DNA of 64,000 nucleotides from Flavobacterium sp. LC2016-23. GTDB taxonomy: Bacteria > Bacteroidota > Bacteroidia > Flavobacteriales > Flavobacteriaceae. Position numbers and translations under genes: made by a program. Each line of letters begins with the position of its first letter. The stretch's first letter is position 1. Location of the stretch: NCBI RefSeq assembly GCF_009674775.1, contig NZ_WKKE01000004.1:186001-250000 (forward strand), read 5' to 3'. A model generated the notes under the pieces. That model had not been told where the DNA came from. It was given only the letters and a program-made list of their open reading frames with translations, and made no database searches. Positions 1 to 64,000 of the stretch are shown in pieces.

Positions 1-114
1 GATATGATTACCATAAAATCTGTTATTGAAAATCCCAGCGATATCAGCTACGACAAGTACCCTAAGAAGTCTAAAAACTTCGATAAGGCCAATTATAAGC
101 CGGAGCAGAAGTAG
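1..114 (+). CDS. 3' end of an unidentified gene (partial)
   Basis: The first 114 bases are open in frame 1 and end at TAG (112-114). The 37 residues are lysine- and tyrosine-rich, with no motif I recognise. The gene begins before the window, so its product cannot be judged. It runs in the same direction as the J-domain gene that follows, but a 220 bp gap with a promoter-like sequence separates them. Confidence 0.5.
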   Translation, partial: DMITIKSVIENPSDISYDKYPKKSKNFDKANYKPEQK

Positions 115-119
115 TTTTT

Positions 120-212
120 AGTTTGCAGTCACAGTTTTCAGTCGCAGCCGTGGTCTTGGTTTACCCGTATGTTAAAACTGAAACTGTAAACTGAGACTGA
201 GACTATAAAATT
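120..212. repeat. degenerate CTGAGACT / CTGAAACT intergenic repeat
   Basis: The spacer is built of imperfect 6-10 base units (GCAGTCACAGTTTTCAGTC, AACTGAAACTGTAAACTGAGACTGAGACT). Similar strings recur at 17407-17478 and 19790-19848, always between genes. This is probably a genus-typical low-complexity intergenic repeat. Confidence 0.5.
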
Positions 213-256
213 TAGGAATATTTTTTCCGTGAAAACTAAAAAGTTAAAAAAAAGTG

Positions 257-264
257 TACCTTTG
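257..264 (+). promoter_or_regulatory. -7 promoter element TACCTTTG
   Basis: TACCTTTG matches the Bacteroidetes primary sigma -7 consensus TAnnTTTG, 70 bp upstream of the J-domain gene. No clean TTTG -33 element lies at the right distance. Confidence 0.5.
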
Positions 265-334
265 CAAAAAATTTGTCGTTTTGAAGTATTAAATAGACAT
301 TTCAAACTAATAGACAATAAGTTACCTTTTATTT

Positions 335-775
335 ATGAAAAAAATAGTTGAATACCGTAAGTTATTAAATGTAGAAAAAACTGCAGAACTTAAAGATTTA
401 AAAACCATTTATCGCAATGCGATGAAAGAATCTCATCCTGATAAATTTCAAGGTGATGAAGCTGGTCTGAAAGCTGCAGAAGAAAAAAGTAAAGCTATCA
501 TTGAAGCTTATCACTTTTTGGTAAGCATTAATCCTGAAACGATTAAAGCTAACTTACCGGAATATACGGAAACAATTTCGACTTGTTCTATTACAGATTA
601 TAAATTTGTAGAAGGTCGTTTAATTATCGATTTCTCTAACGGCAGTGTTTACGAATACATCAGTGTTCCTAAAGCTACTTATGTAAAAATGGTAAACGCA
701 GATTCTCCTGCAAGATTTGCTAAAAGACATATACTGAACTCTTTTACATGGAGAAAAAAAACGAATCAGGAATAG
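335..775 (+). CDS. J-domain protein with C-terminal KTSC domain
   Basis: This 146-residue protein has an N-terminal J domain (residues ~3-65) with the HPD motif at 34-36 that stimulates the ATPase of DnaK-type Hsp70. A C-terminal KTSC-like domain follows (about residues 85-140, with the strand pattern IDFSNGSVYEYISVP and F-x-W near the end). KTSC domains are small and often fused to nucleic-acid enzymes; their role is not settled. There is no signal peptide, so the protein is cytoplasmic. The ATG at 335 is the first in frame and lies 70 bp after a promoter-like element. A hairpin terminator follows the stop, so the gene is probably monocistronic. The domain assignment is from motifs; the client or partner is unknown. 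Confidence 0.8.
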   Translation: MKKIVEYRKLLNVEKTAELKDLKTIYRNAMKESHPDKFQGDEAGLKAAEEKSKAIIEAYHFLVSINPETIKANLPEYTETISTCSITDYKFVEGRLIIDFSNGSVYEYISVPKATYVKMVNADSPARFAKRHILNSFTWRKKTNQE

Positions 776-800
776 ATTTACATCTCAATTATCTATAAAG

Positions 801-827
801 GCATTCTGGAAACAGGATGCTTTTTTT
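801..827 (+). terminator. intrinsic terminator of the J-domain gene
   Basis: GCATTCTG (801-808), a GAAA tetraloop and CAGGATGC (813-820) form an 8-bp stem with one G-T pair, followed directly by seven T. Confidence 0.8.
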
Positions 828-993
828 ATGCTTTAAAATTAAAATATTATGCTTTTAAAGCCACAATTCTGATATTATTAAAAGTTTTAAGTTAAATTTC
901 ACAAACAAACACCCTGATAATATGAGAATTAAGCACAAAAAAACTATAACAAAATTTTAGGCAACAAAATTCTTTATATTTTATATTTTTAGA

Positions 994-1001
994 TACTTTT
1001 G
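994..1001 (+). promoter_or_regulatory. -7 promoter element TACTTTTG
   Basis: TACTTTTG fits TAnnTTTG and lies 34 bp before the ATG of the DUF4369-thioredoxin gene. Confidence 0.55.
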
Positions 1002-1035
1002 TTGCACAAATCAATTAACTAATTAATTTTTTATA

Positions 1036-2202
1036 ATGAAAAAAATATTTTTTTTACTTACTGCTACTGTAGCAATCATTTCATGCAGCAAAGTTAAAGA
1101 CGGAGAGTACCTAATTACAGGAACTGCAAAAGGAATTGAAAACGGAAAAACGATCATCCTACAAGGACAGGATCCTACTACAAAAATGGCAGTAGCTCTT
1201 GATACTGTAAAAGTTGAAAACGGAAAATTTGAAATAAAAGGAAAAGTAACTGAACCAGCTTTCCATACGTTAATCCTTCAGGGTGCTAACGGACCAATTC
1301 CTTTTATCTTAGAAACCGGAGAAATTACTATCGCTATTGACAAAGACAGTATCCATAAATCTAAAATTTCAGGAACTTATAATAATGATGAGTATGTAAA
1401 ATTCAATGAAGAACTTACTAAAACTCAAAAAAGATTAGCTGATTTTCAGAAAAACAACACTCAGAAAATGCAAGCGGCTCAACAAGCTCAGGATACTGCA
1501 ACTATCAACGGTTTGATGAAACAATACATGACGATTCAAACTGAAGTACAGGCTGATTCTAAAAAGAAATATGTAGCTTACGCTGAAAGTCACCCAAAAT
1601 CATACATTTCTGCTTTAATTATTCAAGGTATGTTAGGAGATCCTTCTACTGACATTAAAAAAGCTGAGGCTTTGTACAATTCATTAGATGAGTCATTAAA
1701 AAATACAGCTCCTGGTAAAGAAATCAAAACAAAAATCGGTCAAGCAAAAATGCCTGCAGTTGGTGCAACAGCTCCTCCTGTTGGTAACGCTAAATGAAGA
1801 TCAGATTTTTCTGCGCCTAACCCGGAAGGGAAAGTAATTTCTCTTAAACAAAGTTTAGGCAAAGTAACTATTGTTGATTTCTGGGCTTCATGGTGCGGAC
1901 CATGCAGAAAAGAAAATCCGAACGTTGTAGCTATTTATAAAGAGTTACATGCTAAAGGACTTAATATTGTTGGTGTTTCTTTAGATAAAGAAGCTGGTGC
2001 CTGGAAAGAAGCTATCGCAAAAGATGGATTAATCTGGACACAGGTTTCAAACTTAAAATACTGGGACGAGCCAATCGCTAAACAATACAATGTTGAATCG
2101 ATTCCCGCAACTTTTATACTTGATGCAACAGGAAAAATAGTTGCACAGGATTTAAGAGGCCCTGAATTAAGAGCAAAAATATTAGAGCTTTTAGCTAAAT
2201 AA
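1036..2202 (+). pseudogene. DUF4369-thioredoxin lipoprotein interrupted by an in-frame TGA
   Basis: The first part (1036-1797) encodes a lipoprotein signal (Cys at residue 17, ISCSK), a DUF4369 domain (about 25-120) and a helical linker, ending at TGA 1795-1797. Reading continues in the same frame to TAA 2200-2202 and gives a complete TlpA/AhpC-type thioredoxin domain with FWASWCGPC. This is the usual layout of periplasmic thiol-disulfide reductases in Flavobacteria. So it is a nonsense codon, not a frameshift. Around the stop, the linker VGATAP is followed by about nine extra codons (including the TGA) before DFSAPNPEG, and part of this insert resembles the preceding VG-x-x-A segment, as if a partial duplication had created the stop. 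No ATG, GTG or TTG precedes the thioredoxin domain in frame. It may be a recent pseudogene, a sequence error or a readthrough site. Confidence 0.8.
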
Positions 2203-2221
2203 TACCAATATTCAGAATAAA

Positions 2222-2255
2222 ATAAAAAAATCTCCCTGGTGGAGATTTTTTTATT
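2222..2255 (+). terminator. intrinsic terminator after the thioredoxin gene
   Basis: AAAAAAATCTCC, a 5-base loop and GGAGATTTTTTT pair over 5 GC-containing plus 7 A-T pairs, with a trailing T-rich tract. Confidence 0.8.
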
Positions 2256-2318
2256 TTATTCAATACCAACCAATTAAAAAATATCTTGAAAATAACTTAA
2301 AATTAAGTGCGATTTTAG

Positions 2319-2349
2319 TTTGTAAACATCAAAAACGTTTATATATTTG
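2319..2349 (+). promoter_or_regulatory. promoter of tRNA-Tyr (TTTG-N19-TATATTTG)
   Basis: TTTG at 2319-2322 and TATATTTG at 2342-2349 are separated by exactly 19 bp, the optimal Bacteroidetes arrangement. The tRNA starts 40 bp downstream. Confidence 0.85.
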
Positions 2350-2388
2350 CAACCGCTTAGCAAAACAAAGCGCATCAATACAAGCTTC

Positions 2389-2469
2389 GGGGAGATACTC
2401 AAGCGGCCAACGAGGGCAGACTGTAAATCTGCTGTGTGAACTTCGCAGGTTCGAATCCTGCTCTCCCCA
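2389..2469 (+). tRNA. tRNA-Tyr (anticodon GTA)
   Basis: The acceptor stem GGGGAGA (2389-2395) pairs with TCTCCCC (2462-2468), and A2469 is the discriminator. The anticodon stem is GCAGA/TCTGC with loop CTGTAAA, giving GTA at 2423-2425. The variable arm is long (class II, as expected for bacterial tRNA-Tyr) and the T arm contains GGTTCGAATCC. No CCA is encoded. A strong promoter precedes it and a terminator follows, so it is a single-gene unit. Confidence 0.97.
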
Positions 2470-2471
2470 CG

Positions 2472-2503
2472 AAAAAGTCCTAATGAAAATTAGGACTTTT
2501 TTT
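2472..2503 (+). terminator. terminator of tRNA-Tyr
   Basis: AAAAAGTCCTAAT (2472-2484), a GAAA loop and ATTAGGACTTTTT form a perfect 13-bp stem followed by T residues. Confidence 0.9.
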
Positions 2504-2512
2504 ATGGTTAAA

Positions 2513-2597
2513 ATTTAAAATTTGCAAATCCCAAATTCTAAATCCCAAATCCCAAATCCTAAATTCTAAATTCTAAATCCCAAATTCTAAATTCGAA
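2513..2597. repeat. tandem AAATTCTAAATCCC-type repeat
   Basis: About eight imperfect copies of a 10-base unit (CAAATCCCAAATTCTAAAT and variants) lie directly after the tRNA terminator. This is non-coding, low-complexity and probably variable in copy number. Confidence 0.75.
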
Positions 2598-2666
2598 TGA
2601 ATCAGGGATCAGTTGCAAAAGTTGGGAATTAGGCAAATAGGTTAGACAATCCGAATAAGAAGAAAT

Positions 2667-2921
2667 CTATATTTCTAATACCTCTGAATTGAGCTCTAAA
2701 CGCTTTATTTTCGCATTAAAAGATGCTGCCGAAGCATTTGTACTTCTGTTATCAAAATAGCCCTGAATGACCTTAAATGAATTTTCTCCCACAAACACTT
2801 CCCAAAAGCGGGTTTCGAGGGTTTTTCTCTTTTTATCATAAGCAAATTTAAAATTCATAAGTGAAGTTCCGTTCTTTCCAAAGGATAATCTATTCGGAAT
2901 ACATCTATAATATTCTGACAA
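2667..2921 (-). CDS. hypothetical protein, 84 residues
   Basis: The open frame on the minus strand encodes a basic 84-residue protein with no signal peptide and no domain I recognise. The longest frame starts with TTG at 2921; the first ATG is at residue 22, so the start is uncertain. It faces the XRE regulator divergently, and the 95 bp between them contains two TATCTTTG elements on the plus strand. The codons look ordinary for the region, but the length makes it only a moderate call. Confidence 0.4.
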   Translation of the reverse strand: MSEYYRCIPNRLSFGKNGTSLMNFKFAYDKKRKTLETRFWEVFVGENSFKVIQGYFDNRSTNASAASFNAKIKRLELNSEVLEI

Positions 2922-2983
2922 AAATAATGTTTTACGGGATATTTTTTTATCTTTGAAATTCAGGATTTTAAACCAAATGGCTT

Positions 2984-2991
2984 TATCTTTG
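2984..2991 (+). promoter_or_regulatory. -7 element TATCTTTG upstream of the XRE gene
   Basis: TATCTTTG fits TAnnTTTG 25 bp before the chosen ATG. A second identical octamer lies at 2948-2955. Confidence 0.45.
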
Positions 2992-3016
2992 AGCCTTCAG
3001 AAAATTGATACGGATT

Positions 3017-3421
3017 ATGGAACAGAAAATACATCAGGGAAGAAACGTAAAACGCTTCAGAGAAATGTTGGGCATCAAACAAGAGGCATTGGCTTTTGAT
3101 TTGGGAAATGACTGGAATCAGAAGAAAATCTCGATGCTGGAGCAAAAAGATGTAATTGAAGACGATATACTGGATCAAATCTCTAATTCTTTAAAAATTC
3201 CTGTGGAAGCTTTTCAGAACTTTGACGAGGAACAAGCAGTGAATTTAATTTCGTGTAATTTCTCAGATAATGCAATGTTCAATAATAAGATTGAAGTTTT
3301 TAATAACAATCCGATTGAGGAAATCAAAAAACTTCATGAAGAGAAAATCGCTTTGTTTGAGCGTATGCTAAAAGAGAAAGATGAAATGATGACAAGGCTT
3401 GAAAAATTGATCAATAAATAA
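3017..3421 (+). CDS. XRE-family helix-turn-helix regulator with coiled C-terminus
   Basis: The protein has 134 residues from the ATG at 3017; an upstream in-frame TTG at 3005 is less likely. Residues ~5-70 form a Cro/C1-type HTH (GRNVKRFREMLGIKQEALAF, then a recognition-helix region QKKISMLEQKD). The tail from ~95 is charged and probably coiled-coil (EEIKKLHEEKIALFERMLKE). This architecture is common in small Flavobacterium regulators of unknown target. A strong terminator follows at 3447. No phage or toxin-antitoxin partner is adjacent. It is a DNA-binding regulator by homology; the regulon is unknown. Confidence 0.8.
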   Translation: MEQKIHQGRNVKRFREMLGIKQEALAFDLGNDWNQKKISMLEQKDVIEDDILDQISNSLKIPVEAFQNFDEEQAVNLISCNFSDNAMFNNKIEVFNNNPIEEIKKLHEEKIALFERMLKEKDEMMTRLEKLINK

Positions 3422-3446
3422 TCATTTAGAGAAGATATAATTTTAC

Positions 3447-3472
3447 AAAGAGACTTTCGAGTCTCTTTTCTG
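3447..3472 (+). terminator. terminator of the XRE gene
   Basis: AAAGAGACT, a TTCG tetraloop and AGTCTCTTT form a perfect 9-bp stem followed by T residues. Confidence 0.85.
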
Positions 3473-3622
3473 TTTTGGGAGGTTTTTCTTTTTTAACTCT
3501 TTTTATAAATCCCTCCTCCAACCTTCACTAAAAGAAAAACGCATACTAAAAATGATATCGAAGGAGAACTGCAGATGAGGGTTTTCAACCTTAATTCTGC
3601 CAGTTTGACATTATTTTTGCAC

Positions 3623-3677
3623 CCGTCACTTCTCCGTCACCGTACCGTCACTCTTCCGTCACCGGTCCGTCACTCGT
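3623..3677. repeat. five tandem 11-bp units CCGTCACNNNN
   Basis: CCGTCAC occurs at 3623, 3634, 3645, 3656 and 3667, each followed by four variable bases, giving a perfect 11-bp period over 55 bp. The GC content stands out from the flanking AT-rich spacer. A 74-codon open frame over it shows no protein features and I do not call it. Confidence 0.9.
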
Positions 3678-3770
3678 ATACGGAAAATTCGTTTGGGATT
3701 TTTAGAGCATTTGCTCCTTTTCAGTCAGATTGTCAGTCGAATTGCAGCATGACTTTCCGGCTAACAAAAC

Positions 3771-5123
3771 TTATTTTATCAGATTTTCTATTTTATTAAA
3801 CTCTTCATGACCTCCTCTTAATAAAATTTTTCCGCTGGAATCTACTAAAATAAACGTCGGATATCTCTGTATGGCCAGATCATTATATATTTTGTTGTTC
3901 TTTCTGCCATCCACAAAGCCGTGTGTCCAGTTCATTTTATTTTTCTTTACACATTGTATGACCGAATTTTTATCCTGATCGTTGGCAATACTAATGATTC
4001 CTAATGTAGAAGGGTATTTATTATGCAGATCCACTACTCTTGGTATCATATCCAGACACGGCCCACACCAGGTACCCCAAAAATCAATTAAGGTATATTT
4101 CTTCTTTTTAATTATAGAATCGGTACTGAATTTTCCGTTTTCTAAATTTTCAATAACCCTGTTTTCAAAATAGCTTCCAACCCATTGACCGTATTTTTCT
4201 TCTTTGTCCTTTATTTTTCTAAGATATAATTTAGATATCTTTCTGTTGATGCTGTCTATTTTGTAATAGCCGTCACCAAGTGCAATGGTATCTTCTGTGA
4301 AGTGCATGAATTGCGAATTAAAAATTTCATCTTTTCTCAGGGCAACTTTTTTTGGCTTAATATAAATGGCCCCAAAATTATGATCAAGCGCCTGATACGA
4401 AAAATCGTAAACGGTATGGTTTAAAATTTGTTCGCCCTTCCAGTAATCCTTAAACCTAAAACTGGAAAGGTATTTTGCTTCTTTATCTGTAACTATTATT
4501 TTTCGGTCATAGATATTCGCACATGGGAATAAAGTAGTTTTTCTTTTATAAGTGTGAATAGTGCCTTTAGAATAGGTTTCATAACAGTAGTCACTTTTGG
4601 GCAATTTATTAATAATTGCTAAGTTCTCTTCAATCGTTTTATTTCTGAAATTGATATCGAATTCATATTTAATATCATCACTAAAATCCTGATTCCTGTT
4701 GAAATCCCCAATAATAAATTGTTTATCTTTATAAAACCCGACAATGGAAATTACGCCCTGTTTTAGCGGTTTTTTCGAGAATCTCAAAGTATCGATATGT
4801 ATTTTGTTTACTAATTCCAGAAAATCCTTTTTATCATATTGCTTAACTTTATATAAATCGTAGAAAAATTGAAGTGTTTCCTGAAAATTACCATAATATT
4901 GTATGGAATCATGCGCAGGAACCCCAATATAATTTTTTATTACTTTTTCTTTAAAAATAGGCGTTCTGTCTAATGAAATCAGTTCGGTCGTTACATACGA
5001 AAAATTGAGATTTAAGGTATCGTTAGTGACCTGTTTCATATCAATTACAAAGTTGGTGTCCGGTTCATGCTGATAGCCAAACAATAAAAACAAACCAGAT
5101 AACAGAACGATTTTCTTTAGCAT
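3771..5123 (-). CDS. exported TlpA-family thiol-disulfide protein, 450 residues
   Basis: An N-terminal signal peptide (about residues 1-18) is followed by ~320 residues without a recognised domain. From ~340 comes a TlpA-like thioredoxin domain with the redox motif FWGTWCGPC and the cis-proline region RYPTFILVDSSG. Such proteins act in the periplasm as thiol-disulfide reductases, often with a family-specific N-terminal domain. It is longer than the DUF4369-thioredoxin proteins but belongs to the same broad group as the interrupted gene at 1036. The ATG at 5123 is immediately followed by the signal sequence, so the start is secure. It stands alone, behind the terminator of the GH109 operon. 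Confidence 0.8.
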   Translation of the reverse strand: MLKKIVLLSGLFLLFGYQHEPDTNFVIDMKQVTNDTLNLNFSYVTTELISLDRTPIFKEKVIKNYIGVPAHDSIQYYGNFQETLQFFYDLYKVKQYDKKDFLELVNKIHIDTLRFSKKPLKQGVISIVGFYKDKQFIIGDFNRNQDFSDDIKYEFDINFRNKTIEENLAIINKLPKSDYCYETYSKGTIHTYKRKTTLFPCANIYDRKIIVTDKEAKYLSSFRFKDYWKGEQILNHTVYDFSYQALDHNFGAIYIKPKKVALRKDEIFNSQFMHFTEDTIALGDGYYKIDSINRKISKLYLRKIKDKEEKYGQWVGSYFENRVIENLENGKFSTDSIIKKKKYTLIDFWGTWCGPCLDMIPRVVDLHNKYPSTLGIISIANDQDKNSVIQCVKKNKMNWTHGFVDGRKNNKIYNDLAIQRYPTFILVDSSGKILLRGGHEEFNKIENLIK

Positions 5124-5267
5124 TTCATACGATTTAAAAAGGTTAAAATTAAATTCAGGCAGATAATTCTAAAAAATACAATGAGATTTGCCTTTATCTT
5201 TCATTGCAAATAATGCTTAAACTTAGCTATAAATGAAGCGTTAAAAATACAATATAATATCATACAA

Positions 5268-5294
5268 AAAGCTTCTGTTACCAACAGAAGCTTT
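5268..5294 (-). terminator. terminator of the GH109 operon
   Basis: AAAGCTTCTGTT (5268-5279), ACC, and AACAGAAGCTTT (5283-5294) form a perfect 12-bp stem. Read on the minus strand it ends in a T run and closes the leftward operon that ends at 5344. Confidence 0.85.
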
Positions 5295-5343
5295 AAATCT
5301 AACTACAAAATAAAAACCAAATTATTACGATTGCTATGTTTTG

Positions 5344-6720
5344 TTACTTTGAAAACTCAACCGTATTCAATTTTTGCCAGCCTCCACGAGTGAAGTCCGG
5401 AATTTCAACCGGGGCTGAATTATGGTCCAGCGAGATTTCGGTCAACGGGCTCAGACAAGACCATTCTGCCAGATCGTACACATCCATATCTAACGGAAGT
5501 CCCTGCTGCAGACAGCGAAACATACGGTAATCCATTATAAAATCCATTCCGCCGTGACCTCCTACTTTTTTGGCCATTTCTTCGATATCTTTTACGATCG
5601 GGTTTTTGTATTTTTCCATTAATATCTTTTTGACATCTTCTGATACAAATTCTTCTGCATTCAGGTTTTGGTAATTTTTAGAAATCTCTCCTCCTGCTTC
5701 CTTTGCATCGATGGCATAGCCTTCAACCGGATATTTATTGGCAAATCCTTTAGTTCCAGATAACTGATACATTCTGCTGTACGGTCTCGGACTGGTCACG
5801 TCATGCTGAATCTGAATTGTTTTCCCTTTTTCAGTACGAATCATCGTCATGGTGTGATCCCCGTTTCTGAAATCGGTTACCACTTCTCCTGTTTTTTCTT
5901 TGATGAATGCAGGATTTCCGACTGCTTTGGTATCCATCGAAACCAGAAAATTCATTTTGTCCCCTCTGTGAATGTTTAACGCCAGACAGGCTGGTCCCAT
6001 TCCGTGTGTCGGGTAAACATCGCCTCTGTGTTTGCGGTTGTAATCCATACGCCAGTTGTTCCAGTATTCATTCCAATACGGCTGTAAACCGTGAATATAA
6101 GAACCTTCCGCATGAAGAATTTCTCCAAACAAACCTTGCTGTGCCATATTTAAGGTGGTCAGTTCAAAGAAGTCATACACACAATTTTCCAGCATCATAC
6201 AATGCTTACGTGTTTTTTCTGAAGTATCGATGATGTCCCATATCTCTTTCATGGTTAAAGCGCCCGGTACTTCTACCGCCACATGTTTACCGTCTTTCAT
6301 GGCCTGAACAGCAATACTGGCATGATGTTTCCAGTCGGTTACAATATACACCAGATCCACATTTTTAAGTGCGGTTACTTTTTTCCATGAATCTTCTCCG
6401 AAAAACACTTCTGCTTTTGGCTTTCCGTGTTTTACCAAAGTGTCGTTGGCTGCATTTGCTCTTGCTTCGACCATATCGCAAAGTGCCACAATTTCTACTC
6501 CCGGAATATGGGTAATACGCTCAACGGCTCCTGTGCCACGCATTCCTAAACCAACAATAGCTACGTGAACAACAGGAATTGCGGGCGTAGCCAAACGCAA
6601 TACATCGGTCTGGCCTTTGTCTCTTTTGGGTGCTTTTGTTTTTATGAGTTGTGCAGATACATTGCCAATTTTCAATAGTAAAAAGGCTATCAATAAAATT
6701 TTTAAACTTGAACTTTTCAT
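5344..6720 (-). CDS. GH109 alpha-N-acetylgalactosaminidase (Gfo/Idh/MocA fold)
   Basis: The 458-residue protein has a signal peptide (cleavage near residue 24, VSAQ) and a Rossmann NAD-binding motif VAIVGLGMRGTGAVE (about 53-67), followed by a Gfo/Idh/MocA C-terminal domain. GH109 enzymes remove terminal alpha-linked GalNAc by an NAD-dependent oxidation-elimination mechanism. The sequence fits this family closely (MRGTGAVERITHIPG, EVPGALTMKEIWDIIDTSEKT split by a short segment, HRGDVYPTHGMGP). Family length is about 440-470. It is the last gene of the leftward SusCD operon, so GalNAc is released outside the cytoplasm and enters the kinase and epimerase route encoded upstream. The family is confident; activity on GalNAc rather than another sugar is inferred. 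Confidence 0.88.
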   Translation of the reverse strand: MKSSSLKILLIAFLLLKIGNVSAQLIKTKAPKRDKGQTDVLRLATPAIPVVHVAIVGLGMRGTGAVERITHIPGVEIVALCDMVEARANAANDTLVKHGKPKAEVFFGEDSWKKVTALKNVDLVYIVTDWKHHASIAVQAMKDGKHVAVEVPGALTMKEIWDIIDTSEKTRKHCMMLENCVYDFFELTTLNMAQQGLFGEILHAEGSYIHGLQPYWNEYWNNWRMDYNRKHRGDVYPTHGMGPACLALNIHRGDKMNFLVSMDTKAVGNPAFIKEKTGEVVTDFRNGDHTMTMIRTEKGKTIQIQHDVTSPRPYSRMYQLSGTKGFANKYPVEGYAIDAKEAGGEISKNYQNLNAEEFVSEDVKKILMEKYKNPIVKDIEEMAKKVGGHGGMDFIMDYRMFRCLQQGLPLDMDVYDLAEWSCLSPLTEISLDHNSAPVEIPDFTRGGWQKLNTVEFSK

Positions 6721-6775
6721 TTTTTTTGTTTTTTGATACTATATTGAGGTGAGTTACTCGTTATTATTTGTTTGC

Positions 6776-7873
6776 TTATACTTTTATGTAGGTCTTGTTT
6801 TTATGCATGTACCAAAGTATGAAATAAAGGATTCCAAAACCTGCCAAATCACAAAATGCATCATAATAGACTCCTGTGAATTGTTCGAAGCCGTAAAAAA
6901 CCTGTTTGGCTATCAGAGAAAAATTTAAAACATGCGAACCCACATAAGCGGCGATGGCATTAAGGCCAATAACCCGAAACGGATAGGCCCATTTTGTGTA
7001 GCCTTTTACATCAACAAGCCAGTAGAATAAAGCCAGCAAAACAAAACTTATTCCGGAGGAAAATATAACAAAGGAACTCGTCCATATTTTTTTAATAAGG
7101 GGATGCCATATCCCTATGATTAACGACAGCGCGATTCCCGCGATACCGATCATAAAAAGATACCCGGCTATTTTTTGTCTTGACAACGAAGACAGCAGCA
7201 ATTCGCCTGCAAACAATCCGGACATGGTGGTGGCCGTAAATCCTAATCCGGTTAATAACCATGAATATTGCGTCTGATCGTAAAAACGCCCGAAAACCTG
7301 CTGATCAATATAAATAGGAAGATTTTTATTGGGCAGTAATTCAAAAGCGTGCCCGAAGAAGCTTGGAATTGACAATAATACTGCATATAAAACCAGACAG
7401 CTGATAAAGAAAATATACCTTCCTTTTTTGGATAAATTCAGGTATGCGATACACGAAAATAAATATCCTACCGCAATGGCCTGAAGCGTATTGCTGAATA
7501 TTTGAAATTTGGAAAGATCCAGAAACAATAAATTGCCCTGAACAATCCATCCTAAAATAAACAGTATTACAAATCGCCTTAAAATATGGCGGTACAATTT
7601 GCTGTCCGATCCCGATTCTGTGCTTCTTTTTCCCAATGAAAACGGAATAACAACGCCAACCACAAAGAGAAACAAAGGCATGATAACATCGTACAAATGA
7701 AAACCGATCCATTCCGGATGTTCAAACTGGTCTGCCAGATTCTTTGTAAAATTAGTTTTGGCCGCTGTATTTAAGTTGTAAAAAAAACGGTCTGCCACGA
7801 TGATCATCAAAAGATCAAATCCACGCAGCACATCTACAGACATCAGTCGGTTATGGGGTATGGTTTTATTCAT
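6776..7873 (-). CDS. DUF5009 / HGSNAT-like multipass acyltransferase
   Basis: I start the protein at 7873 (MNKTIPHNRLMSVDVLRGFD), giving 365 residues; the longer frame to 7933 adds 20 residues without family support. SVDVLRGFD near the N-terminus and about ten hydrophobic segments are typical of the DUF5009/NagX family, related to lysosomal heparan-alpha-glucosaminide N-acetyltransferase. Bacterial members often sit in amino-sugar loci and are thought to acetylate sugars across the inner membrane. It lies 55 bp upstream of GH109 in the same direction. A role in re-acetylating imported galactosamine or glucosamine would fit the locus but is inference. Confidence 0.75.
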   Translation of the reverse strand: MNKTIPHNRLMSVDVLRGFDLLMIIVADRFFYNLNTAAKTNFTKNLADQFEHPEWIGFHLYDVIMPLFLFVVGVVIPFSLGKRSTESGSDSKLYRHILRRFVILFILGWIVQGNLLFLDLSKFQIFSNTLQAIAVGYLFSCIAYLNLSKKGRYIFFISCLVLYAVLLSIPSFFGHAFELLPNKNLPIYIDQQVFGRFYDQTQYSWLLTGLGFTATTMSGLFAGELLLSSLSRQKIAGYLFMIGIAGIALSLIIGIWHPLIKKIWTSSFVIFSSGISFVLLALFYWLVDVKGYTKWAYPFRVIGLNAIAAYVGSHVLNFSLIAKQVFYGFEQFTGVYYDAFCDLAGFGILYFILWYMHKNKTYIKV

Positions 7874-8048
7874 TCTTTTTCTTAATTGCTGTATGACTGG
7901 CTTTTTATAAAGCAATCCCCAATAGCAAAACATCAGGGATTACTTTTAAAATTATTTTTACTCGATAGCATATGCCATTAGATTCAAAAATTAAATCTTC
8001 AAAAAACCCTTCTTCTAATGGCACATTTGACCGGCTATCGATGACAAA

Positions 8049-8921
8049 CTAAAGTTTTAATGTAGAAAATTTAGGGGCTTCCGGGAAGTTGGCAACTGCT
8101 GCCCATCCTGAAGTCATTTCGGTAATTGCGATACCTATCGAACTTCCTAAAGTTCCCAACTGTGATTTTGGAATACTAAATTCAATTGCATTTGTAGTAT
8201 CTGAAAGGCTTACCAGAGAAGATACTGTTATACTGGAACCTGAACCTGCAATAGGTGTCCATCCCCATGCTCCGTTTGTACCGGTGTAGTTATAAAAAGC
8301 GCCCCATCCGTTGCTTACTACGGGACCTTCAAACAAAAATTCTGCTCCTGATCCCTCTGACCAGTTGCCGTGCAGGAACCCAGTTTGTGTATTACCATCT
8401 GTGTTGATGTACATATCGACTAATTCCATCAGCATTTTTTTGTTTCCTTCCAGATACACATTTATATTTGGACCACCTGCCCAGATTTTAATTTTCTGGA
8501 TAGAACCGTTTCCGGAGGTGTTCTGATCTGTTACGGCCACATCATCCCAGTCTTTAAATTTCCCGTCGATTTTAATGTCGATGATTATAATTCTTGGTGC
8601 GGTGATAACTTTTGTAATAAAGGATTCTTCTCCGGCTTCGTTTGTAACGGTCAGCGAAACTCTGATTTCACCTCCAATTTTATAGGTATACACCGGATCT
8701 TTTTCTGCTGATGTATAATAAAGATCTCCAAAATCCCATCTGTATTTGGTACCATTTGTAGAAAGGTTGGTAAAGGTAAACGTGCTTCCGTCATTGGTAA
8801 ATGAAAAATCTGCTACCGGTTTTGATGCCGAATCGGATGATGCATTATCACTGGAGCAGGCTGCCAGTAGTAACAATGCAGCGAGCATTGTGATGAATTT
8901 GGTTAGTTTTATTTTTTTCAT
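8049..8921 (-). CDS. PKD-domain surface lipoprotein
   Basis: This 290-residue lipoprotein has a signal with Cys at residue 22 (LLAACSSD; the SDN context suits surface export). A PKD-like domain follows (about 35-110, with YRWDFGD, a classic PKD W-D-F-G-D motif). The C-terminal ~170 residues are beta-rich (IDIKIDGKFKDWDDV, then W/G-rich strands), resembling CBM9/DOMON-like carbohydrate-binding modules. It sits between the DUF4832 lipoprotein and DUF5009, in the slot where glycan loci encode SusE/SusF-type surface glycan-binding proteins. Binding of the target glycan is inferred from position and fold only. Confidence 0.7.
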   Translation of the reverse strand: MKKIKLTKFITMLAALLLLAACSSDNASSDSASKPVADFSFTNDGSTFTFTNLSTNGTKYRWDFGDLYYTSAEKDPVYTYKIGGEIRVSLTVTNEAGEESFITKVITAPRIIIIDIKIDGKFKDWDDVAVTDQNTSGNGSIQKIKIWAGGPNINVYLEGNKKMLMELVDMYINTDGNTQTGFLHGNWSEGSGAEFLFEGPVVSNGWGAFYNYTGTNGAWGWTPIAGSGSSITVSSLVSLSDTTNAIEFSIPKSQLGTLGSSIGIAITEMTSGWAAVANFPEAPKFSTLKL

Positions 8922-8949
8922 GGTTTTTTAATTTAAATGTTTTTAATAA

Positions 8950-10317
8950 CTATTTAATGATAACCGTTTGTGATAATTTATTGAAACCAGTTGAAGCTTC
9001 CCATACTCCTGTGTTGGCAAGGCGAACCGAATAATCCGGTCTGTCTGCCAGTTTTGAAGAGTTGTCCTCGATCTTTAAAAGCAGTTCGTAAGTTCCCGCC
9101 GGAATTCCGGATAAGGATACCAATTCTTTCAGGTCAAAAGTCACTCTTGGCACCACTTTTCGAACATCAAAGTTTAGTTTTTTCTTATAGACCGTACCGC
9201 CGGAAGTGGCTCTAAGGATTAAGAATGTATTTTTTGAATTGTAAATTGGGGCAAAACCTGAATTGTTAATCAGTGCATTAAACTCTAAAGTTCCATTTAC
9301 GGCCGCTTCTTTTTTGACAGCCGACGATGCCAGTGCAAGTCTGTAACCCAGCTTTCTTTCGAAATCGGTAAAGCAATTGTTGTTTCTCCATTCCTGTAAA
9401 ACGGGACCGTAATAATCAAGATTTAAGTACGTCCATTTTAGCATTGTCATTTCTTTTTCAGCAATACTGCAGCTCGCTACGGGAACGTCTGTTGGCGGGC
9501 AGGTTTCACCTCCTGTTGGGACAAAAAGGGCTTCATTACTTATATAGGTTTTCTCTGCCGTCACATTAATATACGTACCATAATCGTCTACACTTGCCAT
9601 AAAGCAATCGTTATGAAAACCTAAACGGGCCGTATTTGTAGTTCCGTAACCCACTGTTGCATCCATAGCCGTTGTAGTCGCCACGAAGTCCTGTTTGATT
9701 TTTGGAGTCCTAACCTGGATTTTTACTTCTTTTGGAAAAGTCTCTAAAAGTTTATCAAGGATTATTTTTTTATTCGCCGGCGTAGTCAATTGGTTTGTGG
9801 TGTAATACCATTCTCCCCAGGCGCCCACAAAACCAGCCTGAACAAAGGCAATAACATCTTTATTCTCTTCCAGAATGGGTTTTAACTGATCCAAATGTCC
9901 TGAAATAACGGCAACAGAAGCATCTGTACCATCCTGCGCATCCGTATAAGCAAAACGCAGCACACATTTTAAACCCGATTCCCTCAAACGGGTAAAATCG
10001 GTTTTGATAAGATCTAATTGTGCCTGGCTTAAAGGAGTGGTTTTAAATTTCTCCAGATAATACAAACGCAGAATAAGGCTTACATTTTCTTTTTTAAGAT
10101 TGTTTAAAGATGCCGCTGTTATGGCCGCTCCTTCTGCGTTTACCTGCCACGTGTGCATGAACCCGCGCTCCGGATTTGTAAACACTTCATTAGAAACTGC
10201 ATAGGTAACCTTTTCAGTTCCGCTTACGGCTTGTTCTTCCGTATTGCCGCCTCCATCACTCTGACAGCCCGAGGCAATATTTAAGAAAAGAGCAATTACG
10301 ATTAGTAAATGTTTCAT
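8950..10317 (-). CDS. DUF4874/DUF4832 glycan-locus lipoprotein
   Basis: The lipoprotein signal has Cys at residue 18 (IASGCQSDGGG, a surface-export-like context). Residues ~40-230 match a DUF4874 TIM-barrel-like domain (NPERGFMHTW, FVGAWGEWYYT) and ~240-440 the DUF4832 beta-domain that accompanies it. These proteins are common in Bacteroidetes glycan loci. The barrel is related to glycoside hydrolase clans, but no activity is established that I know of. The acidic and aromatic motif GAWGEW could be catalytic. Second after SusD in the operon, it could be the endo-acting or binding component for the GalNAc-containing substrate. The domain call is good; the activity is unknown. Confidence 0.7.
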   Translation of the reverse strand: MKHLLIVIALFLNIASGCQSDGGGNTEEQAVSGTEKVTYAVSNEVFTNPERGFMHTWQVNAEGAAITAASLNNLKKENVSLILRLYYLEKFKTTPLSQAQLDLIKTDFTRLRESGLKCVLRFAYTDAQDGTDASVAVISGHLDQLKPILEENKDVIAFVQAGFVGAWGEWYYTTNQLTTPANKKIILDKLLETFPKEVKIQVRTPKIKQDFVATTTAMDATVGYGTTNTARLGFHNDCFMASVDDYGTYINVTAEKTYISNEALFVPTGGETCPPTDVPVASCSIAEKEMTMLKWTYLNLDYYGPVLQEWRNNNCFTDFERKLGYRLALASSAVKKEAAVNGTLEFNALINNSGFAPIYNSKNTFLILRATSGGTVYKKKLNFDVRKVVPRVTFDLKELVSLSGIPAGTYELLLKIEDNSSKLADRPDYSVRLANTGVWEASTGFNKLSQTVIIK

Positions 10318-10377
10318 TTTTATAGAATTAAATTATCTGATTATATTGTTTTATTCACAAAGCGTGATGTCCGTCTT

Positions 10378-11853
10378 TTAATTAATATATCCGGTGTTCT
10401 GGATAAATTTACCTTTACCTTCACTTATTCTGGCTAATGAAAAAGGGAATAAAGCTTTGTAAGGTTCACTTTGGCTTGCTGCTCCGTTTAAGGCTTTGGC
10501 ATGCTCTGTAAATTTCCCGTGTCTGATCAAATCGGAACGGTATTGTCCGTTTTCACACCAGTATTCATGTGATCTTTCCAGCAGGATCATATCGTTAAAC
10601 TTGTCCAGCGTGGCATAATTTACCAATTGCAATTCGCTGATCTTGGCTCTTTTTCGTACTACATTAACCAAATCTATAGCCTCCTGTGTAGGCGTTCCGG
10701 TTTTATTTACCAGTGCTTCTGCTTTAGATAACAGCACATCCGGATAACGGTATACGATAATGTCTACTGTCGTTAAAGCGGTTGTTCTCGCTGCATCGGG
10801 ATCAATTTTTAACGGAATTGGTCCCAACTGCATATAATTGGCAGGATTTGCCCTGTTATACGTAACACCATCTGTACCGGTATATTCGGCAATAAGTGCG
10901 TTTTTTCGAATATCTGTTGCTTCAAAAGAATCATAAAATTTCCAGGAACTCTGAATGGTACCGTAACCTCCTCTTCCGGGAAAATTAGCCGGCAAACACA
11001 TTAACTGCCATTGGTTTTCGCTGGTTCCTGCATAATCTGCCGGAACTGCCCAGATTACTTCCCTGCTTTCTACCGGTGCTTTCACATCCCAAAGCCCCAC
11101 GTAATCGTCTTCTAATCCGTAGTAATTCATACCAATGATCGCATTGGTTTGTGCTTCTACCTCAGCCCATCTTTTTTCGTGTAAATACAAACGTACCAGA
11201 ACCATTCTTGCCATTCCGTTGCTTAATCTTCCGTAGGGTGTTTCGGCAGGGGATTTTAAATTCTCAGCGGCGGCTTTTAAATCATTTTCAATAAAACTTA
11301 CCATTTCGGCATTAGAAAGTCTTGCCAAAGGCTCCTCTTTCAATGGGTTTTTAAGTACTTCAAGAGGTGCTATAACGAGCGGTCCGTACAAATCAAAAAG
11401 TTCATACGCTAATAATCCTCTGGCACATCTGATTTCGGCAATAGCCTGTTTTTTAATCAAGTCGTTTACTTTTGAGTTCTCGATTCTGTCAATGCTCAGC
11501 GTCATACTGCTGATCTTGTTATAAAACACATCATAAAATCGGGTAAAAGCTGTAGAACTGGCTTTATAGCTGTGTAAAGAAGCTTCCTGCTGTACACCAT
11601 AAGGTCCCTGAAGGATTTCGGTTGTGGCATCCAGTATAAACATGAGTCCGTTTTCTGAAGTGGAATGAATTCCGTTTCCGTAAGATCCTCTCAGCGGATA
11701 GTACGCTGAAGCTACTATAGCCTGAATATCTGCTTCTGAACTGGGGAAAATACTTGGGTTAATCTCATCGTAATTAACAGACTCTATATCTTCGCTACAT
11801 CCTGAGAAAACCAGTAATAGTAAAACTATTGTATAATTTTTTAAATTTTTCAT
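10378..11853 (-). CDS. SusD/RagB-family outer-membrane lipoprotein
   Basis: I start at the ATG at 11853 (MKNLKNYTIVLLLLVFSGCSEDIE); the longer frame to 11880 runs into the SusC gene. The lipobox Cys is at residue 18. The 491-residue protein has the TPR-rich N-terminal half and the C-terminal SusD region (SEPYKALFPFSLARISEGKG). SusD proteins cap the SusC channel on the cell surface and bind the glycan. It begins 10 bp after the SusC stop, as in nearly all SusCD pairs, so the two are co-transcribed and form one complex. Confidence 0.93.
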   Translation of the reverse strand: MKNLKNYTIVLLLLVFSGCSEDIESVNYDEINPSIFPSSEADIQAIVASAYYPLRGSYGNGIHSTSENGLMFILDATTEILQGPYGVQQEASLHSYKASSTAFTRFYDVFYNKISSMTLSIDRIENSKVNDLIKKQAIAEIRCARGLLAYELFDLYGPLVIAPLEVLKNPLKEEPLARLSNAEMVSFIENDLKAAAENLKSPAETPYGRLSNGMARMVLVRLYLHEKRWAEVEAQTNAIIGMNYYGLEDDYVGLWDVKAPVESREVIWAVPADYAGTSENQWQLMCLPANFPGRGGYGTIQSSWKFYDSFEATDIRKNALIAEYTGTDGVTYNRANPANYMQLGPIPLKIDPDAARTTALTTVDIIVYRYPDVLLSKAEALVNKTGTPTQEAIDLVNVVRKRAKISELQLVNYATLDKFNDMILLERSHEYWCENGQYRSDLIRHGKFTEHAKALNGAASQSEPYKALFPFSLARISEGKGKFIQNTGYIN

Positions 11854-11863
11854 CTCTTTTTTA

Positions 11864-14800
11864 TTAAAACTTAAGATCAATTCCTACTGTGTATGTTTTT
11901 ACATTTGGATATGCTGCTGCATAACCATCTGTTTCAGGATCGATACCATTATATTTGGTAATGAGAAAAAGGTTTTGCCCGTCTACTCTGACAGCTGCCC
12001 CCTGCATGTATTTTCCAAACCATCTTTTTGGAAGATTATAACTTAATGATACACTTTGCAGACGAACAAATGAGGCGTCCTGCAGGAAGAAATCTCCTGA
12101 ACCGTATTGTGTGTATCCAAAGTGTGAAGCCGGACGTGTATTGGTCGGATTATCCGGTGTCCATCTGTCGTATACGCTGCGCAGCGCATTTCTTCCGTTT
12201 TGTGCTACTCCTACTGCGGTTACTCCGTATGCAAAATCGGTCTGATCTACGATTTTTCTTCCGAACATTCCATTGAAAACAAAATTCAGCTGAAAGTCTC
12301 TCCAGGTAATCGTGTTGCTTAAACCTGCTGAAAAATCAGGATCTGCCGAGCCCAGTAAAACAGTATCGGCTTCGTCAATTCTTCCGTCAGCCTGACCGGT
12401 TCTTAAAAATACACCATTTGCATCTGTCACCGGATTTCCTGCTCCATCCCTTACAAAACCATTGATATCTTTGATTTTGATCTGTCCCGGAAATAAATCA
12501 GGCTGCGCCGGTACTACTTCACCAATCTGCATGATTCCGTCAGATAACTGACTGTATTGTGCCCGTAACGGATCGTTATAACTCATGTAAACCGATGGTT
12601 TCCAGTCCGGAGCTCTTTCTTTCCAGTTGGTTTTAAATTGTGAGTAGGTAAAAGTCGTATTCCATTTAAAATCAGGGGTACGGACATTTACGGTACTTAT
12701 TGTAACCTCAACCCCTTTGGTTTGTGTGCTTCCAACGTTAGCCCAAACCGTATTTATTTCATGGTAGCTATTGATCGGTTTTTCCATCAATAGATCTGAA
12801 ATTACTCTGTCGTATACCTCTACCGAACCTGAAATTCTTCTGTTTAATAATTCGAAATCTACACCAAAATTCTTTTCTGTTGTGGTTTCCCATTTCAAAT
12901 CAGGATTTTCTAAACGGCTTGCAAATACACCTGTCCAGATCGATTCATCAGCGTTCAGATAAGCCGGCTGTGCATAAAATGCACCTTTAGAAAGTCCCGC
13001 AGAATTTCCTACCGCACCGTAACCAAATCTAAATTTAAGTTGTGATACATAATCTGAGATTCCAGTCATAAAAGACTCCTGAGAAGCATCCCAGCCTACT
13101 GAAATAGAAGGAAACAAAGCGTATTTTTTATTGGCAGCAAAAAAACTTACTCCATCACGACGTATCGTAGACGTCAACAGGTATCGATCCTTATACGAAT
13201 AGTTTATTCTTGAAAAATACGAGCGATAACTATCTTCGTTTTTTGATGAAGTCGTTAGTTTTGTTCCCGCTCCTGCATTCATATTGTTCCATAAAAAAGC
13301 ATCGGTAATAAAATTACTGTTTCCTAATGATGCTCTTTCATTTCTAAAGGTCGATTGAGAATAACCCGCCATAAAAGTAAAAGAGTTGTCGTCTCCTATT
13401 TTGGTGTTGTAGGTTAAAATAATATCTAATAAATCGTCATCTTTCTTTTGTGAATTGATAGACGCTTTACCGTTTTCCAATGCACCGTATAATGTTGTTC
13501 TTGGCAAATAGGTACTTCTGCTGGTGTTTCCCTGATCAAAACCTGCCTGAAATCTTGCTGTAAGACCTTTCAAAGGTTTTATCTCCGCATAAAAATTGGT
13601 CAGGGTTCTGTCAATAACACCTTCGTCAGAAATGGTTAACAAGGAATATGGATTCGGCTCTAAGGCATTATCGGGATTAATTGGATAATTGCCAAGCTCA
13701 TCAATCGCCACAATGTTTGGTCCCTGCTGAATAGCTGACCTGATAATTCCGGAATTTTCGAACTGATCCCCTCCTAATTGTGAGTTTTGATTTTTAATGC
13801 GGCTTTTGGTCATATTCATACCAAAATTAATATAGTCCGTCAGTTTCTGATCGATACTAAAATGAACCGTACTTCTTTTTAATCCGGAGTTTTTAACAAT
13901 TCCTTCCTGATCGAATAAATTTCCTGACAAAAAGTATTTGGTAGTTTTGGTTCCGCCTCGTAATGATAAATTATTCTGCTTCACCATTCCGTCTCTTGTC
14001 ACCAGTGACAACCAGTCTGTACCCGCTCCCGCATTTCTGATCTGTTCGTCGGAGTATATTCTTTTGTACGGAATTCCGTTTACCGGAGCCGCATTGGCCT
14101 CTTCTAAAGTTTTAGATGAATACGGATATACCCTGTTGATAAACTCCCAGTTTTCTTTTGAAGCATCGTTTCGCAACTGCATCCATTCCTGTAAGTTTAA
14201 AACGTCATAGCTATCGTTGTATTTCTGGAAGGAATAAGAACCGGAATAATCCACTCTTACATCGCCTTCTTTTCCTTTTTTAGTCGTAATCATAATGACC
14301 CCGTTTGCGGCTCTTGCACCGTATATGGCAGAAGCACTGGCATCTTTTAAAACCTCAATCGATTCAATATCATTTGGGTTAAATGAATTTAGAATACTTT
14401 GCGTACCGCCATCGTAACGGTTTCCTGTTCCGGGCTGCTGCAAATTTGTTACCGGAAATCCATCAATAACCACCAAAGGATCATTACTGGCATTAATAGA
14501 ACCTGCACCACGAATCTGAATATTAAATCCACCACCTGGCTGTGCACTGTTCTGCGTGATCTGCAAACCGGCTACTTTTCCCTGAAGTGCTGTCAAAACG
14601 GAAGGTGCCGAAGATAAATTCAGTGTTTCTCCTTTTACGGAAGACATTGCTCCTAATACATTTTTCTTTTTCTGAGTTCCGTACCCTACAATAACGACCT
14701 CATTTAAGGTTTTTGATGAAGGTGCCATAGAAACTTTGATATTCGTCTGGTTAGCGATCAAAACTTCTTTGTTCTCATAGCCAACATAAGAAAATACTAA

Positions 14801-15112
14801 AGCTTCGGTATTGGAAGGCACTATGATTGTAAATGTTCCGTCAAAATCAGTTGTTGTGCCTCTTGGTGATCCTTTCGGGACAATCGTTACTCCAATCATT
14901 GGCTGTCCCAACTCGTCCAGAACAACACCTTTAATGGTAATATCGGCTTCTGATTTTTTATTTGTAATTTCTGATTTTTTACTGCTATCCGTGGACGATG
15001 CAGCATTTACTTTAACAACAGTGACTACAAGAACTAAAACTGTAATTATTGCTTTTAAATTAAATTTTAATTCCTGATAGTTACCGTACAGTAACTTGTT
15101 ACTTTTTTTCAT
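11864..15112 (-). CDS. SusC/RagA TonB-dependent transporter
   Basis: The 1082-residue protein has an N-terminal membrane-targeting signal (about residues 18-38), a carboxypeptidase-D-like regulatory domain (about 60-135, ITIKGVVLDELGQPMIGV) and the SusC signature region SKTLNEVVIVGYGTQKKK. A plug domain (PLVVIDGFPV ... VLKDASASAIYGARAANGVI) and a C-terminal beta-barrel follow. It imports oligosaccharides with SusD and TonB. Its promoter lies about 340 bp upstream (15451-15481), with two copies of the LacI-type operator beyond it. This ties the outer-membrane import step to the sugar kinase operon and to the regulator gene. Confidence 0.95.
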   Translation of the reverse strand: MKKSNKLLYGNYQELKFNLKAIITVLVLVVTVVKVNAASSTDSSKKSEITNKKSEADITIKGVVLDELGQPMIGVTIVPKGSPRGTTTDFDGTFTIIVPSNTEALVFSYVGYENKEVLIANQTNIKVSMAPSSKTLNEVVIVGYGTQKKKNVLGAMSSVKGETLNLSSAPSVLTALQGKVAGLQITQNSAQPGGGFNIQIRGAGSINASNDPLVVIDGFPVTNLQQPGTGNRYDGGTQSILNSFNPNDIESIEVLKDASASAIYGARAANGVIMITTKKGKEGDVRVDYSGSYSFQKYNDSYDVLNLQEWMQLRNDASKENWEFINRVYPYSSKTLEEANAAPVNGIPYKRIYSDEQIRNAGAGTDWLSLVTRDGMVKQNNLSLRGGTKTTKYFLSGNLFDQEGIVKNSGLKRSTVHFSIDQKLTDYINFGMNMTKSRIKNQNSQLGGDQFENSGIIRSAIQQGPNIVAIDELGNYPINPDNALEPNPYSLLTISDEGVIDRTLTNFYAEIKPLKGLTARFQAGFDQGNTSRSTYLPRTTLYGALENGKASINSQKKDDDLLDIILTYNTKIGDDNSFTFMAGYSQSTFRNERASLGNSNFITDAFLWNNMNAGAGTKLTTSSKNEDSYRSYFSRINYSYKDRYLLTSTIRRDGVSFFAANKKYALFPSISVGWDASQESFMTGISDYVSQLKFRFGYGAVGNSAGLSKGAFYAQPAYLNADESIWTGVFASRLENPDLKWETTTEKNFGVDFELLNRRISGSVEVYDRVISDLLMEKPINSYHEINTVWANVGSTQTKGVEVTISTVNVRTPDFKWNTTFTYSQFKTNWKERAPDWKPSVYMSYNDPLRAQYSQLSDGIMQIGEVVPAQPDLFPGQIKIKDINGFVRDGAGNPVTDANGVFLRTGQADGRIDEADTVLLGSADPDFSAGLSNTITWRDFQLNFVFNGMFGRKIVDQTDFAYGVTAVGVAQNGRNALRSVYDRWTPDNPTNTRPASHFGYTQYGSGDFFLQDASFVRLQSVSLSYNLPKRWFGKYMQGAAVRVDGQNLFLITKYNGIDPETDGYAAAYPNVKTYTVGIDLKF

Positions 15113-15450
15113 ATTATTCTGGTTAGTTTAATGGTTAATGTGAAAAGCATACTTTGTGTGGGTAAAAAAAATTTGGTTAGGAATTTTAGCAGACACAAAG
15201 CGAAGAGGTTCAGGTTATGTTTCTTTTGGTTTCATAATTTTTTCGGTTTTTGTTTTTTGTCTTGTTTTCGTTTGGTTATTTTTTTAGTCTGTTCTTTATT
15301 GTGCGTTTTCTTTCTTCTTAATTATCCGTTCTCTGACTCCTTCCGGGATACTATATTTTTAAAATTTACTGTTCTTTTTTTTTACTGTCTAAAGTCAATT
15401 TTAACTTCAGAAAAGACGGAAAAAAAAGTTCTTTTTTAACTTCTTATTGG

Positions 15451-15481
15451 CTAAACTAAATAATATTTTTTAATAAACAAT
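15451..15481 (-). promoter_or_regulatory. SusC promoter ATTG-N19-TAGTTTAG
   Basis: On the minus strand ATTG (plus 15478-15481) and TAGTTTAG (plus 15451-15458) are 19 bp apart. The beta-helix promoter at 28834 has the same design with the same spacing. The predicted 5' leader is ~330 nt and shows no other conserved element I can see. Confidence 0.65.
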
Positions 15482-15497
15482 GGTAAAATCAAGAAAA

Positions 15498-15511
15498 TGT
15501 GTTCGTGCACA
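15498..15511. promoter_or_regulatory. LacI-type operator TGTGTTCGTGCACA
   Basis: A 14-bp palindrome-like site centred on CG, 16 bp upstream of the SusC -33 element (centre about -59). Same motif as at 15521, 24573, 24594, 28882 and 28959. Confidence 0.8.
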
Positions 15512-15520
15512 TAAAAAAAG

Positions 15521-15534
15521 TGTTTTCGAACACA
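15521..15534. promoter_or_regulatory. LacI-type operator TGTTTTCGAACACA
   Basis: Second site of the SusC pair, centre 23 bp from the first (about two helical turns). It is identical over 14 bp to the site at 24594. Confidence 0.8.
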
Positions 15535-15768
15535 TTTTTTAGAAAAAGTATTATTAAATTCCTACTTATTTTTAAATTTCACCATGAAAGAATTTAAATA
15601 ATTACCAGAAAAAATTAATTTAACTTTAAAAAATATGTCTTTTAATTTGATATTCATTTAATTAAAAAACGCAATAAAAATTAACATTTCTATATCTAAA
15701 TCAAGCTTTTAATTGTATTTTGAAATGATAATCCTAATTTAAAAAAAGGGAATTTATAGCAATAACAA

Positions 15769-17151
15769 TTAGAGTAACTCTTTGATTTCAACAATAAATT
15801 TTTGGGCTAATTCGTCTGCTTTTTTCTGTGAAACACTCTCCGTATAAATTCGGATAATGGGTTCTGTATTTGATTTTCTCAGATGTACCCATTCCGTCTC
15901 GAAATCAATTTTGATTCCGTCGATGCAATTCGGCTTTTCGTTACTGAATTTCTGTGCTATTTTTTCCAGAATTTCATCTACATTAATTTGCGGGGTCAGT
16001 TCAATTTTGCTTTTGCTCATGTAATAATCCGGGTAACTTTCACGAAGCGTTTTACACGAAATTTTAAGCTGCGCCAAATGTGATAAAAATAAAGCCACGC
16101 CTACCAGCGAATCTCTGCCATAATGGGATGCAGGATAAATAATTCCTCCGTTTCCTTCTCCTCCGATAATGGCATCAGAAGCTTTCATTACTTCCACGAC
16201 ATTGACTTCTCCCACGGCACTGGCCTGATACTTTCCGTCATGTTTTAAAGTGATGTCCCATAAGGCTCTCGACGAAGATAAATTGGAAACCGTATTGCCT
16301 TTGGTTCTTCCTAAAACATAATCAGCACAGGCCACCAAAGTATATTCCTCGCCAAACATGGACCCGTCTTCGCAAATAATAGCCAACCGGTCTACATCAG
16401 GATCTACCACAATTCCGAAATCAGCTTTTTCCTTTACGACCAATGCCGAAATATCGGTAAGATGTTCTTTCAAAGGTTCCGGATTATGCGGAAAATGGCC
16501 GTTGGGCTCGCAATACAATTTGATACAGGCGACACCCAGTTGCTCCAGTAAAGCCGGAATCGCAATTCCGCCTGTTGAATTAACAGCATCGACAACTACT
16601 TTAAATCCTGCATTCTTAATGGCTTCAACATCTACTAAGGCTAATTTTAAAACTTCTTCGATATGTCGTTTTATATAACCTTCTTTCTTTTCGTATTTTC
16701 CCAGATCGTCCACTTCTGCAAATACAAAAGTCTCCTCTTCCGCTATTTTCAGGATTTTTTCGCCTTCAGCAGCATTCAAAAATTCTCCTTTTTCGTTCAG
16801 TAATTTTAAGGCATTCCATTCTTTTGGATTATGACTTGCGGTGATGATGATTCCGCCATCTGCCTGATCCAAAGTCACGGCAACCTCAACCGTTGGTGTG
16901 GTCGACAGGCCAATATCTGTGACATGAATCCCTAACCCTGTTAGCGTGTTGGCTACGAGATTGCTGATCATTTCTCCCGAAATTCGGGCATCCCGTCCTA
17001 AAACGATACTTAATTCTTTTTTTTGATTTTGTCCTTTTAGCCACATGCCATAGGCAGCAGCAAATTTGACGGCATTCACAGGAGTTAAGTTTTCATTTAC
17101 AACTCCCCCGATTGTGCCTCGTATTCCTGAAATTGATTTTATTAAAGCCAT
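15769..17151 (-). CDS. glmM: phosphoglucosamine / phosphoacetylglucosamine mutase (GlmM-like)
   Basis: The 460-residue alpha-D-phosphohexomutase has the phosphoserine loop ITASHNP (Ser ~106), the metal loop DPDVDRLA (~250), the sugar loop GGEGNGG (~325) and the phosphate-binding loop RKSNTEPIIRIY near the C-terminus. The GEGNGG sugar loop is the form I associate with Bacteroidetes/archaeal phosphoglucosamine mutases. Such enzymes interconvert the 1- and 6-phosphates of GlcN, and some accept GlcNAc. Its location between SusC and the NagB-LmbE fusion suggests a catabolic role: GlcNAc-1-P from the epimerase route to GlcNAc-6-P. It could instead be, or double as, the cell-wall enzyme if no other copy exists in the genome. 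Confidence 0.85.
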   Translation of the reverse strand: MALIKSISGIRGTIGGVVNENLTPVNAVKFAAAYGMWLKGQNQKKELSIVLGRDARISGEMISNLVANTLTGLGIHVTDIGLSTTPTVEVAVTLDQADGGIIITASHNPKEWNALKLLNEKGEFLNAAEGEKILKIAEEETFVFAEVDDLGKYEKKEGYIKRHIEEVLKLALVDVEAIKNAGFKVVVDAVNSTGGIAIPALLEQLGVACIKLYCEPNGHFPHNPEPLKEHLTDISALVVKEKADFGIVVDPDVDRLAIICEDGSMFGEEYTLVACADYVLGRTKGNTVSNLSSSRALWDITLKHDGKYQASAVGEVNVVEVMKASDAIIGGEGNGGIIYPASHYGRDSLVGVALFLSHLAQLKISCKTLRESYPDYYMSKSKIELTPQINVDEILEKIAQKFSNEKPNCIDGIKIDFETEWVHLRKSNTEPIIRIYTESVSQKKADELAQKFIVEIKELL

Positions 17152-17477
17152 TTTTATTTAGTATTATTTATGCTTAAAAATTTAACCGCAAAGCTTTGTG
17201 TTTGAATTTACCGCAAAGTCCGCAAAGGTTTTATGCTGAAGTTTGAGTGGCAAGGGTCGCAAAGATTTGTGATTGAAGTAAGTTACGTGTGTGTTTTGCC
17301 ACAGATTAAAGGATTAGAGTGATTTTTTGCCGCGAATTGCACGAATAATCACGAATTTAATTTGTGTGAATTCGTGTAATTCGTGGCAAACTCTCTATCG
17401 TAGAATAACTTCCCGGTTTGCACTTAACAGTCGCTTAAACCGAGACTGAGACCGAGAATGAAAACTGCGACTGAAAA
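17152..17477. repeat. repeat-rich spacer with a 21-bp inverted repeat
   Basis: TTTGCCGCGAATTGCACGAAT (as 17326-17346) pairs with 17370-17390 with two mismatches; the inner part is built of CACGAATT units. Upstream lie CGCAAAG-type units (17185-17260) and downstream CTGAGACT-type units (17407-17478). No gene is seen. Such elements recur between Bacteroidetes genes. Confidence 0.65.
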
Positions 17478-19406
17478 CTAATATTCCCACTTTACAAAAG
17501 CCTCCATAGCGGCATAACTTGCCAGACCCATTTGTTGGTATACTTGTGCCGTTTCCCTGTTTCGGTCTTCGGCTCGCTGCCAGAATTCCCTGGCGTCGGT
17601 TCCCTGAAAAACAACCCCGTCTTTTTGTGACTGGTGTTTGAAGATTCCGTGGCGTTTGGCCAATACCTGATCCGGGCTCATTGGTACTGCCATTTCGACT
17701 TCGTCAATACCCCATTCCTGCCATGCTCCGCGGTACAGCCACAACCAGCAGTTGTCCATAAAGGACTTTGGTTTTAAGGCTTTGACAGCTTCAAAAATAG
17801 CATCCAGACAGACTTTATGGGTTCCGTGCGGATCAGCTAAATCCCCGGCTGCGTAGATTTGGTGTGGCTTAATTTTTTCAATTAAATCCATCGTCAATTG
17901 AATATCTTCCTTGCCGATTGGTTTTTTCTCGATTGTTCCGGTTTCGTAAAACGGCAGTTCCATAAAGTGAATCTGATCGTCTGTCAGACCCACAAAATGA
18001 CTTGTGGCTCTCGCTTCTCCTTTTCGGATCAGTCCTTTGATGTAACGCACTTCCGGAATGTCAATTTCACTGTTCTTTTTATTCTCCAGAAAGGTTTGTG
18101 CTTTTTGATAGATCGTATCGGCTTCAGCGCTTTTGATTCCGAATTTTTCATTGTAATCAATCACGAATCTTGCAAAACGTAAGGCTTCGTCGTCAGCAAC
18201 GGCGATATTTCCGGAGGTTTGGTAGGCTACATGCACTTCATGTCCCTGCTCCTGCAAACGCATAAAAGTTCCTCCCATACTAATAATATCATCATCAGGA
18301 TGCGGACTGAAAATCAGTACTTTTTTTCTGGCCGGTTGTGCTCTTTCCGGGCGATTGGAATCATCGGCATTGGGTTTTCCGCCCGGCCAGCCTGTTATCG
18401 TATTTTGTAGTTTATTAAATATTTTAATGTTGATATCGTAAGCAGGACCCGAATCAGCCAGTAAATCGCTCATTCCGTTTTCGATATAATCGGCATCGGT
18501 TAACATTAAGATTGGTTTTTTAAGATCAAGTGCCAATCCTAAAACTGCTTTTCTGATGAGTTTGTCTGTCCAGATTATTTTTTCTACCAGCCATGGTCGG
18601 TTGATTCTGGTAAGTTTGGAAGAAGCTTCCTTATCCAGGATAAAAACCGCATTGTTATGTTCCTGTAAAAACGAAGCCGGAATCTGGTTCGTAACCTCGT
18701 CCTCCACCGATTTTTTAATGATATTGGCTTTTCCTTCTCCCCACGCCATTAAGATAACCTGTTTGGCTTCCATGATTTTTTTTACTCCCAGTGTGATGGC
18801 TGTTCGGGGTGTATTGCTTAATCCAAAAAAATCCTTGCTTGCTGCAACTCTTGTAATATGATCTAAAGCGACCAAACGTGTTTTCGAATTCTGCAAGGAA
18901 CCCGATTCGTTAAAACCGATATGTCCGTTTCCTCCAATTCCCAGAATCTGCAAATCGATTCCACCCAGAGCTTCAATTTTAGCTTCATAATCATGGCAAT
19001 AATCCGCAATTTGTTCTTTTGTTAGAAGCCCGTCCGGAACATGGGCATTTTCAGGTAAAATATCAACATGGTCAAACAACAATTCTTTCATAAAACGAAC
19101 ATAACTGTTGATGGAGTTCGGTTCCATCGGATAGTATTCGTCCAGATTGAAACTGATTACGTTTTTGAAACTTAATCCTTCTTCCTTATGCAGACGAACC
19201 AGTTCTGCATACAGACCTTTTGGAGAAGATCCTGTGGCAAGACCTAAAATACAAGGCTTGTTTTCTTTTTGTTTTGCCTGAATTAAGACCGCAATTTCTT
19301 TGGCAACTGCTTTTGAAGCTTCATTTGAATTTTCGAAAACAACGGTATTAATATTTTCAAATCGTTTTTCGAAACCTGTTGCTTTGTCTATATTACTTTT
19401 TATCAT
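17478..19406 (-). CDS. NagB-LmbE fusion: glucosamine-6-phosphate deaminase with PIG-L-type deacetylase
   Basis: The 642-residue fusion has residues ~15-270 homologous to NagB (ATGSSPKGLY phosphate loop, FNLDEYYPM, GIGGNGHIGFNE), which converts GlcN-6-P to fructose-6-P and ammonia. Residues ~365-610 are a LmbE/PIG-L zinc deacetylase (FSPHPDDDIISMGG and the distal ligand motif DPHGTH). The fused form is widespread in Bacteroidetes. Here it matters because the pathway needs removal of an acetyl group before deamination and no nagA lies in the locus; the LmbE half may supply it, although its substrate is not proven. The ATG at 19406 is followed at once by conserved NagB sequence. A 448-bp spacer separates it from the transporter gene, so it may have its own promoter. 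Confidence 0.88.
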   Translation of the reverse strand: MIKSNIDKATGFEKRFENINTVVFENSNEASKAVAKEIAVLIQAKQKENKPCILGLATGSSPKGLYAELVRLHKEEGLSFKNVISFNLDEYYPMEPNSINSYVRFMKELLFDHVDILPENAHVPDGLLTKEQIADYCHDYEAKIEALGGIDLQILGIGGNGHIGFNESGSLQNSKTRLVALDHITRVAASKDFFGLSNTPRTAITLGVKKIMEAKQVILMAWGEGKANIIKKSVEDEVTNQIPASFLQEHNNAVFILDKEASSKLTRINRPWLVEKIIWTDKLIRKAVLGLALDLKKPILMLTDADYIENGMSDLLADSGPAYDINIKIFNKLQNTITGWPGGKPNADDSNRPERAQPARKKVLIFSPHPDDDIISMGGTFMRLQEQGHEVHVAYQTSGNIAVADDEALRFARFVIDYNEKFGIKSAEADTIYQKAQTFLENKKNSEIDIPEVRYIKGLIRKGEARATSHFVGLTDDQIHFMELPFYETGTIEKKPIGKEDIQLTMDLIEKIKPHQIYAAGDLADPHGTHKVCLDAIFEAVKALKPKSFMDNCWLWLYRGAWQEWGIDEVEMAVPMSPDQVLAKRHGIFKHQSQKDGVVFQGTDAREFWQRAEDRNRETAQVYQQMGLASYAAMEAFVKWEY

Positions 19407-19570
19407 TTTGAAATATATTTTATTGTGTTTTTCTTTATTTTAAAACAGCCTTTTGGCTAAAAAAAGGCATAAGCTGCCCCGGAGCACATCAAATATTAAT
19501 TGGAGTACTTAGTGGTGATCTGAAAATCAGATCTATGAATAAAATGTTATGTTTATCTGAACTTTTTCAT

Positions 19571-19703
19571 TTTTGAATAGCCTCCCGCTTTAGCCGGAGG
19601 TTTAAAAAAGGTAGTCAGATTGGCTTTAGCTGAATTAAAAGTTCGGCTAAAGCCAAGGCTGATCAAATGTAATCCGTTGGTTAAAACCAACGGCTATTCA
19701 AAA
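19571..19703. repeat. 133-bp multi-hairpin element with 12-bp perfect ends
   Basis: TTTTGAATAGCC (19571-19582) and GGCTATTCAAAA (19692-19703) are perfect inverted ends. Inside are three hairpins: CCTCC/GGAGG (19581-19600), GGCTTTAGC/GCTAAAGCC (19622-19654) and CCGTTGGTT/AACCAACGG (19674-19693). The rest of the 448-bp spacer holds a small AGCC-TTTT-GGCT hairpin (~19449) and CTTGAAAC repeats. It is most likely a MITE/REP-like intergenic element. Confidence 0.7.
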
Positions 19704-19783
19704 AACTTAATTGAATTCCTTTGTCGATTTTCTAGTATGATCTTTCGACTTCCTTCAGGAGGCCAGCTTTGGCAAACTTCTGG

Positions 19784-19848
19784 AAACCTGAAACCTGAAA
19801 CTTGAAACTTGAAACCCAAAACTGAAAACTGAGACTGAGACTAAAAAC
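19784..19848. repeat. tandem CTTGAAACCTGAAAC repeat
   Basis: Imperfect 7-10 bp units (GGAAACCTGAAACCTGAAAC, then CTTGAAACTTGAAACC and CTGAGACT variants) fill the gap before the transporter stop codon. The same unit is found at 36186-36240. Confidence 0.7.
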
Positions 19849-19854
19849 TTCCCC

Positions 19855-21228
19855 CTACCATTTCCTGTACTTATGCCCTTTGAAGGCAAAAAATACGATC
19901 ATAAGATAGGCCGGTATTAATATTGAATAGGCCAGTTGATTTCCGCTTTTTGCTGTTGCGACAGTACCTGCTGCTATGTTTGCCGTATTGATATTGTCTG
20001 CCAGCAAACCATAGAATAAAGGAAAAACCGCACCGCCTATGATTCCCATAATCAGTACTGCACCTCCAATTTTAGTAAATCCGCCCAGATCCTGAAGTGC
20101 CATTGGCCAGATGGCCGGCCAGCAAAGTGCATTAGCTAATCCTAAAAGAGCGACCAAAATAACGATTAAAGGCAATTGTGGAATTCCGGGTAACTGAATC
20201 ATTATTTTTGGAGAAAGTATTACGATTAATGCCACTAAAACAAGACCTAAAAACCCGGATACTTTTAAGGCAAAAACCTGCGAAACGTATTTGGGAATAA
20301 GTGTAATTCCTAAAATATAACCAACGACCATTGCGGTCATGGTAAATGACGTCAGTTTTAGATAAAAGGAACCATTCTCTCCGTAAACCCCTAACTGTTT
20401 TCCGAAACCTCCAATTGAATCTCCGGCCAGAACTTCGGCAGCAATGTACACCATTAGCGTAATCACACCAAAAACCAGTTGCGGATGTTTGAAGGCTTCT
20501 TTTATTTGTTTGAAAATACTCAGATGCGCTACTTGTCCCTTATTGTCTAAATTGATTTCGGGAAGCGGGGAAAACTTTACCAAAACTGCCAGAACCAGCA
20601 TAATTCCCGCCATGTACATATAAGGTGTCTGCAGTTGCAAAGCCAGTAAATCGAGCGCGCTTTCTTTTTGAACCGAAGTCATCACAGCAATTTTATCTGC
20701 CGAATAATCCCCAATATTTGACAAAACCAATGACGTCAATAGTAACGGAGCCAGAAAACCTGCCAGTTTATTGGCGATCCCCAGTACGCTGATTCGTGCG
20801 GCGGCACTTTCACGCGGGCCAATTACAACGACGTACGGATTGGCTGCTGTCTGTAAAACAGCCAAACCGGTTCCCATTACAAATAAGGCGATTAAGAACA
20901 ACCCAAAAGTACGGGCTTCGGCAGCGGGATAAAACAATAATGCTCCAAAGGCAATAACCAGTAATCCTAATGAGATTCCGTTTTTGTACCCTACTTTTTC
21001 GATTAGGAAAGAAGACGGAATTGCCATGACGAAATAAGCAATATAAAACGCAAAGGTCACGAAATACGATTGTGATTCGGTTAACTCACAAGCTAATTTA
21101 AAAAACGGAATTAGCGGTCCGTTGAGCCAGGTCACGAATCCGAAAATAAAAAATAAGGAGGTTAAAATAACCATTGGAATCAAAGTACTGCTTTGTTCTT
21201 TTTTTAAAGTAATATCGATTTCTGACAT
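19855..21228 (-). CDS. FucP/NagP-type sugar:proton symporter (MFS)
   Basis: The 457-residue protein has twelve predicted membrane helices. The opening LIPMVILTSLFFIFGFVTWLN and the segment LQTAANPYVVVIGP (split by a few residues from MGTGLAV) are hallmarks of the FucP family, which includes the GlcNAc transporter NagP. It moves monosaccharides across the inner membrane. In this locus it would import the GalNAc that the GH109 enzyme releases in the periplasm. It is transcribed with the epimerase upstream (164-bp gap). GalNAc specificity is inferred from context. Confidence 0.85.
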   Translation of the reverse strand: MSEIDITLKKEQSSTLIPMVILTSLFFIFGFVTWLNGPLIPFFKLACELTESQSYFVTFAFYIAYFVMAIPSSFLIEKVGYKNGISLGLLVIAFGALLFYPAAEARTFGLFLIALFVMGTGLAVLQTAANPYVVVIGPRESAAARISVLGIANKLAGFLAPLLLTSLVLSNIGDYSADKIAVMTSVQKESALDLLALQLQTPYMYMAGIMLVLAVLVKFSPLPEINLDNKGQVAHLSIFKQIKEAFKHPQLVFGVITLMVYIAAEVLAGDSIGGFGKQLGVYGENGSFYLKLTSFTMTAMVVGYILGITLIPKYVSQVFALKVSGFLGLVLVALIVILSPKIMIQLPGIPQLPLIVILVALLGLANALCWPAIWPMALQDLGGFTKIGGAVLIMGIIGGAVFPLFYGLLADNINTANIAAGTVATAKSGNQLAYSILIPAYLMIVFFAFKGHKYRKW

Positions 21229-21392
21229 AGTATTGGTTTTTGGGTTAGTTATTGTTTTTAAAAATTAACAATTGAGAATTAAAAATTAAAAATCTTTGAA
21301 ATCGTAATTATTCTCATAATCTATACAATTTATTGTAAGTGAAATACCTCTTTTTGGCAGCACAAAATCTATGTTTCTATGTGTTATTTTTT

Positions 21393-22319
21393 TTATTTAC
21401 TGACTAATTCCTTTTCATAAAAAAGAATGGTTTCTTCTAAAGCTTTATCAATTGTAAATTCGGGTTTGAAACCCAGCTGATTGAATTTTTCAGGATTCGC
21501 TTTCGAATGTTTGATGTCTCCGGGTCTTTCTTCGAGAAATTTTAGCGGCGACTTTGAATTGGTAATTTTTATGATTTTTTCGGCTAATTCTAATACCGAA
21601 GTGCTGTGTCCCAGTGCTACATTGTAGGTTTCGGTTCCTTTTTGAGAAGCCAGGATATTTGCTTTTACGACATCTTTGACATAAATAAAATCTCTGGTTT
21701 GCGAGCCGTCTCCGTAAATAGTGATCGGTTCGTTTTGGAGCGCTTTATTAATAAAAATAGGGACTGCGGCTGCATAAGCTGATTCGGGGTTCTGGCGTGG
21801 TCCAAAGACATTGAAATAACGTAACGATGCTGTTGGAACCTGATACTGATCGAGATACATTTTTAAATAATATTCTCCGTCTAGTTTTGTAACCGCATAA
21901 GGTGTCATAGGTTCCGGAAACATGGTTTCTACTTTTGGTAAAACAGGATTGTTGCCATAATTCGCTGCCGATGTTGACAACACCACTTTACAACCTGGAT
22001 TATTCCTCGCAGCTTCGAGAATGTTGATGGTTCCGATAGTATTAATTTCGATACATTCTTTAATTTTTAATAACGATTCAGGAACGCTGACCAGCGCAGC
22101 CAGATGAAAAATTCCGCTTGCTCCGCTTACTACTTCATTTACTAAATTTTCATCGCGAATATCTCCTTGTACAAAATCAACATTTAAACCGTTCAGGTTG
22201 TGTTCGAATCCCGTTCTTAAGCTATCAAGTATAGTAACCTGGTGTCCTTCTTTTGATAAATGCTCGGCAATGTGGCTTCCTATAAAACCGGCACCTCCGG
22301 TAATGACATATTTTTTCAT
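21393..22319 (-). CDS. NAD-dependent sugar-nucleotide 4-epimerase (UDP-GlcNAc/GalNAc type)
   Basis: The 308-residue extended SDR enzyme has the Rossmann motif GGAGFIG (residues 8-14) and the catalytic pair Y141-x3-K145 (PYAVTK). The conserved SLRYFNVFGPRQNP segment is typical of the GalE/WbpP group, as is the end-of-sheet TRDFIYVKDV. The likely reaction in context is UDP-GalNAc to UDP-GlcNAc. It starts 5 bp after the kinase stop and shares its operon with the nucleotidyltransferase. Other nucleotide-sugar epimerase or dehydratase activities cannot be excluded from sequence alone. Confidence 0.82.
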   Translation of the reverse strand: MKKYVITGGAGFIGSHIAEHLSKEGHQVTILDSLRTGFEHNLNGLNVDFVQGDIRDENLVNEVVSGASGIFHLAALVSVPESLLKIKECIEINTIGTINILEAARNNPGCKVVLSTSAANYGNNPVLPKVETMFPEPMTPYAVTKLDGEYYLKMYLDQYQVPTASLRYFNVFGPRQNPESAYAAAVPIFINKALQNEPITIYGDGSQTRDFIYVKDVVKANILASQKGTETYNVALGHSTSVLELAEKIIKITNSKSPLKFLEERPGDIKHSKANPEKFNQLGFKPEFTIDKALEETILFYEKELVSK

Positions 22320-22324
22320 TTGTA

Positions 22325-23428
22325 TTATTTTAATGATCCGATGAAATTCAGATTATACTCTTCCATTTCCTTAAATTGTTCCGAAAGACTTTCAATTAGT
22401 TTGAATTGATTTTTGGAGCGATCCAGATTGTGTTCCGGGTATTCGGTTTTATAATACACATCATCATTTAAGAAGTCTGTCAAAAAACGAAGGGCCATGA
22501 TAAATACCATCGTTTTGGCTCCAAGCGGCAGGTATTTTATCTCTAATAAGGAAAGTGACGCATTTGTTTTCTCAAGGAAACCTTTTACATAGGCTTTATA
22601 ATACTGTAAATTGAAATTCACCAGTTCCAGGTCTTTTTCATCTTCGGCAGCGGTATTGCAAATGGTTCGTATGGCATCTCCAAAATCATAATGAATAATT
22701 CCGGGCATCACCGTATCGGTATCAATGACGCAAAGCCCTTTTTTATTGGTATCAAAAAGTGCATTCGATATTTTGGTATCGTTGTGGGTAACTCTTAGTT
22801 TTATTTTTCTGGTATCTTTTAAGTTTTGCAAAACATGCATTTCTTCTTTAAAACAGTGAACCAGCTGAATACAAGTTTTAGCTTGTTCTATTCGTTGTAC
22901 CGAAGCTTCTTTTAAGGCAATATCAAACTGTGCGTAACGAAACGCCATATTATGAAAATTCGGAATAACTTCTGTTAGTTTTCTGGCATCAAAGTCACTG
23001 GTAAGATTTAAAAATTCACCAAATAATTTCCCGCCTTCATAGGCAATTTCCTCATTATTAACGGTTTCAAAAGTCAGGCTTCCTTCTATATACACCATCA
23101 TATTCCAGAAATTTCCGGCTGCATCCTGATAATAAAAAATACCTTTTCTGGTGCCGATGAAAGTTAAAACACGACGTTTTAGTTCATCTTCCGATAAATG
23201 TTTGAGTTTTTTCAGCAAATGTTTGCTTACGCTGACCTTATTGGCAATAAGGCCCGGAACGTCTTTAAAAACGCCATCGTTAATGCGCTGTAAAATAAAC
23301 TGTTTACGACTATCAGTTGTAATCAAATACGTATCATTGATATGACCGGAGGCCAATTCTTCAAAACTTTTGAAAACCCCGATATGGTCAAACTGGTCAA
23401 ATATAAATTTTAAATGTTCCGCTTCCAT
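22325..23428 (-). CDS. N-acetylhexosamine 1-kinase-like phosphotransferase (NahK-like)
   Basis: The 367-residue aminoglycoside-phosphotransferase-fold kinase has the catalytic loop THNDTKISN (about residue 213; His-Asn-Asp-x4-Asn) and the metal motif VIDTDTVMPG (about 234), followed by DFGDAIRT. NahK of bifidobacteria phosphorylates GlcNAc and GalNAc at C1, and this protein shows the same VMPG-x(6)-FGD arrangement. It is 1 bp from the nucleotidyltransferase and 5 bp from the epimerase, so kinase, UTP transfer and epimerisation are translationally close. That order mirrors an amino-sugar Leloir pathway. Sugar specificity is inferred. Confidence 0.8.
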   Translation of the reverse strand: MEAEHLKFIFDQFDHIGVFKSFEELASGHINDTYLITTDSRKQFILQRINDGVFKDVPGLIANKVSVSKHLLKKLKHLSEDELKRRVLTFIGTRKGIFYYQDAAGNFWNMMVYIEGSLTFETVNNEEIAYEGGKLFGEFLNLTSDFDARKLTEVIPNFHNMAFRYAQFDIALKEASVQRIEQAKTCIQLVHCFKEEMHVLQNLKDTRKIKLRVTHNDTKISNALFDTNKKGLCVIDTDTVMPGIIHYDFGDAIRTICNTAAEDEKDLELVNFNLQYYKAYVKGFLEKTNASLSLLEIKYLPLGAKTMVFIMALRFLTDFLNDDVYYKTEYPEHNLDRSKNQFKLIESLSEQFKEMEEYNLNFIGSLK

Positions 23429-23429
23429 A

Positions 23430-24338
23430 TTACCAGAGGTTAGTTGGATAAACTTTTTGGGCTCTCAGTTTTTCGATTTCTTTTTTTACAATTTCCTTAT
23501 CTTCCTTGTAGGTAACTCCAAACCATTTTGCATTTGACTGAAGTACTTCAAGCGATGCATTCTCTGATTTTAAAATCTCATTTACAACAGAGGTAATAAA
23601 AAATTCGGCTTTTAAATCGTGTTCGTTCTCTTTAAGGAATTCTTCAAAAAGAGCACCGCCAAATTCAAAACATTTTGGCGTAAAACCCCAGAAATTCATA
23701 GAAACGATTGTGTTTTCATCAATGGGAATAAAATCACCGTTATCATCTTTACGCATCAGTTTACCGTTTATTTTTTCGATGTGGGTACGTTCGGTAACAT
23801 CGGTCAGATAATTATTTTCATCTACCTGACATTCGCCTCTTGATACAAAACCATGATCGGAAACCGTATTTTTCAGGAGATAGGCCATCATATTAAAATG
23901 GTAGGATTCCTTATCCATTTCCGTCAAGGCTTTTGCCATGATTTCAAAAGCTTCTTTTCCGTAAAAATCATCGGCGTTTATAATAGCGAAATTTTCGGTT
24001 ACTTCATCCTTTGCCATTAGCAGGGCATGTCCGGTTCCCCAGGGCTTTTTTCTTTCGGGATTTTGATATTGTTTCGGAACATTGTCTATTTCCTGAAAAA
24101 CATATCCTACTTCGGCTTTTCCTTCCAGTTTTTTATTAAATATTTCTTTGCATTCTTCTTCTATATTCTTACTTATAATAAATACAAATTTTCCAAAGCC
24201 TGCCTGCAATGCGTCATATATCGAAAAATCCATAATGGTATCTCCTTCAGGAGTAAATGTATCTAACTGTTTTAATCCTCCATATCGACTTCCAATACCT
24301 GCCGCCAAGATCACGAGAGTAGGTTTACTTTTGCTCAT
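23430..24338 (-). CDS. sugar-1-phosphate nucleotidyltransferase
   Basis: The 302-residue GT-A-fold nucleotidyltransferase has the signature VILAAGIGSRYGGLKQLD near residue 10. It also has WGTGHALLMAKD (~100) and the metal-binding NADDFYG (~120). It lacks the left-handed beta-helix acetyltransferase part of GlmU, so it is a stand-alone pyrophosphorylase. As the first gene of the operon with the NahK-like kinase and epimerase, it probably joins GalNAc-1-P to UTP, and run in reverse could release GlcNAc-1-P from UDP-GlcNAc. Its promoter at 24526-24556 faces an operator at 24573. Confidence 0.82.
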   Translation of the reverse strand: MSKSKPTLVILAAGIGSRYGGLKQLDTFTPEGDTIMDFSIYDALQAGFGKFVFIISKNIEEECKEIFNKKLEGKAEVGYVFQEIDNVPKQYQNPERKKPWGTGHALLMAKDEVTENFAIINADDFYGKEAFEIMAKALTEMDKESYHFNMMAYLLKNTVSDHGFVSRGECQVDENNYLTDVTERTHIEKINGKLMRKDDNGDFIPIDENTIVSMNFWGFTPKCFEFGGALFEEFLKENEHDLKAEFFITSVVNEILKSENASLEVLQSNAKWFGVTYKEDKEIVKKEIEKLRAQKVYPTNLW

Positions 24339-24525
24339 TTAAATAGTATATTAATGGTTTATTATTTTTAATTGTTTTTGGTTGGATTTTATTTTCAAAT
24401 TCATTTCAAAAAAGCATCCTGAAAAAATCTTATTCAATATTGAAAACTTCTCTTATAAATCGAAAAATAAATATTAATCTGACAATATTTACGTTAATAT
24501 CATAAACTATATGATTAATATTCGG

Positions 24526-24556
24526 CTAAAATATATATTAATATTCTATAAAAAAA
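24526..24556 (-). promoter_or_regulatory. promoter of the nucleotidyltransferase operon (TTTT-N19-TATTTTAG)
   Basis: The minus-strand -7 TATTTTAG (plus 24526-24533) and a TTTT at the -33 position are 19 bp apart. The operator at 24573 starts 16 bp upstream, the same offset as at SusC. Confidence 0.5.
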
Positions 24557-24572
24557 GAAAATTGTGTTAAAA

Positions 24573-24586
24573 TGTGCTCGAACACA
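24573..24586. promoter_or_regulatory. LacI-type operator TGTGCTCGAACACA
   Basis: A 14-bp palindrome with one mismatch, 16 bp upstream of the leftward operon promoter and 21 bp centre-to-centre from the next site. Confidence 0.82.
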
Positions 24587-24593
24587 ATTAAAA

Positions 24594-24607
24594 TGTTTTC
24601 GAACACA
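24594..24607. promoter_or_regulatory. LacI-type operator TGTTTTCGAACACA
   Basis: The same 14 bases as the site at 15521. It lies about 12 bp upstream of the -33 region of the rightward LacI-family gene. Confidence 0.82.
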
Positions 24608-24619
24608 TAAAATTTAATA

Positions 24620-24650
24620 TTTTCTCATATTTGATTTTTATATATATTTG
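24620..24650 (+). promoter_or_regulatory. promoter of the LacI-family gene (TTTT-N19-TATATTTG)
   Basis: TATATTTG at 24643-24650 fits the -7 consensus; TTTT at 24620-24623 lies 19 bp upstream. The predicted start falls at or just before the ATG at 24658, so the mRNA may be leaderless. Confidence 0.55.
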
Positions 24651-24657
24651 TTTCTAT

Positions 24658-25698
24658 ATGGAAAAAATTTATACAATTAAGGATATCGCAGAACTTGCGG
24701 GTGTTTCTAAAGGCACTGTAGACCGCGTTTTACATAAAAGAGGAAAAGTCTCTCAGGATGCCCTTGACAGGGTGAATGAAGTGCTGGATAAGATTGATTA
24801 TCAGCCCAATCTGATGGCACGAAGTTTAAAGAAGACACAAATCTATTCCATATGTGTTTTATTGCCGGATTCTCAAAACGATCCGTACTGGCAGCCTTGT
24901 ATTGACGGTATCAATGAAGCCAAAAAAGAATTCAAGTCTTTTAATGTAAAGGTTGAAATTTTCCTGTTTGATGCGACAAGCACCGTATCCTTTGTAGAAA
25001 CAAACAAAGCAGTTTTAGCGGCTTCGCCGGATGCTGTTTTGTTAGTTCCTCTCTTTCATAAAGAAGCGAATGAGGCTATTGAAACGTATAATTCCAAAGG
25101 CATTATCACGAGTATTTTCAATAACCAGCTCAAATCCAGTTCTATAAAAAGTTTTGTGGGTCAGGATTTATTTCAAAGCGGAAGAATTGCTGCAAGATTA
25201 TTGGAATTGCTGCTTCAGAAAGGCACTATCGCCATCGTCCATATCGATGAAGATTATGAGAATGCCATTCACATGCAGGAAAAGGAAAAAGGATTCCGGG
25301 ATTATTTTGACCAGTCTGGTAAAGGAAAATTTGAAATCAAAACTTTTAAGGTAAAACATCCGCAATTTAAAACAACGCTTAAAGAATATCTGGAAGCTAA
25401 TCCAAACATTAGCGGTCTTTTTGTTACGACTTCAAAAGCATATCAGGTAGCAAAAATTATTGCTAAAAATCCTGAAAGAAAAATAGCGCTTGTAGGTTAT
25501 GATCTACTTGAGGATAATCTTGAATATCTGAATAATAAAACAATCGACTTTTTGATTCACCAAAATCCGAAAAGACAGGCGTATTTAGGAACCACCAGTC
25601 TCATTGAACACTTTATTTTTGAAAAAGAAATCAGTGCCGAAAAATTGCTGCCCATTGATATTATCAATACCGAAAATGCTAAAGATTATTTTTTATAG
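24658..25698 (+). CDS. LacI-family regulator of the amino-sugar locus
   Basis: From the ATG at 24658 the protein has 346 residues; an upstream TTG in frame would add nine unsupported residues. The N-terminal HTH (YTIKDIAELAGVSKGTVDRV, hinge YQPNLMARSLKK) and a periplasmic-binding-protein-like effector domain (LLPDSQNDPYWQPCIDGI ...) are typical. It is divergent from the nucleotidyltransferase operon, with two palindromes of its presumed operator in between. The same operator stands upstream of SusC and the beta-helix gene. All sites lie upstream of the promoters rather than over them, so it may activate transcription. The effector is probably a GalNAc-derived metabolite. Confidence 0.88.
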   Translation: MEKIYTIKDIAELAGVSKGTVDRVLHKRGKVSQDALDRVNEVLDKIDYQPNLMARSLKKTQIYSICVLLPDSQNDPYWQPCIDGINEAKKEFKSFNVKVEIFLFDATSTVSFVETNKAVLAASPDAVLLVPLFHKEANEAIETYNSKGIITSIFNNQLKSSSIKSFVGQDLFQSGRIAARLLELLLQKGTIAIVHIDEDYENAIHMQEKEKGFRDYFDQSGKGKFEIKTFKVKHPQFKTTLKEYLEANPNISGLFVTTSKAYQVAKIIAKNPERKIALVGYDLLEDNLEYLNNKTIDFLIHQNPKRQAYLGTTSLIEHFIFEKEISAEKLLPIDIINTENAKDYFL

Positions 25699-25926
25699 AA
25701 TGGTTTAACCGCAAAGTTCGCTAAGGTTTACGCAGGGTTCGCAAAGCTGTTTTTTTAATCACGCAAAGTCGCAAAGAAAAACTAAAAAAAGCTTTGCGAC
25801 TTTGCGACTTTGCGCGAATAATTTAGCCTGCTTTGGACAAACTTTAGCAGACTTTGCGAGAAATAATTTAGCGTGCTTTGCGTAAACCTTAGCGCACTTT
25901 GCGTTTAAATCAGCATTCAGCTAATT
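25699..25926. repeat. CGCAAAG/CTTTGCG repeat cluster
   Basis: The whole spacer consists of imperfect GTTCGCTAAGG, CGCAAAGTCGCAAAG and TTTGCGACTTTGCG units in both orientations (about ten copies), allowing long stem-loops. No gene is present. The same unit occurs at 17185-17260. Confidence 0.75.
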
Positions 25927-26562
25927 TTAAACTAAAGTCAAAGTACCAAAAGAGCTGGAAATATGGAAATTAGGCGTTTCCGTATCCGGATCTACCCATG
26001 AAATCCAGGTGGGTTCAAACATGTTATTCTGCTGTTTTTTGTATTTAGCTCTGAAAAGTCCGGCTTCAATAATATTGTTTTGAATTAAATGGAAGTATTT
26101 TAAAGACTGAATACTTATGGTTATTTCGACCACGAAATAATCGTCTTTTGTATGTGATTTTACACTAATATCATTTGCAGGCCAATTCCAGGCATAATCG
26201 AACTTTTTATCCGGATAGGCAATAAAATCCATGATTCTGGGTGTTGGATCAATTTCTAAACAGTAATAAGGATTCAGTGCTGCATCTGTCCTGAAAAAAA
26301 TTTCGACCCTGTCTGACTCTGCAATGCTGTGCACAGAATCATCTTTTCTGTCGATATGAATATTAGTATCATAAACAGTGTACAAAAAGTAAATGTTTTC
26401 GAGATCCCATAAAGCTCTAAATTCAATTTTTTCCACTTGTTCATGATCCCACGGAGAACTAAAATCGGTAAGTATTGTGGCTTGTTGCCAAAGCGGATTA
26501 TCCCCCAAACCATTTATTTGCAGAATGTTTTCTTCGATACGATTGACAGTGTAATTTTTCAT
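25927..26562 (-). CDS. CBM9-like carbohydrate-binding domain protein (no signal peptide)
   Basis: The 211-residue protein is a single CBM9-like beta-sandwich: WQQATILTDFSSPWD, then FRALWDLENIYFLYTVYD, VEIFFRT and YYCLEIDP, the usual strand order of carbohydrate-binding family 9-like proteins. There is no signal peptide, so it stays in the cytoplasm unless the start is wrong. It lies after the terminator of the beta-helix gene and has its own TACCTTTT element 5-12 bp before the ATG, which implies a leaderless mRNA. Its role is unclear; in other Bacteroidetes such genes accompany sugar-acid or polysaccharide loci. Confidence 0.7.
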   Translation of the reverse strand: MKNYTVNRIEENILQINGLGDNPLWQQATILTDFSSPWDHEQVEKIEFRALWDLENIYFLYTVYDTNIHIDRKDDSVHSIAESDRVEIFFRTDAALNPYYCLEIDPTPRIMDFIAYPDKKFDYAWNWPANDISVKSHTKDDYFVVEITISIQSLKYFHLIQNNIIEAGLFRAKYKKQQNNMFEPTWISWVDPDTETPNFHISSSFGTLTLV

Positions 26563-26566
26563 TTTA

Positions 26567-26574
26567 AAAAGGTA
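26567..26574 (-). promoter_or_regulatory. -7-like element TACCTTTT before the CBM9-like gene
   Basis: One mismatch to TAnnTTTG, ending 5 bp before the ATG on the minus strand. Confidence 0.35.
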
Positions 26575-26594
26575 CGAAATTTTAAAAATAAAAA

Positions 26595-26628
26595 AAGGGG
26601 CAAAAAAGAAAAATCTCTTTTGCCCCTT
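26595..26628 (-). terminator. terminator of the beta-helix gene
   Basis: AAGGGGCAAAA (26595-26605) pairs with TTTTGCCCCTT; the minus strand continues into TTTTTTTATTTTT. Confidence 0.85.
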
Positions 26629-26639
26629 AAAAATTAGTC

Positions 26640-28499
26640 TTATTTCAGATATACTTTGTTGTTACTGATTTCGTTATCAGCATTAATCTGAAGAATAACC
26701 AGTTGCGATTTCTCTAAATCAGAAACGCTAAGGGTTGCCGTATTGACCCCGTTATACACTCCTTTTGCAAGTACTCTTCCGTTTAGATCCAATACAGAAA
26801 TGGTTGCGGTCTTAATTTCTTTGCCAAAATTAACCGTAATTACGTCTGAAGCCGGATTAGGAAAAACAGCAAAGCCCGGGGTGATTTCTTTGGTTACTTC
26901 CACTGCTGCAGATTTTTTAGCGGTCGATCCTGTCTGCAATTCAGAACAGCCAATATCGATTCTGCCATTTCTCTTACGGATATCATCGTCAAAATCTAAG
27001 GTACCGGAATACGTGCTGTTGTAAGTCGGATCTCCTTTATCTGTGGCGAAAGCTCCGGAAGCTAAAGTAAAATTAAAAGCCGCTGCATTTACAAATCCGG
27101 GCAATCCTACTACTGAATTAACATCCTGACCTGTAGCTGTCGCAAATGTCGTTGGATTATAAGAACCTGTAGTTGAACTTCCGTTGAAACTTACTCCTGT
27201 TAAATCAATAGTAAAATCCGTATTGGTTTCTCTGTAAAATAAATTATAGTTCGATACAAAGCTTGATACGGTATAACCGGAAGAAGCCAGAAGCAGTTTT
27301 TTACCCGTTGTAGCATACAAAATATTATTTTTGAAGGTAATTCCCGAGCTGTTCTGAAGATGGACTTCACCTCCATAAATATCAGCAATTGTTCCCACGG
27401 CAACACCTGCAATAGTCGTAACGCCATTAATAACCGCTCCTGTTCTGTTTTTATAAAAAGTGTTATTAAAAATTTTAGTATTCCCGACACTTGTGGTATA
27501 TCCGCTTCCGATAACCCCGCCAAAAATAGCTCCGGTCACTACATTACTATAAACCGAATTATTATTTACAATATGTCCGGTAGACTGACCACCATTTCCT
27601 GTGGCTTTATTCTGTTCAGAACCCACTGCAATTCCGACTCCGCATCGGTACACTTCATTTCGTTGTACCGTACAATTTAAGGCACCGTCTACATAAATAC
27701 CGGCACTATTCGCAACGGCACTCATACAATTAAAAACTTCATTGGAAGCGATCACACCATTTCTTGCCTGGTTATTGCTTGTCGCCCCTGTCGATGTATA
27801 ATTTCCGGCAGCAACAATTCCGATATTGGCAATATCATAAACCGTATTTCCTGAAACCGAAAAACCATTTACATTTCCGGTTACGGTTACGGCTTCTCCC
27901 CAACCGGTGGCACAGTTCGCTACTTCATTATTTTCAATTTTAACATTGGTAATCGCATACGTGGCATTCCCTCCGTCAACTTTAATGGCATTGGCTACAA
28001 TCCCGCTATTGGCAGGAATTGACGAAAGATTGTTGCTGATCCATCCGATATTTTTTACAATGCAGTTTTTGATCGTGATGTTGTTTAGATTAGCCGTTGC
28101 GCCTGAATTGGCTAAAATCCAAATTCCCTTACTTCCGTTTGCGATTTTATTCGAAATAGTCAAACCATCAACGGTCACGCTACTTGTATTGACAATTCCC
28201 AATACATAGGTATCCGAGCTTGTCCAGCCGGAAGCGTTAATAACCACAGCAGCCGAACCGCTTTTTTGAATCGTCAGTGGTTTCCCGACAAAAATAGGTC
28301 CTGTAACAGGATATGTTCCTGATAAAACCAATACGGTTCCGCCGGACGGAGCCACCTGAACTCCTTTTGCAATGGTCTTGAATGGTAAGGCAGCCGTTCC
28401 TGTTCCTGTAACATCATTTCCGGTTGTAGAGACATACGTCTGGGCAAAGCCCTGCACAAAACACAATAAAATAATAAATGTAATTTTTCTGATTTTCAT
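26640..28499 (-). CDS. T9SS-secreted right-handed beta-helix protein
   Basis: I start at 28499 (MKIRKITFIILLCFVQGFAQ); the eight residues before it lack support. After the signal peptide, residues ~20-500 are repeated beta-helix coils rich in N/G/V (DGLTISNKIANGSKGIWIL, NVKIENNEVANC), as in pectate-lyase-like and chondroitinase-B-like folds with DUF1565 at the start (TYVSTTGNDVTGTGT). The last ~80 residues are a type A T9SS sorting domain (GFAVFPNPASDVITVNFG ... NNKVYLK). It is therefore secreted or surface-bound, probably a polysaccharide lyase or hydrolase. Operators of the LacI-type regulator upstream place it in the amino-sugar regulon. Substrate unknown. Confidence 0.85.
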   Translation of the reverse strand: MKIRKITFIILLCFVQGFAQTYVSTTGNDVTGTGTAALPFKTIAKGVQVAPSGGTVLVLSGTYPVTGPIFVGKPLTIQKSGSAAVVINASGWTSSDTYVLGIVNTSSVTVDGLTISNKIANGSKGIWILANSGATANLNNITIKNCIVKNIGWISNNLSSIPANSGIVANAIKVDGGNATYAITNVKIENNEVANCATGWGEAVTVTGNVNGFSVSGNTVYDIANIGIVAAGNYTSTGATSNNQARNGVIASNEVFNCMSAVANSAGIYVDGALNCTVQRNEVYRCGVGIAVGSEQNKATGNGGQSTGHIVNNNSVYSNVVTGAIFGGVIGSGYTTSVGNTKIFNNTFYKNRTGAVINGVTTIAGVAVGTIADIYGGEVHLQNSSGITFKNNILYATTGKKLLLASSGYTVSSFVSNYNLFYRETNTDFTIDLTGVSFNGSSTTGSYNPTTFATATGQDVNSVVGLPGFVNAAAFNFTLASGAFATDKGDPTYNSTYSGTLDFDDDIRKRNGRIDIGCSELQTGSTAKKSAAVEVTKEITPGFAVFPNPASDVITVNFGKEIKTATISVLDLNGRVLAKGVYNGVNTATLSVSDLEKSQLVILQINADNEISNNKVYLK

Positions 28500-28535
28500 A
28501 ATTTGATATTTTGGATTTAACAATTAAAAAAAATA

Positions 28536-28696
28536 TTGAGTTATACACTTAAGTAATTTTAGAAAGAACTTATTATTAGCTATTTATTTTACTAAGTGTT
28601 GTTCTAATGTCAATCATTATAGTTGTTTATAACATTAAATGGAAAAACCAACTTCTATCAACTGATTATCAAAAAGCAGCTAAGTGTATAACTCAA
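28536..28696. repeat. 161-bp element with 16-bp perfect inverted ends (MITE-like)
   Basis: TTGAGTTATACACTTA (28536-28551) is the exact reverse complement of 28681-28696. The 129 bp between are AT-rich without an ORF. It lies inside the predicted 5' leader of the beta-helix gene. Confidence 0.65.
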
Positions 28697-28833
28697 AAAA
28701 ATTATATATAAAATATTGCAATATTTTCTATTTCAAATATGCCTGTCCTTTATTTCAATTTTAGAAGATAAAAACAGTAATTAATATTCTGTTTTATTCT
28801 TTCTTGAAACACTATAAACAAGCTTATTTCTTA

Positions 28834-28864
28834 CTAAAGTAAATATTGTACTTTAATTTTCAAT
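28834..28864 (-). promoter_or_regulatory. beta-helix gene promoter ATTG-N19-TACTTTAG
   Basis: Minus-strand ATTG (plus 28861-28864) and TACTTTAG (plus 28834-28841), 19 bp apart; same layout as the SusC promoter at 15451. Confidence 0.6.
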
Positions 28865-28881
28865 AAATTACCAGAAAAAAA

Positions 28882-28895
28882 TGTGTTCGAACACA
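28882..28895. promoter_or_regulatory. LacI-type operator TGTGTTCGAACACA (perfect palindrome)
   Basis: The consensus copy of the motif, 17 bp upstream of the beta-helix -33 element (centre about -60). Confidence 0.85.
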
Positions 28896-28958
28896 GTATT
28901 TTAAACTTTTGAAAGTATTTTATTACGTATTTTTAATATTTTTTATACAATTTCAAAA

Positions 28959-28972
28959 TGTGTTTGAGCACA
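28959..28972. promoter_or_regulatory. LacI-type operator TGTGTTTGAGCACA
   Basis: Second site of the beta-helix promoter, 77 bp centre-to-centre from the first. Confidence 0.7.
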
Positions 28973-29149
28973 AGTAAATATTATACTATAAAAAAGACAT
29001 GTAAGTACCTTATGTAATCTTATACCGAGTAATAGATAAAAAACGCTTTCATAACTATAACAGTCGAGTAGATAAACTTTAGAACTAAAAACCAAATTCG
29101 TAAATTATTCTGCTAAAATTAAATATATCAGACGTATGGTAAGATGTGC

Positions 29150-29414
29150 TGGAGATCAATTATACCTATAACATCCGTGACTGGCTGACAGGCATTAATG
29201 ATGTTGCTGCCTTAAGCAAAACGGGAGATGCAAAGCATTTATTTGCTTTTAAAATCAATTACAACAATACACCTACTATCACGTAGATAAAGCCTTTACA
29301 ACTGAAATACAGCGGATGCCTTTTGGAGCAGTACTTCAGATGCGACGCCTATATTACGCGGATATGCTTATTTATACGACAATCTTAACCGTCTTAAAAC
29401 AAGTGTTTATCAGT
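29150..29414 (+). pseudogene. remnant of an RHS/YD-repeat protein
   Basis: Frame 29151 onward reads EINYTYNIRDWLTGINDVAA followed by LFAFKINYNN and a stop at 29284. After a frame change, 29335-29414 reads TSDATPILRGYAYLYDNLNR-like RHS core sequence (DNLNRLKTSVYQ) before another stop. Both segments belong to the RHS-repeat cores of large Flavobacterium surface or toxin proteins. No start codon or complete domain remains. It is flanked by an IS6-family remnant, so the site is a decayed accessory locus. Confidence 0.7.
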
Positions 29415-29499
29415 AGCCTGAATGGTGATTTTGTCTCCGGTTAAATTGTCATTTTCTACAGTAACGGTATTGGCACAAAAAAATCAAATTGCACGCCTG

Positions 29500-29718
29500 G
29501 TCTTGTTTTTTACTTCTTTTAGAAAACAAGTTCAATCGAAATTCAATATCAACTCCCCGCATTTTCATGATATCTTCAACATGCCGATAACTAAACCTAA
29601 GCTTAAAATATGCTGCGTGCGATATAATAGACTTCACATAGCACTAACTTTTCGTATTCATTTTCCGATAGGTTTAAAATTCTAAATGCAAAAGTTATTC
29701 GCAGATGCGACAGAACCC
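29500..29718 (-). mobile_element. IS6-family insertion sequence remnant (5' end)
   Basis: The terminal sequence AGATGCGACAGAACCC lies at 29703-29718. On the minus strand, 57 bp inward, a start codon with MNTK (29661) is found, and then the fragment AYFKLRFSYRHVEDIMKMRG (about 29540-29625) of an IS6-type transposase before homology is lost. Stops interrupt the frame. The same terminal 16-mer is at 56107-56122. Confidence 0.75.
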
Positions 29719-29771
29719 GGCGGCTCACTATCTATTAAATTATTTAATGCCAATCAAACGTTTTAAAAGCG

Positions 29772-29779
29772 TATTTTTG
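29772..29779 (+). promoter_or_regulatory. -7 element TATTTTTG of the oxidoreductase-litR operon
   Basis: Fits TAnnTTTG, 32 bp before the ATG at 29812, and overlaps the left half of the shared operator. That geometry suits repression. Confidence 0.5.
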
Positions 29780-29810
29780 TTTCACTTTAACCGATTTAGA
29801 TTAAACAAAA
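29775..29810. promoter_or_regulatory. shared operator TTTTGTTTCA-N16-TTAAACAAAA
   Basis: Two 10-base half-sites with the same 26-bp offset as at 32800-32835 and 51581-51616. The right arm with its flank (CGATTT..ATTAAACAAAATA) is nearly identical to the folE copy. Probable binding site of the MerR/B12 regulator encoded two genes on. Confidence 0.75.
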
Positions 29811-29811
29811 T

Positions 29812-31068
29812 ATGCTTAAAAATCCATCTGTATATATAATAGGAGCCGGAGCAAGCGGCTTGGCTGCTGCAAGGGTGCTTGAAGATAATGGCTATTCTGC
29901 CACAGTGTTGGAAGCTGAGAAAAAAATTGGGGGACGCCTGCAGACCGACATCATCGAAGGATATGCCCTTGATCATGGGTTCCAGGTACTTTTGACCGAT
30001 TATCCCGCTGTAAAAAGATATGTTGACCTTGCCAGCCTGAATCTCACCTATTTCCAGCCAGGGGCTGTGATTTTTAGGGGCGGTAGGCAATCTCTATTGG
30101 GAGACCCTTTACGAAAGCCTTCAATGCTGCTGAAAACCTTACTCTCGCCTGCTGCTTCCATGAAGGATAAATTCCTGATATACCGCCTTACAAGGCATCT
30201 TAAAGCAAAGACAATCGATGAAATATTCGACACCCCCGAAATTTCAACTCTTGAATACCTTAAAGCGTATGGCTTTAGCCCTGTTATAATTGAGAATTTT
30301 TTCATGCCGTTCTTCACGGGCATTTATCTGGAAGACAAGCTCTCTACTTCTTCTAGGATGTTCGAATTCATTTATAAGATGTTTAGCCAGGGGAAAGCAG
30401 CCGTGCCGGCAAATGGCATAAACGATGTCGCACAAGCGCTTGCCAGACCCTTGACCAGATCGGTAATCAGGACAAGCACAACTGTGGTAAAAATCGAACA
30501 GGACAGCAGGCGTATACATCTCGAAAGCGGCGAGGTTCTTGAGGCCGATTACATTATACTGGCCACGAATTCGAACAAAGTGCTGTCCGGATACAACACT
30601 GACGCGATCTTGTGGAAAAAATGTACAACATTATACTTCAAGGCAGCACATCCCGCAGGTAATCAACAACTGATAGGTCTGATTCCGGGGCCTGACGCAA
30701 TCATCAATACCCTCTCCTACGCCCAAAGGGTCGCTACTCAAAAGGATAACGAGGTGATGCTTTCGGTAACCATCGTAAAAAAACACGCTTTGGAAAATAA
30801 GGAACTAATTGAAAAAGTACAAGCGGAACTGCTGGAGCATTGCGGATTTACGAATCTTAGGTTTGTAAAGTTATATCATATCCCCAAGGCGTTACCCGAC
30901 TTAAAAGATGTGTCCTACAGACCAAAGAATCTAATAGTCTCCGAAGGCATTTTCCTTGCAGGTGATATGCTTGCCAACGGTTCACTAAATGCTGCACTAC
31001 TATCAGGAGAGGACGCGGCTAAGGCCGTGATAGAGCAGCATAAGTCAGTCGTGAGTCAGAAGCGATAA
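29812..31068 (+). CDS. FAD-dependent amine-oxidase/phytoene-desaturase-like oxidoreductase
   Basis: The 418-residue flavoprotein has an N-terminal dinucleotide-binding motif IGAGASGLAAARVLE followed by the GGRLQT segment typical of the amine oxidase, protoporphyrinogen oxidase and carotenoid desaturase superfamily, plus a C-terminal FAD motif (GIFLAGDMLANGSLNAAL). The exact substrate is not clear. Members of this group often sit with light-responsive MerR/B12 regulators and act in carotenoid or related lipid oxidation. It is 59 bp upstream of the regulator gene in the same direction, behind the shared operator. The codon use and GC content look higher than in the flanks, which suggests transfer of the three-gene block. 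Confidence 0.75.
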   Translation: MLKNPSVYIIGAGASGLAAARVLEDNGYSATVLEAEKKIGGRLQTDIIEGYALDHGFQVLLTDYPAVKRYVDLASLNLTYFQPGAVIFRGGRQSLLGDPLRKPSMLLKTLLSPAASMKDKFLIYRLTRHLKAKTIDEIFDTPEISTLEYLKAYGFSPVIIENFFMPFFTGIYLEDKLSTSSRMFEFIYKMFSQGKAAVPANGINDVAQALARPLTRSVIRTSTTVVKIEQDSRRIHLESGEVLEADYIILATNSNKVLSGYNTDAILWKKCTTLYFKAAHPAGNQQLIGLIPGPDAIINTLSYAQRVATQKDNEVMLSVTIVKKHALENKELIEKVQAELLEHCGFTNLRFVKLYHIPKALPDLKDVSYRPKNLIVSEGIFLAGDMLANGSLNAALLSGEDAAKAVIEQHKSVVSQKR

Positions 31069-31127
31069 CCACAGGGGTACCATATGTTGGAACATAGTAA
31101 GTTTTTTTTAACAATTTTCAAAAGCAG

Positions 31128-32057
31128 ATGGACAACATAAAGAACACTTTTACCATAAAAGACCTTGAACACCTTACCGGTATAAGGGCCCACACCATAC
31201 GTATTTGGGAAAAAAGGTATGCAATTCTGAAGCCCATCCGTACCAGTGCAAATTTCAGGCTTTACGACACCGCGAGCCTGCAAAAGATTTTAAACATCTG
31301 TACCTTAAACAGCCACGGTTACAAAATAAGTCATATTGCAAAAATGGCGGAAGGCCGTATTCCTGAACTGGTTCGGGAAATCCTGACCGATAAGACAGTA
31401 AACGATCATGCTATAAGTGATTTCAAAATAGCAATGATGAATTTTGATACACGCTTATTCCTTGCTACCTATAACAGCCTTTTGAATACCAAATCCTTCC
31501 GGGATATTTTTTACGATTCTTTCATCCCATTGCTCGACGAGATGGGTATGCTCTGGCAGACCCATACAATTACTGCCTCACATGAACACTTTATCAGTAA
31601 CCTTATCAAGCAAAAAATAATACTGAATATAGAACGGCAGCAGATTAAGGAAAACACCATAAAAGACCGAACCTATGTACTTTACCTCCCGGAAGGCGAA
31701 ATCCATGAGGTTGGACTGATGCTCATCAATTATGAGCTGCTATATTACGGTTTCCATACGGTATATCTGGGAGAGAGTGTACCAATGGAGGATATCGTGA
31801 ACATTGGCAGGATTTTCGGTAACGTCACCTTTGTAACCTACCTTACCATAGAGCAATCACCGGGCGATACAAGCCGATATGTAGGCGAAATGCAGGAAAA
31901 AGTATTAAAACAAGAAAACAGCCAACTGATTATCTGCGGTCGCTGTAGCAGTCTGGTTGAAAAAAATCATTATAGCAACTTGCAAACCTACCGCTCGGTC
32001 AAAGAATATACCAGTACCTTAGACCCCAATGCCGTTGCGTTAGGGCCAGCCTTTTAA
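31128..32057 (+). CDS. MerR-family B12-dependent photoreceptor-type regulator (CarH/LitR-like)
   Basis: The 309-residue protein has a MerR HTH (residues ~8-75: FTIKDLEHLTGIRAHTIRIW, EKRYAI). A helical bundle follows with W143 and E153-H154 (W-x9-E-H, the light-sensing signature of CarH). A Rossmann cobalamin domain then carries the ligand motif E-I-H193-E-V-G (consensus D/E-x-H-x-x-G). All residues that contact adenosylcobalamin in CarH therefore appear to be present. CarH-type proteins repress in the dark and release DNA on illumination. The neighbours (flavin oxidoreductase, folE) and the shared palindrome support a small light regulon. The light function is inferred. Confidence 0.85.
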   Translation: MDNIKNTFTIKDLEHLTGIRAHTIRIWEKRYAILKPIRTSANFRLYDTASLQKILNICTLNSHGYKISHIAKMAEGRIPELVREILTDKTVNDHAISDFKIAMMNFDTRLFLATYNSLLNTKSFRDIFYDSFIPLLDEMGMLWQTHTITASHEHFISNLIKQKIILNIERQQIKENTIKDRTYVLYLPEGEIHEVGLMLINYELLYYGFHTVYLGESVPMEDIVNIGRIFGNVTFVTYLTIEQSPGDTSRYVGEMQEKVLKQENSQLIICGRCSSLVEKNHYSNLQTYRSVKEYTSTLDPNAVALGPAF

Positions 32058-32084
32058 AATACAATAAGAAATACCAGCAGCAAC

Positions 32085-32765
32085 TTAACGGAACAGGTAA
32101 TTGTGCAGCTCTGCAATTTTATCGGCAGTACTCAAACGTCCGCCATAATAAACTGTAGTGGTAGATGAGGCGTCATCAGCAACTCCCCGCGAGCAGACAC
32201 AAAGGTGTTTTGCCTCCACAATCACAGCAATATCATCGGTCTCAAGTACCGAAGCAAGTTCAGCGCCGATCTGGTTGGTCAGTCGCTCCTGCACCTGTGG
32301 ACGCCTGCCGAAATACTGAACAATCCTATTGAGCTTGGATAAACCTATGACCTTGCCTGAAGATATGTAGGCCACATGTACCCTTCCCATAATAGGCACG
32401 AAATGATGTTCGCAATAGGAATATAACGTAATATTCTTTTCGATGATCATCTGGTTATAAGCATAGGTATTCAAAAAGAGTGTGCTTGCAGGCTTATTGG
32501 CAGGATCAAGCCCGGAGAATATCTCTTCGATATACATTTTTGCTACCCTTTCAGGAGTTCCCCGAAGGGAGTCGTCGCTCAGATCAAGCCCCATTACTTC
32601 CATGATTTCTTTAAAAAGTACTGCAATCCTGCTCTTTTTTTCCTCATTGGAAACGTTAAAAGCATCTTCTCTAATCGGTGTAGCGACGTTGGAAGCGATA
32701 AGGCCTTGACTGATTATCGCTGTATCATTAGAACAGAACTCTGTTTCCTGGTGTATATCTTTCAT
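32085..32765 (-). CDS. folE: GTP cyclohydrolase I
   Basis: The 226-residue type I GTP cyclohydrolase (GTP to dihydroneopterin triphosphate) shows the zinc ligands in YCEHHFVP and HLCVCSRG. It also has the GTP-binding segments GLSKLNRIVQYFGRRPQVQERL and DDASSTTT. The N-terminal ~40 residues are less conserved. It converges with the MerR/B12 gene and has its own promoter (TAGATTTG at 32789-32796) next to the shared operator. LitR/CarH loci in other bacteria often carry folE together with photolyase or cryptochrome genes, perhaps for the pterin antenna. A housekeeping folE probably exists elsewhere; this would be the light-controlled copy. Confidence 0.92.
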   Translation of the reverse strand: MKDIHQETEFCSNDTAIISQGLIASNVATPIREDAFNVSNEEKKSRIAVLFKEIMEVMGLDLSDDSLRGTPERVAKMYIEEIFSGLDPANKPASTLFLNTYAYNQMIIEKNITLYSYCEHHFVPIMGRVHVAYISSGKVIGLSKLNRIVQYFGRRPQVQERLTNQIGAELASVLETDDIAVIVEAKHLCVCSRGVADDASSTTTVYYGGRLSTADKIAELHNYLFR

Positions 32766-32788
32766 TATATGGTTTTAAAACTATATTG

Positions 32789-32796
32789 CAAATCTA
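32789..32796 (-). promoter_or_regulatory. folE -7 element TAGATTTG
   Basis: A perfect TAnnTTTG on the minus strand, 24 bp before the folE ATG and 3 bp from the operator. Confidence 0.65.
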
Positions 32797-32799
32797 CTA

Positions 32800-32835
32800 T
32801 TTTGTTTAATATAAATCGATTTTTATTAAACAAAA
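32800..32835. promoter_or_regulatory. shared operator TTTTGTTTAA-N16-TTAAACAAAA
   Basis: A perfect inverted repeat (arms extend to 12-13 bp, ATTTTGTTTAATA/TATTAAACAAAAT) occupying the -33 region of folE. Confidence 0.85.
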
Positions 32836-32840
32836 TAACA

Positions 32841-33089
32841 ACAGTGCAAACAGAACCAAACCTTATTACCGAAGTCTTACAGTTCTGGAATATTTGACAG
32901 TCCAAGCTAGTAAGTACGATTCTTTTGCAAATTGAAAGTTTTTAAATCCGTAGTTCCAATTCTCCACTTAAAAGATATTACTTCTAAAAGATAGTATGAA
33001 GATATCTGATTCTGCCACATCTTTCAGAATCAAACATGACTAGTAATTAGAAATTAAACTACTTATGTATAAATTGATTTAAAATTACA
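32841..33089. other. spacer without recognised features
   Basis: AT-rich sequence between the folE control region and an IS6 remnant. I see no ORF with protein features, RNA gene or clear repeat. Confidence 0.5.
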
Positions 33090-33440
33090 AATGACTACGC
33101 ACTCATTCTCTGTCTTTTTCTGGTCAAAAGAAAGTCCACAGTATTACCTGGTTTATCTACCGCTCGATATAAATAACACCAAATACCTTTTATTTTGATA
33201 TAGGTCTCATTCAATTTCCAAATCGCCTCCACTCTGCCTTTTCTCTTGATCATCTATGATTCAATGAAAGATGTAAACTTACAAACCTAACGCTGAATAA
33301 TGGCATGATCCACAAGCACTCCTCTAATCCTGATTATTCCTTCAACATCGCGGTAACTAAGTGTAAATCTTAATTTTAAATATACTCACTGAAAAATAAT
33401 AGACTTAGAATAACTATTGAAGAAGCCTGATTGAGAATGG
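33090..33440 (-). mobile_element. IS6-family transposase remnant (multiple stops)
   Basis: The minus strand reads, in a single frame with several stops, VYLKLRFTLSYRDVEGIIRI, VLVDHAIIQR, RKGRVEAIWKLNETYIKIKG and YLYRAVDKPGNTVDFLLTRK. This covers the N-terminal HTH and the first two-thirds of the DDE domain of an IS6-type transposase. Stops replace key positions (for example the W after IIQR) and the first catalytic Asp is Asn (KLNETY for x-x-D-E-T-Y). It bounds the light-regulated island on its right side. Confidence 0.85.
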
Positions 33441-33516
33441 GATATTAAGAACCGAAAACGTTTTTAAAACTTAATTTAAAAGACCTTTGGTATTATTTTT
33501 TTATCTTTAAGAAAGA

Positions 33517-34863
33517 ATGCAAGACAATAGTACTATTTGTAATAAAAAAATCATGAGACGAATCACGGACATATTAAATTTAAAAGAGGGAGAAGATGAC
33601 AGGGCAAGAACGCTTGAAAATGTTAAAAAGAACATTGAATTTAAAGGCGCCAATCTATGGATACTCGCCTGTGCGATTATTGTGGCTTCAGTCGGGCTGA
33701 ATGTAAATTCTACAGCGGTAATTATCGGTGCGATGCTTATTTCACCCTTGATGGGGCCTATTCTGGGTGCCGGTTTTGCTCTGGGTATTTATGATTTCAA
33801 ACTTTTAAAAAAATCACTGAAAAACCTGTTAAATGCTACGGCTGTCAGCCTAACGGTTTCAACCTTATATTTCTACCTGAGTCCTTTTAAGGACGTACAG
33901 TCCGAATTACTGGCCCGGACCTCTCCGAATATTTATGATATCCTGATCGCTTTTTTTGGAGGGATTGTCGGAGTTATTGCCATAACAAGAGCTGAAAAAG
34001 GAAATCCTATTCCCGGAGTAGCCATTGCCACTGCACTCATGCCCCCATTATGTACGGCCGGATACGGAATTGCTACTTCGCAATGGACCTTCTTCTTAGG
34101 CGCTTTTTATCTCTATTGCATCAACTGTGTATTTATCGGTATTGCTACTTTTTTAATTATAAAATACCTTAATTATCCGGCCGTAAAACAAGTGGACGAA
34201 AAACAGCAGAAAAGGGTAAAATTTATCATTGCCTTTCTTATTACCGCCATGCTTCTGCCCAGCGGTTACCTTGCCTTCTCTTTATACAGGGAACAGCAGT
34301 TTAAAAAAAATGTGGAGCTTTTCATAGAAAATGAGTTCAGCAGCAAAGGCTATACAGTAGTGTATAAAAAAACCGATTTTAATCCAAAGAAAAAGAAAAT
34401 AGAACTGGCTTTTCTCTCCAAAAGATTTGATTCGCTTGAAATAAAAGCATTAAAAGATAAAATTAATGATAATCAGTACCTCAAAGGCGCCTATCTGTTT
34501 ATCCGGCAAGATACAACAGACAGGTTTAATGCACTTAAGGGCGATATTCTGAGTCAGATAAAAGGAAGCGAGAACGAAATGAACTTAAAGGATGTAAAAA
34601 TTATGCAGCTCGAAAAGCAGCTCGCTGCAAATAAATTTGACAGCAAGCAGCTGCTGAAAGAAAGCCGCGCGCTGTTTCCTTCTATCATTTCATTATCAAT
34701 AACAAAAAGCACTTTAACGACTCAGAAAGACAGCCTTATCCCCTTAACTGCAGTGATTTATGACAGCCCGCGCAGCCTTAGCATACCCGATCAGGAAAAG
34801 CTGAGAAACTGGCTCAATCAAAGGCTTATGGTTAAAGATGTCGAACTTTTCAAAAAACAATAA
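33517..34863 (+). CDS. DUF389 (TIGR00341-type) membrane protein
   Basis: The 448-residue protein has a hydrophobic core from ~45 to ~255 (six or so helices, with IIGAMLISPLMGPILGAGFA and VAIATALMPPLCTAGYG), the hallmark of DUF389 proteins. A long soluble C-terminal region (260-448) follows. The function of DUF389 is not established. The frame opens at the ATG 33517 (MQDNSTICNK); an alternative ATG at 33553 (MRRITDILNL) starts nearer the conserved region. A TATCTTTA octamer lies just upstream (~33501). The gene is flanked by IS6 remnants but itself looks intact. Confidence 0.82.
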   Translation: MQDNSTICNKKIMRRITDILNLKEGEDDRARTLENVKKNIEFKGANLWILACAIIVASVGLNVNSTAVIIGAMLISPLMGPILGAGFALGIYDFKLLKKSLKNLLNATAVSLTVSTLYFYLSPFKDVQSELLARTSPNIYDILIAFFGGIVGVIAITRAEKGNPIPGVAIATALMPPLCTAGYGIATSQWTFFLGAFYLYCINCVFIGIATFLIIKYLNYPAVKQVDEKQQKRVKFIIAFLITAMLLPSGYLAFSLYREQQFKKNVELFIENEFSSKGYTVVYKKTDFNPKKKKIELAFLSKRFDSLEIKALKDKINDNQYLKGAYLFIRQDTTDRFNALKGDILSQIKGSENEMNLKDVKIMQLEKQLAANKFDSKQLLKESRALFPSIISLSITKSTLTTQKDSLIPLTAVIYDSPRSLSIPDQEKLRNWLNQRLMVKDVELFKKQ

Positions 34864-34874
34864 AGAAACATTAC

Positions 34875-35042
34875 TCATACAATCTTTTTTTGCTTTCTAT
34901 TATAAAGTTTTAAAAGCAGAAAGCCACCAATTCCTGCCAGCACTGAAGCAATCAAAATAGCAAATTTCGCTTCATTCTGATAGCCGTGGAGCTGAAAGGA
35001 AAGCAGTGCAATAAAAATAAACATGGTAAATCTTATCCTGCC
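34875..35042 (-). pseudogene. 3' remnant of an NhaA-type Na+/H+ antiporter gene
   Basis: The last ~55 codons read RIRFTMFIFIALLSFQL, then YQNEAKFAILIASVLAGIGG and LLLKLYNRKQ, matching the final helices of NhaA (TMSIFIALLAF, NEAKFAVLIASVLAGIGG). The upstream nine-tenths of the gene are missing. The frame is continuous with an IS6 transposase fragment upstream, so deletion through an IS copy probably created this junction. Confidence 0.75.
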
Positions 35043-35059
35043 CAAGGTATGCCACCGGC

Positions 35060-35198
35060 AGATGAAGACTGGAAAATTACTAATTGCTTTAATTAGAAAT
35101 GCCTGCGCACTCAATCTATTCCTAAGGGCAAATCTTAATTTGAAATATACTGACTGAATAATTATGTCTTTTGGATAACAATGACCTTTAGTATTTAT
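35060..35198 (-). mobile_element. internally deleted IS6-family remnant fused to nhaA tail
   Basis: The minus strand reads NTKGHCYPKDIIIQSVYFKL then RFALRNRLSAQAFLIKAISN without a stop: the transposase N-terminus joined to a segment from after the second catalytic residue (SAQAFLIKAI). The start codon position is ATA instead of ATG. Its first bases overlap the 3' end of the ctlX gene; the ctlX stop TAA lies inside the IS-derived AATACTAAAGG. Confidence 0.8.
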
Positions 35199-36168
35199 TG
35201 AAATTAACTTTTATTTTTTCGCGTAAAGTACCGGGAGGCCTCGACAAGAAAACTTCAGCCATCATGCATCTGGCGCTTCCGCCTCCGCAAGCTTCGATGG
35301 TATCCAGGCTTGAACTCAAAATTTCACCGTGATTTTCTAATTGTCTAATTTGTTTTGAAGTCAGACTGTGATGTGCCGATGCGCTCATAACGATATATTT
35401 TTTATCATTTTCCCCCCTTACTTCCAACATGTTACCAGCAAAATTTTTGACCTGATCTTCTGTAATTAAAATAACTTCCTTTTTATCAGCTTTTAAATTC
35501 TCCAAAACCATATTACGCTCTTTTTTATCATCAATACAATCTGCACAGATCACTGCAAAAGTTTCCCCTAAACACATCATCACATTAGTGTGATAAATCA
35601 GTTTACGTTCCCCGTCAACAGTTTGAAAAGCTTTAAAAATAACAGGTGCATACTCAAAATCTTCACAAAATTTAATGAATAATTCTTTATCGGCGCGTGG
35701 TGATAATGCGCAGTATGCTTTTGCATTGGCACGATCTAAAAGCAGGCTTCCTGTTCCTTCCAGAAAAAAACCATCTTCTTCAGCCGATGTATAATCTATA
35801 ATAGTAGAAATTTCAAAACCTTTTTCCTGAAGAGTATCTAAAATATCTTCACGACGCTCGCGACGGCGATTTTCAGCAAACATTGGATAAAGAATTACAT
35901 CTCCTTTTTCGTGAAAAGAAACCCAGTTGTTTGGAAAAATACTATCCGGAGTATCCGTTTCCAGCGTATCTTCAATAACTGTTACATCAACTCCTACAGC
36001 TCTTAGTTTTTCAACAAAAGCATCAAACTCCTGCTGTGCTTTTGCATTTACTGTATCTGACAAAAGTCCGTCTAATACTTTTTGATAGTAATTATTTACT
36101 GCCGTCTGCTCATTCATTCTAAAAGCAACCGGACGAATCATTACGATTGCATTTGTTGTTTGTTTCAT
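35188..36168 (-). CDS. ctlX: CtlX-type citrulline/arginine hydrolase (amidinotransferase fold)
   Basis: The 326-residue guanidino-modifying-superfamily protein contains TPDSIFPNNWVSFH, FLEGTGSLLLDR, YHTNVMMCLGE and the C-terminal nucleophile motif ACGGGSARCMMAEVF (Cys ~308). This combination matches the CtlX family, thought to hydrolyse citrulline to ornithine. It is the last gene of the long leftward operon, 79 bp after the arginine deiminase-like gene, the spacer being a GAAACCTGAAAC repeat. In context it would process arginine-derived citrulline from cyanophycin. Its stop codon lies in IS6-derived sequence, so the last residues (NFNKY) may differ from the ancestral end. Confidence 0.82.
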   Translation of the reverse strand: MKQTTNAIVMIRPVAFRMNEQTAVNNYYQKVLDGLLSDTVNAKAQQEFDAFVEKLRAVGVDVTVIEDTLETDTPDSIFPNNWVSFHEKGDVILYPMFAENRRRERREDILDTLQEKGFEISTIIDYTSAEEDGFFLEGTGSLLLDRANAKAYCALSPRADKELFIKFCEDFEYAPVIFKAFQTVDGERKLIYHTNVMMCLGETFAVICADCIDDKKERNMVLENLKADKKEVILITEDQVKNFAGNMLEVRGENDKKYIVMSASAHHSLTSKQIRQLENHGEILSSSLDTIEACGGGSARCMMAEVFLSRPPGTLREKIKVNFNKY

Positions 36169-36185
36169 AATCTTTATATTTTTTT

Positions 36186-36240
36186 GTTTCAGGTTTCAGG
36201 TTTCAGGTTTCGTAAAGAACGTGAACCTGAAACCTGAAAC
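36186..36240. repeat. inverted GTTTCAGGTTTCAGG repeat
   Basis: Three GTTTCAG units on the left and two on the right in opposite orientation form a hairpin of about 17 bp around CGTAAAGAACGTG. The unit is the same as in the 19784 repeat. Confidence 0.7.
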
Positions 36241-36247
36241 TCATTTT

Positions 36248-37162
36248 TTAGTCTCTAATTAATGGCAAAGTGGAACATCTTAGCAAACCTTCTTGTTTGG
36301 CAATTTCTGCATATGGAATTTCTTCTACAGTAAAACCATTGACCCGAAGCCAATTGTTCAGACGCGTAAAATTTTTCTCGGAAACAACTACATTTTCATC
36401 AATCGAAAAGACATTCGAAAACATATGGTACATTTCTTCTCTCTCAATATGAAACAGATTTTCTTTTCCAAAAAGATTTACCAGATACAAATAATCAGCT
36501 TCCTCGCGAAAACCTCTTTTATAAATAATTCCTTTATCTTTTCCTACTGGCTGAAAACAGCAATCTAAATGCAAAGCATTATCTCTGGCTTCTAATTTAG
36601 ATTTTACCAAATCAAATTCTTTGACAATTTTATGAGGAAACAATTCTCTAATATACCTCACTCCATGCATATTAGTCCGGGCAGTAATGTAATCTTTATA
36701 ATCGCTTCCTTTATACGTTCCGATAAAAATATGATCATTCCAGAGCATTACGTCTCCTCCTTCAATATGAACTTCTTCTGGCGGACGAACCACTTTTGTT
36801 GCATCCATCTGGTCAATTACATATTGAATGGCATCCAGTTCTCTTTCTCGGTCCGGTAAAATATTAGATTTCACAAAAGTATCATCAATAACAAAACCAA
36901 TATCCCTAGCGAAAATCTGATTGTAGTTTTCTATCGATTCGGGGCGATAAACAGTTATATCATACTTTTGAAACACAGCATTAAAAGCTGCCATCTCAGC
37001 AACCATATCTTTTTCAATCGGATAGGTTCCTGCTTTAATATGTTCCAATGATTTGGGATCGTAGGCTTCATCAACAGATGGAGTCGGCCCATTATGAACG
37101 GCTGTGCCCAAAACTACGGCACGTAATCTTGACGTTTCGTTCTTTATATTTAATTGCAACAT
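36248..37162 (-). CDS. arginine deiminase/dimethylarginine hydrolase-family protein
   Basis: I start at the ATG 37162 (MLQLNIKNETSRLRAVVLG); the 32 residues upstream in frame are basic and lack homology. The 304-residue protein shows the guanidino-hydrolase landmarks: FARDIGFVI, HIEGGDVMLW, the catalytic His in DNALHLDCCF and the nucleophile Cys in GLLRCSTLPL at the C-terminus. It probably acts on arginine (to citrulline) or a related guanidino compound. It is co-transcribed with ctlX; both genes would dispose of the arginine released by the isoaspartyl dipeptidase. Exact substrate not proven. Confidence 0.78.
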   Translation of the reverse strand: MLQLNIKNETSRLRAVVLGTAVHNGPTPSVDEAYDPKSLEHIKAGTYPIEKDMVAEMAAFNAVFQKYDITVYRPESIENYNQIFARDIGFVIDDTFVKSNILPDRERELDAIQYVIDQMDATKVVRPPEEVHIEGGDVMLWNDHIFIGTYKGSDYKDYITARTNMHGVRYIRELFPHKIVKEFDLVKSKLEARDNALHLDCCFQPVGKDKGIIYKRGFREEADYLYLVNLFGKENLFHIEREEMYHMFSNVFSIDENVVVSEKNFTRLNNWLRVNGFTVEEIPYAEIAKQEGLLRCSTLPLIRD

Positions 37163-37260
37163 AACGCTATTATATTTTGAAGGTAAAAATGATTTCTTCT
37201 TAATTTTATTCCTACTTGGTTTTTTAGTGCTTGCTCTAAAAAACATTCCCTTCTGCATCT

Positions 37261-38313
37261 TTACTCTTTCAATTTACCGTTTTCTACAAACCATTTTTTC
37301 CAGATACCTCCTTTTCCGTCCTTCCAATTATTCAAATTGAATGTATTACTTCCTGTACTGGTTCCTTTAATTTCATACACATTAATTGCAGCTTGACCCT
37401 GGTTCCACTCCAATGGATTATTTGGTTTAAAAATTTCTGGCTTATTATCTGGAATTTCCGAATTTGGCACTATAAAATAGGCGGCATCTTGCTTTGAGGG
37501 ATAATTACCAAAGACTCTTGCGATTCCTTTTTCGTCTATACATACCGATGTATATTCATCACAAGCAATTCCTTTTGCCTGAACTTTATAATCATTTATA
37601 ATTCGGGCTAAAAAAGTCACATGTCTTCCCTTTCTATCAGGATTATCATAATGTGTATCGGTAATTACATCTTTTAATATGGTATTATCTAAAAATAAAT
37701 CATTTGATACTGTAATTTTAGTATCAAAAGGATTCAGTAATGCTTCTTGGGAAGTTATCGTCCCGTTTTGAGCCGAAAAATAAAAACCTCCCTGAATAGC
37801 CATACCGGCACTGGTTCCTCCAACAACTGCCTTTCTGTTGGTGATAGCTTTATTAATTGCTTCAGAAATTGGAGTGTTTCTCCAATACGAAATATATTCC
37901 CATTGATCTCCCCCTGCAAACCAAATCGCCTCTGCATTATTTATTTTCTCCAGTATATACTTATCTGACTTCGCTTCAGCATTCTTAAAGACAATCGTTT
38001 CAACAGAATTAACGGCAATACCCAGAGAAGTATATAAATAAGAATTATAACCATCAGATCCAGAAGTTCTTAATATCAAAATATCTCCGCCATCTGCCCT
38101 TTGCAAAAACCATTTCATTGCCTCATCATTTTCAGTGGCTCCTCCCATTAAGCAGATTCCGCCTTGTGGGAAAGTAATTTTATCTACTTTATTTCCTGTA
38201 AAATAGGACATGTAGTTTTTCACTACTGGTGTTTTTGGAACTGAATTTTCCGGGCTGTTTTCAGAAGAGCATGCGCTTAAAATCAACAGAAAAGTTATCG
38301 TTAGTGTTTTCAT
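37261..38313 (-). CDS. cyanophycinase-like lipoprotein (peptidase S51)
   Basis: The lipoprotein signal has Cys at residue 15 (LILSACSSEN). The S51 fold shows the nucleophile elbow GGTSAGM (Ser168), AGGDQ (~134-138) and the histidine motif DTHYDNPDRKGRH (~218-230). Cyanophycinases cut the poly-Asp backbone of cyanophycin to give beta-Asp-Arg dipeptides. This protein and the T9SS enzyme at 46686 share the DTHY-(D/N)-NPDR subtype. It would act at the periplasmic or surface membrane. It lies 12 bp after the YfcC transporter and 98 bp before the arginine deiminase-like gene. Confidence 0.85.
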   Translation of the reverse strand: MKTLTITFLLILSACSSENSPENSVPKTPVVKNYMSYFTGNKVDKITFPQGGICLMGGATENDEAMKWFLQRADGGDILILRTSGSDGYNSYLYTSLGIAVNSVETIVFKNAEAKSDKYILEKINNAEAIWFAGGDQWEYISYWRNTPISEAINKAITNRKAVVGGTSAGMAIQGGFYFSAQNGTITSQEALLNPFDTKITVSNDLFLDNTILKDVITDTHYDNPDRKGRHVTFLARIINDYKVQAKGIACDEYTSVCIDEKGIARVFGNYPSKQDAAYFIVPNSEIPDNKPEIFKPNNPLEWNQGQAAINVYEIKGTSTGSNTFNLNNWKDGKGGIWKKWFVENGKLKE

Positions 38314-38325
38314 TTGAGTTTGATT

Positions 38326-39714
38326 TTACCAATTAAATAAATATAAAGGCGGAAGAATCAGCAACATGGATGCTATTAAAAACACCAACATTCTAGGCAG
38401 CATCCATTTAAACCACTTACTGTAGGGTATCTTAGCCAAAGAAAGTGCTCCCATGGTAACGCCGCTTGTTGGAATGATAAGATTAGTAAAGCCATCACCC
38501 AATTGAAAAGTAAGGACTGCCATTTGTCTGCTTATTTCTGATGCATCACAAATTGGAATAATAATAGGCATCGTTAAAGAAGCTTGTCCTGATCCTGAAG
38601 GAATAAAAAAGTTTAAAAACGATTGGAAAAAAAAGATACATTCAGCAGAAATAGCCTTCGGCGTGTCCTGCGTTATTGATACAATGGAATTAAGTATAGT
38701 ATCAATAATTTTGCCTTCCTGTGTAATAATTAAAAGTCCTTTAGCTAGTCCAATTACCAAAGCTGCAGTCATCATATCTTTAGCTCCGCAGACAAAAGCA
38801 TCTATAGCTTTCGACATAGACATTCTATAAATAATGGAAACAAAAATGGCTAAGGCTAAAAATAAAGCCGCAATTTCGTTTATATACCAATCATAATTAC
38901 TTACCCCATAAATTAATATGATAATTGAAGCAAAAAGCGCATATAAAATTATTTTCCTTGCGCCGTTCAGTTTAAAATCTGACACCTCAACATTGCTTTT
39001 CTCTTTTTCATCAATACTACCAAATAATAGACTTTTCTCAGGATTTTTTTGAATTTTTATTGCATAATGCGTAATTACAACGCAAGCACAAGTTGTTAAA
39101 ACAAACCAGACAAAAATCCTGTATTCCATTCCGCTAAAAATTGGAATTTGTGCAATACCTTGCGCAATACCTATAGTAAACGGGTTACTAAAGGCTCCTC
39201 CAAAACCTACACCAGTACCAACAATTGGAATAGCGGCACCAACAATTGCATCATAACCCATTGCTTTTGCCATGGGCACCGTAATTAAAATAAAGATTAA
39301 AATCTCTTCGCTCATTCCAAAAGTAGCACCGGCAAAAGAAAATAATATAATTAAAAAAGGAATAATGAAAATTTTATGTTTTGGTTTTTTTTGACTAAAC
39401 ACAATTACATTAAAAAGTCCGGCATTTATGGCGCCTGTCAGATTTATGATGGAAAAAGCTCCTCCGACTAAAAAGACAAAAGCAATAATTTGCGATGCCG
39501 AAATAAAACCTTTAATCGGAGCTTCTAAAAAAGCTTTAATTCCCTGAGGAGATGCTTCAACATGTTTGTACGAACCTGCAATAATTTTCTCAGTATTGTT
39601 TCCCTGTAGCCTGTCAAATTCTCCTGCAGGAATAACCCAGGTTAAACCAATAAAAAGAATAGTGATCACTAAAATAATAGTGATTGTATCTGGAAATTTT
39701 TGTAGTAGTTTCAT
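38326..39714 (-). CDS. YfcC-family transporter
   Basis: The 462-residue protein has about 12 membrane helices. The opening PDTITIILVITILFIGLTWV with the PAGEF motif, then GATFGMSEEILIF and IPSGSGQASLTMPIIIPICD, place it in the YfcC/DcuC-like ion transporter group, whose members carry basic amino acids, peptides or dicarboxylates. Between two cyanophycinase genes (6-12 bp spacings), it is the best candidate for moving beta-Asp-Arg or free arginine across the inner membrane. The family is clear; the substrate is inferred. Confidence 0.8.
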   Translation of the reverse strand: MKLLQKFPDTITIILVITILFIGLTWVIPAGEFDRLQGNNTEKIIAGSYKHVEASPQGIKAFLEAPIKGFISASQIIAFVFLVGGAFSIINLTGAINAGLFNVIVFSQKKPKHKIFIIPFLIILFSFAGATFGMSEEILIFILITVPMAKAMGYDAIVGAAIPIVGTGVGFGGAFSNPFTIGIAQGIAQIPIFSGMEYRIFVWFVLTTCACVVITHYAIKIQKNPEKSLLFGSIDEKEKSNVEVSDFKLNGARKIILYALFASIIILIYGVSNYDWYINEIAALFLALAIFVSIIYRMSMSKAIDAFVCGAKDMMTAALVIGLAKGLLIITQEGKIIDTILNSIVSITQDTPKAISAECIFFFQSFLNFFIPSGSGQASLTMPIIIPICDASEISRQMAVLTFQLGDGFTNLIIPTSGVTMGALSLAKIPYSKWFKWMLPRMLVFLIASMLLILPPLYLFNW

Positions 39715-39720
39715 TTTTTT

Positions 39721-40614
39721 TTAAAGTTTAAATTTTTCTCCGGGCAGAAGAATGTCTATAAGAATATTTTCACCGCCCAAAAGACCATTTTTTGTTTTAA
39801 CACTATTTTTATTCGGGTTTTTTAAAATGATAACTTGTGATTCTCCAGCGACTACTGCCGAGTCACCATGAACAATTATGGCAGTTGATTCATTAATCCC
39901 AATTGCTTTTTTATCAGGATGCTCTAAGACAACTGAAAGCAGTCTGTTCATTCTCATTCTGTAAATAAAGTGCTGATCTATTATTGCAGAGGGCATTAGT
40001 CCAAGTCCTTCTTTAATCTCAAAATTTTCTGATTCAATAGTTCGAAAGTTACCGCTGTACTGAGAATGTTTATACTCAATACCTGTTATCATTTCACGGC
40101 TCATTACAGCAGCACCAGCACTAGTTCCGGCAATTGTTGCACCATTTAGGTATGCGGTGTGTATGGCATCGTATGCCGGTGTGTGAAGAATTTGGGACAT
40201 AAATAAATTTTGGTCACCGCCGGTAATGTAAACTAAAGATGCTTTTTTTATAGAATCAATCTGATAAATGCTTTGTTGCTCTTTTTTTAAATTGAATGTT
40301 TTTATTTTATCAGGATTGACTTGTACTTCAACAAAACTTTTTTTAGCATAGTATGACGCAGAGTCTGGCTCCTCACTTGCCATTGGAAGTATTACAATAA
40401 AATCGTCATTTTTTAAATTACTGGTGCTTATTAATTCCTCAATAAGTGATTTTGATATTTTACCGCCTCCCATTATAAATAACGTTCCTTTGGCTGTATT
40501 TTTTACAATTTTGCCTGCGGGTAAATTTTCTTGCCTGACCGAAGTATTTTGTTTTGATTTGCACGATAAACTTATGAGTAAAATTATCATTGCTAATGGT
40601 TTGAAAGTTTTCAT
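39721..40614 (-). CDS. cyanophycinase (CphB-like) lipoprotein
   Basis: The 297-residue lipoprotein (Cys18 in SLSCKS) has the classic CphB layout: GTLFIMGGGKIS, TGGDQNLF (~131-138), the catalytic serine in IAGTSAGAAV (Ser165) and DQHFIYRMRMNRL (~213-225), the His motif of bacterial cyanophycinases. It differs in that last motif from the other two enzymes of the locus, so two cyanophycinase subfamilies are combined. It begins 9 bp after the isoaspartyl dipeptidase stop, which implies co-transcription and a handover of products from one enzyme to the other. Confidence 0.87.
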   Translation of the reverse strand: MKTFKPLAMIILLISLSCKSKQNTSVRQENLPAGKIVKNTAKGTLFIMGGGKISKSLIEELISTSNLKNDDFIVILPMASEEPDSASYYAKKSFVEVQVNPDKIKTFNLKKEQQSIYQIDSIKKASLVYITGGDQNLFMSQILHTPAYDAIHTAYLNGATIAGTSAGAAVMSREMITGIEYKHSQYSGNFRTIESENFEIKEGLGLMPSAIIDQHFIYRMRMNRLLSVVLEHPDKKAIGINESTAIIVHGDSAVVAGESQVIILKNPNKNSVKTKNGLLGGENILIDILLPGEKFKL

Positions 40615-40623
40615 TCTTTGCTA

Positions 40624-41577
40624 TTAATTTTTTTCTTCCAGATCCCAAATAAAAACTTTCTTCTCACTATTTTTCTCACTAACGTAACCCCGATACATTC
40701 CTTCAGAGTTATAAGAAAAATTAACATTTCCATCCTTGTCAATTGCTATAAGCCCTCCTTCTCCTCCCAGCTGTGTCAAATGTCCTTTGATGGTTGTTTC
40801 AGTTGCCTGCTCCAAAGACATTTTTCCAAATTCCATTAAATTTGAAACCATTGAAGCGACTGTGGCTCTGATAAAATATTCTCCAACGCCTGTACATGAT
40901 ACGCCACAAGTTTTATTATTGGCATAAGTACCAGCTCCAATAATTGCAGAGTCACCAATACGTCCGTCCAATTTGTTGGTCATTCCTCCAGTCGAAGTTG
41001 CGGCAGCTATATTGCCATTTCTGTCAAGAGCAACAGCACCAACAGTTCCCATCTTTAAATTAGAATGATCCAGAAAAGTTGCTGTTTCAGAAATTTTTTT
41101 CGCCTCCAAAAATTGTTCTTTTCTAAAATCAGTGTCAAAGTAATTGTTTTCCACTAATTCATGATTAGTTTGTTCTGCCAAATTATCAGCAGCTTCACCA
41201 GATATCATTATAAGTTCTTTATTTTCCAGTAAGCTTTTGGCAAATAAAACAGGGTTTTTAATTTTCATACTGTTCGCTACTGCCCCGGCCTCTAAAGTAG
41301 CACCATCCATTATTGACGCTTCCAGCAAATGCTTGCCTTCCCGGGAATAAACGGCTCCCTTTCCTGCATTAAAATGAATACTGTTCTCCAGAACTACAAC
41401 TGCAGCTGTAACCGCATCAACGGCATTACCGCCTTCTGCTAAAATTGCTTCTCCTGCATTAAGAGCAAGAATTAAGTCTTCTTTTATTTTCTTTTTATCT
41501 GCTTGTGATAGATTCTCAGGCGTTATTACACCCGCGCCTCCATGTATACAAAGTGCAAATGGTATTTTATTTATCAT
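40624..41577 (-). CDS. iaaA: isoaspartyl dipeptidase / plant-type L-asparaginase
   Basis: The 317-residue Ntn-hydrolase has the IHGGAG start and NAGKGAVYSREG. The autocleavage site is MGTVGAVA, whose Thr178 becomes the N-terminal nucleophile, and TSTGG and SCTGVGE follow downstream. These enzymes hydrolyse beta-aspartyl dipeptides; some family members cleave beta-Asp-Arg, the end product of cyanophycinase. It has no signal peptide, so the dipeptide is probably split in the cytoplasm, yielding Asp and Arg. It follows SusD by 101 bp and precedes the CphB-like gene by 9 bp. Confidence 0.9.
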   Translation of the reverse strand: MINKIPFALCIHGGAGVITPENLSQADKKKIKEDLILALNAGEAILAEGGNAVDAVTAAVVVLENSIHFNAGKGAVYSREGKHLLEASIMDGATLEAGAVANSMKIKNPVLFAKSLLENKELIMISGEAADNLAEQTNHELVENNYFDTDFRKEQFLEAKKISETATFLDHSNLKMGTVGAVALDRNGNIAAATSTGGMTNKLDGRIGDSAIIGAGTYANNKTCGVSCTGVGEYFIRATVASMVSNLMEFGKMSLEQATETTIKGHLTQLGGEGGLIAIDKDGNVNFSYNSEGMYRGYVSEKNSEKKVFIWDLEEKN

Positions 41578-41678
41578 TTTTTTTTCTTTTTTCTTTTTTC
41601 TTAAATTTTAAAGAAGACTGCTAAGCGAAATACATTTTTTTTGATGAATTCCGCATTAGCAGCTTCCTGTGGGTATTT

Positions 41679-43028
41679 TTAATATCCTGGATTTTGTTCT
41701 AATTTGCCACGCGCAATCGTAATTTCATTTTGTGGGATCGGATAGGTTGTTCTAAAAGCAGGAATATTTAAAATTGAGGATGCCTTTCCTAATCGAACCA
41801 TCGTAAACCACTGATGTCCTTCAAAGCCCAATTCCCTTTTATTTTCTTCAATCAGAACATTAACAAAAGCATCTGGATTTGGAATATCCGCCAAAGTGTA
41901 AGGTTTGGCAGGCAGTGCTCTTTGACGCACCACATTTAAATCAGCCAAAGCCAAAGTTAAATCTTGGGGATTTTTTTTGGCTAATGCCTCTGCGCGAATT
42001 AGATAGATTTCTGAAAGTTTAATGATAATTGCGTTTCCATCTATTTCGCTGTCACGGGTTCCGTATTTATCGCAATACACTTCTTTTCCTGAATCGTAAT
42101 ATTTATAGCTTCTTGGGTCATTGTCATCGTCCATGGCTTTGAAAAAATTACTATAGTCAGCTGAAACCTCCGGAGGCGAAACGGATAAATACTCCGTTAA
42201 ACTATTACCGTCAATTCCTAAAAACTGTAATTCTAATATTGCTTCTGCCGAACCTTCAACATCATAAATATCATTAAATTTTGTGTTTAATTTATACGTA
42301 GTGTTGCTAATTACTTTACTGGCGTACAATATAGCGTTATCATAATCACCTTGATATAAATAAACCCTTGCCAGCAAAGCTTCAGCTGCCGCTTTTGTAA
42401 TGAAAAATCTATTACTGTCATATTTTAAAATTGCGATTGCTTCTTTTAAATCTGAAATAATCTGCTGATAAGACTGAGCAACAGTAGATCTGGAAACTTC
42501 AGTAGCCGATTTTGCATCCAAATATGTAGTTGAAACAGGAATTCCATATTTTGAGTTCAGATCTGTAAATTGTCCAAATTGACGCAATGCATCAAAATGG
42601 CCTAATGCCCTGCAAAAAAGTGCCGTACCTTTAGCATTATCATCATTTAGCTGAAGCTCTTTCATTTTTAGCAAAATTAAATTACTCGCATTAACAAGTG
42701 AATAAACATTTACCCAATTGCTTTGAATATAAGCATTTGATGGCGGAACAATGGCATTATCCAACTGCACAAAACGTTCCTGAAAGCCTGTTGCATCAGC
42801 ATTACCGCCTGTTAATTCCTGTGCCAATATGAATTCACCACCATAGTACGTGCCGCTTTGCATCAGATCATATAACCCCACAGCGGCGGCTTTTAATGAA
42901 ATATTATCAGTTATTGCAGTTTCCGCCGGTATTTCATCATCTAATTTCGTGTCCAATACATCGTCACATCCTAAAACTGTAAAGGCAAGCAACATAGACA
43001 AGAATAAATATATCTTTTTATTTTTCAT
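41679..43028 (-). CDS. SusD/RagB-family lipoprotein of the cyanophycin locus
   Basis: The 449-residue lipoprotein (Cys at 21, TVLGCDDVLD) has SusD TPR repeats and the usual ending (FEGHQWFTMVRLGKAS, then YPIPQNEI). It starts 11 bp after the SusC stop. SusD-like lids usually bind glycans, but RagB of Porphyromonas binds peptides, so a peptide ligand is possible. Here the neighbours are all peptide and arginine enzymes and no glycosidase is present. A cyanophycin fragment is therefore the expected ligand (inference). Confidence 0.9.
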   Translation of the reverse strand: MKNKKIYLFLSMLLAFTVLGCDDVLDTKLDDEIPAETAITDNISLKAAAVGLYDLMQSGTYYGGEFILAQELTGGNADATGFQERFVQLDNAIVPPSNAYIQSNWVNVYSLVNASNLILLKMKELQLNDDNAKGTALFCRALGHFDALRQFGQFTDLNSKYGIPVSTTYLDAKSATEVSRSTVAQSYQQIISDLKEAIAILKYDSNRFFITKAAAEALLARVYLYQGDYDNAILYASKVISNTTYKLNTKFNDIYDVEGSAEAILELQFLGIDGNSLTEYLSVSPPEVSADYSNFFKAMDDDNDPRSYKYYDSGKEVYCDKYGTRDSEIDGNAIIIKLSEIYLIRAEALAKKNPQDLTLALADLNVVRQRALPAKPYTLADIPNPDAFVNVLIEENKRELGFEGHQWFTMVRLGKASSILNIPAFRTTYPIPQNEITIARGKLEQNPGY

Positions 43029-43039
43029 GATTTTAAATT

Positions 43040-46000
43040 TTAAAATGTTGTACTTAATCCTAATGTAAAGGTGCGCGCCTGACCTAAAGTGCCAAAATCT
43101 TCCCCTTGCATGCTATTCAAATCTTGCTGACTCGAGGTATTTGTAGAAACCTCAGGATCAAAACCTAAATAATCTGTGATGGTAAATAAATTTTGGGCTT
43201 GCAGGTAAAGAGAAAGATTAGTCAACCCCATTTTGCGAATGACATTAGAAGGCAATTTATAAGCAAGACTTAAAGTTTTCAATCGTATGTAATCACCATC
43301 TTCCAAAAACTGAGTGCTAAAACGCTGCATTTGTCCATCTTTTGTAGATGGTCTTGGTACGTCAGTAATTTGGCCTGGCGTTCTCCAATAATTATCATAT
43401 ACTCTTTCGCTTATATTAGAATAGGGTATACCGCTTTTTGTATAACCATAATTGTCATAAACATGTCGGCTTTGATTGAATATTTTATTTCCTCCGGAGA
43501 ATACGAAGTTTGCTGTCAGGGTAAATCCTTTGTAAGTAAAATTATTGCTCCATCCGCCAAAATAAGTGGGTAATGCGCCACCAACAATCTGCCTGTCTGA
43601 GAAATCAATAATTCCATCCTTATTCACGTCATCAAATTTTGCATCTCCGGTTTGCGGATCCACACCCAAGAATTTAATTAAATATAAAGTACTAACCTCC
43701 TGTCCTTCTTTAAGAATATGATTTCTTCCTACTTCTTCTCCGTCATTGATTAATTTTTTAATCTTATTGTCAAGCAACGTTAAATTTACTCCTGTATTCC
43801 ATTTAAAATCGTTTCCATCAAAGACAGCAGCATTAATTCCAAATTCAAATCCTTTATTTTCTATGGCTCCAACATTTTGATAAACAGAATTAAAGCCTGT
43901 AAGTCCCGAAACTTTAGCCTGCAATAAAAGGTCATCTGTCTGTTTGTTGAAATAATCAGCCGTAAAATTGATTCGGTTTTTAAACAATCCAAAATCTAAA
44001 CCAATATCGAGTTGTTTTGTTTTTTCCCAGCCCAGGTCCGGATTTTCTAATCGATTAGGGGCTATTCCGGGAACTCCGTTATAATTAGCATTCAAAGTAT
44101 AAGTTCCTCTCCAGTTTGAACCAATTTCCTGATTTCCTGTTAGTCCGTAACTGGCTCTGATTTTAAGATCAGAAATGCTTTCAATTTTAAAGAATTTCTC
44201 TTTGTTGATTCTCCACGCCAATGATCCTGACGGAAAATAACCGTATTGATTGTTCTCTCCAAAACGGGAAGAACCATCAGCTCTCACCGTAAATGATGCA
44301 ATATATTTATCATCGTAAACATAGTTTGCTCTCGCGAAAAAAGACTGCAAACCGTATTGATTTCTACCCGAAGTACTGGCAATAATTGTACTTGCTGCTG
44401 AAATACTGGATGTTGTGTTGGTAGCATATCCTACGCCGGACTGGTCTGAAAAACGAGTTTCATTTTCTTGTATTGTCCAGCCTAAAATACCTCCGAAATT
44501 ATGCTTTTCGCCAAATTGTTTATTGTAGTTTAAAGTATTTTCAACAAGCCAGTTGGTTTCCTCATAGGTCGCAAAAATACCTTCACCTGTTTTAGATTTA
44601 TTTGTGCCTGACGGAACGTAAGAATCCTCAACTAAGTTGGAATACTCCAATGAAAAAGCAGACTTGAATTTTAAATCCGGAATAATTTTCCATTCAACAT
44701 ATGCTGTCCCCTGTACACGTGTAGACTGAGAGGTGTTTTTATATTCTCTGGCAATCTGAACAGGGTTCTCAAGGGGCCACCAGGTATTGTATTTAAAGGG
44801 GTTGGTATAATTCCCCTTGTCATCATAAATGGGTTCTGTAGGATCCCAGCCCTGTGCATTAATGACAACTCCATATTCATCGTTTTCTCCAATTGTTCGC
44901 TGATGATTGCTTCGCGTTATAAAAAAAGTGTTTCCAATTTTAAATTTTTCATTAATAGTATGATCAAGATTCATACGGGCACTCAATCTCTTAAAGCCTT
45001 GCCCCAATTGAATTCCTTCCTGATTATAATAATTCCCGCTTAAATAATAACTTGTTTTTTCACTTCCTCCCTTAACGCTAAGGTCCAGATTTTGTGTTAT
45101 ACCAACTCTGAAAATTTCATCATAAATATTGGTATTGATTCCTTTTGAAGTATCAATCCAGTCAAAATAATCGGAACCCAGTCCATCAAATTCAGCAGCG
45201 GTATTAAAAAAACTTTTAAACTTGTCGCTATCCACCATTTTTGGATATTTTGAAATTTGAGCAAAAGAAGTGTAATAATTAACATCCACTATACTTGCGC
45301 CTGTTTTACCTCTTTTTGTGGTAATTAAGATTACTCCGTTGGCCCCCCTTGATCCATAGATAGCAGCAGCGGCAGCATCCTTTAAGATTGTAAAAGATTC
45401 GATATCATTTGGACTCAAATCCGCCAAGGGATTAACTGGCTGTATATTCGCATTCAATGCTGAATTATTTCGAGATACTATCGGAATTCCGTCCACTATA
45501 TAGAGTGGCTGACTACTGGCTGAAATAGAAGAGACACCACGAATATTGACACTCACCGCACTTCCTGGCGTAGCCGATGATGAACTTATGTTCACCCCGG
45601 GAGTTTGTCCCTGCAGACTGTTTTCAAAACTTGAAGAGGTTCCCTGAGGCAAATCTTTTGTTTTTATAGATTGCAGACTCGAACTTACATCCTTTTTAGA
45701 TTGCGTTCCATAACCAATAATTACCACTTCATCCAGACTTTGACCCTGACCTGATGCCATAAAAATGGTATAATCGGATTTTCCGTCCAGCGTCACTTTT
45801 TGTGTCTGAAATCCGATATAAGAAAGTTCTATTGAAGTGCTGTTTTCAGGTACCTGAAGTTGAAATTTTCCGTCAAAATCAGTCACTGTACTTACTTTTG
45901 AATTAGGAACAATAACATTGACTCCTACCATGGGTATATTGGATTGCTTGTCTGTAACAGTTCCCTTTATAGTTTTTTGTGCGTATGTTGAAATACATGA

Positions 46001-46042
46001 CAACAACACAATAATTAGTTTTATTTTATTGTTTAGTTTCAT
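43040..46042 (-). CDS. SusC/RagA TonB-dependent transporter of the cyanophycin locus
   Basis: The 1000-residue protein has a signal peptide (ISTYAQ), a carboxypeptidase-D-like domain (TIKGTVTDKQSNIPMVGVNV), the SusC box SLDEVVIIGYGTQSKKDV, a plug (PLYIVDGIPI ... AAAAAIYGSRGANGVILITT split here) and a barrel ending LGLSTTF. With its SusD partner it should import oligopeptides released by the secreted cyanophycinase. The mRNA starts about 370 nt upstream and carries two leader ORFs that also precede the cyanophycinase gene at 46686. Confidence 0.93.
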   Translation of the reverse strand: MKLNNKIKLIIVLLSCISTYAQKTIKGTVTDKQSNIPMVGVNVIVPNSKVSTVTDFDGKFQLQVPENSTSIELSYIGFQTQKVTLDGKSDYTIFMASGQGQSLDEVVIIGYGTQSKKDVSSSLQSIKTKDLPQGTSSSFENSLQGQTPGVNISSSSATPGSAVSVNIRGVSSISASSQPLYIVDGIPIVSRNNSALNANIQPVNPLADLSPNDIESFTILKDAAAAAIYGSRGANGVILITTKRGKTGASIVDVNYYTSFAQISKYPKMVDSDKFKSFFNTAAEFDGLGSDYFDWIDTSKGINTNIYDEIFRVGITQNLDLSVKGGSEKTSYYLSGNYYNQEGIQLGQGFKRLSARMNLDHTINEKFKIGNTFFITRSNHQRTIGENDEYGVVINAQGWDPTEPIYDDKGNYTNPFKYNTWWPLENPVQIAREYKNTSQSTRVQGTAYVEWKIIPDLKFKSAFSLEYSNLVEDSYVPSGTNKSKTGEGIFATYEETNWLVENTLNYNKQFGEKHNFGGILGWTIQENETRFSDQSGVGYATNTTSSISAASTIIASTSGRNQYGLQSFFARANYVYDDKYIASFTVRADGSSRFGENNQYGYFPSGSLAWRINKEKFFKIESISDLKIRASYGLTGNQEIGSNWRGTYTLNANYNGVPGIAPNRLENPDLGWEKTKQLDIGLDFGLFKNRINFTADYFNKQTDDLLLQAKVSGLTGFNSVYQNVGAIENKGFEFGINAAVFDGNDFKWNTGVNLTLLDNKIKKLINDGEEVGRNHILKEGQEVSTLYLIKFLGVDPQTGDAKFDDVNKDGIIDFSDRQIVGGALPTYFGGWSNNFTYKGFTLTANFVFSGGNKIFNQSRHVYDNYGYTKSGIPYSNISERVYDNYWRTPGQITDVPRPSTKDGQMQRFSTQFLEDGDYIRLKTLSLAYKLPSNVIRKMGLTNLSLYLQAQNLFTITDYLGFDPEVSTNTSSQQDLNSMQGEDFGTLGQARTFTLGLSTTF

Positions 46043-46146
46043 TTTCCTGATTTAAAATTTAATAAAATTGACAATAGAAATACCTTAACTATTCATGAAA
46101 ATGAAGCGTTTTGGCATAAAAATCTGTAAACTGAGAAGGGAAACTT

Positions 46147-46230
46147 TTAACAATTAAATATTGGCTGCAAACCTTTTAGATAAAGTGATTTGCAATCAAT
46201 ACATCGGTTTGATAAATTGGTAAAATTCAT
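46147..46230 (-). CDS. 27-residue leader microprotein A1 upstream of SusC
   Basis: The minus strand from ATG 46230 reads 27 codons ending CIDCKSLYLKGLQPIFNC and TAA. The same ORF with the same length, start and C-terminus exists at 48976-49059. The two share MN-x-x-NL at the start and 18 identical C-terminal residues, with differences in that part only at synonymous positions (CTA/TTG, GGT/GGA, TTT/TTC). No Shine-Dalgarno is visible, as is common in Bacteroidetes. It lies about 105 bp before the SusC start. It could be a regulatory leader peptide or a small protein; no known family comes to mind. Confidence 0.7.
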   Translation of the reverse strand: MNFTNLSNRCIDCKSLYLKGLQPIFNC

Positions 46231-46311
46231 TTGGTTTGGTTTGGTTGAGAAGATAAAAAAATACAATAATGATACAGACACTCAGGAATGGTGTTTAAAT
46301 ATCAATTTTAT

Positions 46312-46392
46312 TCAGCAATTAAAGATAGGCTGAAGACCTCTTAAAGTAAGAGATTTTGTTTTTGAGATTGTATTTGCTTTTCGTGTAATCAA
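46312..46392 (-). CDS. 26-residue leader microprotein B1 upstream of SusC
   Basis: The frame ends KTKSLTLRGLQPIFNC-TGA. No ATG is in frame; the TTG at 46390-46392 is conserved with copy B2 (49222-49224) and gives 26 residues in both. It lies ~20 nt after the predicted transcription start and ~80 bp before A1. The C-terminal 14 residues match those of A1 except T for Y and R for K, although 8 of the 10 variable codons differ only silently. As RNA, the same bases fold into an 8-bp stem with a CUU loop, so an RNA element cannot be excluded. Confidence 0.6.
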   Translation of the reverse strand: MITRKANTISKTKSLTLRGLQPIFNC

Positions 46393-46415
46393 AATAGATT
46401 GATTTTATTTGATGC

Positions 46416-46423
46416 TAAAAGTA
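46416..46423 (-). promoter_or_regulatory. SusC promoter -7 element TACTTTTA
   Basis: Minus-strand TACTTTTA in the same context as the perfect TACTTTTG at 49244; a TTTTAG lies near the -33 position. Confidence 0.5.
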
Positions 46424-46685
46424 GAAAAAAAAATGAACTAAAAAATAAAAATCACAATTTTTATTATACTTTATTTATACTTTTAGTTTTTAAATTGATA
46501 TTTCTTTATCATTTTATGATTTCAATTAAATAAAATAAACACACACTTTACAAAGTTGTAATATTAGGAAGCATATTCATTTTAAAATAGCCTCCTAATA
46601 TTAATTACTTATGTCTGGCACAAATAAAAAACTATAAAATGTATTGATTGCCATTACCTGCAAAATACTTTAAAAAACAAAAAAA

Positions 46686-48734
46686 TTAATTTGATATTAT
46701 AAATTTAGAGCGTTTTACGACTTTGTCACCCCTTTTGACAGAAAGCAAGTATTGACCTGCTTTTAAATCTGAAACGTTTATATCTATGCTATTCTGACCT
46801 AAGTCCCCATGAGTAATGATTGTTTTTACAAGCGAAGCATTCAGATCATAAATAGATACATGAATATCCTCTTTTTCTGCCAATGCAAAATCAATTTTAA
46901 GAAAATCTACAGCCGGATTTGGGTAAATTACTATTGCAGTATTAGTCTCTTCTATATTTTTAATTTCCTTAAATTTTGCAGTTCCGCCTGAAACATTCAG
47001 TGTATAATCTTCTGTTTCGCCATAAGTATAGGTACCGCAAGAAGATGTAATTGAATTATAACTTACTATGATTCGCATTCTTATATTTCCACTAACGGCT
47101 GATGTCGGTATTGTAATCTGCGGTGTTAAAGTAGAGCTGCTGAAAACAGAATATACCTCTTCTCCCGAATCCGTAAATACACCATTATTATTTAAATCTA
47201 TAAATACTTTCCAGTATAACTTTCTTGTTGCGCTAAATCCGGGTGTTAAGGTCAAAGTCGTTGCGGTCCCTTTAGAGATAGTAGCAACCTGCGAAGAAAA
47301 ATCAGCATAACCTCCATTTGAATTACTTAAATTACTAATACTTCCAATTGCTACTTTTTTGATCCATTCTCTACTGGAATCACTTCCTGCGGAAGAACAA
47401 TAGGTCACTGTGCCGCCCCCGCCAGAAGCTGTGGTGAAGTTTATCGATGCTGCAATAGAAGAGCCACTAGTGCAATTACCATAAACTTCGACATTGTATA
47501 AAGTGTTCGCATTTAAACTTGTCAGATTTGCAGAAGTTACTGTTGAAGCAGCAAGTGTTATCCAGGTAGAGGAACTATTTGCCTTATATTTCACCGTATA
47601 ATCTGTTGCTGTTGTACCGGTCCAACTAAGGATTGCAGAATTTGTTGTTATGCTGCCTGCCGTTACGTTTGCAGGTGCGGGGCAGCTTGATGGTGCGGCA
47701 CCTACTGTTTCTGTCAAAGTTCCATTAATTACTTTAATCACACCGTAAGTTGCTTTAGATCCGGAAACTGTCGTCCAGTCGTTTAAATTTAGTGTAGTGG
47801 ACCCAGTAGTATCCCCTTCAATTTTGATGATGCGTACTCCTTTTCCGCTATTGTTCCAGGTTAAAGCAGCCCCTGAAGCTACAGTTTCTGGTATCGAACT
47901 GGTATCAAACTGATAAAAATAGGCATAGTTTGCGCTTGCAGGAGCAAAAACCTTAGCAATACCATTCTGATCAATACAAACTGCTGTTTTTTCGTAAACT
48001 CCAATTCCTTTTGCATTCAATCCGGCACCTAAATCTTTCCACATTCTGGCAATAAAAGCTGTTTGCCTGCCTCTGCGGTCCGGATTATTATAATGAGTAT
48101 CAGTAATTACATTAGCCAGTATCGCATTGTTTACAAAATCATTTGCTCCGATCGTCATATCTGAGTTATAAGGATTAGCCAGGGCCTGAGCTGAGGTAAC
48201 ACTTGCATTTGCAGCACTATAATAATATTTACCCTGAATAGCACATCCGGCGCTAGTTCCTCCAACAGGTACTTTCTTTGTATTTATAAGATAATTTATG
48301 GCATCTTCTACCGGAGTATCTTTCCAATATGAGACATAAGTGGCCTGATCTCCACCTGCAATAAATAAAGCTTCAGCATTTCTAATTTTGGTTGCAATTT
48401 CTGCAATACTGGCCTTTGCTCTGGTATCAATTAGAATTGTTTCTACAGAATTTACCGTTCCCAATCCATAGATATAATCATTATAAGCTCCTGTACCTGC
48501 AGATCTAATGACAACAAAATCTCCACCACCAGATTTTTGTATCATCCATTTTATTGCATCATCATTATCTGTTCCACCTCCCATTAAACATGTACCGCCT
48601 GTAGTCGTGGTGTTAACATCCGAAGTACTTCCTGTTATCCAGCTCGTGTAAGTTTGTGAGTATGTAAAATTTATTGTGAAGAGAAAAAATAATATAATCA
48701 AATGATTCTTCCTGATATTGTAAATATTTTTCAT
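46686..48734 (-). CDS. T9SS-secreted multidomain cyanophycinase
   Basis: The 682-residue protein has a signal peptide (INFTYSQ), a cyanophycinase domain (about 30-345; AGGDQ ~127-131, nucleophile GGTSAGC with Ser161, DTHYNNPDRRGRQ) and a fibronectin type III domain (about 355-435). A GEVED-type beta domain follows (about 445-580, FIDLNNNGVFTDSGEEVYS and TYGETEDYTLNVSG), then a T9SS type A sorting signal (VIYPNPAVDFLKIDF ... KFIISN). It is thus a secreted or surface enzyme able to attack insoluble cyanophycin granules. It has its own promoter at 49244 and the same tandem leader ORFs as the SusC operon. Confidence 0.92.
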   Translation of the reverse strand: MKNIYNIRKNHLIILFFLFTINFTYSQTYTSWITGSTSDVNTTTTGGTCLMGGGTDNDDAIKWMIQKSGGGDFVVIRSAGTGAYNDYIYGLGTVNSVETILIDTRAKASIAEIATKIRNAEALFIAGGDQATYVSYWKDTPVEDAINYLINTKKVPVGGTSAGCAIQGKYYYSAANASVTSAQALANPYNSDMTIGANDFVNNAILANVITDTHYNNPDRRGRQTAFIARMWKDLGAGLNAKGIGVYEKTAVCIDQNGIAKVFAPASANYAYFYQFDTSSIPETVASGAALTWNNSGKGVRIIKIEGDTTGSTTLNLNDWTTVSGSKATYGVIKVINGTLTETVGAAPSSCPAPANVTAGSITTNSAILSWTGTTATDYTVKYKANSSSTWITLAASTVTSANLTSLNANTLYNVEVYGNCTSGSSIAASINFTTASGGGGTVTYCSSAGSDSSREWIKKVAIGSISNLSNSNGGYADFSSQVATISKGTATTLTLTPGFSATRKLYWKVFIDLNNNGVFTDSGEEVYSVFSSSTLTPQITIPTSAVSGNIRMRIIVSYNSITSSCGTYTYGETEDYTLNVSGGTAKFKEIKNIEETNTAIVIYPNPAVDFLKIDFALAEKEDIHVSIYDLNASLVKTIITHGDLGQNSIDINVSDLKAGQYLLSVKRGDKVVKRSKFIISN

Positions 48735-48975
48735 AATATGTTTTTTGTTTAATGTTAAAATTTAAAAATTAACAATAGTGCTCCAATCGCAAATCAATTT
48801 TGTAAAATGCACAAAACATAGTACAACAATCAATACACGATTTTAAATACCATTGAAAATTATATTTCAATCTTTTAAAATTTAATAAAATGGAATATTA
48901 GTTTTCAATACAATTTCTAAAGCAGAAAGCAGAAATTAAAATATTGAAAGCTTTAAACTATGAAGAAGGTTATTT

Positions 48976-49059
48976 TCAACAATTGAATATTGGCTGCAAT
49001 CCTTTCAAATAAAGTGATTTGCAATCAATACAAACGAGAGCTAAGTTATTATAGTTCAT
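48976..49059 (-). CDS. 27-residue leader microprotein A2 upstream of the cyanophycinase
   Basis: The ATG at 49057-49059 opens 27 codons ending CIDCKSLYLKGLQPIFNC-TGA, the counterpart of A1. The 5' flank TTCTCAACCA-x-AAA before the ATG is shared with A1. It lies ~240 bp before the cyanophycinase start. Confidence 0.7.
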   Translation of the reverse strand: MNYNNLALVCIDCKSLYLKGLQPIFNC

Positions 49060-49143
49060 TTTTTGTGGTTGAGAAAATTAAAAATAAAATAACTAAATGT
49101 AAAACGAGAAGCTTTTAAACAAGCAAAGTTTCGCATAATTTCT

Positions 49144-49224
49144 TCAACAATTAAAAATAGGCTGAAGACCTCTTAAAGTAAGAGATTTAGTTTTTAAAAT
49201 TTTATTTATTTTCCTAGAAATCAA
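49144..49224 (-). CDS. 26-residue leader microprotein B2 upstream of the cyanophycinase
   Basis: Counterpart of B1: conserved TTG start (MI-[TS]-RK-x-N-x-I-x-KTKSLTLRGLQPIFNC). The start lies about 13 nt after the predicted transcription start and ~85 bp before A2, reproducing the B-then-A order of the SusC leader. Confidence 0.6.
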   Translation of the reverse strand: MISRKINKILKTKSLTLRGLQPIFNC

Positions 49225-49243
49225 AGCAGTAGATTTATTTTAT

Positions 49244-49273
49244 CAAAAGTATAAAAAAAAATGATTCAACAAA
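49244..49273 (-). promoter_or_regulatory. cyanophycinase promoter TTTG-N18-TACTTTTG
   Basis: Minus-strand TTTG (plus 49270-49273) and TACTTTTG (plus 49244-49251) are 18 bp apart. The predicted leader is ~500 nt and contains both microprotein ORFs. Confidence 0.75.
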
Positions 49274-49696
49274 ATAAATCACACAATTTTACTGAACTTA
49301 ATTCACTAATTATTCTTTTTATATGAATTTAATTTATAAAAAATAAAGCTTTACTGAATAAAACAAATCAATATTGTTAATTTTTAGCATAAAATAAAAA
49401 CAAAAATAAATTTAGAAATAGGATTTGTAAGCATACTTATATTAACCAGTAATGGTTTGAATATAGCAATAAAAATTCCTCTTAAAGCAAATTTAAAACG
49501 AACTATACGCTTAATTTGCAAGCGGCTTTATATGCTTTATTAAGTTGGAATGAATATTTTTTTTGCTACAAAAAGTTAAGATGGCTTTTTTGAAATTTTC
49601 CGTTTAAAGAGTATATTTAAAGGTTTTAAAACACAGAACCTTTTGTTTCATCTTTTCAAATAATTACAGGATTCGATGGAGTTGAAATCATTTTTT
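49274..49696. other. 423-bp spacer without recognised features
   Basis: AT-rich sequence between the cyanophycinase promoter and the hypothetical gene at 49697. No convincing ORF, RNA gene, terminator or repeat seen. Confidence 0.5.
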
Positions 49697-50155
49697 TCAG
49701 ATAAGATCTGAAATCATTTTTTTCAAATAAACAGATACAATGTTCTTATTTTGAGACTGAATCATTCTTTTATCTTCTTCAATACTATTTCTATATCCCA
49801 AAAATGAGGGACAATTAGTCTGAACGGATAACCTAATAATTCTAATTTCTAAATTTTTCGGATCTAATTTCACAGCCTCTTCAATATTTTTTTTACCTTT
49901 TTTAAAAGTAGCAAACTTTGAAAGAGGATTAATGGTATGTTTGGCCCATATTGTCTGAAATGCACCTAAATAAGCCAATTTCACACTGTCTTTATCATTA
50001 TCTGAGTTCAGATTTTCAATCATTGTTTGACAAAGTTTTTTATTTGAAATAGCTTTCTGATAATTAGCTCTAATAATTTCCAAATCTATGCCTGGCTCTT
50101 TACAAAAAGATGCCAGAGCAATAGAGGTTACTAACAATAATTGCACAAATTTCAT
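49697..50155 (-). CDS. secreted hypothetical protein, 152 residues
   Basis: A short signal peptide (MKFVQLLLVTSIALASFCKE; the Cys is a possible lipobox) is followed by a helical, lysine-rich region with a TPR-like segment (KKNIEEAVKLDPKNLEIRII). I do not recognise a named family. It starts 7 bp after the stop of the small gene at 50163 and is probably co-transcribed with it. The TPR-like pattern suggests a protein-interaction role in the periplasm, but this is weak. Confidence 0.6.
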   Translation of the reverse strand: MKFVQLLLVTSIALASFCKEPGIDLEIIRANYQKAISNKKLCQTMIENLNSDNDKDSVKLAYLGAFQTIWAKHTINPLSKFATFKKGKKNIEEAVKLDPKNLEIRIIRLSVQTNCPSFLGYRNSIEEDKRMIQSQNKNIVSVYLKKMISDLI

Positions 50156-50162
50156 CTTAATG

Positions 50163-50381
50163 CTATTTTATACAGTATACAGCTCTGCTCATTGTGAGAA
50201 ATTTATTTTGACCATTCGGCATACAATTATCTACTAATGAAATAATTACATTGACACCATTGCCCGAAGCACCAGATACAGGTAATAAATTAGCCGATAG
50301 TGCCTGAAACCCGTTACTCATAACATCATTTTGAGCATCTATGAAAACTGGCAGCATTATTTTACCCTTAAGATTCTTCAT
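50163..50381 (-). CDS. small hypothetical protein, 72 residues
   Basis: I choose the ATG at 50381 (MKNLKGKIMLPVF); the frame is open to 50453 but the extra 24 residues are polar and unsupported. The product has two cysteines (VDNCMP, AVYCIK) and many Asn, Ser and Gly residues, with no signal peptide, membrane helix or known motif. The start MKNLKGK resembles leader regions of small Bacteroidetes peptides, but no processing enzyme is nearby. It is next to the secreted hypothetical gene at 49697. Function unknown. Confidence 0.45.
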   Translation of the reverse strand: MKNLKGKIMLPVFIDAQNDVMSNGFQALSANLLPVSGASGNGVNVIISLVDNCMPNGQNKFLTMSRAVYCIK

Positions 50382-50564
50382 TTTTGTTTTATTTATATTA
50401 ATCTTTTTAGCTTCATCCGTTGAACCTGCAAAAAATGATTTCTCCCTTTTCATCCAAATTGATGCTAAAAAGCGATTAAGAAAAATAAACTTTAACTTAA
50501 TCGCTTTATTAAAAAAGATTCAATTTTTTTTTTAATGCCCGCTTAAAATACAGTTTTACTGTAA

Positions 50565-51542
50565 TTAAAATTCAGGCAATAAAACTTTGTCAATTACATG
50601 AATTATTCCATTTGAACATTGCACATCTGTAGCGACAATAGTACTTACTCTGTCACTTGCATCTGTAATTTTTGCTCCGCCAGTCAGGCCAATGGTAAAG
50701 TTTTGTCCTGCAAAAGTACTTACAACCTGCCCGTTTGTTAAAGCTGATGATTGCACATTTGCTCCGGCAACAACATGGTATTTTAAAGTTGTTTCCAGAA
50801 CATTTGCCGGAATAGCAGGAAGTCCGGAAAATCCAGTTTCAGTTAAAAAACTGGTAAAAGCCGCATTTGTAGGCGCAAAAACAGTAAAAGGCGAGCTGGC
50901 TGTTCCTGATAATATGCCTGCAAAACCCGATGCAGGATTATAGGTCAGGGCTGCTACAAGAGTTGTAAAATTCTTATTGGCAATAGCATGATTCACAATG
51001 GTAGGAAGTGCAATAACGCCGTCAACAATATGAATGACTCCGTTCGAGGCTTCAATGTCTGCAGTAGTTACCGTGCCGCCCCCATTTGTTTTCCCTCCAT
51101 TAATATCAACAGCTGTCCCCTTTTCAATATACATACTGATCGTATTTGTAGCGGATGCGCCTCCCTTGGCTAACGTTTTAACATAACCAGTTGTAATTTC
51201 AGTTGACTTAACTTTTGTACTTAAAACATGATTGAGTAAAATTTCTTTTAAAGCTGCTGCAGGAACTGCATCAAGATTGGCATAACCATTAGCAGACAAA
51301 AAAGCACTAAAAGCCGTATTAGTAGGTGCAAAAACGGTATAAGAACCGGAGGAGTTCAACGTGGCAGTGAGACCTGCTTTTTCCAAAGCAGCAACCAAAG
51401 AACTAAGATTAGAGTTTGCCTTAGCAATTGATGCGATTGTTTGAGGTTGTTGTGATGGGGTATCATCATCATTGTTACACGAAATACTGACTAAAGCAAT
51501 TAAAGCTAAAAAAACAAGTAATTTAATTTTGATTGTTTTCAT
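50565..51542 (-). CDS. fasciclin-domain lipoprotein
   Basis: The 325-residue lipoprotein (Cys22 in VSISCNNDDD; the N-D-D-D tail is a surface-export signal type) has two fasciclin repeats (about 35-180 and 183-325). Each shows the H1/H2 motifs YTVFAPTNTAFSAFL / FTVFAPTNAAFTSFL and NGVIHIVDGV / NGIIHVIDKV. Fasciclin domains mediate adhesion. Its upstream region carries the same operator as the MerR/B12 and folE promoters (51581-51616), implying control by the light-type regulator 19 kb away. Confidence 0.92.
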   Translation of the reverse strand: MKTIKIKLLVFLALIALVSISCNNDDDTPSQQPQTIASIAKANSNLSSLVAALEKAGLTATLNSSGSYTVFAPTNTAFSAFLSANGYANLDAVPAAALKEILLNHVLSTKVKSTEITTGYVKTLAKGGASATNTISMYIEKGTAVDINGGKTNGGGTVTTADIEASNGVIHIVDGVIALPTIVNHAIANKNFTTLVAALTYNPASGFAGILSGTASSPFTVFAPTNAAFTSFLTETGFSGLPAIPANVLETTLKYHVVAGANVQSSALTNGQVVSTFAGQNFTIGLTGGAKITDASDRVSTIVATDVQCSNGIIHVIDKVLLPEF

Positions 51543-51567
51543 AAGATATTTTTTATAATTTATATCG

Positions 51568-51575
51568 CTAAGTTA
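51568..51575 (-). promoter_or_regulatory. fasciclin gene -7 element TAACTTAG
   Basis: One mismatch to TAnnTTTG; 5 bp from the operator, as for folE (3 bp). Confidence 0.45.
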
Positions 51576-51580
51576 ATTAA

Positions 51581-51616
51581 TTTTGTTTAACAAAATTTCA
51601 AAAAAATTAAACAAAA
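51581..51616. promoter_or_regulatory. shared operator TTTTGTTTAA-N16-TTAAACAAAA
   Basis: Both 10-base arms and the 26-bp offset are identical to the folE site at 32800-32835. The left arm is itself part of a local palindrome (AATTTTGTTTAACAAAATT). Confidence 0.8.
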
Positions 51617-51751
51617 TAAAATTTTAACTTTTTTTTACAATTTCACAACTGACTAAATTTTACTTACTTATAAAAAAAATTAAAGGAAGATCGTGATTAA
51701 ATATAGGCGTCAAAGAATAAAAATTTAGGAATTCTGCCATTAAGATTAATT

Positions 51752-51870
51752 CTATATGTCCGGGTTTTGTCGCCACTTATCCAGGAACTGCCGAGTGGGA
51801 GCACGTCCGGTAAGTGAAGGTGCCGAAGGGATAGTTTGATTACTTTCGGTTTGCTTTAGGAAAATATCAA
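51752..51870 (-). other. GC-richer segment with a short open frame, origin unknown
   Basis: The minus strand from ~51859 to TAG 51752-51754 is open and reads SNQTIPSAPSLTGRAPTRQF-like sequence ending DKWRQNPDI. The plus strand shows CACTTATCC/GGTAAGTG and CCGAA/TTCGG stems. The higher GC content differs from the flanks. It could be the tail of a lost gene or a structured RNA; neither is proven. Confidence 0.25.
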
Positions 51871-51895
51871 GGCTTCATAATTTACGTAACTCGTA

Positions 51896-52360
51896 CTACA
51901 AGAGAAAAGCAAGCTGCCCCAGGTGATAACACTGATGATTTACAATAGTTAGCATCGCTTTTAACTGGTGATACGATTTATCGCTCTCAATTATCCATTG
52001 TTTTTTATCTATCGAGGCAAATTTAAGATTCAGGTGTTCATTTAAGGCAAACCAATGCGATTTTACCTCTTTGACAGCTGGAAAATTCTGAGCACATTTG
52101 TCAGGACAGCACAAGAAAATTTTCTCATACTCGGGATACATTTTTTCTCCAAAATCAAAAAGGGGCATCAACAGATCATTACTGGCAATCAAATGCCCCA
52201 AAAGATAAAGTCCGCTGTTTCTTCCAAAAGCAACATCCTTTGTCAAATCTTCATCATTAAGCTTGCGAACAAGATCGCTGATTTTCCTGTTTTGTAAGAG
52301 CCACGCCTGATAAATAATGCTCCGTTCCATATTTCCCTCCGCTATTTTTGTCGTTTCCAT
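51896..52360 (-). CDS. DinB-superfamily protein
   Basis: The 154-residue four-helix-bundle protein contains the metal-ligand pattern of DinB/YfiT-like enzymes: LLGHLIASND (His ~56) and the C-terminal HQCYHLGQLAFL (H-x3-H-x-GQ). DinB-like proteins are metal-dependent thiol S-transferases or unknown enzymes. An internal ATG at residue 11 (MERSIIYQ) is an alternative start. It stands alone upstream of the fasciclin control region. Confidence 0.8.
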   Translation of the reverse strand: METTKIAEGNMERSIIYQAWLLQNRKISDLVRKLNDEDLTKDVAFGRNSGLYLLGHLIASNDLLMPLFDFGEKMYPEYEKIFLCCPDKCAQNFPAVKEVKSHWFALNEHLNLKFASIDKKQWIIESDKSYHQLKAMLTIVNHQCYHLGQLAFLL

Positions 52361-52467
52361 TAAATTATACTACTAGTGAAATTTTTAAGATGATCCTCTT
52401 TATGCAGTGAAGTAGTACACAAAAATAATTTCAATAAGGCTGCAAACAATTGATATAAAATAAAAAA

Positions 52468-52489
52468 GCACTTGATATATATCAAGTGC
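52468..52489 (-). terminator. terminator of the Crp-family gene (22-bp perfect palindrome)
   Basis: GCACTTGATATATATCAAGTGC; the minus strand continues into TTTTTTATTTTA. Confidence 0.8.
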
Positions 52490-52516
52490 CTCATTGGTTG
52501 GAATTGTATATCCAGA

Positions 52517-53095
52517 TTATTTTTTTGAATTCTGTTTTCTTATTCTGCTCAGCGTTTCGGGAGTCATTCCTAAGTAGGAGGCAATCATGTGCTGCGGAAC
52601 CCGTAAAGCAATTTGTGGCTGTTTCTCAATAAATCGAACATATTTTTCTTCTGCATTAAGGCTGATACTGTTATTGATACGATCCTGGCTTGCCACAAAA
52701 CTTCGTTCGATTATTAAATTAACCAAATCCTGAAATTGCGGTATGCTTTTCATAAGTCCAGCAAAATTTTCCTTACTGATTAATAACAAGCTACTATCTT
52801 CTATGGCATCAATATTAAAGCGGGATGGTGTGCCATTTAGAAGGCTTTCCCTGTCACCTATCCAGTAATTTTCAATGGCAAAGTTCAGAACATGCTCAGC
52901 AGAGCGGTCGTCTATACTATAGGTCCTCAAACAACCTTTGGTTATAAAAGCGTTATACCGCCAAATATCCCCCTCTTGCAACAGATACTGATTTCTTCTA
53001 AGTTTTCGTACCACGCAAACGTCCTCGATCATTTTTAGTTCCTGATCACTGAGTTCTATTTTACTTTGCAAGTATTGAGCAAAAATCTCAAACAT
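52517..53095 (-). CDS. Crp/Fnr-family transcriptional regulator
   Basis: The 192-residue protein has a cyclic-nucleotide-binding-like beta-roll (about 20-115; YLLQEGDIWRYNAFITKGCL) and a short winged HTH (VPQHMIASYLGMTPETLSRI, about 165-187). It lacks the Fnr cysteine cluster. This small Crp subtype is very common in Flavobacteria and often controls a neighbouring redox gene. The divergent and following genes here are a truncated exported protein and the OYE operon; a link is possible but not shown. Confidence 0.88.
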   Translation of the reverse strand: MFEIFAQYLQSKIELSDQELKMIEDVCVVRKLRRNQYLLQEGDIWRYNAFITKGCLRTYSIDDRSAEHVLNFAIENYWIGDRESLLNGTPSRFNIDAIEDSSLLLISKENFAGLMKSIPQFQDLVNLIIERSFVASQDRINNSISLNAEEKYVRFIEKQPQIALRVPQHMIASYLGMTPETLSRIRKQNSKK

Positions 53096-53306
53096 ATAAA
53101 TCTTAATTAAAATGAAGTTTAATTACAACCGTAAAGATAAAACAATAACTAAATGAATTTACTTTTAAAAATGGCATCGTATTCGAATGACTCATTAAAC
53201 GAATTTTAGTTTTTAAGTAATTCGACAAAAATCGTGCTTCTCATCAGTAAATCCTGAAATTATTTATAAATCTTATTTCTTTGTTTTCGATGCTTTTATT
53301 ATTAAA

Positions 53307-53417
53307 TCACACGTTTTTACTGATTTGTTCCTGTGCAAAGGTACTTTGAGTAATAACAGAACTTAAAGCCAGGACCGCAATTGCAGCTAAGCCTTTTAAC
53401 GATTTAAATATTTTCAT
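53307..53417 (-). pseudogene. truncated exported protein (signal peptide only)
   Basis: ATG 53415-53417 opens a textbook signal peptide (KSLKGLAAIAVLALSSV ... TFAQEQ) but stops after 36 residues at TGA 53307-53309. Nothing after the stop continues the protein in a way I can recognise. It is probably a remnant of an exported-protein gene cut short by deletion. Confidence 0.5.
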
Positions 53418-53582
53418 GTCTTTATTTTTTAATTTTTATTTGTCATTTTTGACGATACAAAGTTGCAAATCCTACATCATTACACATTAGGCATATATTC
53501 CTGATATGTTAACCATTTTTCCTAATCTTATTTTTTTACAGAAACGGGCAACAATTTATGTTACTTAACTTTCCTAAATAAA

Positions 53583-53609
53583 AAAACTCTTAAATAGCTT
53601 AAGAGTTTT
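53583..53609 (-). terminator. terminator of the OYE gene
   Basis: AAAACTCTTAA, loop ATAGC, TTAAGAGTTTT: perfect 11-bp stem, minus strand followed by a T run. Confidence 0.85.
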
Positions 53610-53636
53610 ACTTCGTTTTAATAAATATGATAATAC

Positions 53637-54731
53637 TTAATTTTCCTTGAATGTCTCGTAATCAGTGTAACCTTCAACACCACCAGTATATAAAAGATCC
53701 GTGTTAGGAAGAGATAGTGCAGCTCCAGTACGATACCTTTCTACTAAATCAGGGTTAGCAATAAACGGCAAACCAAACGCAATAAGATCAGCATTGCCTG
53801 AGCGTAAAAGTTTTTCTCCTTTTTCTGAATCAAGTCCACCGCCAATCATAAGAGTGCCATTGTATAATGGTCGAAAATAAGAAGCGACATCCTGAAATGC
53901 TTCTGCCGGAGTATCGGCAACCGATTCCATAGGTCCTAAAACATGAAGATAAGCAAGATCAAATTGATTGAGCGCCTGTGCTAAATAACGAAAAGTGGGC
54001 TCAGTATCCGCATTAGGTTTTAACGTTCCGGAACTTGTGGCAGGACTAATTTTCAATCCTACTCTTCCTTTTCCCCAAACGCTGGTTACAGCTTCCAGAA
54101 GTTCGATTACAAAACGGCTTCTGTTTTCTGCAGATCCGCCATAAGAATCTGTTCGTTTATTAGTCTCCGAACTCAAAAATTCAGGAAACAGATACACATG
54201 AGCTCCGTGAATTTCTACTCCGTCAAAACCTGCCTTTTTTGCATTAAGGCTTGCGGTGCGAAAATCTTCAATAATGCCTTTAATGTCCTCAACTGTCATT
54301 TCGAGCGGTACAAGAGTATCTTTAAACCCGTCAGGTGTATATGTTTGCTCATTTGGATTAATAGCAGAAGGTCCAAGAGGCAGTTTCCCGTTCAGATGAT
54401 CCGGATGACTAACAGAGCCCACATGCGAAATCTGAAGAAATATTTTACCTCCCGCATCATGTACCGCATCAACAACATTACTCCAGGCTTTGGTTTGGTT
54501 ATCAGTGTAAATACCGGGTACATTAATATATCCAATAGCATCCGGGCTTACCCAGCATCCTTCTGTAATAATAAGACCTGCCGATGCGCGTTGTTTATAA
54601 TAAGTTGCCATTAGGTCAGTGGCCATAAGTTCAGGATTGGTGGCACGCCCTCTTGTCATTGGTGCCATCACAATACGATTTTTTAAAGTAAGGTCTCCCA
54701 ATTTGTATTCAGAAAATAATTTATCGTTCAT
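53637..54731 (-). CDS. Old Yellow Enzyme-family alkene reductase
   Basis: The 364-residue TIM-barrel flavoprotein shows LKNRIVMAPMTRGRA at the N-terminus, the substrate-binding pair in VEIHGAHVYLFPEFLS (H-x-x-H; many homologues have H-x-x-N) and the FMN phosphate region MIGGGLDSEKGEKLL. These enzymes reduce activated C=C bonds with NAD(P)H. It follows an NTF2-like and an ABM-type gene in the same direction, a typical stress or xenobiotic cassette. Start ATG 54731 is well supported by KLFSEYKLGDLTLKNR. Confidence 0.92.
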   Translation of the reverse strand: MNDKLFSEYKLGDLTLKNRIVMAPMTRGRATNPELMATDLMATYYKQRASAGLIITEGCWVSPDAIGYINVPGIYTDNQTKAWSNVVDAVHDAGGKIFLQISHVGSVSHPDHLNGKLPLGPSAINPNEQTYTPDGFKDTLVPLEMTVEDIKGIIEDFRTASLNAKKAGFDGVEIHGAHVYLFPEFLSSETNKRTDSYGGSAENRSRFVIELLEAVTSVWGKGRVGLKISPATSSGTLKPNADTEPTFRYLAQALNQFDLAYLHVLGPMESVADTPAEAFQDVASYFRPLYNGTLMIGGGLDSEKGEKLLRSGNADLIAFGLPFIANPDLVERYRTGAALSLPNTDLLYTGGVEGYTDYETFKEN

Positions 54732-54927
54732 TGTTGTGTGTTTTATGTTAAAAAATAATAGTATTTTGATATGTTCATAAGAGAGTCAAATTCTATAATA
54801 AGAGCATTATTAACCTGTTCCGATTTAATTTTGAAATACAAAATTTAAAATCCGGGTTGGTTTTAAAAACATGCTTTTTGTGTTTATAGTAGAAATTTAA
54901 ACTGACTAAATAAAAAGTATCATTTAG

Positions 54928-55353
54928 TTATTCAAAGGGCAGATAAGTTGCCGCTTCAGGGAAGAAGCTTTTTGCAACCTCTGCCATGTTCAAAGCTTCT
55001 CGAAGCAATTTAATTTTTCCCTTATCGGCCACTAATCTGCCCATATAGGACTGATCGTAGGGAAGTCCTGTCTTTCCGTTGGTACAATGAACATCATATT
55101 CTCCAAATACCTGATCTGGTGTATCAATAAGAATTTGAACATTTTCAAATTTAAAACCAGGAAACATATTCGGAAGATTTTGCAGAAATTCTAGTATGAC
55201 ATTTTTACCTTGCATCTGCCATGGCATTCCCAGACTTTTAAGATATGGAAGTTCAATAGTAGCATCATCTGCAAATAATTCTATTACTGTATCTGGATTG
55301 TTGATATTTTCAAGATAACTGACAAGCAGTTCTTTAGGTGTTTTAGTACTCAT
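54928..55353 (-). CDS. NTF2-like / SnoaL-type protein
   Basis: The 141-residue single domain has the NTF2-like cone fold: ELLVSYLENINNPDTVIELF at the N-terminus, then DDATIELPYL and GKIKLLREALNMAEV. Related proteins are isomerases, dehydratases or of unknown function. No signal peptide. It lies 196 bp upstream of the OYE gene and 76 bp after the ABM gene, probably one transcription unit. The substrate is unknown. Confidence 0.78.
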   Translation of the reverse strand: MSTKTPKELLVSYLENINNPDTVIELFADDATIELPYLKSLGMPWQMQGKNVILEFLQNLPNMFPGFKFENVQILIDTPDQVFGEYDVHCTNGKTGLPYDQSYMGRLVADKGKIKLLREALNMAEVAKSFFPEAATYLPFE

Positions 55354-55429
55354 TTTTATCTAATTTAAGCAGGTTGAATATTGTATTTCCTTTTGCAATT
55401 ACCGTAAACTGCGAAAAAGTTTCTTCCAA

Positions 55430-55852
55430 TTATTTTTTAGTCAAGTGTCCAAATGAAGTATAAGCCTCCGGAGAGCGCTCAACATTCATTTGCTTTAAAA
55501 CTTTCTCAAACTCGACAGCATATGTCTTTTTCATCTGAACATTGATGAAATGGGATACAGTATCATTCCATGTTTCATAAACAAGAAATTCTTCGGGTTT
55601 ACGTATAGCCTGATGCAGATCTGCGGCAACAAAATTCTGTTCATGGCTAATGGTGTCGAAAAGTTTAATTAATACATTCTTAAATCCTTCGGCATTTTCC
55701 GGAGTGGTTTTAAATTTTATGCACAAAACAAGCGGTGTGCTGTTTTTATCCTGAATCAGTGTTGATTGTTGTGCATGCACGCTTATTTGCGTTGTCAAAA
55801 TTATTATAGCTGTAAAAGCCAATTTTTTAATTTTATCGGAGTAAGTCTTCAT
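55430..55852 (-). CDS. exported ABM-type monooxygenase
   Basis: A signal peptide (about 1-27, ISVHAQ) precedes an antibiotic-biosynthesis-monooxygenase domain: LVLCIKFKTTPENAEGFKNV, EQNFVAADLHQ, FLVYETWND. Most ABM proteins act as quinol monooxygenases or heme enzymes in the cytoplasm; the exported form here suggests a periplasmic role. First gene of the group with the NTF2-like and OYE genes. Confidence 0.78.
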   Translation of the reverse strand: MKTYSDKIKKLAFTAIIILTTQISVHAQQSTLIQDKNSTPLVLCIKFKTTPENAEGFKNVLIKLFDTISHEQNFVAADLHQAIRKPEEFLVYETWNDTVSHFINVQMKKTYAVEFEKVLKQMNVERSPEAYTSFGHLTKK

Positions 55853-55989
55853 TTATTTAAATTTTAATTGAAGTACAAAATTAGGCCGGGATATTGATAT
55901 CGATATTGACATATAATAAGAAATCAATTGACAAATCTCAAGCACATCAATCTAGTTTTTATGGTATGGGAAGAATAGTGAACGATTCC

Positions 55990-56122
55990 GAAAAAGATGC
56001 TAAGCTTAAAATATACTGTCTGCAGAATAATATACTTTGGGTAACAATGGCCTTTTGTATTGATGAGTTTAAGAATTTGAAAAAGGCAAAGTTAAAACGT
56101 AGCTTTAGATGCGACAGAACCC
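55990..56122 (-). mobile_element. IS6-family remnant with intact terminal sequence
   Basis: AGATGCGACAGAACCC (56107-56122) is identical to the end at 29703-29718. On the minus strand 58 bp inward lies ATC-NTKGHCYPKYIILQTVYFKL (start codon decayed to ATC, split here for length). Homology stops after ~25 codons. A longer plus-strand ORF over this segment is spurious. Confidence 0.8.
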
Positions 56123-56362
56123 AAAATCTCGTGAACGCCTTATTTATTTTCAATAAAGAAATTTTCTCTAAAATAATTTTGATTTTAAAAAACTGAATAA
56201 AGTTAAGTTTTAGCTTTTTTAACATTTTACTTTCAGTGCGTAAGCAAACCGAAATTTGTAATTACAAAAATGCAGCTTCACTTTTCCTCTACTTTTTGTT
56301 TGCATTTATACTGTTATAAAACTACTGTTTGCATTGTATAACCACCACTCTAAAGGAAAACA

Positions 56363-57457
56363 TCAAAACCGTCTCAGCCAAAAAGGAGCTGTTTTCCACC
56401 TGGTTTCTGCCTGATAAAAAATACTTTTGTGTTTTAGGTAATGGTGCCAAATGTGCTCTGTTTGTTCTGTATGTATTTTTTGAAGTGTTTCAGTAAACCC
56501 ATGCTTTAATAGTAAAGTTTGCAGTTGCATAGCACTCGCCATTGCATTGTACATCCCTTGCGAAGATAATGGGTCAAAACTTAGTGCTGCATCCCCTAAA
56601 GCAACCCATTGCTGCCCGGCTACTTGTTTTAATTTAGTTGAATTAGCGGCAACCGGACCTTTAAAAACAATAGCATCTTCATGTTCGTTTAGTAAAGACA
56701 AAATAACAGGATTTTCTTTTGCCAATTCCAAAAATGAGGCAGTCGTTTTTAACTCATTTTTAGCTACTAAATCAGCATCGGTATGAAAAGCGACCACCCG
56801 TTTGTCACCAGGAATGACAGCACTGTACCACCACCCGTTTTCACTGGCAGAAATGGTACTCATGGTATTTGTTCTGCAATTCGGCAGAGTAACCCAACAA
56901 GCGACCAATTTATCTTCCAATTGTCGTTTAATGCCCAAGCTCTTTGCAAAATGAGCCTGACGCCCACTAGCGTCAATAACAAAAGAAGCTGAAATTGTAG
57001 CAATTGATAATGGGCTGGCACTAGCTCTTAGTTGCACCTGCCAACGAGAATTTTCATAAGAACTACTATGCAGTTTGGAACCCCACAAACAATGTACACC
57101 TCTAGTTTCTGCAACCCTTCTCAAATAGGCTTCAAAAGCCTGGCGGTCCAAATTTTTAACGAACCCATCAGGGTTTCTTAAATCGTCTACTAAATGCACC
57201 TGGTCGCTTCCCCAATAGGACTGCATACCGACACTTTTCCGGTACAAAGTGCCTGCCTGGTTTTCCAAACCCTCCAATAAATCCAATTGTTTTAGAATGC
57301 GTTGCGAAGCAGGGGCCAGAGATTCTCCAATGCGCTCGGCAGGTTCAGGAAGTTTATCAACTAATGTTACATGATAGCTATCTATCAAAGAAATGGCGGC
57401 AATGCAACCTGCAATGCCGCCACCTATAATTAATATATCTGTTTTTCCTGTTGCCAA
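56363..57457 (-). CDS. LodB-type FAD-dependent maturation oxidoreductase
   Basis: The 364-residue flavoprotein has the Rossmann motif IIGGGIAGCIAAISL, RIGESLAPASQRIL and the C-terminal GDAALSFDPLSSQGMYNA, as in tryptophan-halogenase-like and LodB/GoxB proteins. LodB is needed to form the cysteine tryptophylquinone cofactor of its partner oxidase. It starts 2 bp after the stop of the LodA-like gene, the standard arrangement. Role as maturase inferred from this pairing. Confidence 0.85.
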   Translation of the reverse strand: MATGKTDILIIGGGIAGCIAAISLIDSYHVTLVDKLPEPAERIGESLAPASQRILKQLDLLEGLENQAGTLYRKSVGMQSYWGSDQVHLVDDLRNPDGFVKNLDRQAFEAYLRRVAETRGVHCLWGSKLHSSSYENSRWQVQLRASASPLSIATISASFVIDASGRQAHFAKSLGIKRQLEDKLVACWVTLPNCRTNTMSTISASENGWWYSAVIPGDKRVVAFHTDADLVAKNELKTTASFLELAKENPVILSLLNEHEDAIVFKGPVAANSTKLKQVAGQQWVALGDAALSFDPLSSQGMYNAMASAMQLQTLLLKHGFTETLQKIHTEQTEHIWHHYLKHKSIFYQAETRWKTAPFWLRRF

Positions 57458-57459
57458 AT

Positions 57460-60400
57460 CTAATATTTTTTTGGAATAAAACGCTGGAAACGAACCAACT
57501 GTTCAGGAACGCCCACCTCTTTTCGAGGTTGTCTGGAATGCGGAACAGTTCTTGTTTTGGTGAATTTATGTGCTTTAGAAGCTAATAAATCAACTAGTTT
57601 TTGAACTTCACTTGTTAAAGCTTCATCCTGAACCAATTCGTCCTGAACCAATTCTAACAGTTGCTCACGAGTGCTTTCGATTACCACTTGTTCAGTAAAC
57701 AAACCTTCGTTAGACAAATGTTCCAAAGTAGTATATAATAAAGATTCTTCTTTCTTATCCAAGTGCTTGTTGTCATTTAAGATTTTTCTTAATCGAATTT
57801 CTGTCTCTTGTAACAACAGTTGGTTTTGTTCCTCATTAGGAATTACACCAATTTGCATTTCTGGTGGGAAATTAGGATTATCAGACACCCCCGGACGCGG
57901 CTGCACAATCGCTAACTTGTCAAAATACTTCACCATTGCATTAATCTGATTGGTTTGTGTTGGTGCTTCTCCATCTAAAGGCAAATCATCCAGCCAAAAA
58001 TAACGATATGCAAAAGCTTCTCTGCGGGTTTCTTCATCTAAGTTAGGATCTAAAGTTTCTTTGTAACGTTCTTCACTCAAAATATTATTAGGAACTCTGG
58101 CAGGCCAAAATGTTGGCAGATAAGGATCGTATGCCGTCGTATAACCATCTCTGCAGCTTGACGTATCAGTTTGCCAGGGAATAGCCATCCATCTTGTCAC
58201 ACCACCTGGTACCTGACCCCCTAATAGAGGACCGGCAGGTAAGGTCAAAACATCACTATTCATAGTAGAACCATAATAATGGTAATCGGTTTTTGGTGTT
58301 TTAGGAGCGTGTTTCAATCGGAAAGGAGCCATATACATACCGGAAGTTCGCATAGGCCAAGTCATTTCACAACCCGGATGAAAAGCATCTGCCAGGCAGA
58401 AATCCATGGCAGCTTTGGTTAGCATGTCGGGTTGTTCAGCAATAGGATAATCATCAATTTTTTTAACAGGTGGAATATAAGGACAGCCTGTTTTATCAAC
58501 AAAATCAGCATCAAAATCACCTTCGACCCATTGATCTAAAAACTGCAATTGCAAATGCGATAAGGTGGAATGCTGACGCACAGAACCTAGTGTTGGAATG
58601 GCAACTGCATCGCCATATAACCAAGGCCATAGCTGCGGAGCTTCAGCACCAGATTGATCAAACCTACGGAAATTATTGGAAATAGTACGACGCATTTCTA
58701 AGTTGGCAGAAGACGGATCATTTAGTTTTTTTACCCATGCTACACTGGTATAATTAAATTGTCCACCCCATCCAAAAGCAGCTGCAAATCCTGCATTTAC
58801 CCATTGTAAATTGGTCATTCTTTCAAAAATAGGCAAGATATCTTTACAGAAAGAAGGTCTTGCAGGTCTTACTAACATTCCTGATTCTACAGCAACACTG
58901 CGCATTAAATCCCACATAGTACGCACCGATTTTTGCATAGGAGCATAATCTGGCGGAGCGCAAATCACCCAGGCAGGATCTACATTAAGAGTCACTCCTT
59001 CATATTCTACTGTGGCGGTAACAGGGCCATCTGACATATCATCGTACCAACCTTCATTGTTGGCAAAGGTAATGGCTCTGTCTCCATTGATGTTTTTCGA
59101 TTTACCGTGACCACCCAGCATTACTAAACGTCCTTTTTCGTCGGTGTGCATTTCTCCTAAATAAACCGATTTGCCCATGAATTTTCCCATGAATTTTTTT
59201 CCTTCAGTGATATTAGGTTTTGAAATACTTTCTCCCCCGCCATCAATCAATAACTGGCTGCGGTCTCTTACATCAATATTTCTTAATAAAGAAGGAGGAA
59301 CATTAGGAGCGGTTGCATCCGGAATATCTAAGGCAATTTGAAATTGATACCAAGATGATTTTTGATTGGCCAAATGCGAATGCCAAGTAATTTTAGCATT
59401 ATCCATAGTTAACTCCTTAATAGCTTTTCCAGCAGCATTGAAACCATAAATTCGAAATTGTGCGGCCTGACGTTTTATCGCTCCAGTTTTATCACGATAA
59501 GCATAAACATCCTCTTTTGCTTCTGGTTCATCTACTAAAGGGCCTATAAAATACTCTTCTTCACTATTTCCCACGCGCATCACACCAATAGGGGGATAAA
59601 TACCGGCTCTAACAATACAATTACTATCCTCGTCTGTATTGCCCCTAAAATGTGGATTTATGGCATTAGGTTCTTGTAGCTGTTGTCCATTGGCTTGATG
59701 CCTTGCTTCAGCACTAGCAGCATAAACTGTTTTACGAGCCTCTGCAATTGAGCCTATAGGTTTATGAGCTTCTAAAGTTCTCCAAATATTGAAGGAAAGA
59801 TTGCTTCCAAATTCAGACTGACCAATCGCAGTTACATCTTGTTGAGGTAAATGCAACCTTGCAATACAGATGTACGGACTTTCCTCTGTACTCCAAACTG
59901 CCTGTGCATCATTAAGGGGCATGGTTGCTTCGTTCGTACGCAATTGGATTTCAAATCTGAAAGTAGCAGCTCCATTGCGTAAACGTCTTTCTAAATCCAA
60001 TCGTAAATAATTATCATCATCAAAAGGTGCCCCTTTATAAATATCATCTGGAACCAAACGATACTTAACAATTTGATTTTCTCCCAGTTGAAAAGGCAAA
60101 ATAGCCCAATAACCAGTACTTAACACACTCGCTTCTTCTTTCTGCATAGCTTGTAAAATACTAGCTAATTCAGGATGTTTGTTGATATAAGCATCATAAT
60201 CCCTATCAATAACACCTGCAGTAGTAAACGTACACATTTGTTGTGCATCACGAGCAAAAAAGCGATCGATATTCTGAAAAATGAAATCGGCGGTAGGACC
60301 TTCCCCAAAAAGCTTTGGTCCTTCCACTCCAAACAATTTTAAACCCACTCCAATAGTCGAATGTAAGTCAGGTGAAGTAGTTCCTGTGTCACTGGAGAAA

Positions 60401-60678
60401 CGAACAGCACACTCATAAAGAGAGCCGGCAAAAATACCTTTTTTGAATTTTTCAGGAATATCCTCATTGATTACGAATTGTCCATAAGTGATACCATGTT
60501 GTTTTCTAAAAACAGCACGTTCGGCCGGGTTTTGCCCTTTTTCGATTCGGGTTTTTTGACCCATTTCTACAAACATCTCTTTAAGACGCTGTGTCACCAT
60601 TTCAGTACTGCCACTACTGTCCCAACATTTTACGTTGTTTGCAGTAGGTTTTTCAATGATTCGTTTTTTGTTGTCCAT
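57460..60678 (-). CDS. catalase-like domain fused to a LodA/GoxA quinoprotein oxidase
   Basis: The 1072-residue protein is a fusion. Residues ~25-345 resemble heme catalase-related proteins: distal His61 in FRKQHGITYGQF, VRFSS, DFIFQNIDRFF with the conserved Asn136, and a proximal ARKTVY motif (R-x3-Y). Residues ~355-960 are a LodA-like amino-acid oxidase (AGIYPPIGVMRVGN, MLGGHGKS, WVNAGFAAAFGWGG). The CTQ cofactor residues are C770 (HPGCEMTW) and W835 (IPWQTD), 65 apart exactly as C516 and W581 in Marinomonas LodA. LodA oxidises an amino acid and releases H2O2 and ammonia. The catalase-like part may destroy the peroxide. A helical tail (960-1072) follows. No signal peptide is visible. Confidence 0.85.
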   Translation of the reverse strand: MDNKKRIIEKPTANNVKCWDSSGSTEMVTQRLKEMFVEMGQKTRIEKGQNPAERAVFRKQHGITYGQFVINEDIPEKFKKGIFAGSLYECAVRFSSDTGTTSPDLHSTIGVGLKLFGVEGPKLFGEGPTADFIFQNIDRFFARDAQQMCTFTTAGVIDRDYDAYINKHPELASILQAMQKEEASVLSTGYWAILPFQLGENQIVKYRLVPDDIYKGAPFDDDNYLRLDLERRLRNGAATFRFEIQLRTNEATMPLNDAQAVWSTEESPYICIARLHLPQQDVTAIGQSEFGSNLSFNIWRTLEAHKPIGSIAEARKTVYAASAEARHQANGQQLQEPNAINPHFRGNTDEDSNCIVRAGIYPPIGVMRVGNSEEEYFIGPLVDEPEAKEDVYAYRDKTGAIKRQAAQFRIYGFNAAGKAIKELTMDNAKITWHSHLANQKSSWYQFQIALDIPDATAPNVPPSLLRNIDVRDRSQLLIDGGGESISKPNITEGKKFMGKFMGKSVYLGEMHTDEKGRLVMLGGHGKSKNINGDRAITFANNEGWYDDMSDGPVTATVEYEGVTLNVDPAWVICAPPDYAPMQKSVRTMWDLMRSVAVESGMLVRPARPSFCKDILPIFERMTNLQWVNAGFAAAFGWGGQFNYTSVAWVKKLNDPSSANLEMRRTISNNFRRFDQSGAEAPQLWPWLYGDAVAIPTLGSVRQHSTLSHLQLQFLDQWVEGDFDADFVDKTGCPYIPPVKKIDDYPIAEQPDMLTKAAMDFCLADAFHPGCEMTWPMRTSGMYMAPFRLKHAPKTPKTDYHYYGSTMNSDVLTLPAGPLLGGQVPGGVTRWMAIPWQTDTSSCRDGYTTAYDPYLPTFWPARVPNNILSEERYKETLDPNLDEETRREAFAYRYFWLDDLPLDGEAPTQTNQINAMVKYFDKLAIVQPRPGVSDNPNFPPEMQIGVIPNEEQNQLLLQETEIRLRKILNDNKHLDKKEESLLYTTLEHLSNEGLFTEQVVIESTREQLLELVQDELVQDEALTSEVQKLVDLLASKAHKFTKTRTVPHSRQPRKEVGVPEQLVRFQRFIPKKY

Positions 60679-60684
60679 ATTTAG

Positions 60685-61434
60685 TAATTATTGGTTTGTT
60701 ACGCTATTTAATAGTAAATCGTTCATATTACGCATACTACAACAGCCAAAAGAGCGCAATGGTTAGCCTTCTATTGATAGTATATCCTTACAAAACTAAA
60801 TTTTCTCCTGCAAATGAATGTAGGTAGTTTTACGTGTTTTTATAAAAGCTGGAATGGATAGTTTATTGCCGTAAATACTTAAGGCAGTTTTTGAAGATAT
60901 TTCGCCAGTATTGGTTTTGTGGCAAAATCGTGGCACAGTGATATTTTCGAAAATAGAACCACGAAAAATTAATACTTGCCAAATTTAGGTCTGAATATAT
61001 TAAATAAATGTAGAGTGTTAATGCTATCGTCTGTTTAAAAACAACTTGTAAAAGAATGTTCTTAAATTTAGTATAAGAAGGTATTTAAAGATATCTCATT
61101 AAAACAGGAAATGATAAATACGTGAAATAATATGCAAAACGATTTTTTACTCTTTACCTGTAAAGTAAACAAATCCCGGTCCTCAAAATTGAGCATTATA
61201 GTAACCAGGAATAAGCAAAAATTATTGAAAATGAATTCAAAAATATTGCGAATAAAAAATCTGAAATAAGTTTAAATTTTTAATATATTTATTCGCACAA
61301 ATGTACATGTACTGATTGAGATAAATTGATCCCTAATAAAAAAGAATGTGGATTAACCCATTATAAATCAGCACTGCTAAACTGCACTTTTTATAATACG
61401 TATTGGTAATAAGTACAAAATAAAATTGAAAAAA
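60685..61434. other. 750-bp spacer without assigned features
   Basis: AT-rich region upstream of the LodA-like gene. A 62-codon open stretch on the minus strand (60796-60985) lacks a start codon and recognisable homology. I see no RNA gene or clear operator; the LodA promoter could not be placed. Confidence 0.4.
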
Positions 61435-61959
61435 ATGAGAAAATTAAAAACAACTTTAAGTATTATTATTGTGCTACTTTATATCTCCTTAAGTAATGCA
61501 CAAGAAAATAATAAAACTTCTGCAAGCGACTTTAAATTATTGGTTGGTACCTGGCAAGGTACTCTGACATATCTTGACTATTCATCAGGCAAACCCTATA
61601 CGATGGCAGCAGAATTAGAAATTAAGAGACTTGATAAAACAAATAAATTTATTTTATCAAATATTTATCCAAAAGAACCGAGTGCAAATTCAGTTGATAC
61701 TCTAACAATTTCATCTAACGGTAGATATATTGATAATGAATTAATAAAACTAAGAAAAAAACTAGAAAATGGCGAAATTGAAATTATTACTGAAAAACCA
61801 GGTAAAGATGGAAATGATAATAAACCAGCCATATTAAGATACACTTACACTATTAGTAAAACAGCTTTCAAAAAAAGAAAAGATGTCCAATTTACAGGGG
61901 AGACGAAATGGATAAACAGACATGAATATTCATACAAACTAAAATCCGGAAAATCATAA
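61435..61959 (+). CDS. secreted hypothetical protein (lipocalin-like)
   Basis: From the ATG at 61435 (an in-frame TTG at 61426 is less likely) the protein has 174 residues. A signal peptide (about 1-22, SLSNAQ) precedes a beta-rich domain with FKLLVGTWQGTLTYLDY. The W-x-G-x-L start resembles lipocalin-like or DUF1579-type barrels. No close family is recognised. It is isolated, next to an IS6 remnant. Confidence 0.65.
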   Translation: MRKLKTTLSIIIVLLYISLSNAQENNKTSASDFKLLVGTWQGTLTYLDYSSGKPYTMAAELEIKRLDKTNKFILSNIYPKEPSANSVDTLTISSNGRYIDNELIKLRKKLENGEIEIITEKPGKDGNDNKPAILRYTYTISKTAFKKRKDVQFTGETKWINRHEYSYKLKSGKS

Positions 61960-61999
61960 ACGATTCGCAATATTAAAACCCTCTTGGTAGAAGTACCAA

Positions 62000-62599
62000 G
62001 ATTCTGTCACATGTGTGAAATTACAACAATAAGTAATCAAAATAAAAAAACATGTTGCCAACTTAAAGGAAGATTTACAGCCTGGGTTTAATCTTTGATA
62101 ACGAACGCTTGTTGTAGACTTTGATAGCGGTAGTATTAGAGCCACTTTTATAAATGTTTATTACTCCTGACTTGTAGTTCTTACGAATTGATTTAATTAG
62201 AATTAAGTAAGCACTCCATCTCTGTATTTTTCTGTCCAAAAGAAAGTCTACTGTATTACCTAATTTATCTAAAGCTCGATATAAATAACACCAAGTACCT
62301 TTTATTTTGCTATAGGTTCCATCCAATCTCCAACTTGCCCCCACTCTGCCTTTTTCCTTATTCGCCTCTGATTCAATGAAATGTATAAACTTATAAACCC
62401 AGCACCGGATCTTGGTATGATCTACAAGCACCTGCCTAATTTTCATTCTTTCTTCAATGTCACGGTAATTAATTACAGCTCCTTAATTTAAAATTCATCA
62501 CCCGAAGAATAGATTTTGGTTCGCTATGATCTTTAGTATTCATTTTTTGTTAGTGTTAAAATTCCTAAGGTAAAAAGGTATTTCCAATGCGTCAGAACC
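62000..62599 (-). mobile_element. IS6-family insertion sequence remnant with both ends
   Basis: Imperfect inverted ends GATTCTGTCACAT (62000-62012) and, on the minus strand, GGTTCTGACGCAT (plus 62587-62599) bound ~600 bp. Inside, the minus strand carries MNTKDHSEPKSIL (start 62543, 56 bp from the end). After a frame change come NYRDIEERMKIRQVLVDHTK, ASWRLDGTYSKIKGTWCYLY, RALDKLGNTVDFLLDRK and VYNKRSLSKIK: an IS6-type DDE transposase with DGTY in place of DETY. It is inactive by frameshift and stop, and shorter than an intact IS6 (about 700-800 bp). Confidence 0.88.
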
Positions 62600-62693
62600 A
62601 CTACGAAAAATCGAGACTGAATCTGAAATTTTTTTCTATACCTGTCTCATCCTGGCATATCCTGTAACTAAAACGCAAGAAATGATGGGACTA

Positions 62694-63413
62694 CTATCTG
62701 TATCTTCTTTGTATCAATTTGATTTTTAATTTCAGATTGTCATAGATAATTCCAAAAATAAGAAGTAGTGCAGAATACAATAGTGAAGTTAGCCCGATTT
62801 TAGAATACAGCACCCCGCCTGTAATTCCGCCTGCAAAAAAGAAACTGATTATCGTAAGGCGTAATTTTATTGAGGAAAAAAGTTTTTCTTTTAATTCCTT
62901 TTCTCTATAAAAGAACAATTGAGAGAGTTCGATTCCCATATCGGTAAACAGCCCGGTCAGGTGTGTTGTTCTTACCGTCGCATTGGAAATTCTTGTAACC
63001 AGGGAATTTTGCAGCCCCATTGCAAAAAGCAGGCTGCAGGCAATTAAATTAGGGTTGTAATCAATTAAGCTTCCTCCAAAAACAGCAATTAAAAGCAGTA
63101 TTAAGCTTTCGATAGAAGTAGGCACTACATAAACATACTTTTCATTCTTTCGTGAAATTAGTTCGACTAAAAAGCTCGAAAAGAAAGAGCCAAGGAAAAA
63201 AAAGAATATATAGAGAAAGTAAATAAAAGCTTTCCAGAAATTTAGTTTAAAAACTTCGTCAACAAAGAAGGCAAAGTGCCCTGTAATATTAGTGGTAAGT
63301 GTTGCAACAGCAAAAAAACCTGCAACGTTTACCATTCCGGCAACAAAAGAAAGTAACGATGCGATCTGCACATTATGCCTCCATGTTCTCCTTCTGCCTT
63401 GATGTAAAAACAT
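62694..63413 (-). CDS. YoaK/DUF1275-family membrane protein
   Basis: The 239-residue protein has about six membrane helices. The start LLSFVAGMVNVAGFFAVATL and GHFAFFVDEVF, together with MGLQNSLVTRISNATVRTTHLTG, define the DUF1275/YoaK family, whose function is unknown. Start ATG 63413 is fine. It lies alone between IS6 and histidine-kinase remnants. Confidence 0.88.
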   Translation of the reverse strand: MFLHQGRRRTWRHNVQIASLLSFVAGMVNVAGFFAVATLTTNITGHFAFFVDEVFKLNFWKAFIYFLYIFFFFLGSFFSSFLVELISRKNEKYVYVVPTSIESLILLLIAVFGGSLIDYNPNLIACSLLFAMGLQNSLVTRISNATVRTTHLTGLFTDMGIELSQLFFYREKELKEKLFSSIKLRLTIISFFFAGGITGGVLYSKIGLTSLLYSALLLIFGIIYDNLKLKIKLIQRRYR

Positions 63414-63751
63414 TTTTTTGTTTTGGATTTGCAGGATTAATATTTCGTAATGCTAAAAATTAGAAAAAAAATGATGACCAATAATATACAGTGGCATTAA
63501 TTCCAAAGTATGACTGTTCTTTTAAATTGAATTTAAGTGGTCAACACATTCCAAAGTTACTATGGAATTATACCTGAACAGCATAATCTTAATGACGTAT
63601 TTTTCCAGGTAATTGAGCCACAAATTAACAACACTAAATTTACAACTACTAATAAATATGGTAAAATTCCTGAACCATACTCAATATTTAAAAAAAAAAA
63701 AGAAATACGGCAATTTGATTTTTCTTTATTTAATCTACTCTGGGAAAAAGG

Positions 63752-64000
63752 CCATTCAATATAAAATACAGATCCAGAATTCAGGTTACTTTCAACCCCT
63801 ATTTTAGATCGGGTCATCACTAATAATTTATGTGAAATAGCCATGGCGGCACAAGCACCTGTATCGTTAGAAGTATCCTCATCGATTTTGGGAGTAAAAA
63901 GCTGGTTTTTTTGTTTTTTCATCCCTACCTCTGCCTTCCTCTTTTATGACAATAGTAATCCTGCTTTCTTCTGTATTATCAATATGTACCTATTAAAAAA
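63752..64000 (-). pseudogene. decayed C-terminal part of a histidine kinase
   Basis: The minus strand encodes KQKNQLFTPKIDEDTSNDTG, AMAISHKLLVMTRSKIGVES and GSVFYIEWPF, matching the F and G2 boxes and end of a HATPase_c domain. In an upstream frame it reads ITIVIKEEGRGRDEKT, resembling the N/G1 region. The frame changes at about 63890 and GLGLAI has become CAAMAI, so it is non-functional. It continues past the window edge. Confidence 0.65.

What the first reader, a model, noticed from the sequence alone, without database searches (positions are those of the whole stretch)
46147..49224. Two pairs of conserved microproteins ending in GLQPIFNC precede both cyanophycin transcripts
Upstream of SusC (46312-46392, 46147-46230) and of the cyanophycinase (49144-49224, 48976-49059), the mRNA leader carries the same two ORFs in the same order, 26 and 27 codons, at the same spacing. 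All four end KSL-[TY]-L-[RK]-GLQPIFNC-stop. Across the four copies most codon differences are synonymous (TCA/TCT, CTA/TTG/TTA, TTG/CTT, CCA/CCT, ATA/ATC/ATT, TGT/TGC), the mark of selection on the peptide. No dedicated regulator gene lies in the locus. Inference: translated leader peptides that control expression (for example by ribosome arrest near Q-P-I-F-N-C), or a new small-protein family.
Basis: seen in the sequence. Interest (0 to 1): 0.93.

Follow-up and report, generated by a model that had tools for sequence, protein, structure and literature searches.

The report
Ribosome-stalling leader peptides for cyanophycin genes
Flavobacterium and some of its relatives carry tiny genes just ahead of their genes for eating the nitrogen polymer cyanophycin, and the peptides they encode end in nearly the same eight letters; the ribosome is likely to pause at the end of these peptides and would thereby switch the feeding genes on when cyanophycin breakdown products are present.

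Summary
Four short ORFs, in two pairs, precede the secreted cyanophycinase and SusC; all end GLQPIFNC-stop. They are the only such sites found in the 5.4-Mb genome. A scan of one genome for each of 84,980 species gave 28 matching stretches: 25 lead into cyanophycin loci, one is an orphan beside such a locus, one ends at a contig edge, one is chance. Hosts: Flavobacterium, Tamlana, Robertkochia, Schleiferia, Flammeovirga and a Cytophagales MAG. Over 62 copies L, Q, P and F are invariant while codons vary; pN/pS is 0.06 in frame against 1.4 and 3.3 in the other frames (copies had been chosen by this core). uORF1 starts with TTG in 26 of 26, behind a predicted promoter box in 23; uORF2 starts with ATG in all 23 visible. 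RNA folds after the stops differ between lineages; the peptide end hardly does.

Best reading: cis-acting leader peptides that likely arrest the ribosome at their stop codon in response to a cyanophycin product, as TnaC or SpeFL do with theirs. Arrest, ligand and switch are inferred. No Rfam match; no held paper prints GLQPIFNC.

The parts
49244..49251 (-). Predicted -7 promoter box TACTTTTG before the secreted-cyanophycinase leader; predicted transcription start near 49239
   Evidence: Sequence; matches TAnnTTTG at -12 to -5 described for F. psychrophilum (PMC9723704 section 15 part 1). TAnnTTT[GA] at this place in 23 of 26 uORF1 leaders against a shuffle mean of 1.3. Start site not measured.
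49144..49224 (-). uORF1 of the cyanophycinase leader, MISRKINKILKTKSLTLRGLQPIFNC, TTG start
49097..49136 (-). Weak AT-rich hairpin after uORF1 (not better than shuffles in this copy, z -0.27)
48976..49059 (-). uORF2 of the cyanophycinase leader, MNYNNLALVCIDCKSLYLKGLQPIFNC, ATG start
48903..48949 (-). Predicted hairpin after uORF2 (z -1.39)
46686..48734 (-). Secreted cyanophycinase (peptidase S51 domain, GEVED, type IX secretion tail); cyanophycinase model matched below its cut-off
   Evidence: Pfam, NCBIfam
46416..46423 (-). Predicted -7 promoter box TACTTTTA (one base off the consensus) before the SusC leader; predicted start near 46411
46312..46392 (-). uORF1 of the SusC leader, MITRKANTISKTKSLTLRGLQPIFNC, TTG start
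46270..46304 (-). Hairpin after uORF1 of the SusC leader (TGATAT...GTATCA outer stem, ACAC...GTGT inner stem), 5' arm from the 8th nt past the stop codon, then U-rich
   Evidence: z -1.83, p 0.055; mean z -1.92 over 23 spacers
46147..46230 (-). uORF2 of the SusC leader, MNFTNLSNRCIDCKSLYLKGLQPIFNC, ATG start
46080..46117 (-). Hairpin after uORF2 of the SusC leader (ATGCC...GGTAT outer, TTCAT...ATGAA inner); in the window copy alone not better than shuffles (z -0.29)
   Evidence: alignment of 11 sequences, z -3.75
43040..46042 (-). SusC/RagA outer-membrane transporter without an STN signalling domain
41679..43028 (-). SusD-like lipoprotein
40624..41577 (-). Isoaspartyl (beta-aspartyl) dipeptidase, Asparaginase_2 family (NCBIfam beta-aspartyl-peptidase model below its cut-off)
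39721..40614 (-). Cyanophycinase (above NCBIfam cut-off)
38326..39714 (-). DcuC/YfcC-family transporter (YfcC model below its cut-off)
37261..38313 (-). Second S51-family peptidase (cyanophycinase model, below cut-off)
36248..37258 (-). Arginine deiminase-like protein (below NCBIfam cut-offs)
35188..36168 (-). Citrulline utilization hydrolase CtlX (above cut-off)

Best explanation
The four ORFs are copies of one leader-peptide family, conserved in peptide and not in codons, that sits ahead of cyanophycin-feeding genes and is likely translated, with the ribosome predicted to arrest at the stop codon when a cyanophycin breakdown product is present, which would let expression run on into the genes. 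Shown: position, peptide-level selection, TTG and ATG starts, repetition ahead of different genes, near restriction to cyanophycin loci. Inferred: the C-terminal [RK]GLQPIFNC sits next to the peptidyl transferase centre, with the residues back to K-[SP]-L in the upper exit tunnel, and blocks release of the finished peptide when a small molecule is bound; the best candidate is the beta-Asp-Arg dipeptide, otherwise arginine, because the enzyme that splits beta-Asp-Arg is the common partner. Inferred: in Flavobacterium a ribosome held at the uORF1 stop would cover the 5' arm of the hairpin that begins a few nucleotides downstream. In Flammeovirga the part after the stop differs: three copies (L105, L042, L049) can form a stem whose 5' arm starts in the stop codon itself, two (L038, L040) fold hardly at all, and there a held ribosome could shield the RNA from Rho. 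Two uORFs in series would act as two successive gates.
For: Rarity and linkage: 4 sites in the genome; 25 of 28 exact-pattern stretches lead into cyanophycin loci, 1 orphan, 1 contig edge, 1 chance; 22 of the 23 genomes tested hold a cyanophycinase-family match at E 1e-5 or better. Family sample: 10 of 11 matches, 5 of 6 genomes. Peptide selection: with the stop as -1, L-8, Q-7, P-6 and F-4 are invariant in 62 of 62; pN/pS 0.059 in frame, 1.38 and 3.34 out of frame. Cis action: own copy ahead of each of 4 consecutive genes in L107; a leader pair 42 nt behind the preceding gene and without a promoter box in L022 and L041. Translation signals: TTG in 26 of 26 uORF1 (27 codons back in 24, 25 in 2, stop counted); TAnnTTT[GA] 27-35 nt upstream in 23 of 26, shuffles mean 1.3, highest 6. 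Not codon sampling: adjacent Arg codons in 0 of 26 uORF1, 0 of 24 uORF2, 1 of 12 single leaders. Expression platform: hairpin after uORF1, mean z -1.92 over 23 spacers; C exceeds G in the first 40 nt after the last stop in 20 of 24, against 36 of 91 control windows; Rho gene present.
Against: No ribosome, RNA or expression data exist here. The copies were collected by similarity to the core, so its conservation is partly built in; codons -15 to -10, not selected for, show weaker constraint (pN/pS 0.40). Many copies are from close relatives, so counts and mean z values are not independent. No intrinsic terminator-like site was found on the leader strand. In the window itself three of the four post-uORF folds are weak (z -0.27, -1.39, -0.29; the fourth -1.83), and single leaders outside the paired group show no structure signal (mean z -0.39, n 12). 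The rest of the leaders is also G-poor (C above G in 16 of 24), so the C-rich stretch is not sharply placed. Not every cyanophycin-type locus has the motif: 15 distant CphB loci, 3 of them with SusC plus isoaspartyl dipeptidase, lack it. No ligand evidence.
Confidence: 0.66

Rival explanations
1. Starvation-type attenuator: ribosomes sample particular codons (Arg, Asp or Cys) and pause when that tRNA is uncharged, switching an RNA fold.
For: Short translated leaders with hairpins after the stop are the classical layout; 61 of 62 uORFs end on a Cys codon, uORF2 holds 2-3 Cys codons, and 25 of 26 uORF1 hold one or two Arg codons. Leader-peptide attenuation upstream of amino-acid biosynthesis operons is reported in F. 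psychrophilum (PMC9723704 passage).
Against: No runs of Arg codons (adjacent Arg in 1 of 62; uORF2 has no Arg in 13 of 24); Asp 0 in 24 of 26 uORF1. The operon is catabolic, so induction by shortage of its own product would be backwards. Invariant L, Q, P, F are not explained by one sampled amino acid.
Confidence: 0.09
2. The peptides are products in their own right: a secreted signal, a modified peptide, or a small protein acting in trans.
For: The C-terminal eight residues, ending in Cys, are strongly conserved.
Against: Copies are repeated in front of different genes of one locus, the last 59-244 nt before the gene, which a trans-acting product would not need; N-termini are poorly conserved and no modification or export gene was recognised in the cluster. 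An orphan copy away from its gene has a decayed second frame (L098).
Confidence: 0.1
3. A structured RNA element (riboswitch-like) is the sensor and the reading frame is incidental.
For: Codon choice mildly favours a hairpin inside the uORFs (mean z -1.11, -1.22, -1.04 against synonymous versions); hairpins follow the uORFs in Flavobacterium.
Against: pN/pS 0.059 in frame, above 1 in both other frames. Folds differ between uORF1, uORF2 and distant lineages while the peptide end stays. No Rfam family matches even at E 1.
Confidence: 0.06
4. Ligand-independent arrest or slow termination that reports something else, such as general translation or the secretion state, or simply sets a low basal level.
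For: TTG start of uORF1 suggests weak initiation; nothing in the sequence names a ligand.
Against: The tie to one nutrient pathway over several families argues for a pathway-specific signal; no export signal is evident in the uORFs, judged by eye only.
Confidence: 0.09

Closest known systems
TnaC (E. coli tryptophanase leader peptide)
   Same: Short leader ORF of similar length (24 residues) before a catabolic operon; there the ribosome is held with the stop codon in the A site and shields a rut site just downstream (PMC8429421, passages). Here too conservation runs up to the stop, and the stretch after the last stop is richer in C than in G in 20 of 24.
   Different: TnaC was not compared with these peptides; two ORFs in series in the Flavobacteriaceae susC and cyanophycinase leaders; all three stop codons are used (39 TGA, 19 TAA, 4 TAG); stalling and ligand not shown.
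SpeFL / orf34 (ornithine-sensing leader, gamma-proteobacteria)
   Same: Leader ORF in the arginine-ornithine area of metabolism that interferes with Rho-dependent termination (PMC6386406 abstract; PMC8429421 passages).
   Different: orf34 has two adjacent Arg codons that matter (PMC6386406 abstract); here 1 of 62 copies has adjacent Arg codons. Different phylum and gene set; sequences not compared.
ErmBL with ErmBL2 (two leader peptides before ermB)
   Same: Two leader peptides before one gene (PMC8274638, title and start of abstract in the listing).
   Different: The ermB leaders respond to erythromycin; here both uORFs share one C-terminal motif and precede nutrient genes.
ECF sigma / FecR / STN-SusC signalling
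   Same: A way for Bacteroidota to switch SusCD nutrient loci on (recalled); its parts are found at motif-free cyanophycinase-type loci L082 and L084.
   Different: The window's SusC has no STN domain and no FecR or sigma gene was found among the neighbours scanned.

Membership tests
Metabolite-sensing arrest leader peptides (TnaC/SpeFL kind) | Short ORF in the leader of the regulated transcript | tested here: met
   last uORF 59-244 nt before the first gene where that gene is seen; transcript inferred from promoter boxes
Metabolite-sensing arrest leader peptides (TnaC/SpeFL kind) | Peptide-level conservation concentrated at the C-terminus up to the stop codon | tested here: met
   pN/pS 0.059 over the last 8 sense codons, 0.40 over the six before; ascertainment by the core noted
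Metabolite-sensing arrest leader peptides (TnaC/SpeFL kind) | Downstream switch (terminator hairpin or rut site) within reach of the held ribosome | tested here: inconclusive
   Hairpins mean z -1.92, C above G after the stop in 20 of 24, but no terminator-like site on this strand and no structure signal in single leaders
Metabolite-sensing arrest leader peptides (TnaC/SpeFL kind) | Ribosome held at the final codon | not testable with these tools
   Needs toeprinting or ribosome profiling
Metabolite-sensing arrest leader peptides (TnaC/SpeFL kind) | Arrest depends on a pathway metabolite | not testable with these tools
   Ligand inferred from gene content only
Metabolite-sensing arrest leader peptides (TnaC/SpeFL kind) | Sequence kinship with TnaC or SpeFL | not tested
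   Neither peptide was compared residue by residue
Amino-acid starvation attenuators (trp/his kind) | Run of codons for the regulated amino acid | tested here: not met
   Adjacent Arg codons in 0 of 26 uORF1, 0 of 24 uORF2, 1 of 12 single leaders; Asp 0 in 24 and 1 in 2 of 26 uORF1
Known Rfam regulatory RNAs | Match to a covariance model | tested here: not met
   Gathering scan of the window: only a tRNA; E up to 1 over 45950-49750: none
ECF/FecR/STN-SusC regulated loci | STN domain on SusC with FecR and ECF sigma genes beside it | tested here: not met
   Window SusC has no STN; no FecR or sigma gene among the neighbours scanned

The most novel reading that the evidence does not exclude
A new class of ribosome-borne metabolite sensor: a nascent peptide ending [GN]LQP[IV]F[ND][CN] that recognises the beta-Asp-Arg dipeptide, the first dipeptide ligand for an arrest peptide, used in tandem as a two-gate switch, and the first case in which a SusCD nutrient-uptake locus is switched by the ribosome instead of by an envelope sigma/anti-sigma relay, with a conserved peptide sensor plugged into different downstream switches in different families.
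Probability: 0.25. Interest if true: 0.88.

Novelty: new variant of a known kind. Interest (0 to 1): 0.76.

Why it matters
Few natural nascent peptides that sense a small metabolite are known (recalled), and each teaches how the exit tunnel reads a ligand. This family is short, comes in 49 distinct 15-codon ends over several genera, and has a small set of candidate ligands, so it can be tested directly by toeprinting. It would also add a ribosome-level switch to the regulation of SusCD nutrient loci in Bacteroidota, and give a sequence tag for one group of cyanophycin-feeding operons in genomes and metagenomes.

Tried and rejected
Riboswitch or known RNA family: no Rfam match. Intrinsic terminator in the window's leaders: the one site listed is on the + strand. 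General susC leader: not supported; a different kind of CphB-like locus in 15 Flavobacterium genomes (L060-L074; one of them, G054, also has the leader at another locus) shows no isoaspartyl dipeptidase hit and no copy with 6 or more of 8 core residues; one 5-of-8 frame in L070 ends LQPPFNF, about 3 kb from the cyanophycinase-like gene. The core pattern at two mismatches at phylum level (395 genomes): 6 matches outside the known ones against 1 for the reversed pattern, judged chance after reading their surroundings. Relatives among predicted proteins: no candidate for one 44-residue reading of uORF2; uORF1 was not searched there. A possible distant leader in L087 (short frame ending LKLHHPISIINCY before a hairpin): none of the 16 other genomes of its genus gave a match, so left open. 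Alignment-level fold of the spacer after uORF1: seen only in the SusC class and weak in energy (-1.3), absent in the cyanophycinase class; single-sequence folds were used instead.

Limits of counts: one search was given 23 of the 24 genomes (Flavobacterium sp. KJJ not given); its weakest best match is 2.3e-6. Of the 27 genomes with a CphB match, 15 outside Flavobacteriaceae were fetched, G413 was fetched, two carry the leader (G000, G063) and 9 were not read. Dropped from the 62 copies: second sightings of the same genome, the chance match L047, the decayed second frame in L098, and frames with fewer than 6 of 8 core residues. Searches used chosen subsets (46, 24, 23 and 34). Last-uORF distances are and leave out L026 and L037, where no gene lies in the locus, and the orphan.
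Full report
What is there. The window lies in a 5.39-Mb genome of the genus Flavobacterium: same-genus genomes G006 and G054 have contigs of the same length as those of F. anhuiense and Flavobacterium sp. KJJ. On the - strand it holds a run of genes: secreted cyanophycinase 46686-48734, SusC, SusD, isoaspartyl dipeptidase, cyanophycinase, a YfcC/DcuC transporter, a second S51 peptidase, an arginine deiminase-like protein and a CtlX citrulline hydrolase (Pfam, NCBIfam; only CphB 39721-40614, CtlX and SusC pass their NCBIfam cut-offs). Together they fit a path from cyanophycin through beta-Asp-Arg to Asp, Arg and citrulline; the two-step breakdown is described in PMC10206079 (passages), and the fit is inference. 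In front of the secreted cyanophycinase and of SusC lie the two pairs of ORFs.

Is it more than chance. The pattern for GLQPIFNC-stop with up to two mismatches occurs 4 times in the genome, all here, and 0 times reversed. Among 199 genomes of the 'relatives' set (own genome included) 7 have it at up to one mismatch: 6 of the genus, counting the window's own, and one of the same order. An exact scan of the GTDB genome collection gives 28 stretches from 24 genomes; the viral collection gives 0. In 369 genomes drawn evenly from the family, a relaxed pattern (LQP[IV]F[ND]C-stop) has 11 matches in 6 genomes and 0 reversed; 10 matches in 5 genomes are cyanophycin leaders (window; G063, seen as L044; L078; L079; L101), the eleventh is a 9-codon frame on the far strand of another gene.

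What it precedes. Of the 28 stretches, 25 lead into a cyanophycin gene or its operon: secreted cyanophycinase, SusC, isoaspartyl dipeptidase, another S51 protein, or in Schleiferia a type IX-sorted protein followed by the dipeptidase and an S51 protein (for L037 the gene lies in the adjoining locus L039, for L046 in L099). The other three are an orphan in Flavobacterium sp. Root935 (L023), a leader at a contig edge in Flavobacterium sp. A45 (L026) and a match inside a gene in a Chitinophagaceae MAG (L047). 22 of 23 genomes tested hold a cyanophycinase-family match, the exception being that MAG. Genera: Flavobacterium, Tamlana, Robertkochia, Schleiferia, Flammeovirga, and a Cytophagales MAG (UBA9432); two further unnamed Flavobacteriaceae have it too (L078, L079). 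In the Cytophagales MAG (L107) each of four consecutive genes has its own single copy: secreted cyanophycinase, isoaspartyl dipeptidase, another S51 protein, and a gene cut by the contig end. Whether these are four transcripts is not known.

What it does not precede. In the family sample of 397 genomes, 8 have a CphB relative at E 1e-50 or better. Five carry the uORFs; in the four whose locus was read out (window, L078, L079, L101) the dipeptidase gene lies beside the cyanophycinase. The other three (L080, L081, L082) have neither the uORFs nor a dipeptidase hit in the 18 kb read. L082 was scanned and has an STN-bearing SusC, a FecR and a sigma-type gene; so has L084 from another family; L080 and L081 look alike by eye. 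At phylum level 27 of 395 genomes have a CphB relative at 1e-40; 15 of these, all outside Flavobacteriaceae, were fetched and none has the motif, including 3 with SusC, dipeptidase and cyanophycinase together (L084, L087, L090). L087 has a SusC without STN and still no motif. So the leader marks one group of cyanophycin loci, not all, and the split 'leader or sigma relay' is a tendency from few loci.

Peptide or RNA. Over 62 copies (26 uORF1, 24 uORF2, 12 single; 49 distinct ends), counting the stop as -1, positions -8 L, -7 Q, -6 P and -4 F are invariant; -9 is G in 59 and N in 3, -5 I in 59 and V in 3, -3 N in 57 and D in 5, -2 C in 61 and N in 1; codons vary freely, for example Leu -8 as CTT, TTG, TTA, CTG, CTC and CTA. 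pN/pS over the last 8 sense codons is 0.059 in frame, 1.38 and 3.34 in the other two frames. The copies were selected by that core, so the in-frame value is biased down; the six codons before it, not selected for, give 0.40 against 0.81 and 1.85. Stop codons: 39 TGA, 19 TAA, 4 TAG. Codon choice mildly favours a hairpin within the uORF (mean z -1.11, -1.22 and -1.04 for uORF1, uORF2 and single, over 18, 18 and 10 chosen copies, many of them related), so an RNA role on top of the peptide is not excluded.

Signals for translation. Every uORF1 (26 of 26) has TTG as its only start-like codon 22 to 30 codons back, at 27 in 24 and at 25 in 2; 23 of 26 have TAnnTTT[GA] 27 to 35 nt before the expected start position, against a mean of 1.3 and a highest value of 6 in 200 shuffles; the exact TAnnTTTG is in 5 of 26 against 0.3. 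In F. psychrophilum the main promoter box is TAnnTTTG at -12 to -5 and the median 5' UTR is 24 bp (PMC9723704, section 15 part 1); that places the window's predicted starts 15 and 19 nt before the TTG. The three uORF1 without the box are the SusC-type leaders of the F. taihuense group (L022, L026, L041); in L022 and L041 the pair sits 42 nt behind the end of the cyanophycinase gene, so it would work inside a transcript. uORF2 starts with ATG in the 23 of 24 where the start is in the locus.

What follows the stops. In Flavobacterium a hairpin usually begins within about 20 nt of the uORF1 stop: 23 spacers, mean z -1.92 against dinucleotide shuffles, 13 of 23 at p 0.05 or better, with different arm sequences in different lineages (ACAC/GTGT, ACTC/GAGT), and a U-rich stretch beyond it. 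The window's own values are -0.27 and -1.83, and L078 has hardly any fold. After uORF2 the SusC class has mean z -1.59 (6 of 15 at p 0.05), the cyanophycinase class -1.48 (2 of 7); single leaders elsewhere -0.39 (1 of 12). In 7 related SusC leaders, the window's included, the predicted fold after uORF2 also pairs the stretch just before the SusC start codon (window 46044-46060), so control of SusC translation is as possible as control of transcription. In the first 40 nt after the last stop C exceeds G in 20 of 24, mean C 0.208 and G 0.119, against 0.158 and 0.163 and 36 of 91 in windows before other genes of the same loci; the rest of the leaders is G-poor as well (0.159 and 0.096). A Rho gene is present. 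The pattern is a fixed peptide with a changeable downstream part.

Mechanism. Most likely the C-terminal peptide holds the ribosome at its own stop codon when a cyanophycin product is in the tunnel, and the held ribosome keeps a hairpin or a Rho site from working, so the genes are expressed. Shown: anatomy, selection, linkage. Inferred: translation, arrest, ligand, switch. beta-Asp-Arg is preferred over Arg because an isoaspartyl dipeptidase is found in a locus of every genus examined and because the dipeptide is specific to this food, whereas Arg is always in the cell. The starvation model fits badly with the codon content and with a catabolic operon.

Known work. The held paper library has no text with GLQPIFNC. 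Among the 16 to 20 papers listed by each of the searches on leader peptides with Bacteroidetes, SusC, cyanophycin, TnaC/SpeFL and Rho (up to 397 papers held the terms) I saw no title or abstract start that reports a leader peptide before cyanophycin or susC genes. PMC9723704 reports leader-peptide attenuation signs upstream of amino-acid biosynthesis operons in F. psychrophilum (passage; also passages). The TnaC layout is taken from passages of PMC8429421, orf34/speF from the abstract of PMC6386406, the two ermB leaders from the title and start of the abstract of PMC8274638 in a listing. A TonB-dependent transporter beside a cyanophycinase gene was noted earlier in a marine Citromicrobium (PMC3400609 passage).

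Noticed in passing
L098:1960-2212 (+), Flavobacterium sp. Root935: Orphan third leader at the far end of the cyanophycin locus, with no cyanophycin gene behind it: uORF1 intact (GLQPIFNC), the second frame decayed to SFYLKALQSIFNY. It resembles the SusC leader of F. circumlabens (L099), so it may be a relic of a lost locus.
   Followed up: partly
L026 (reverse strand) 7490-7956, Flavobacterium sp. A45: The leader pair of the cyanophycinase type runs straight into a uORF1 of the SusC type, 220 nt later, as if the cyanophycinase gene had been lost between them; the contig ends there.
   Followed up: partly
window 46044-46137 (-): The predicted fold after uORF2 pairs the stretch just before the SusC start codon; the same pairing is predicted in 7 of 15 SusC-class leaders, all close relatives.
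   Followed up: partly
L087:6400-6770 (+): Cyanophycin-type locus with an STN-less SusC and no motif, but a short frame ending FCDCPLCMAFLKLHHPISIINCY before a hairpin with U-rich tail; possibly another leader. No match in 16 other genomes of its genus.
   Followed up: partly
L082:7845-12989 (-); L084:4958-10365 (+): Cyanophycinase-type loci without the motif have STN-SusC, FecR and sigma-type genes: a different way of control for similar gene sets.
   Followed up: partly
window 46147-46230, 48976-49059 and relatives: Within uORF2 the Cys-Lys codons can pair with the Leu-Gln codons (TTGCAAA/TTTGCAG), and synonymous choices mildly favour the pairing; may be a second layer of control.
   Followed up: partly
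G001-G120: Many Flavobacterium genomes hold an about 30% identical cyanophycinase-like gene, perhaps the storage type beside a cyanophycin synthetase.
   Followed up: no
window 56363-60678 (-): LodA-like lysine epsilon-oxidase gene beside an FAD-dependent halogenase-like gene.
   Followed up: no
window 36248-38313 (-): The arginine deiminase-like protein and the second S51 peptidase score well below the curated cut-offs of their best NCBIfam models, so their substrates are uncertain.
   Followed up: no
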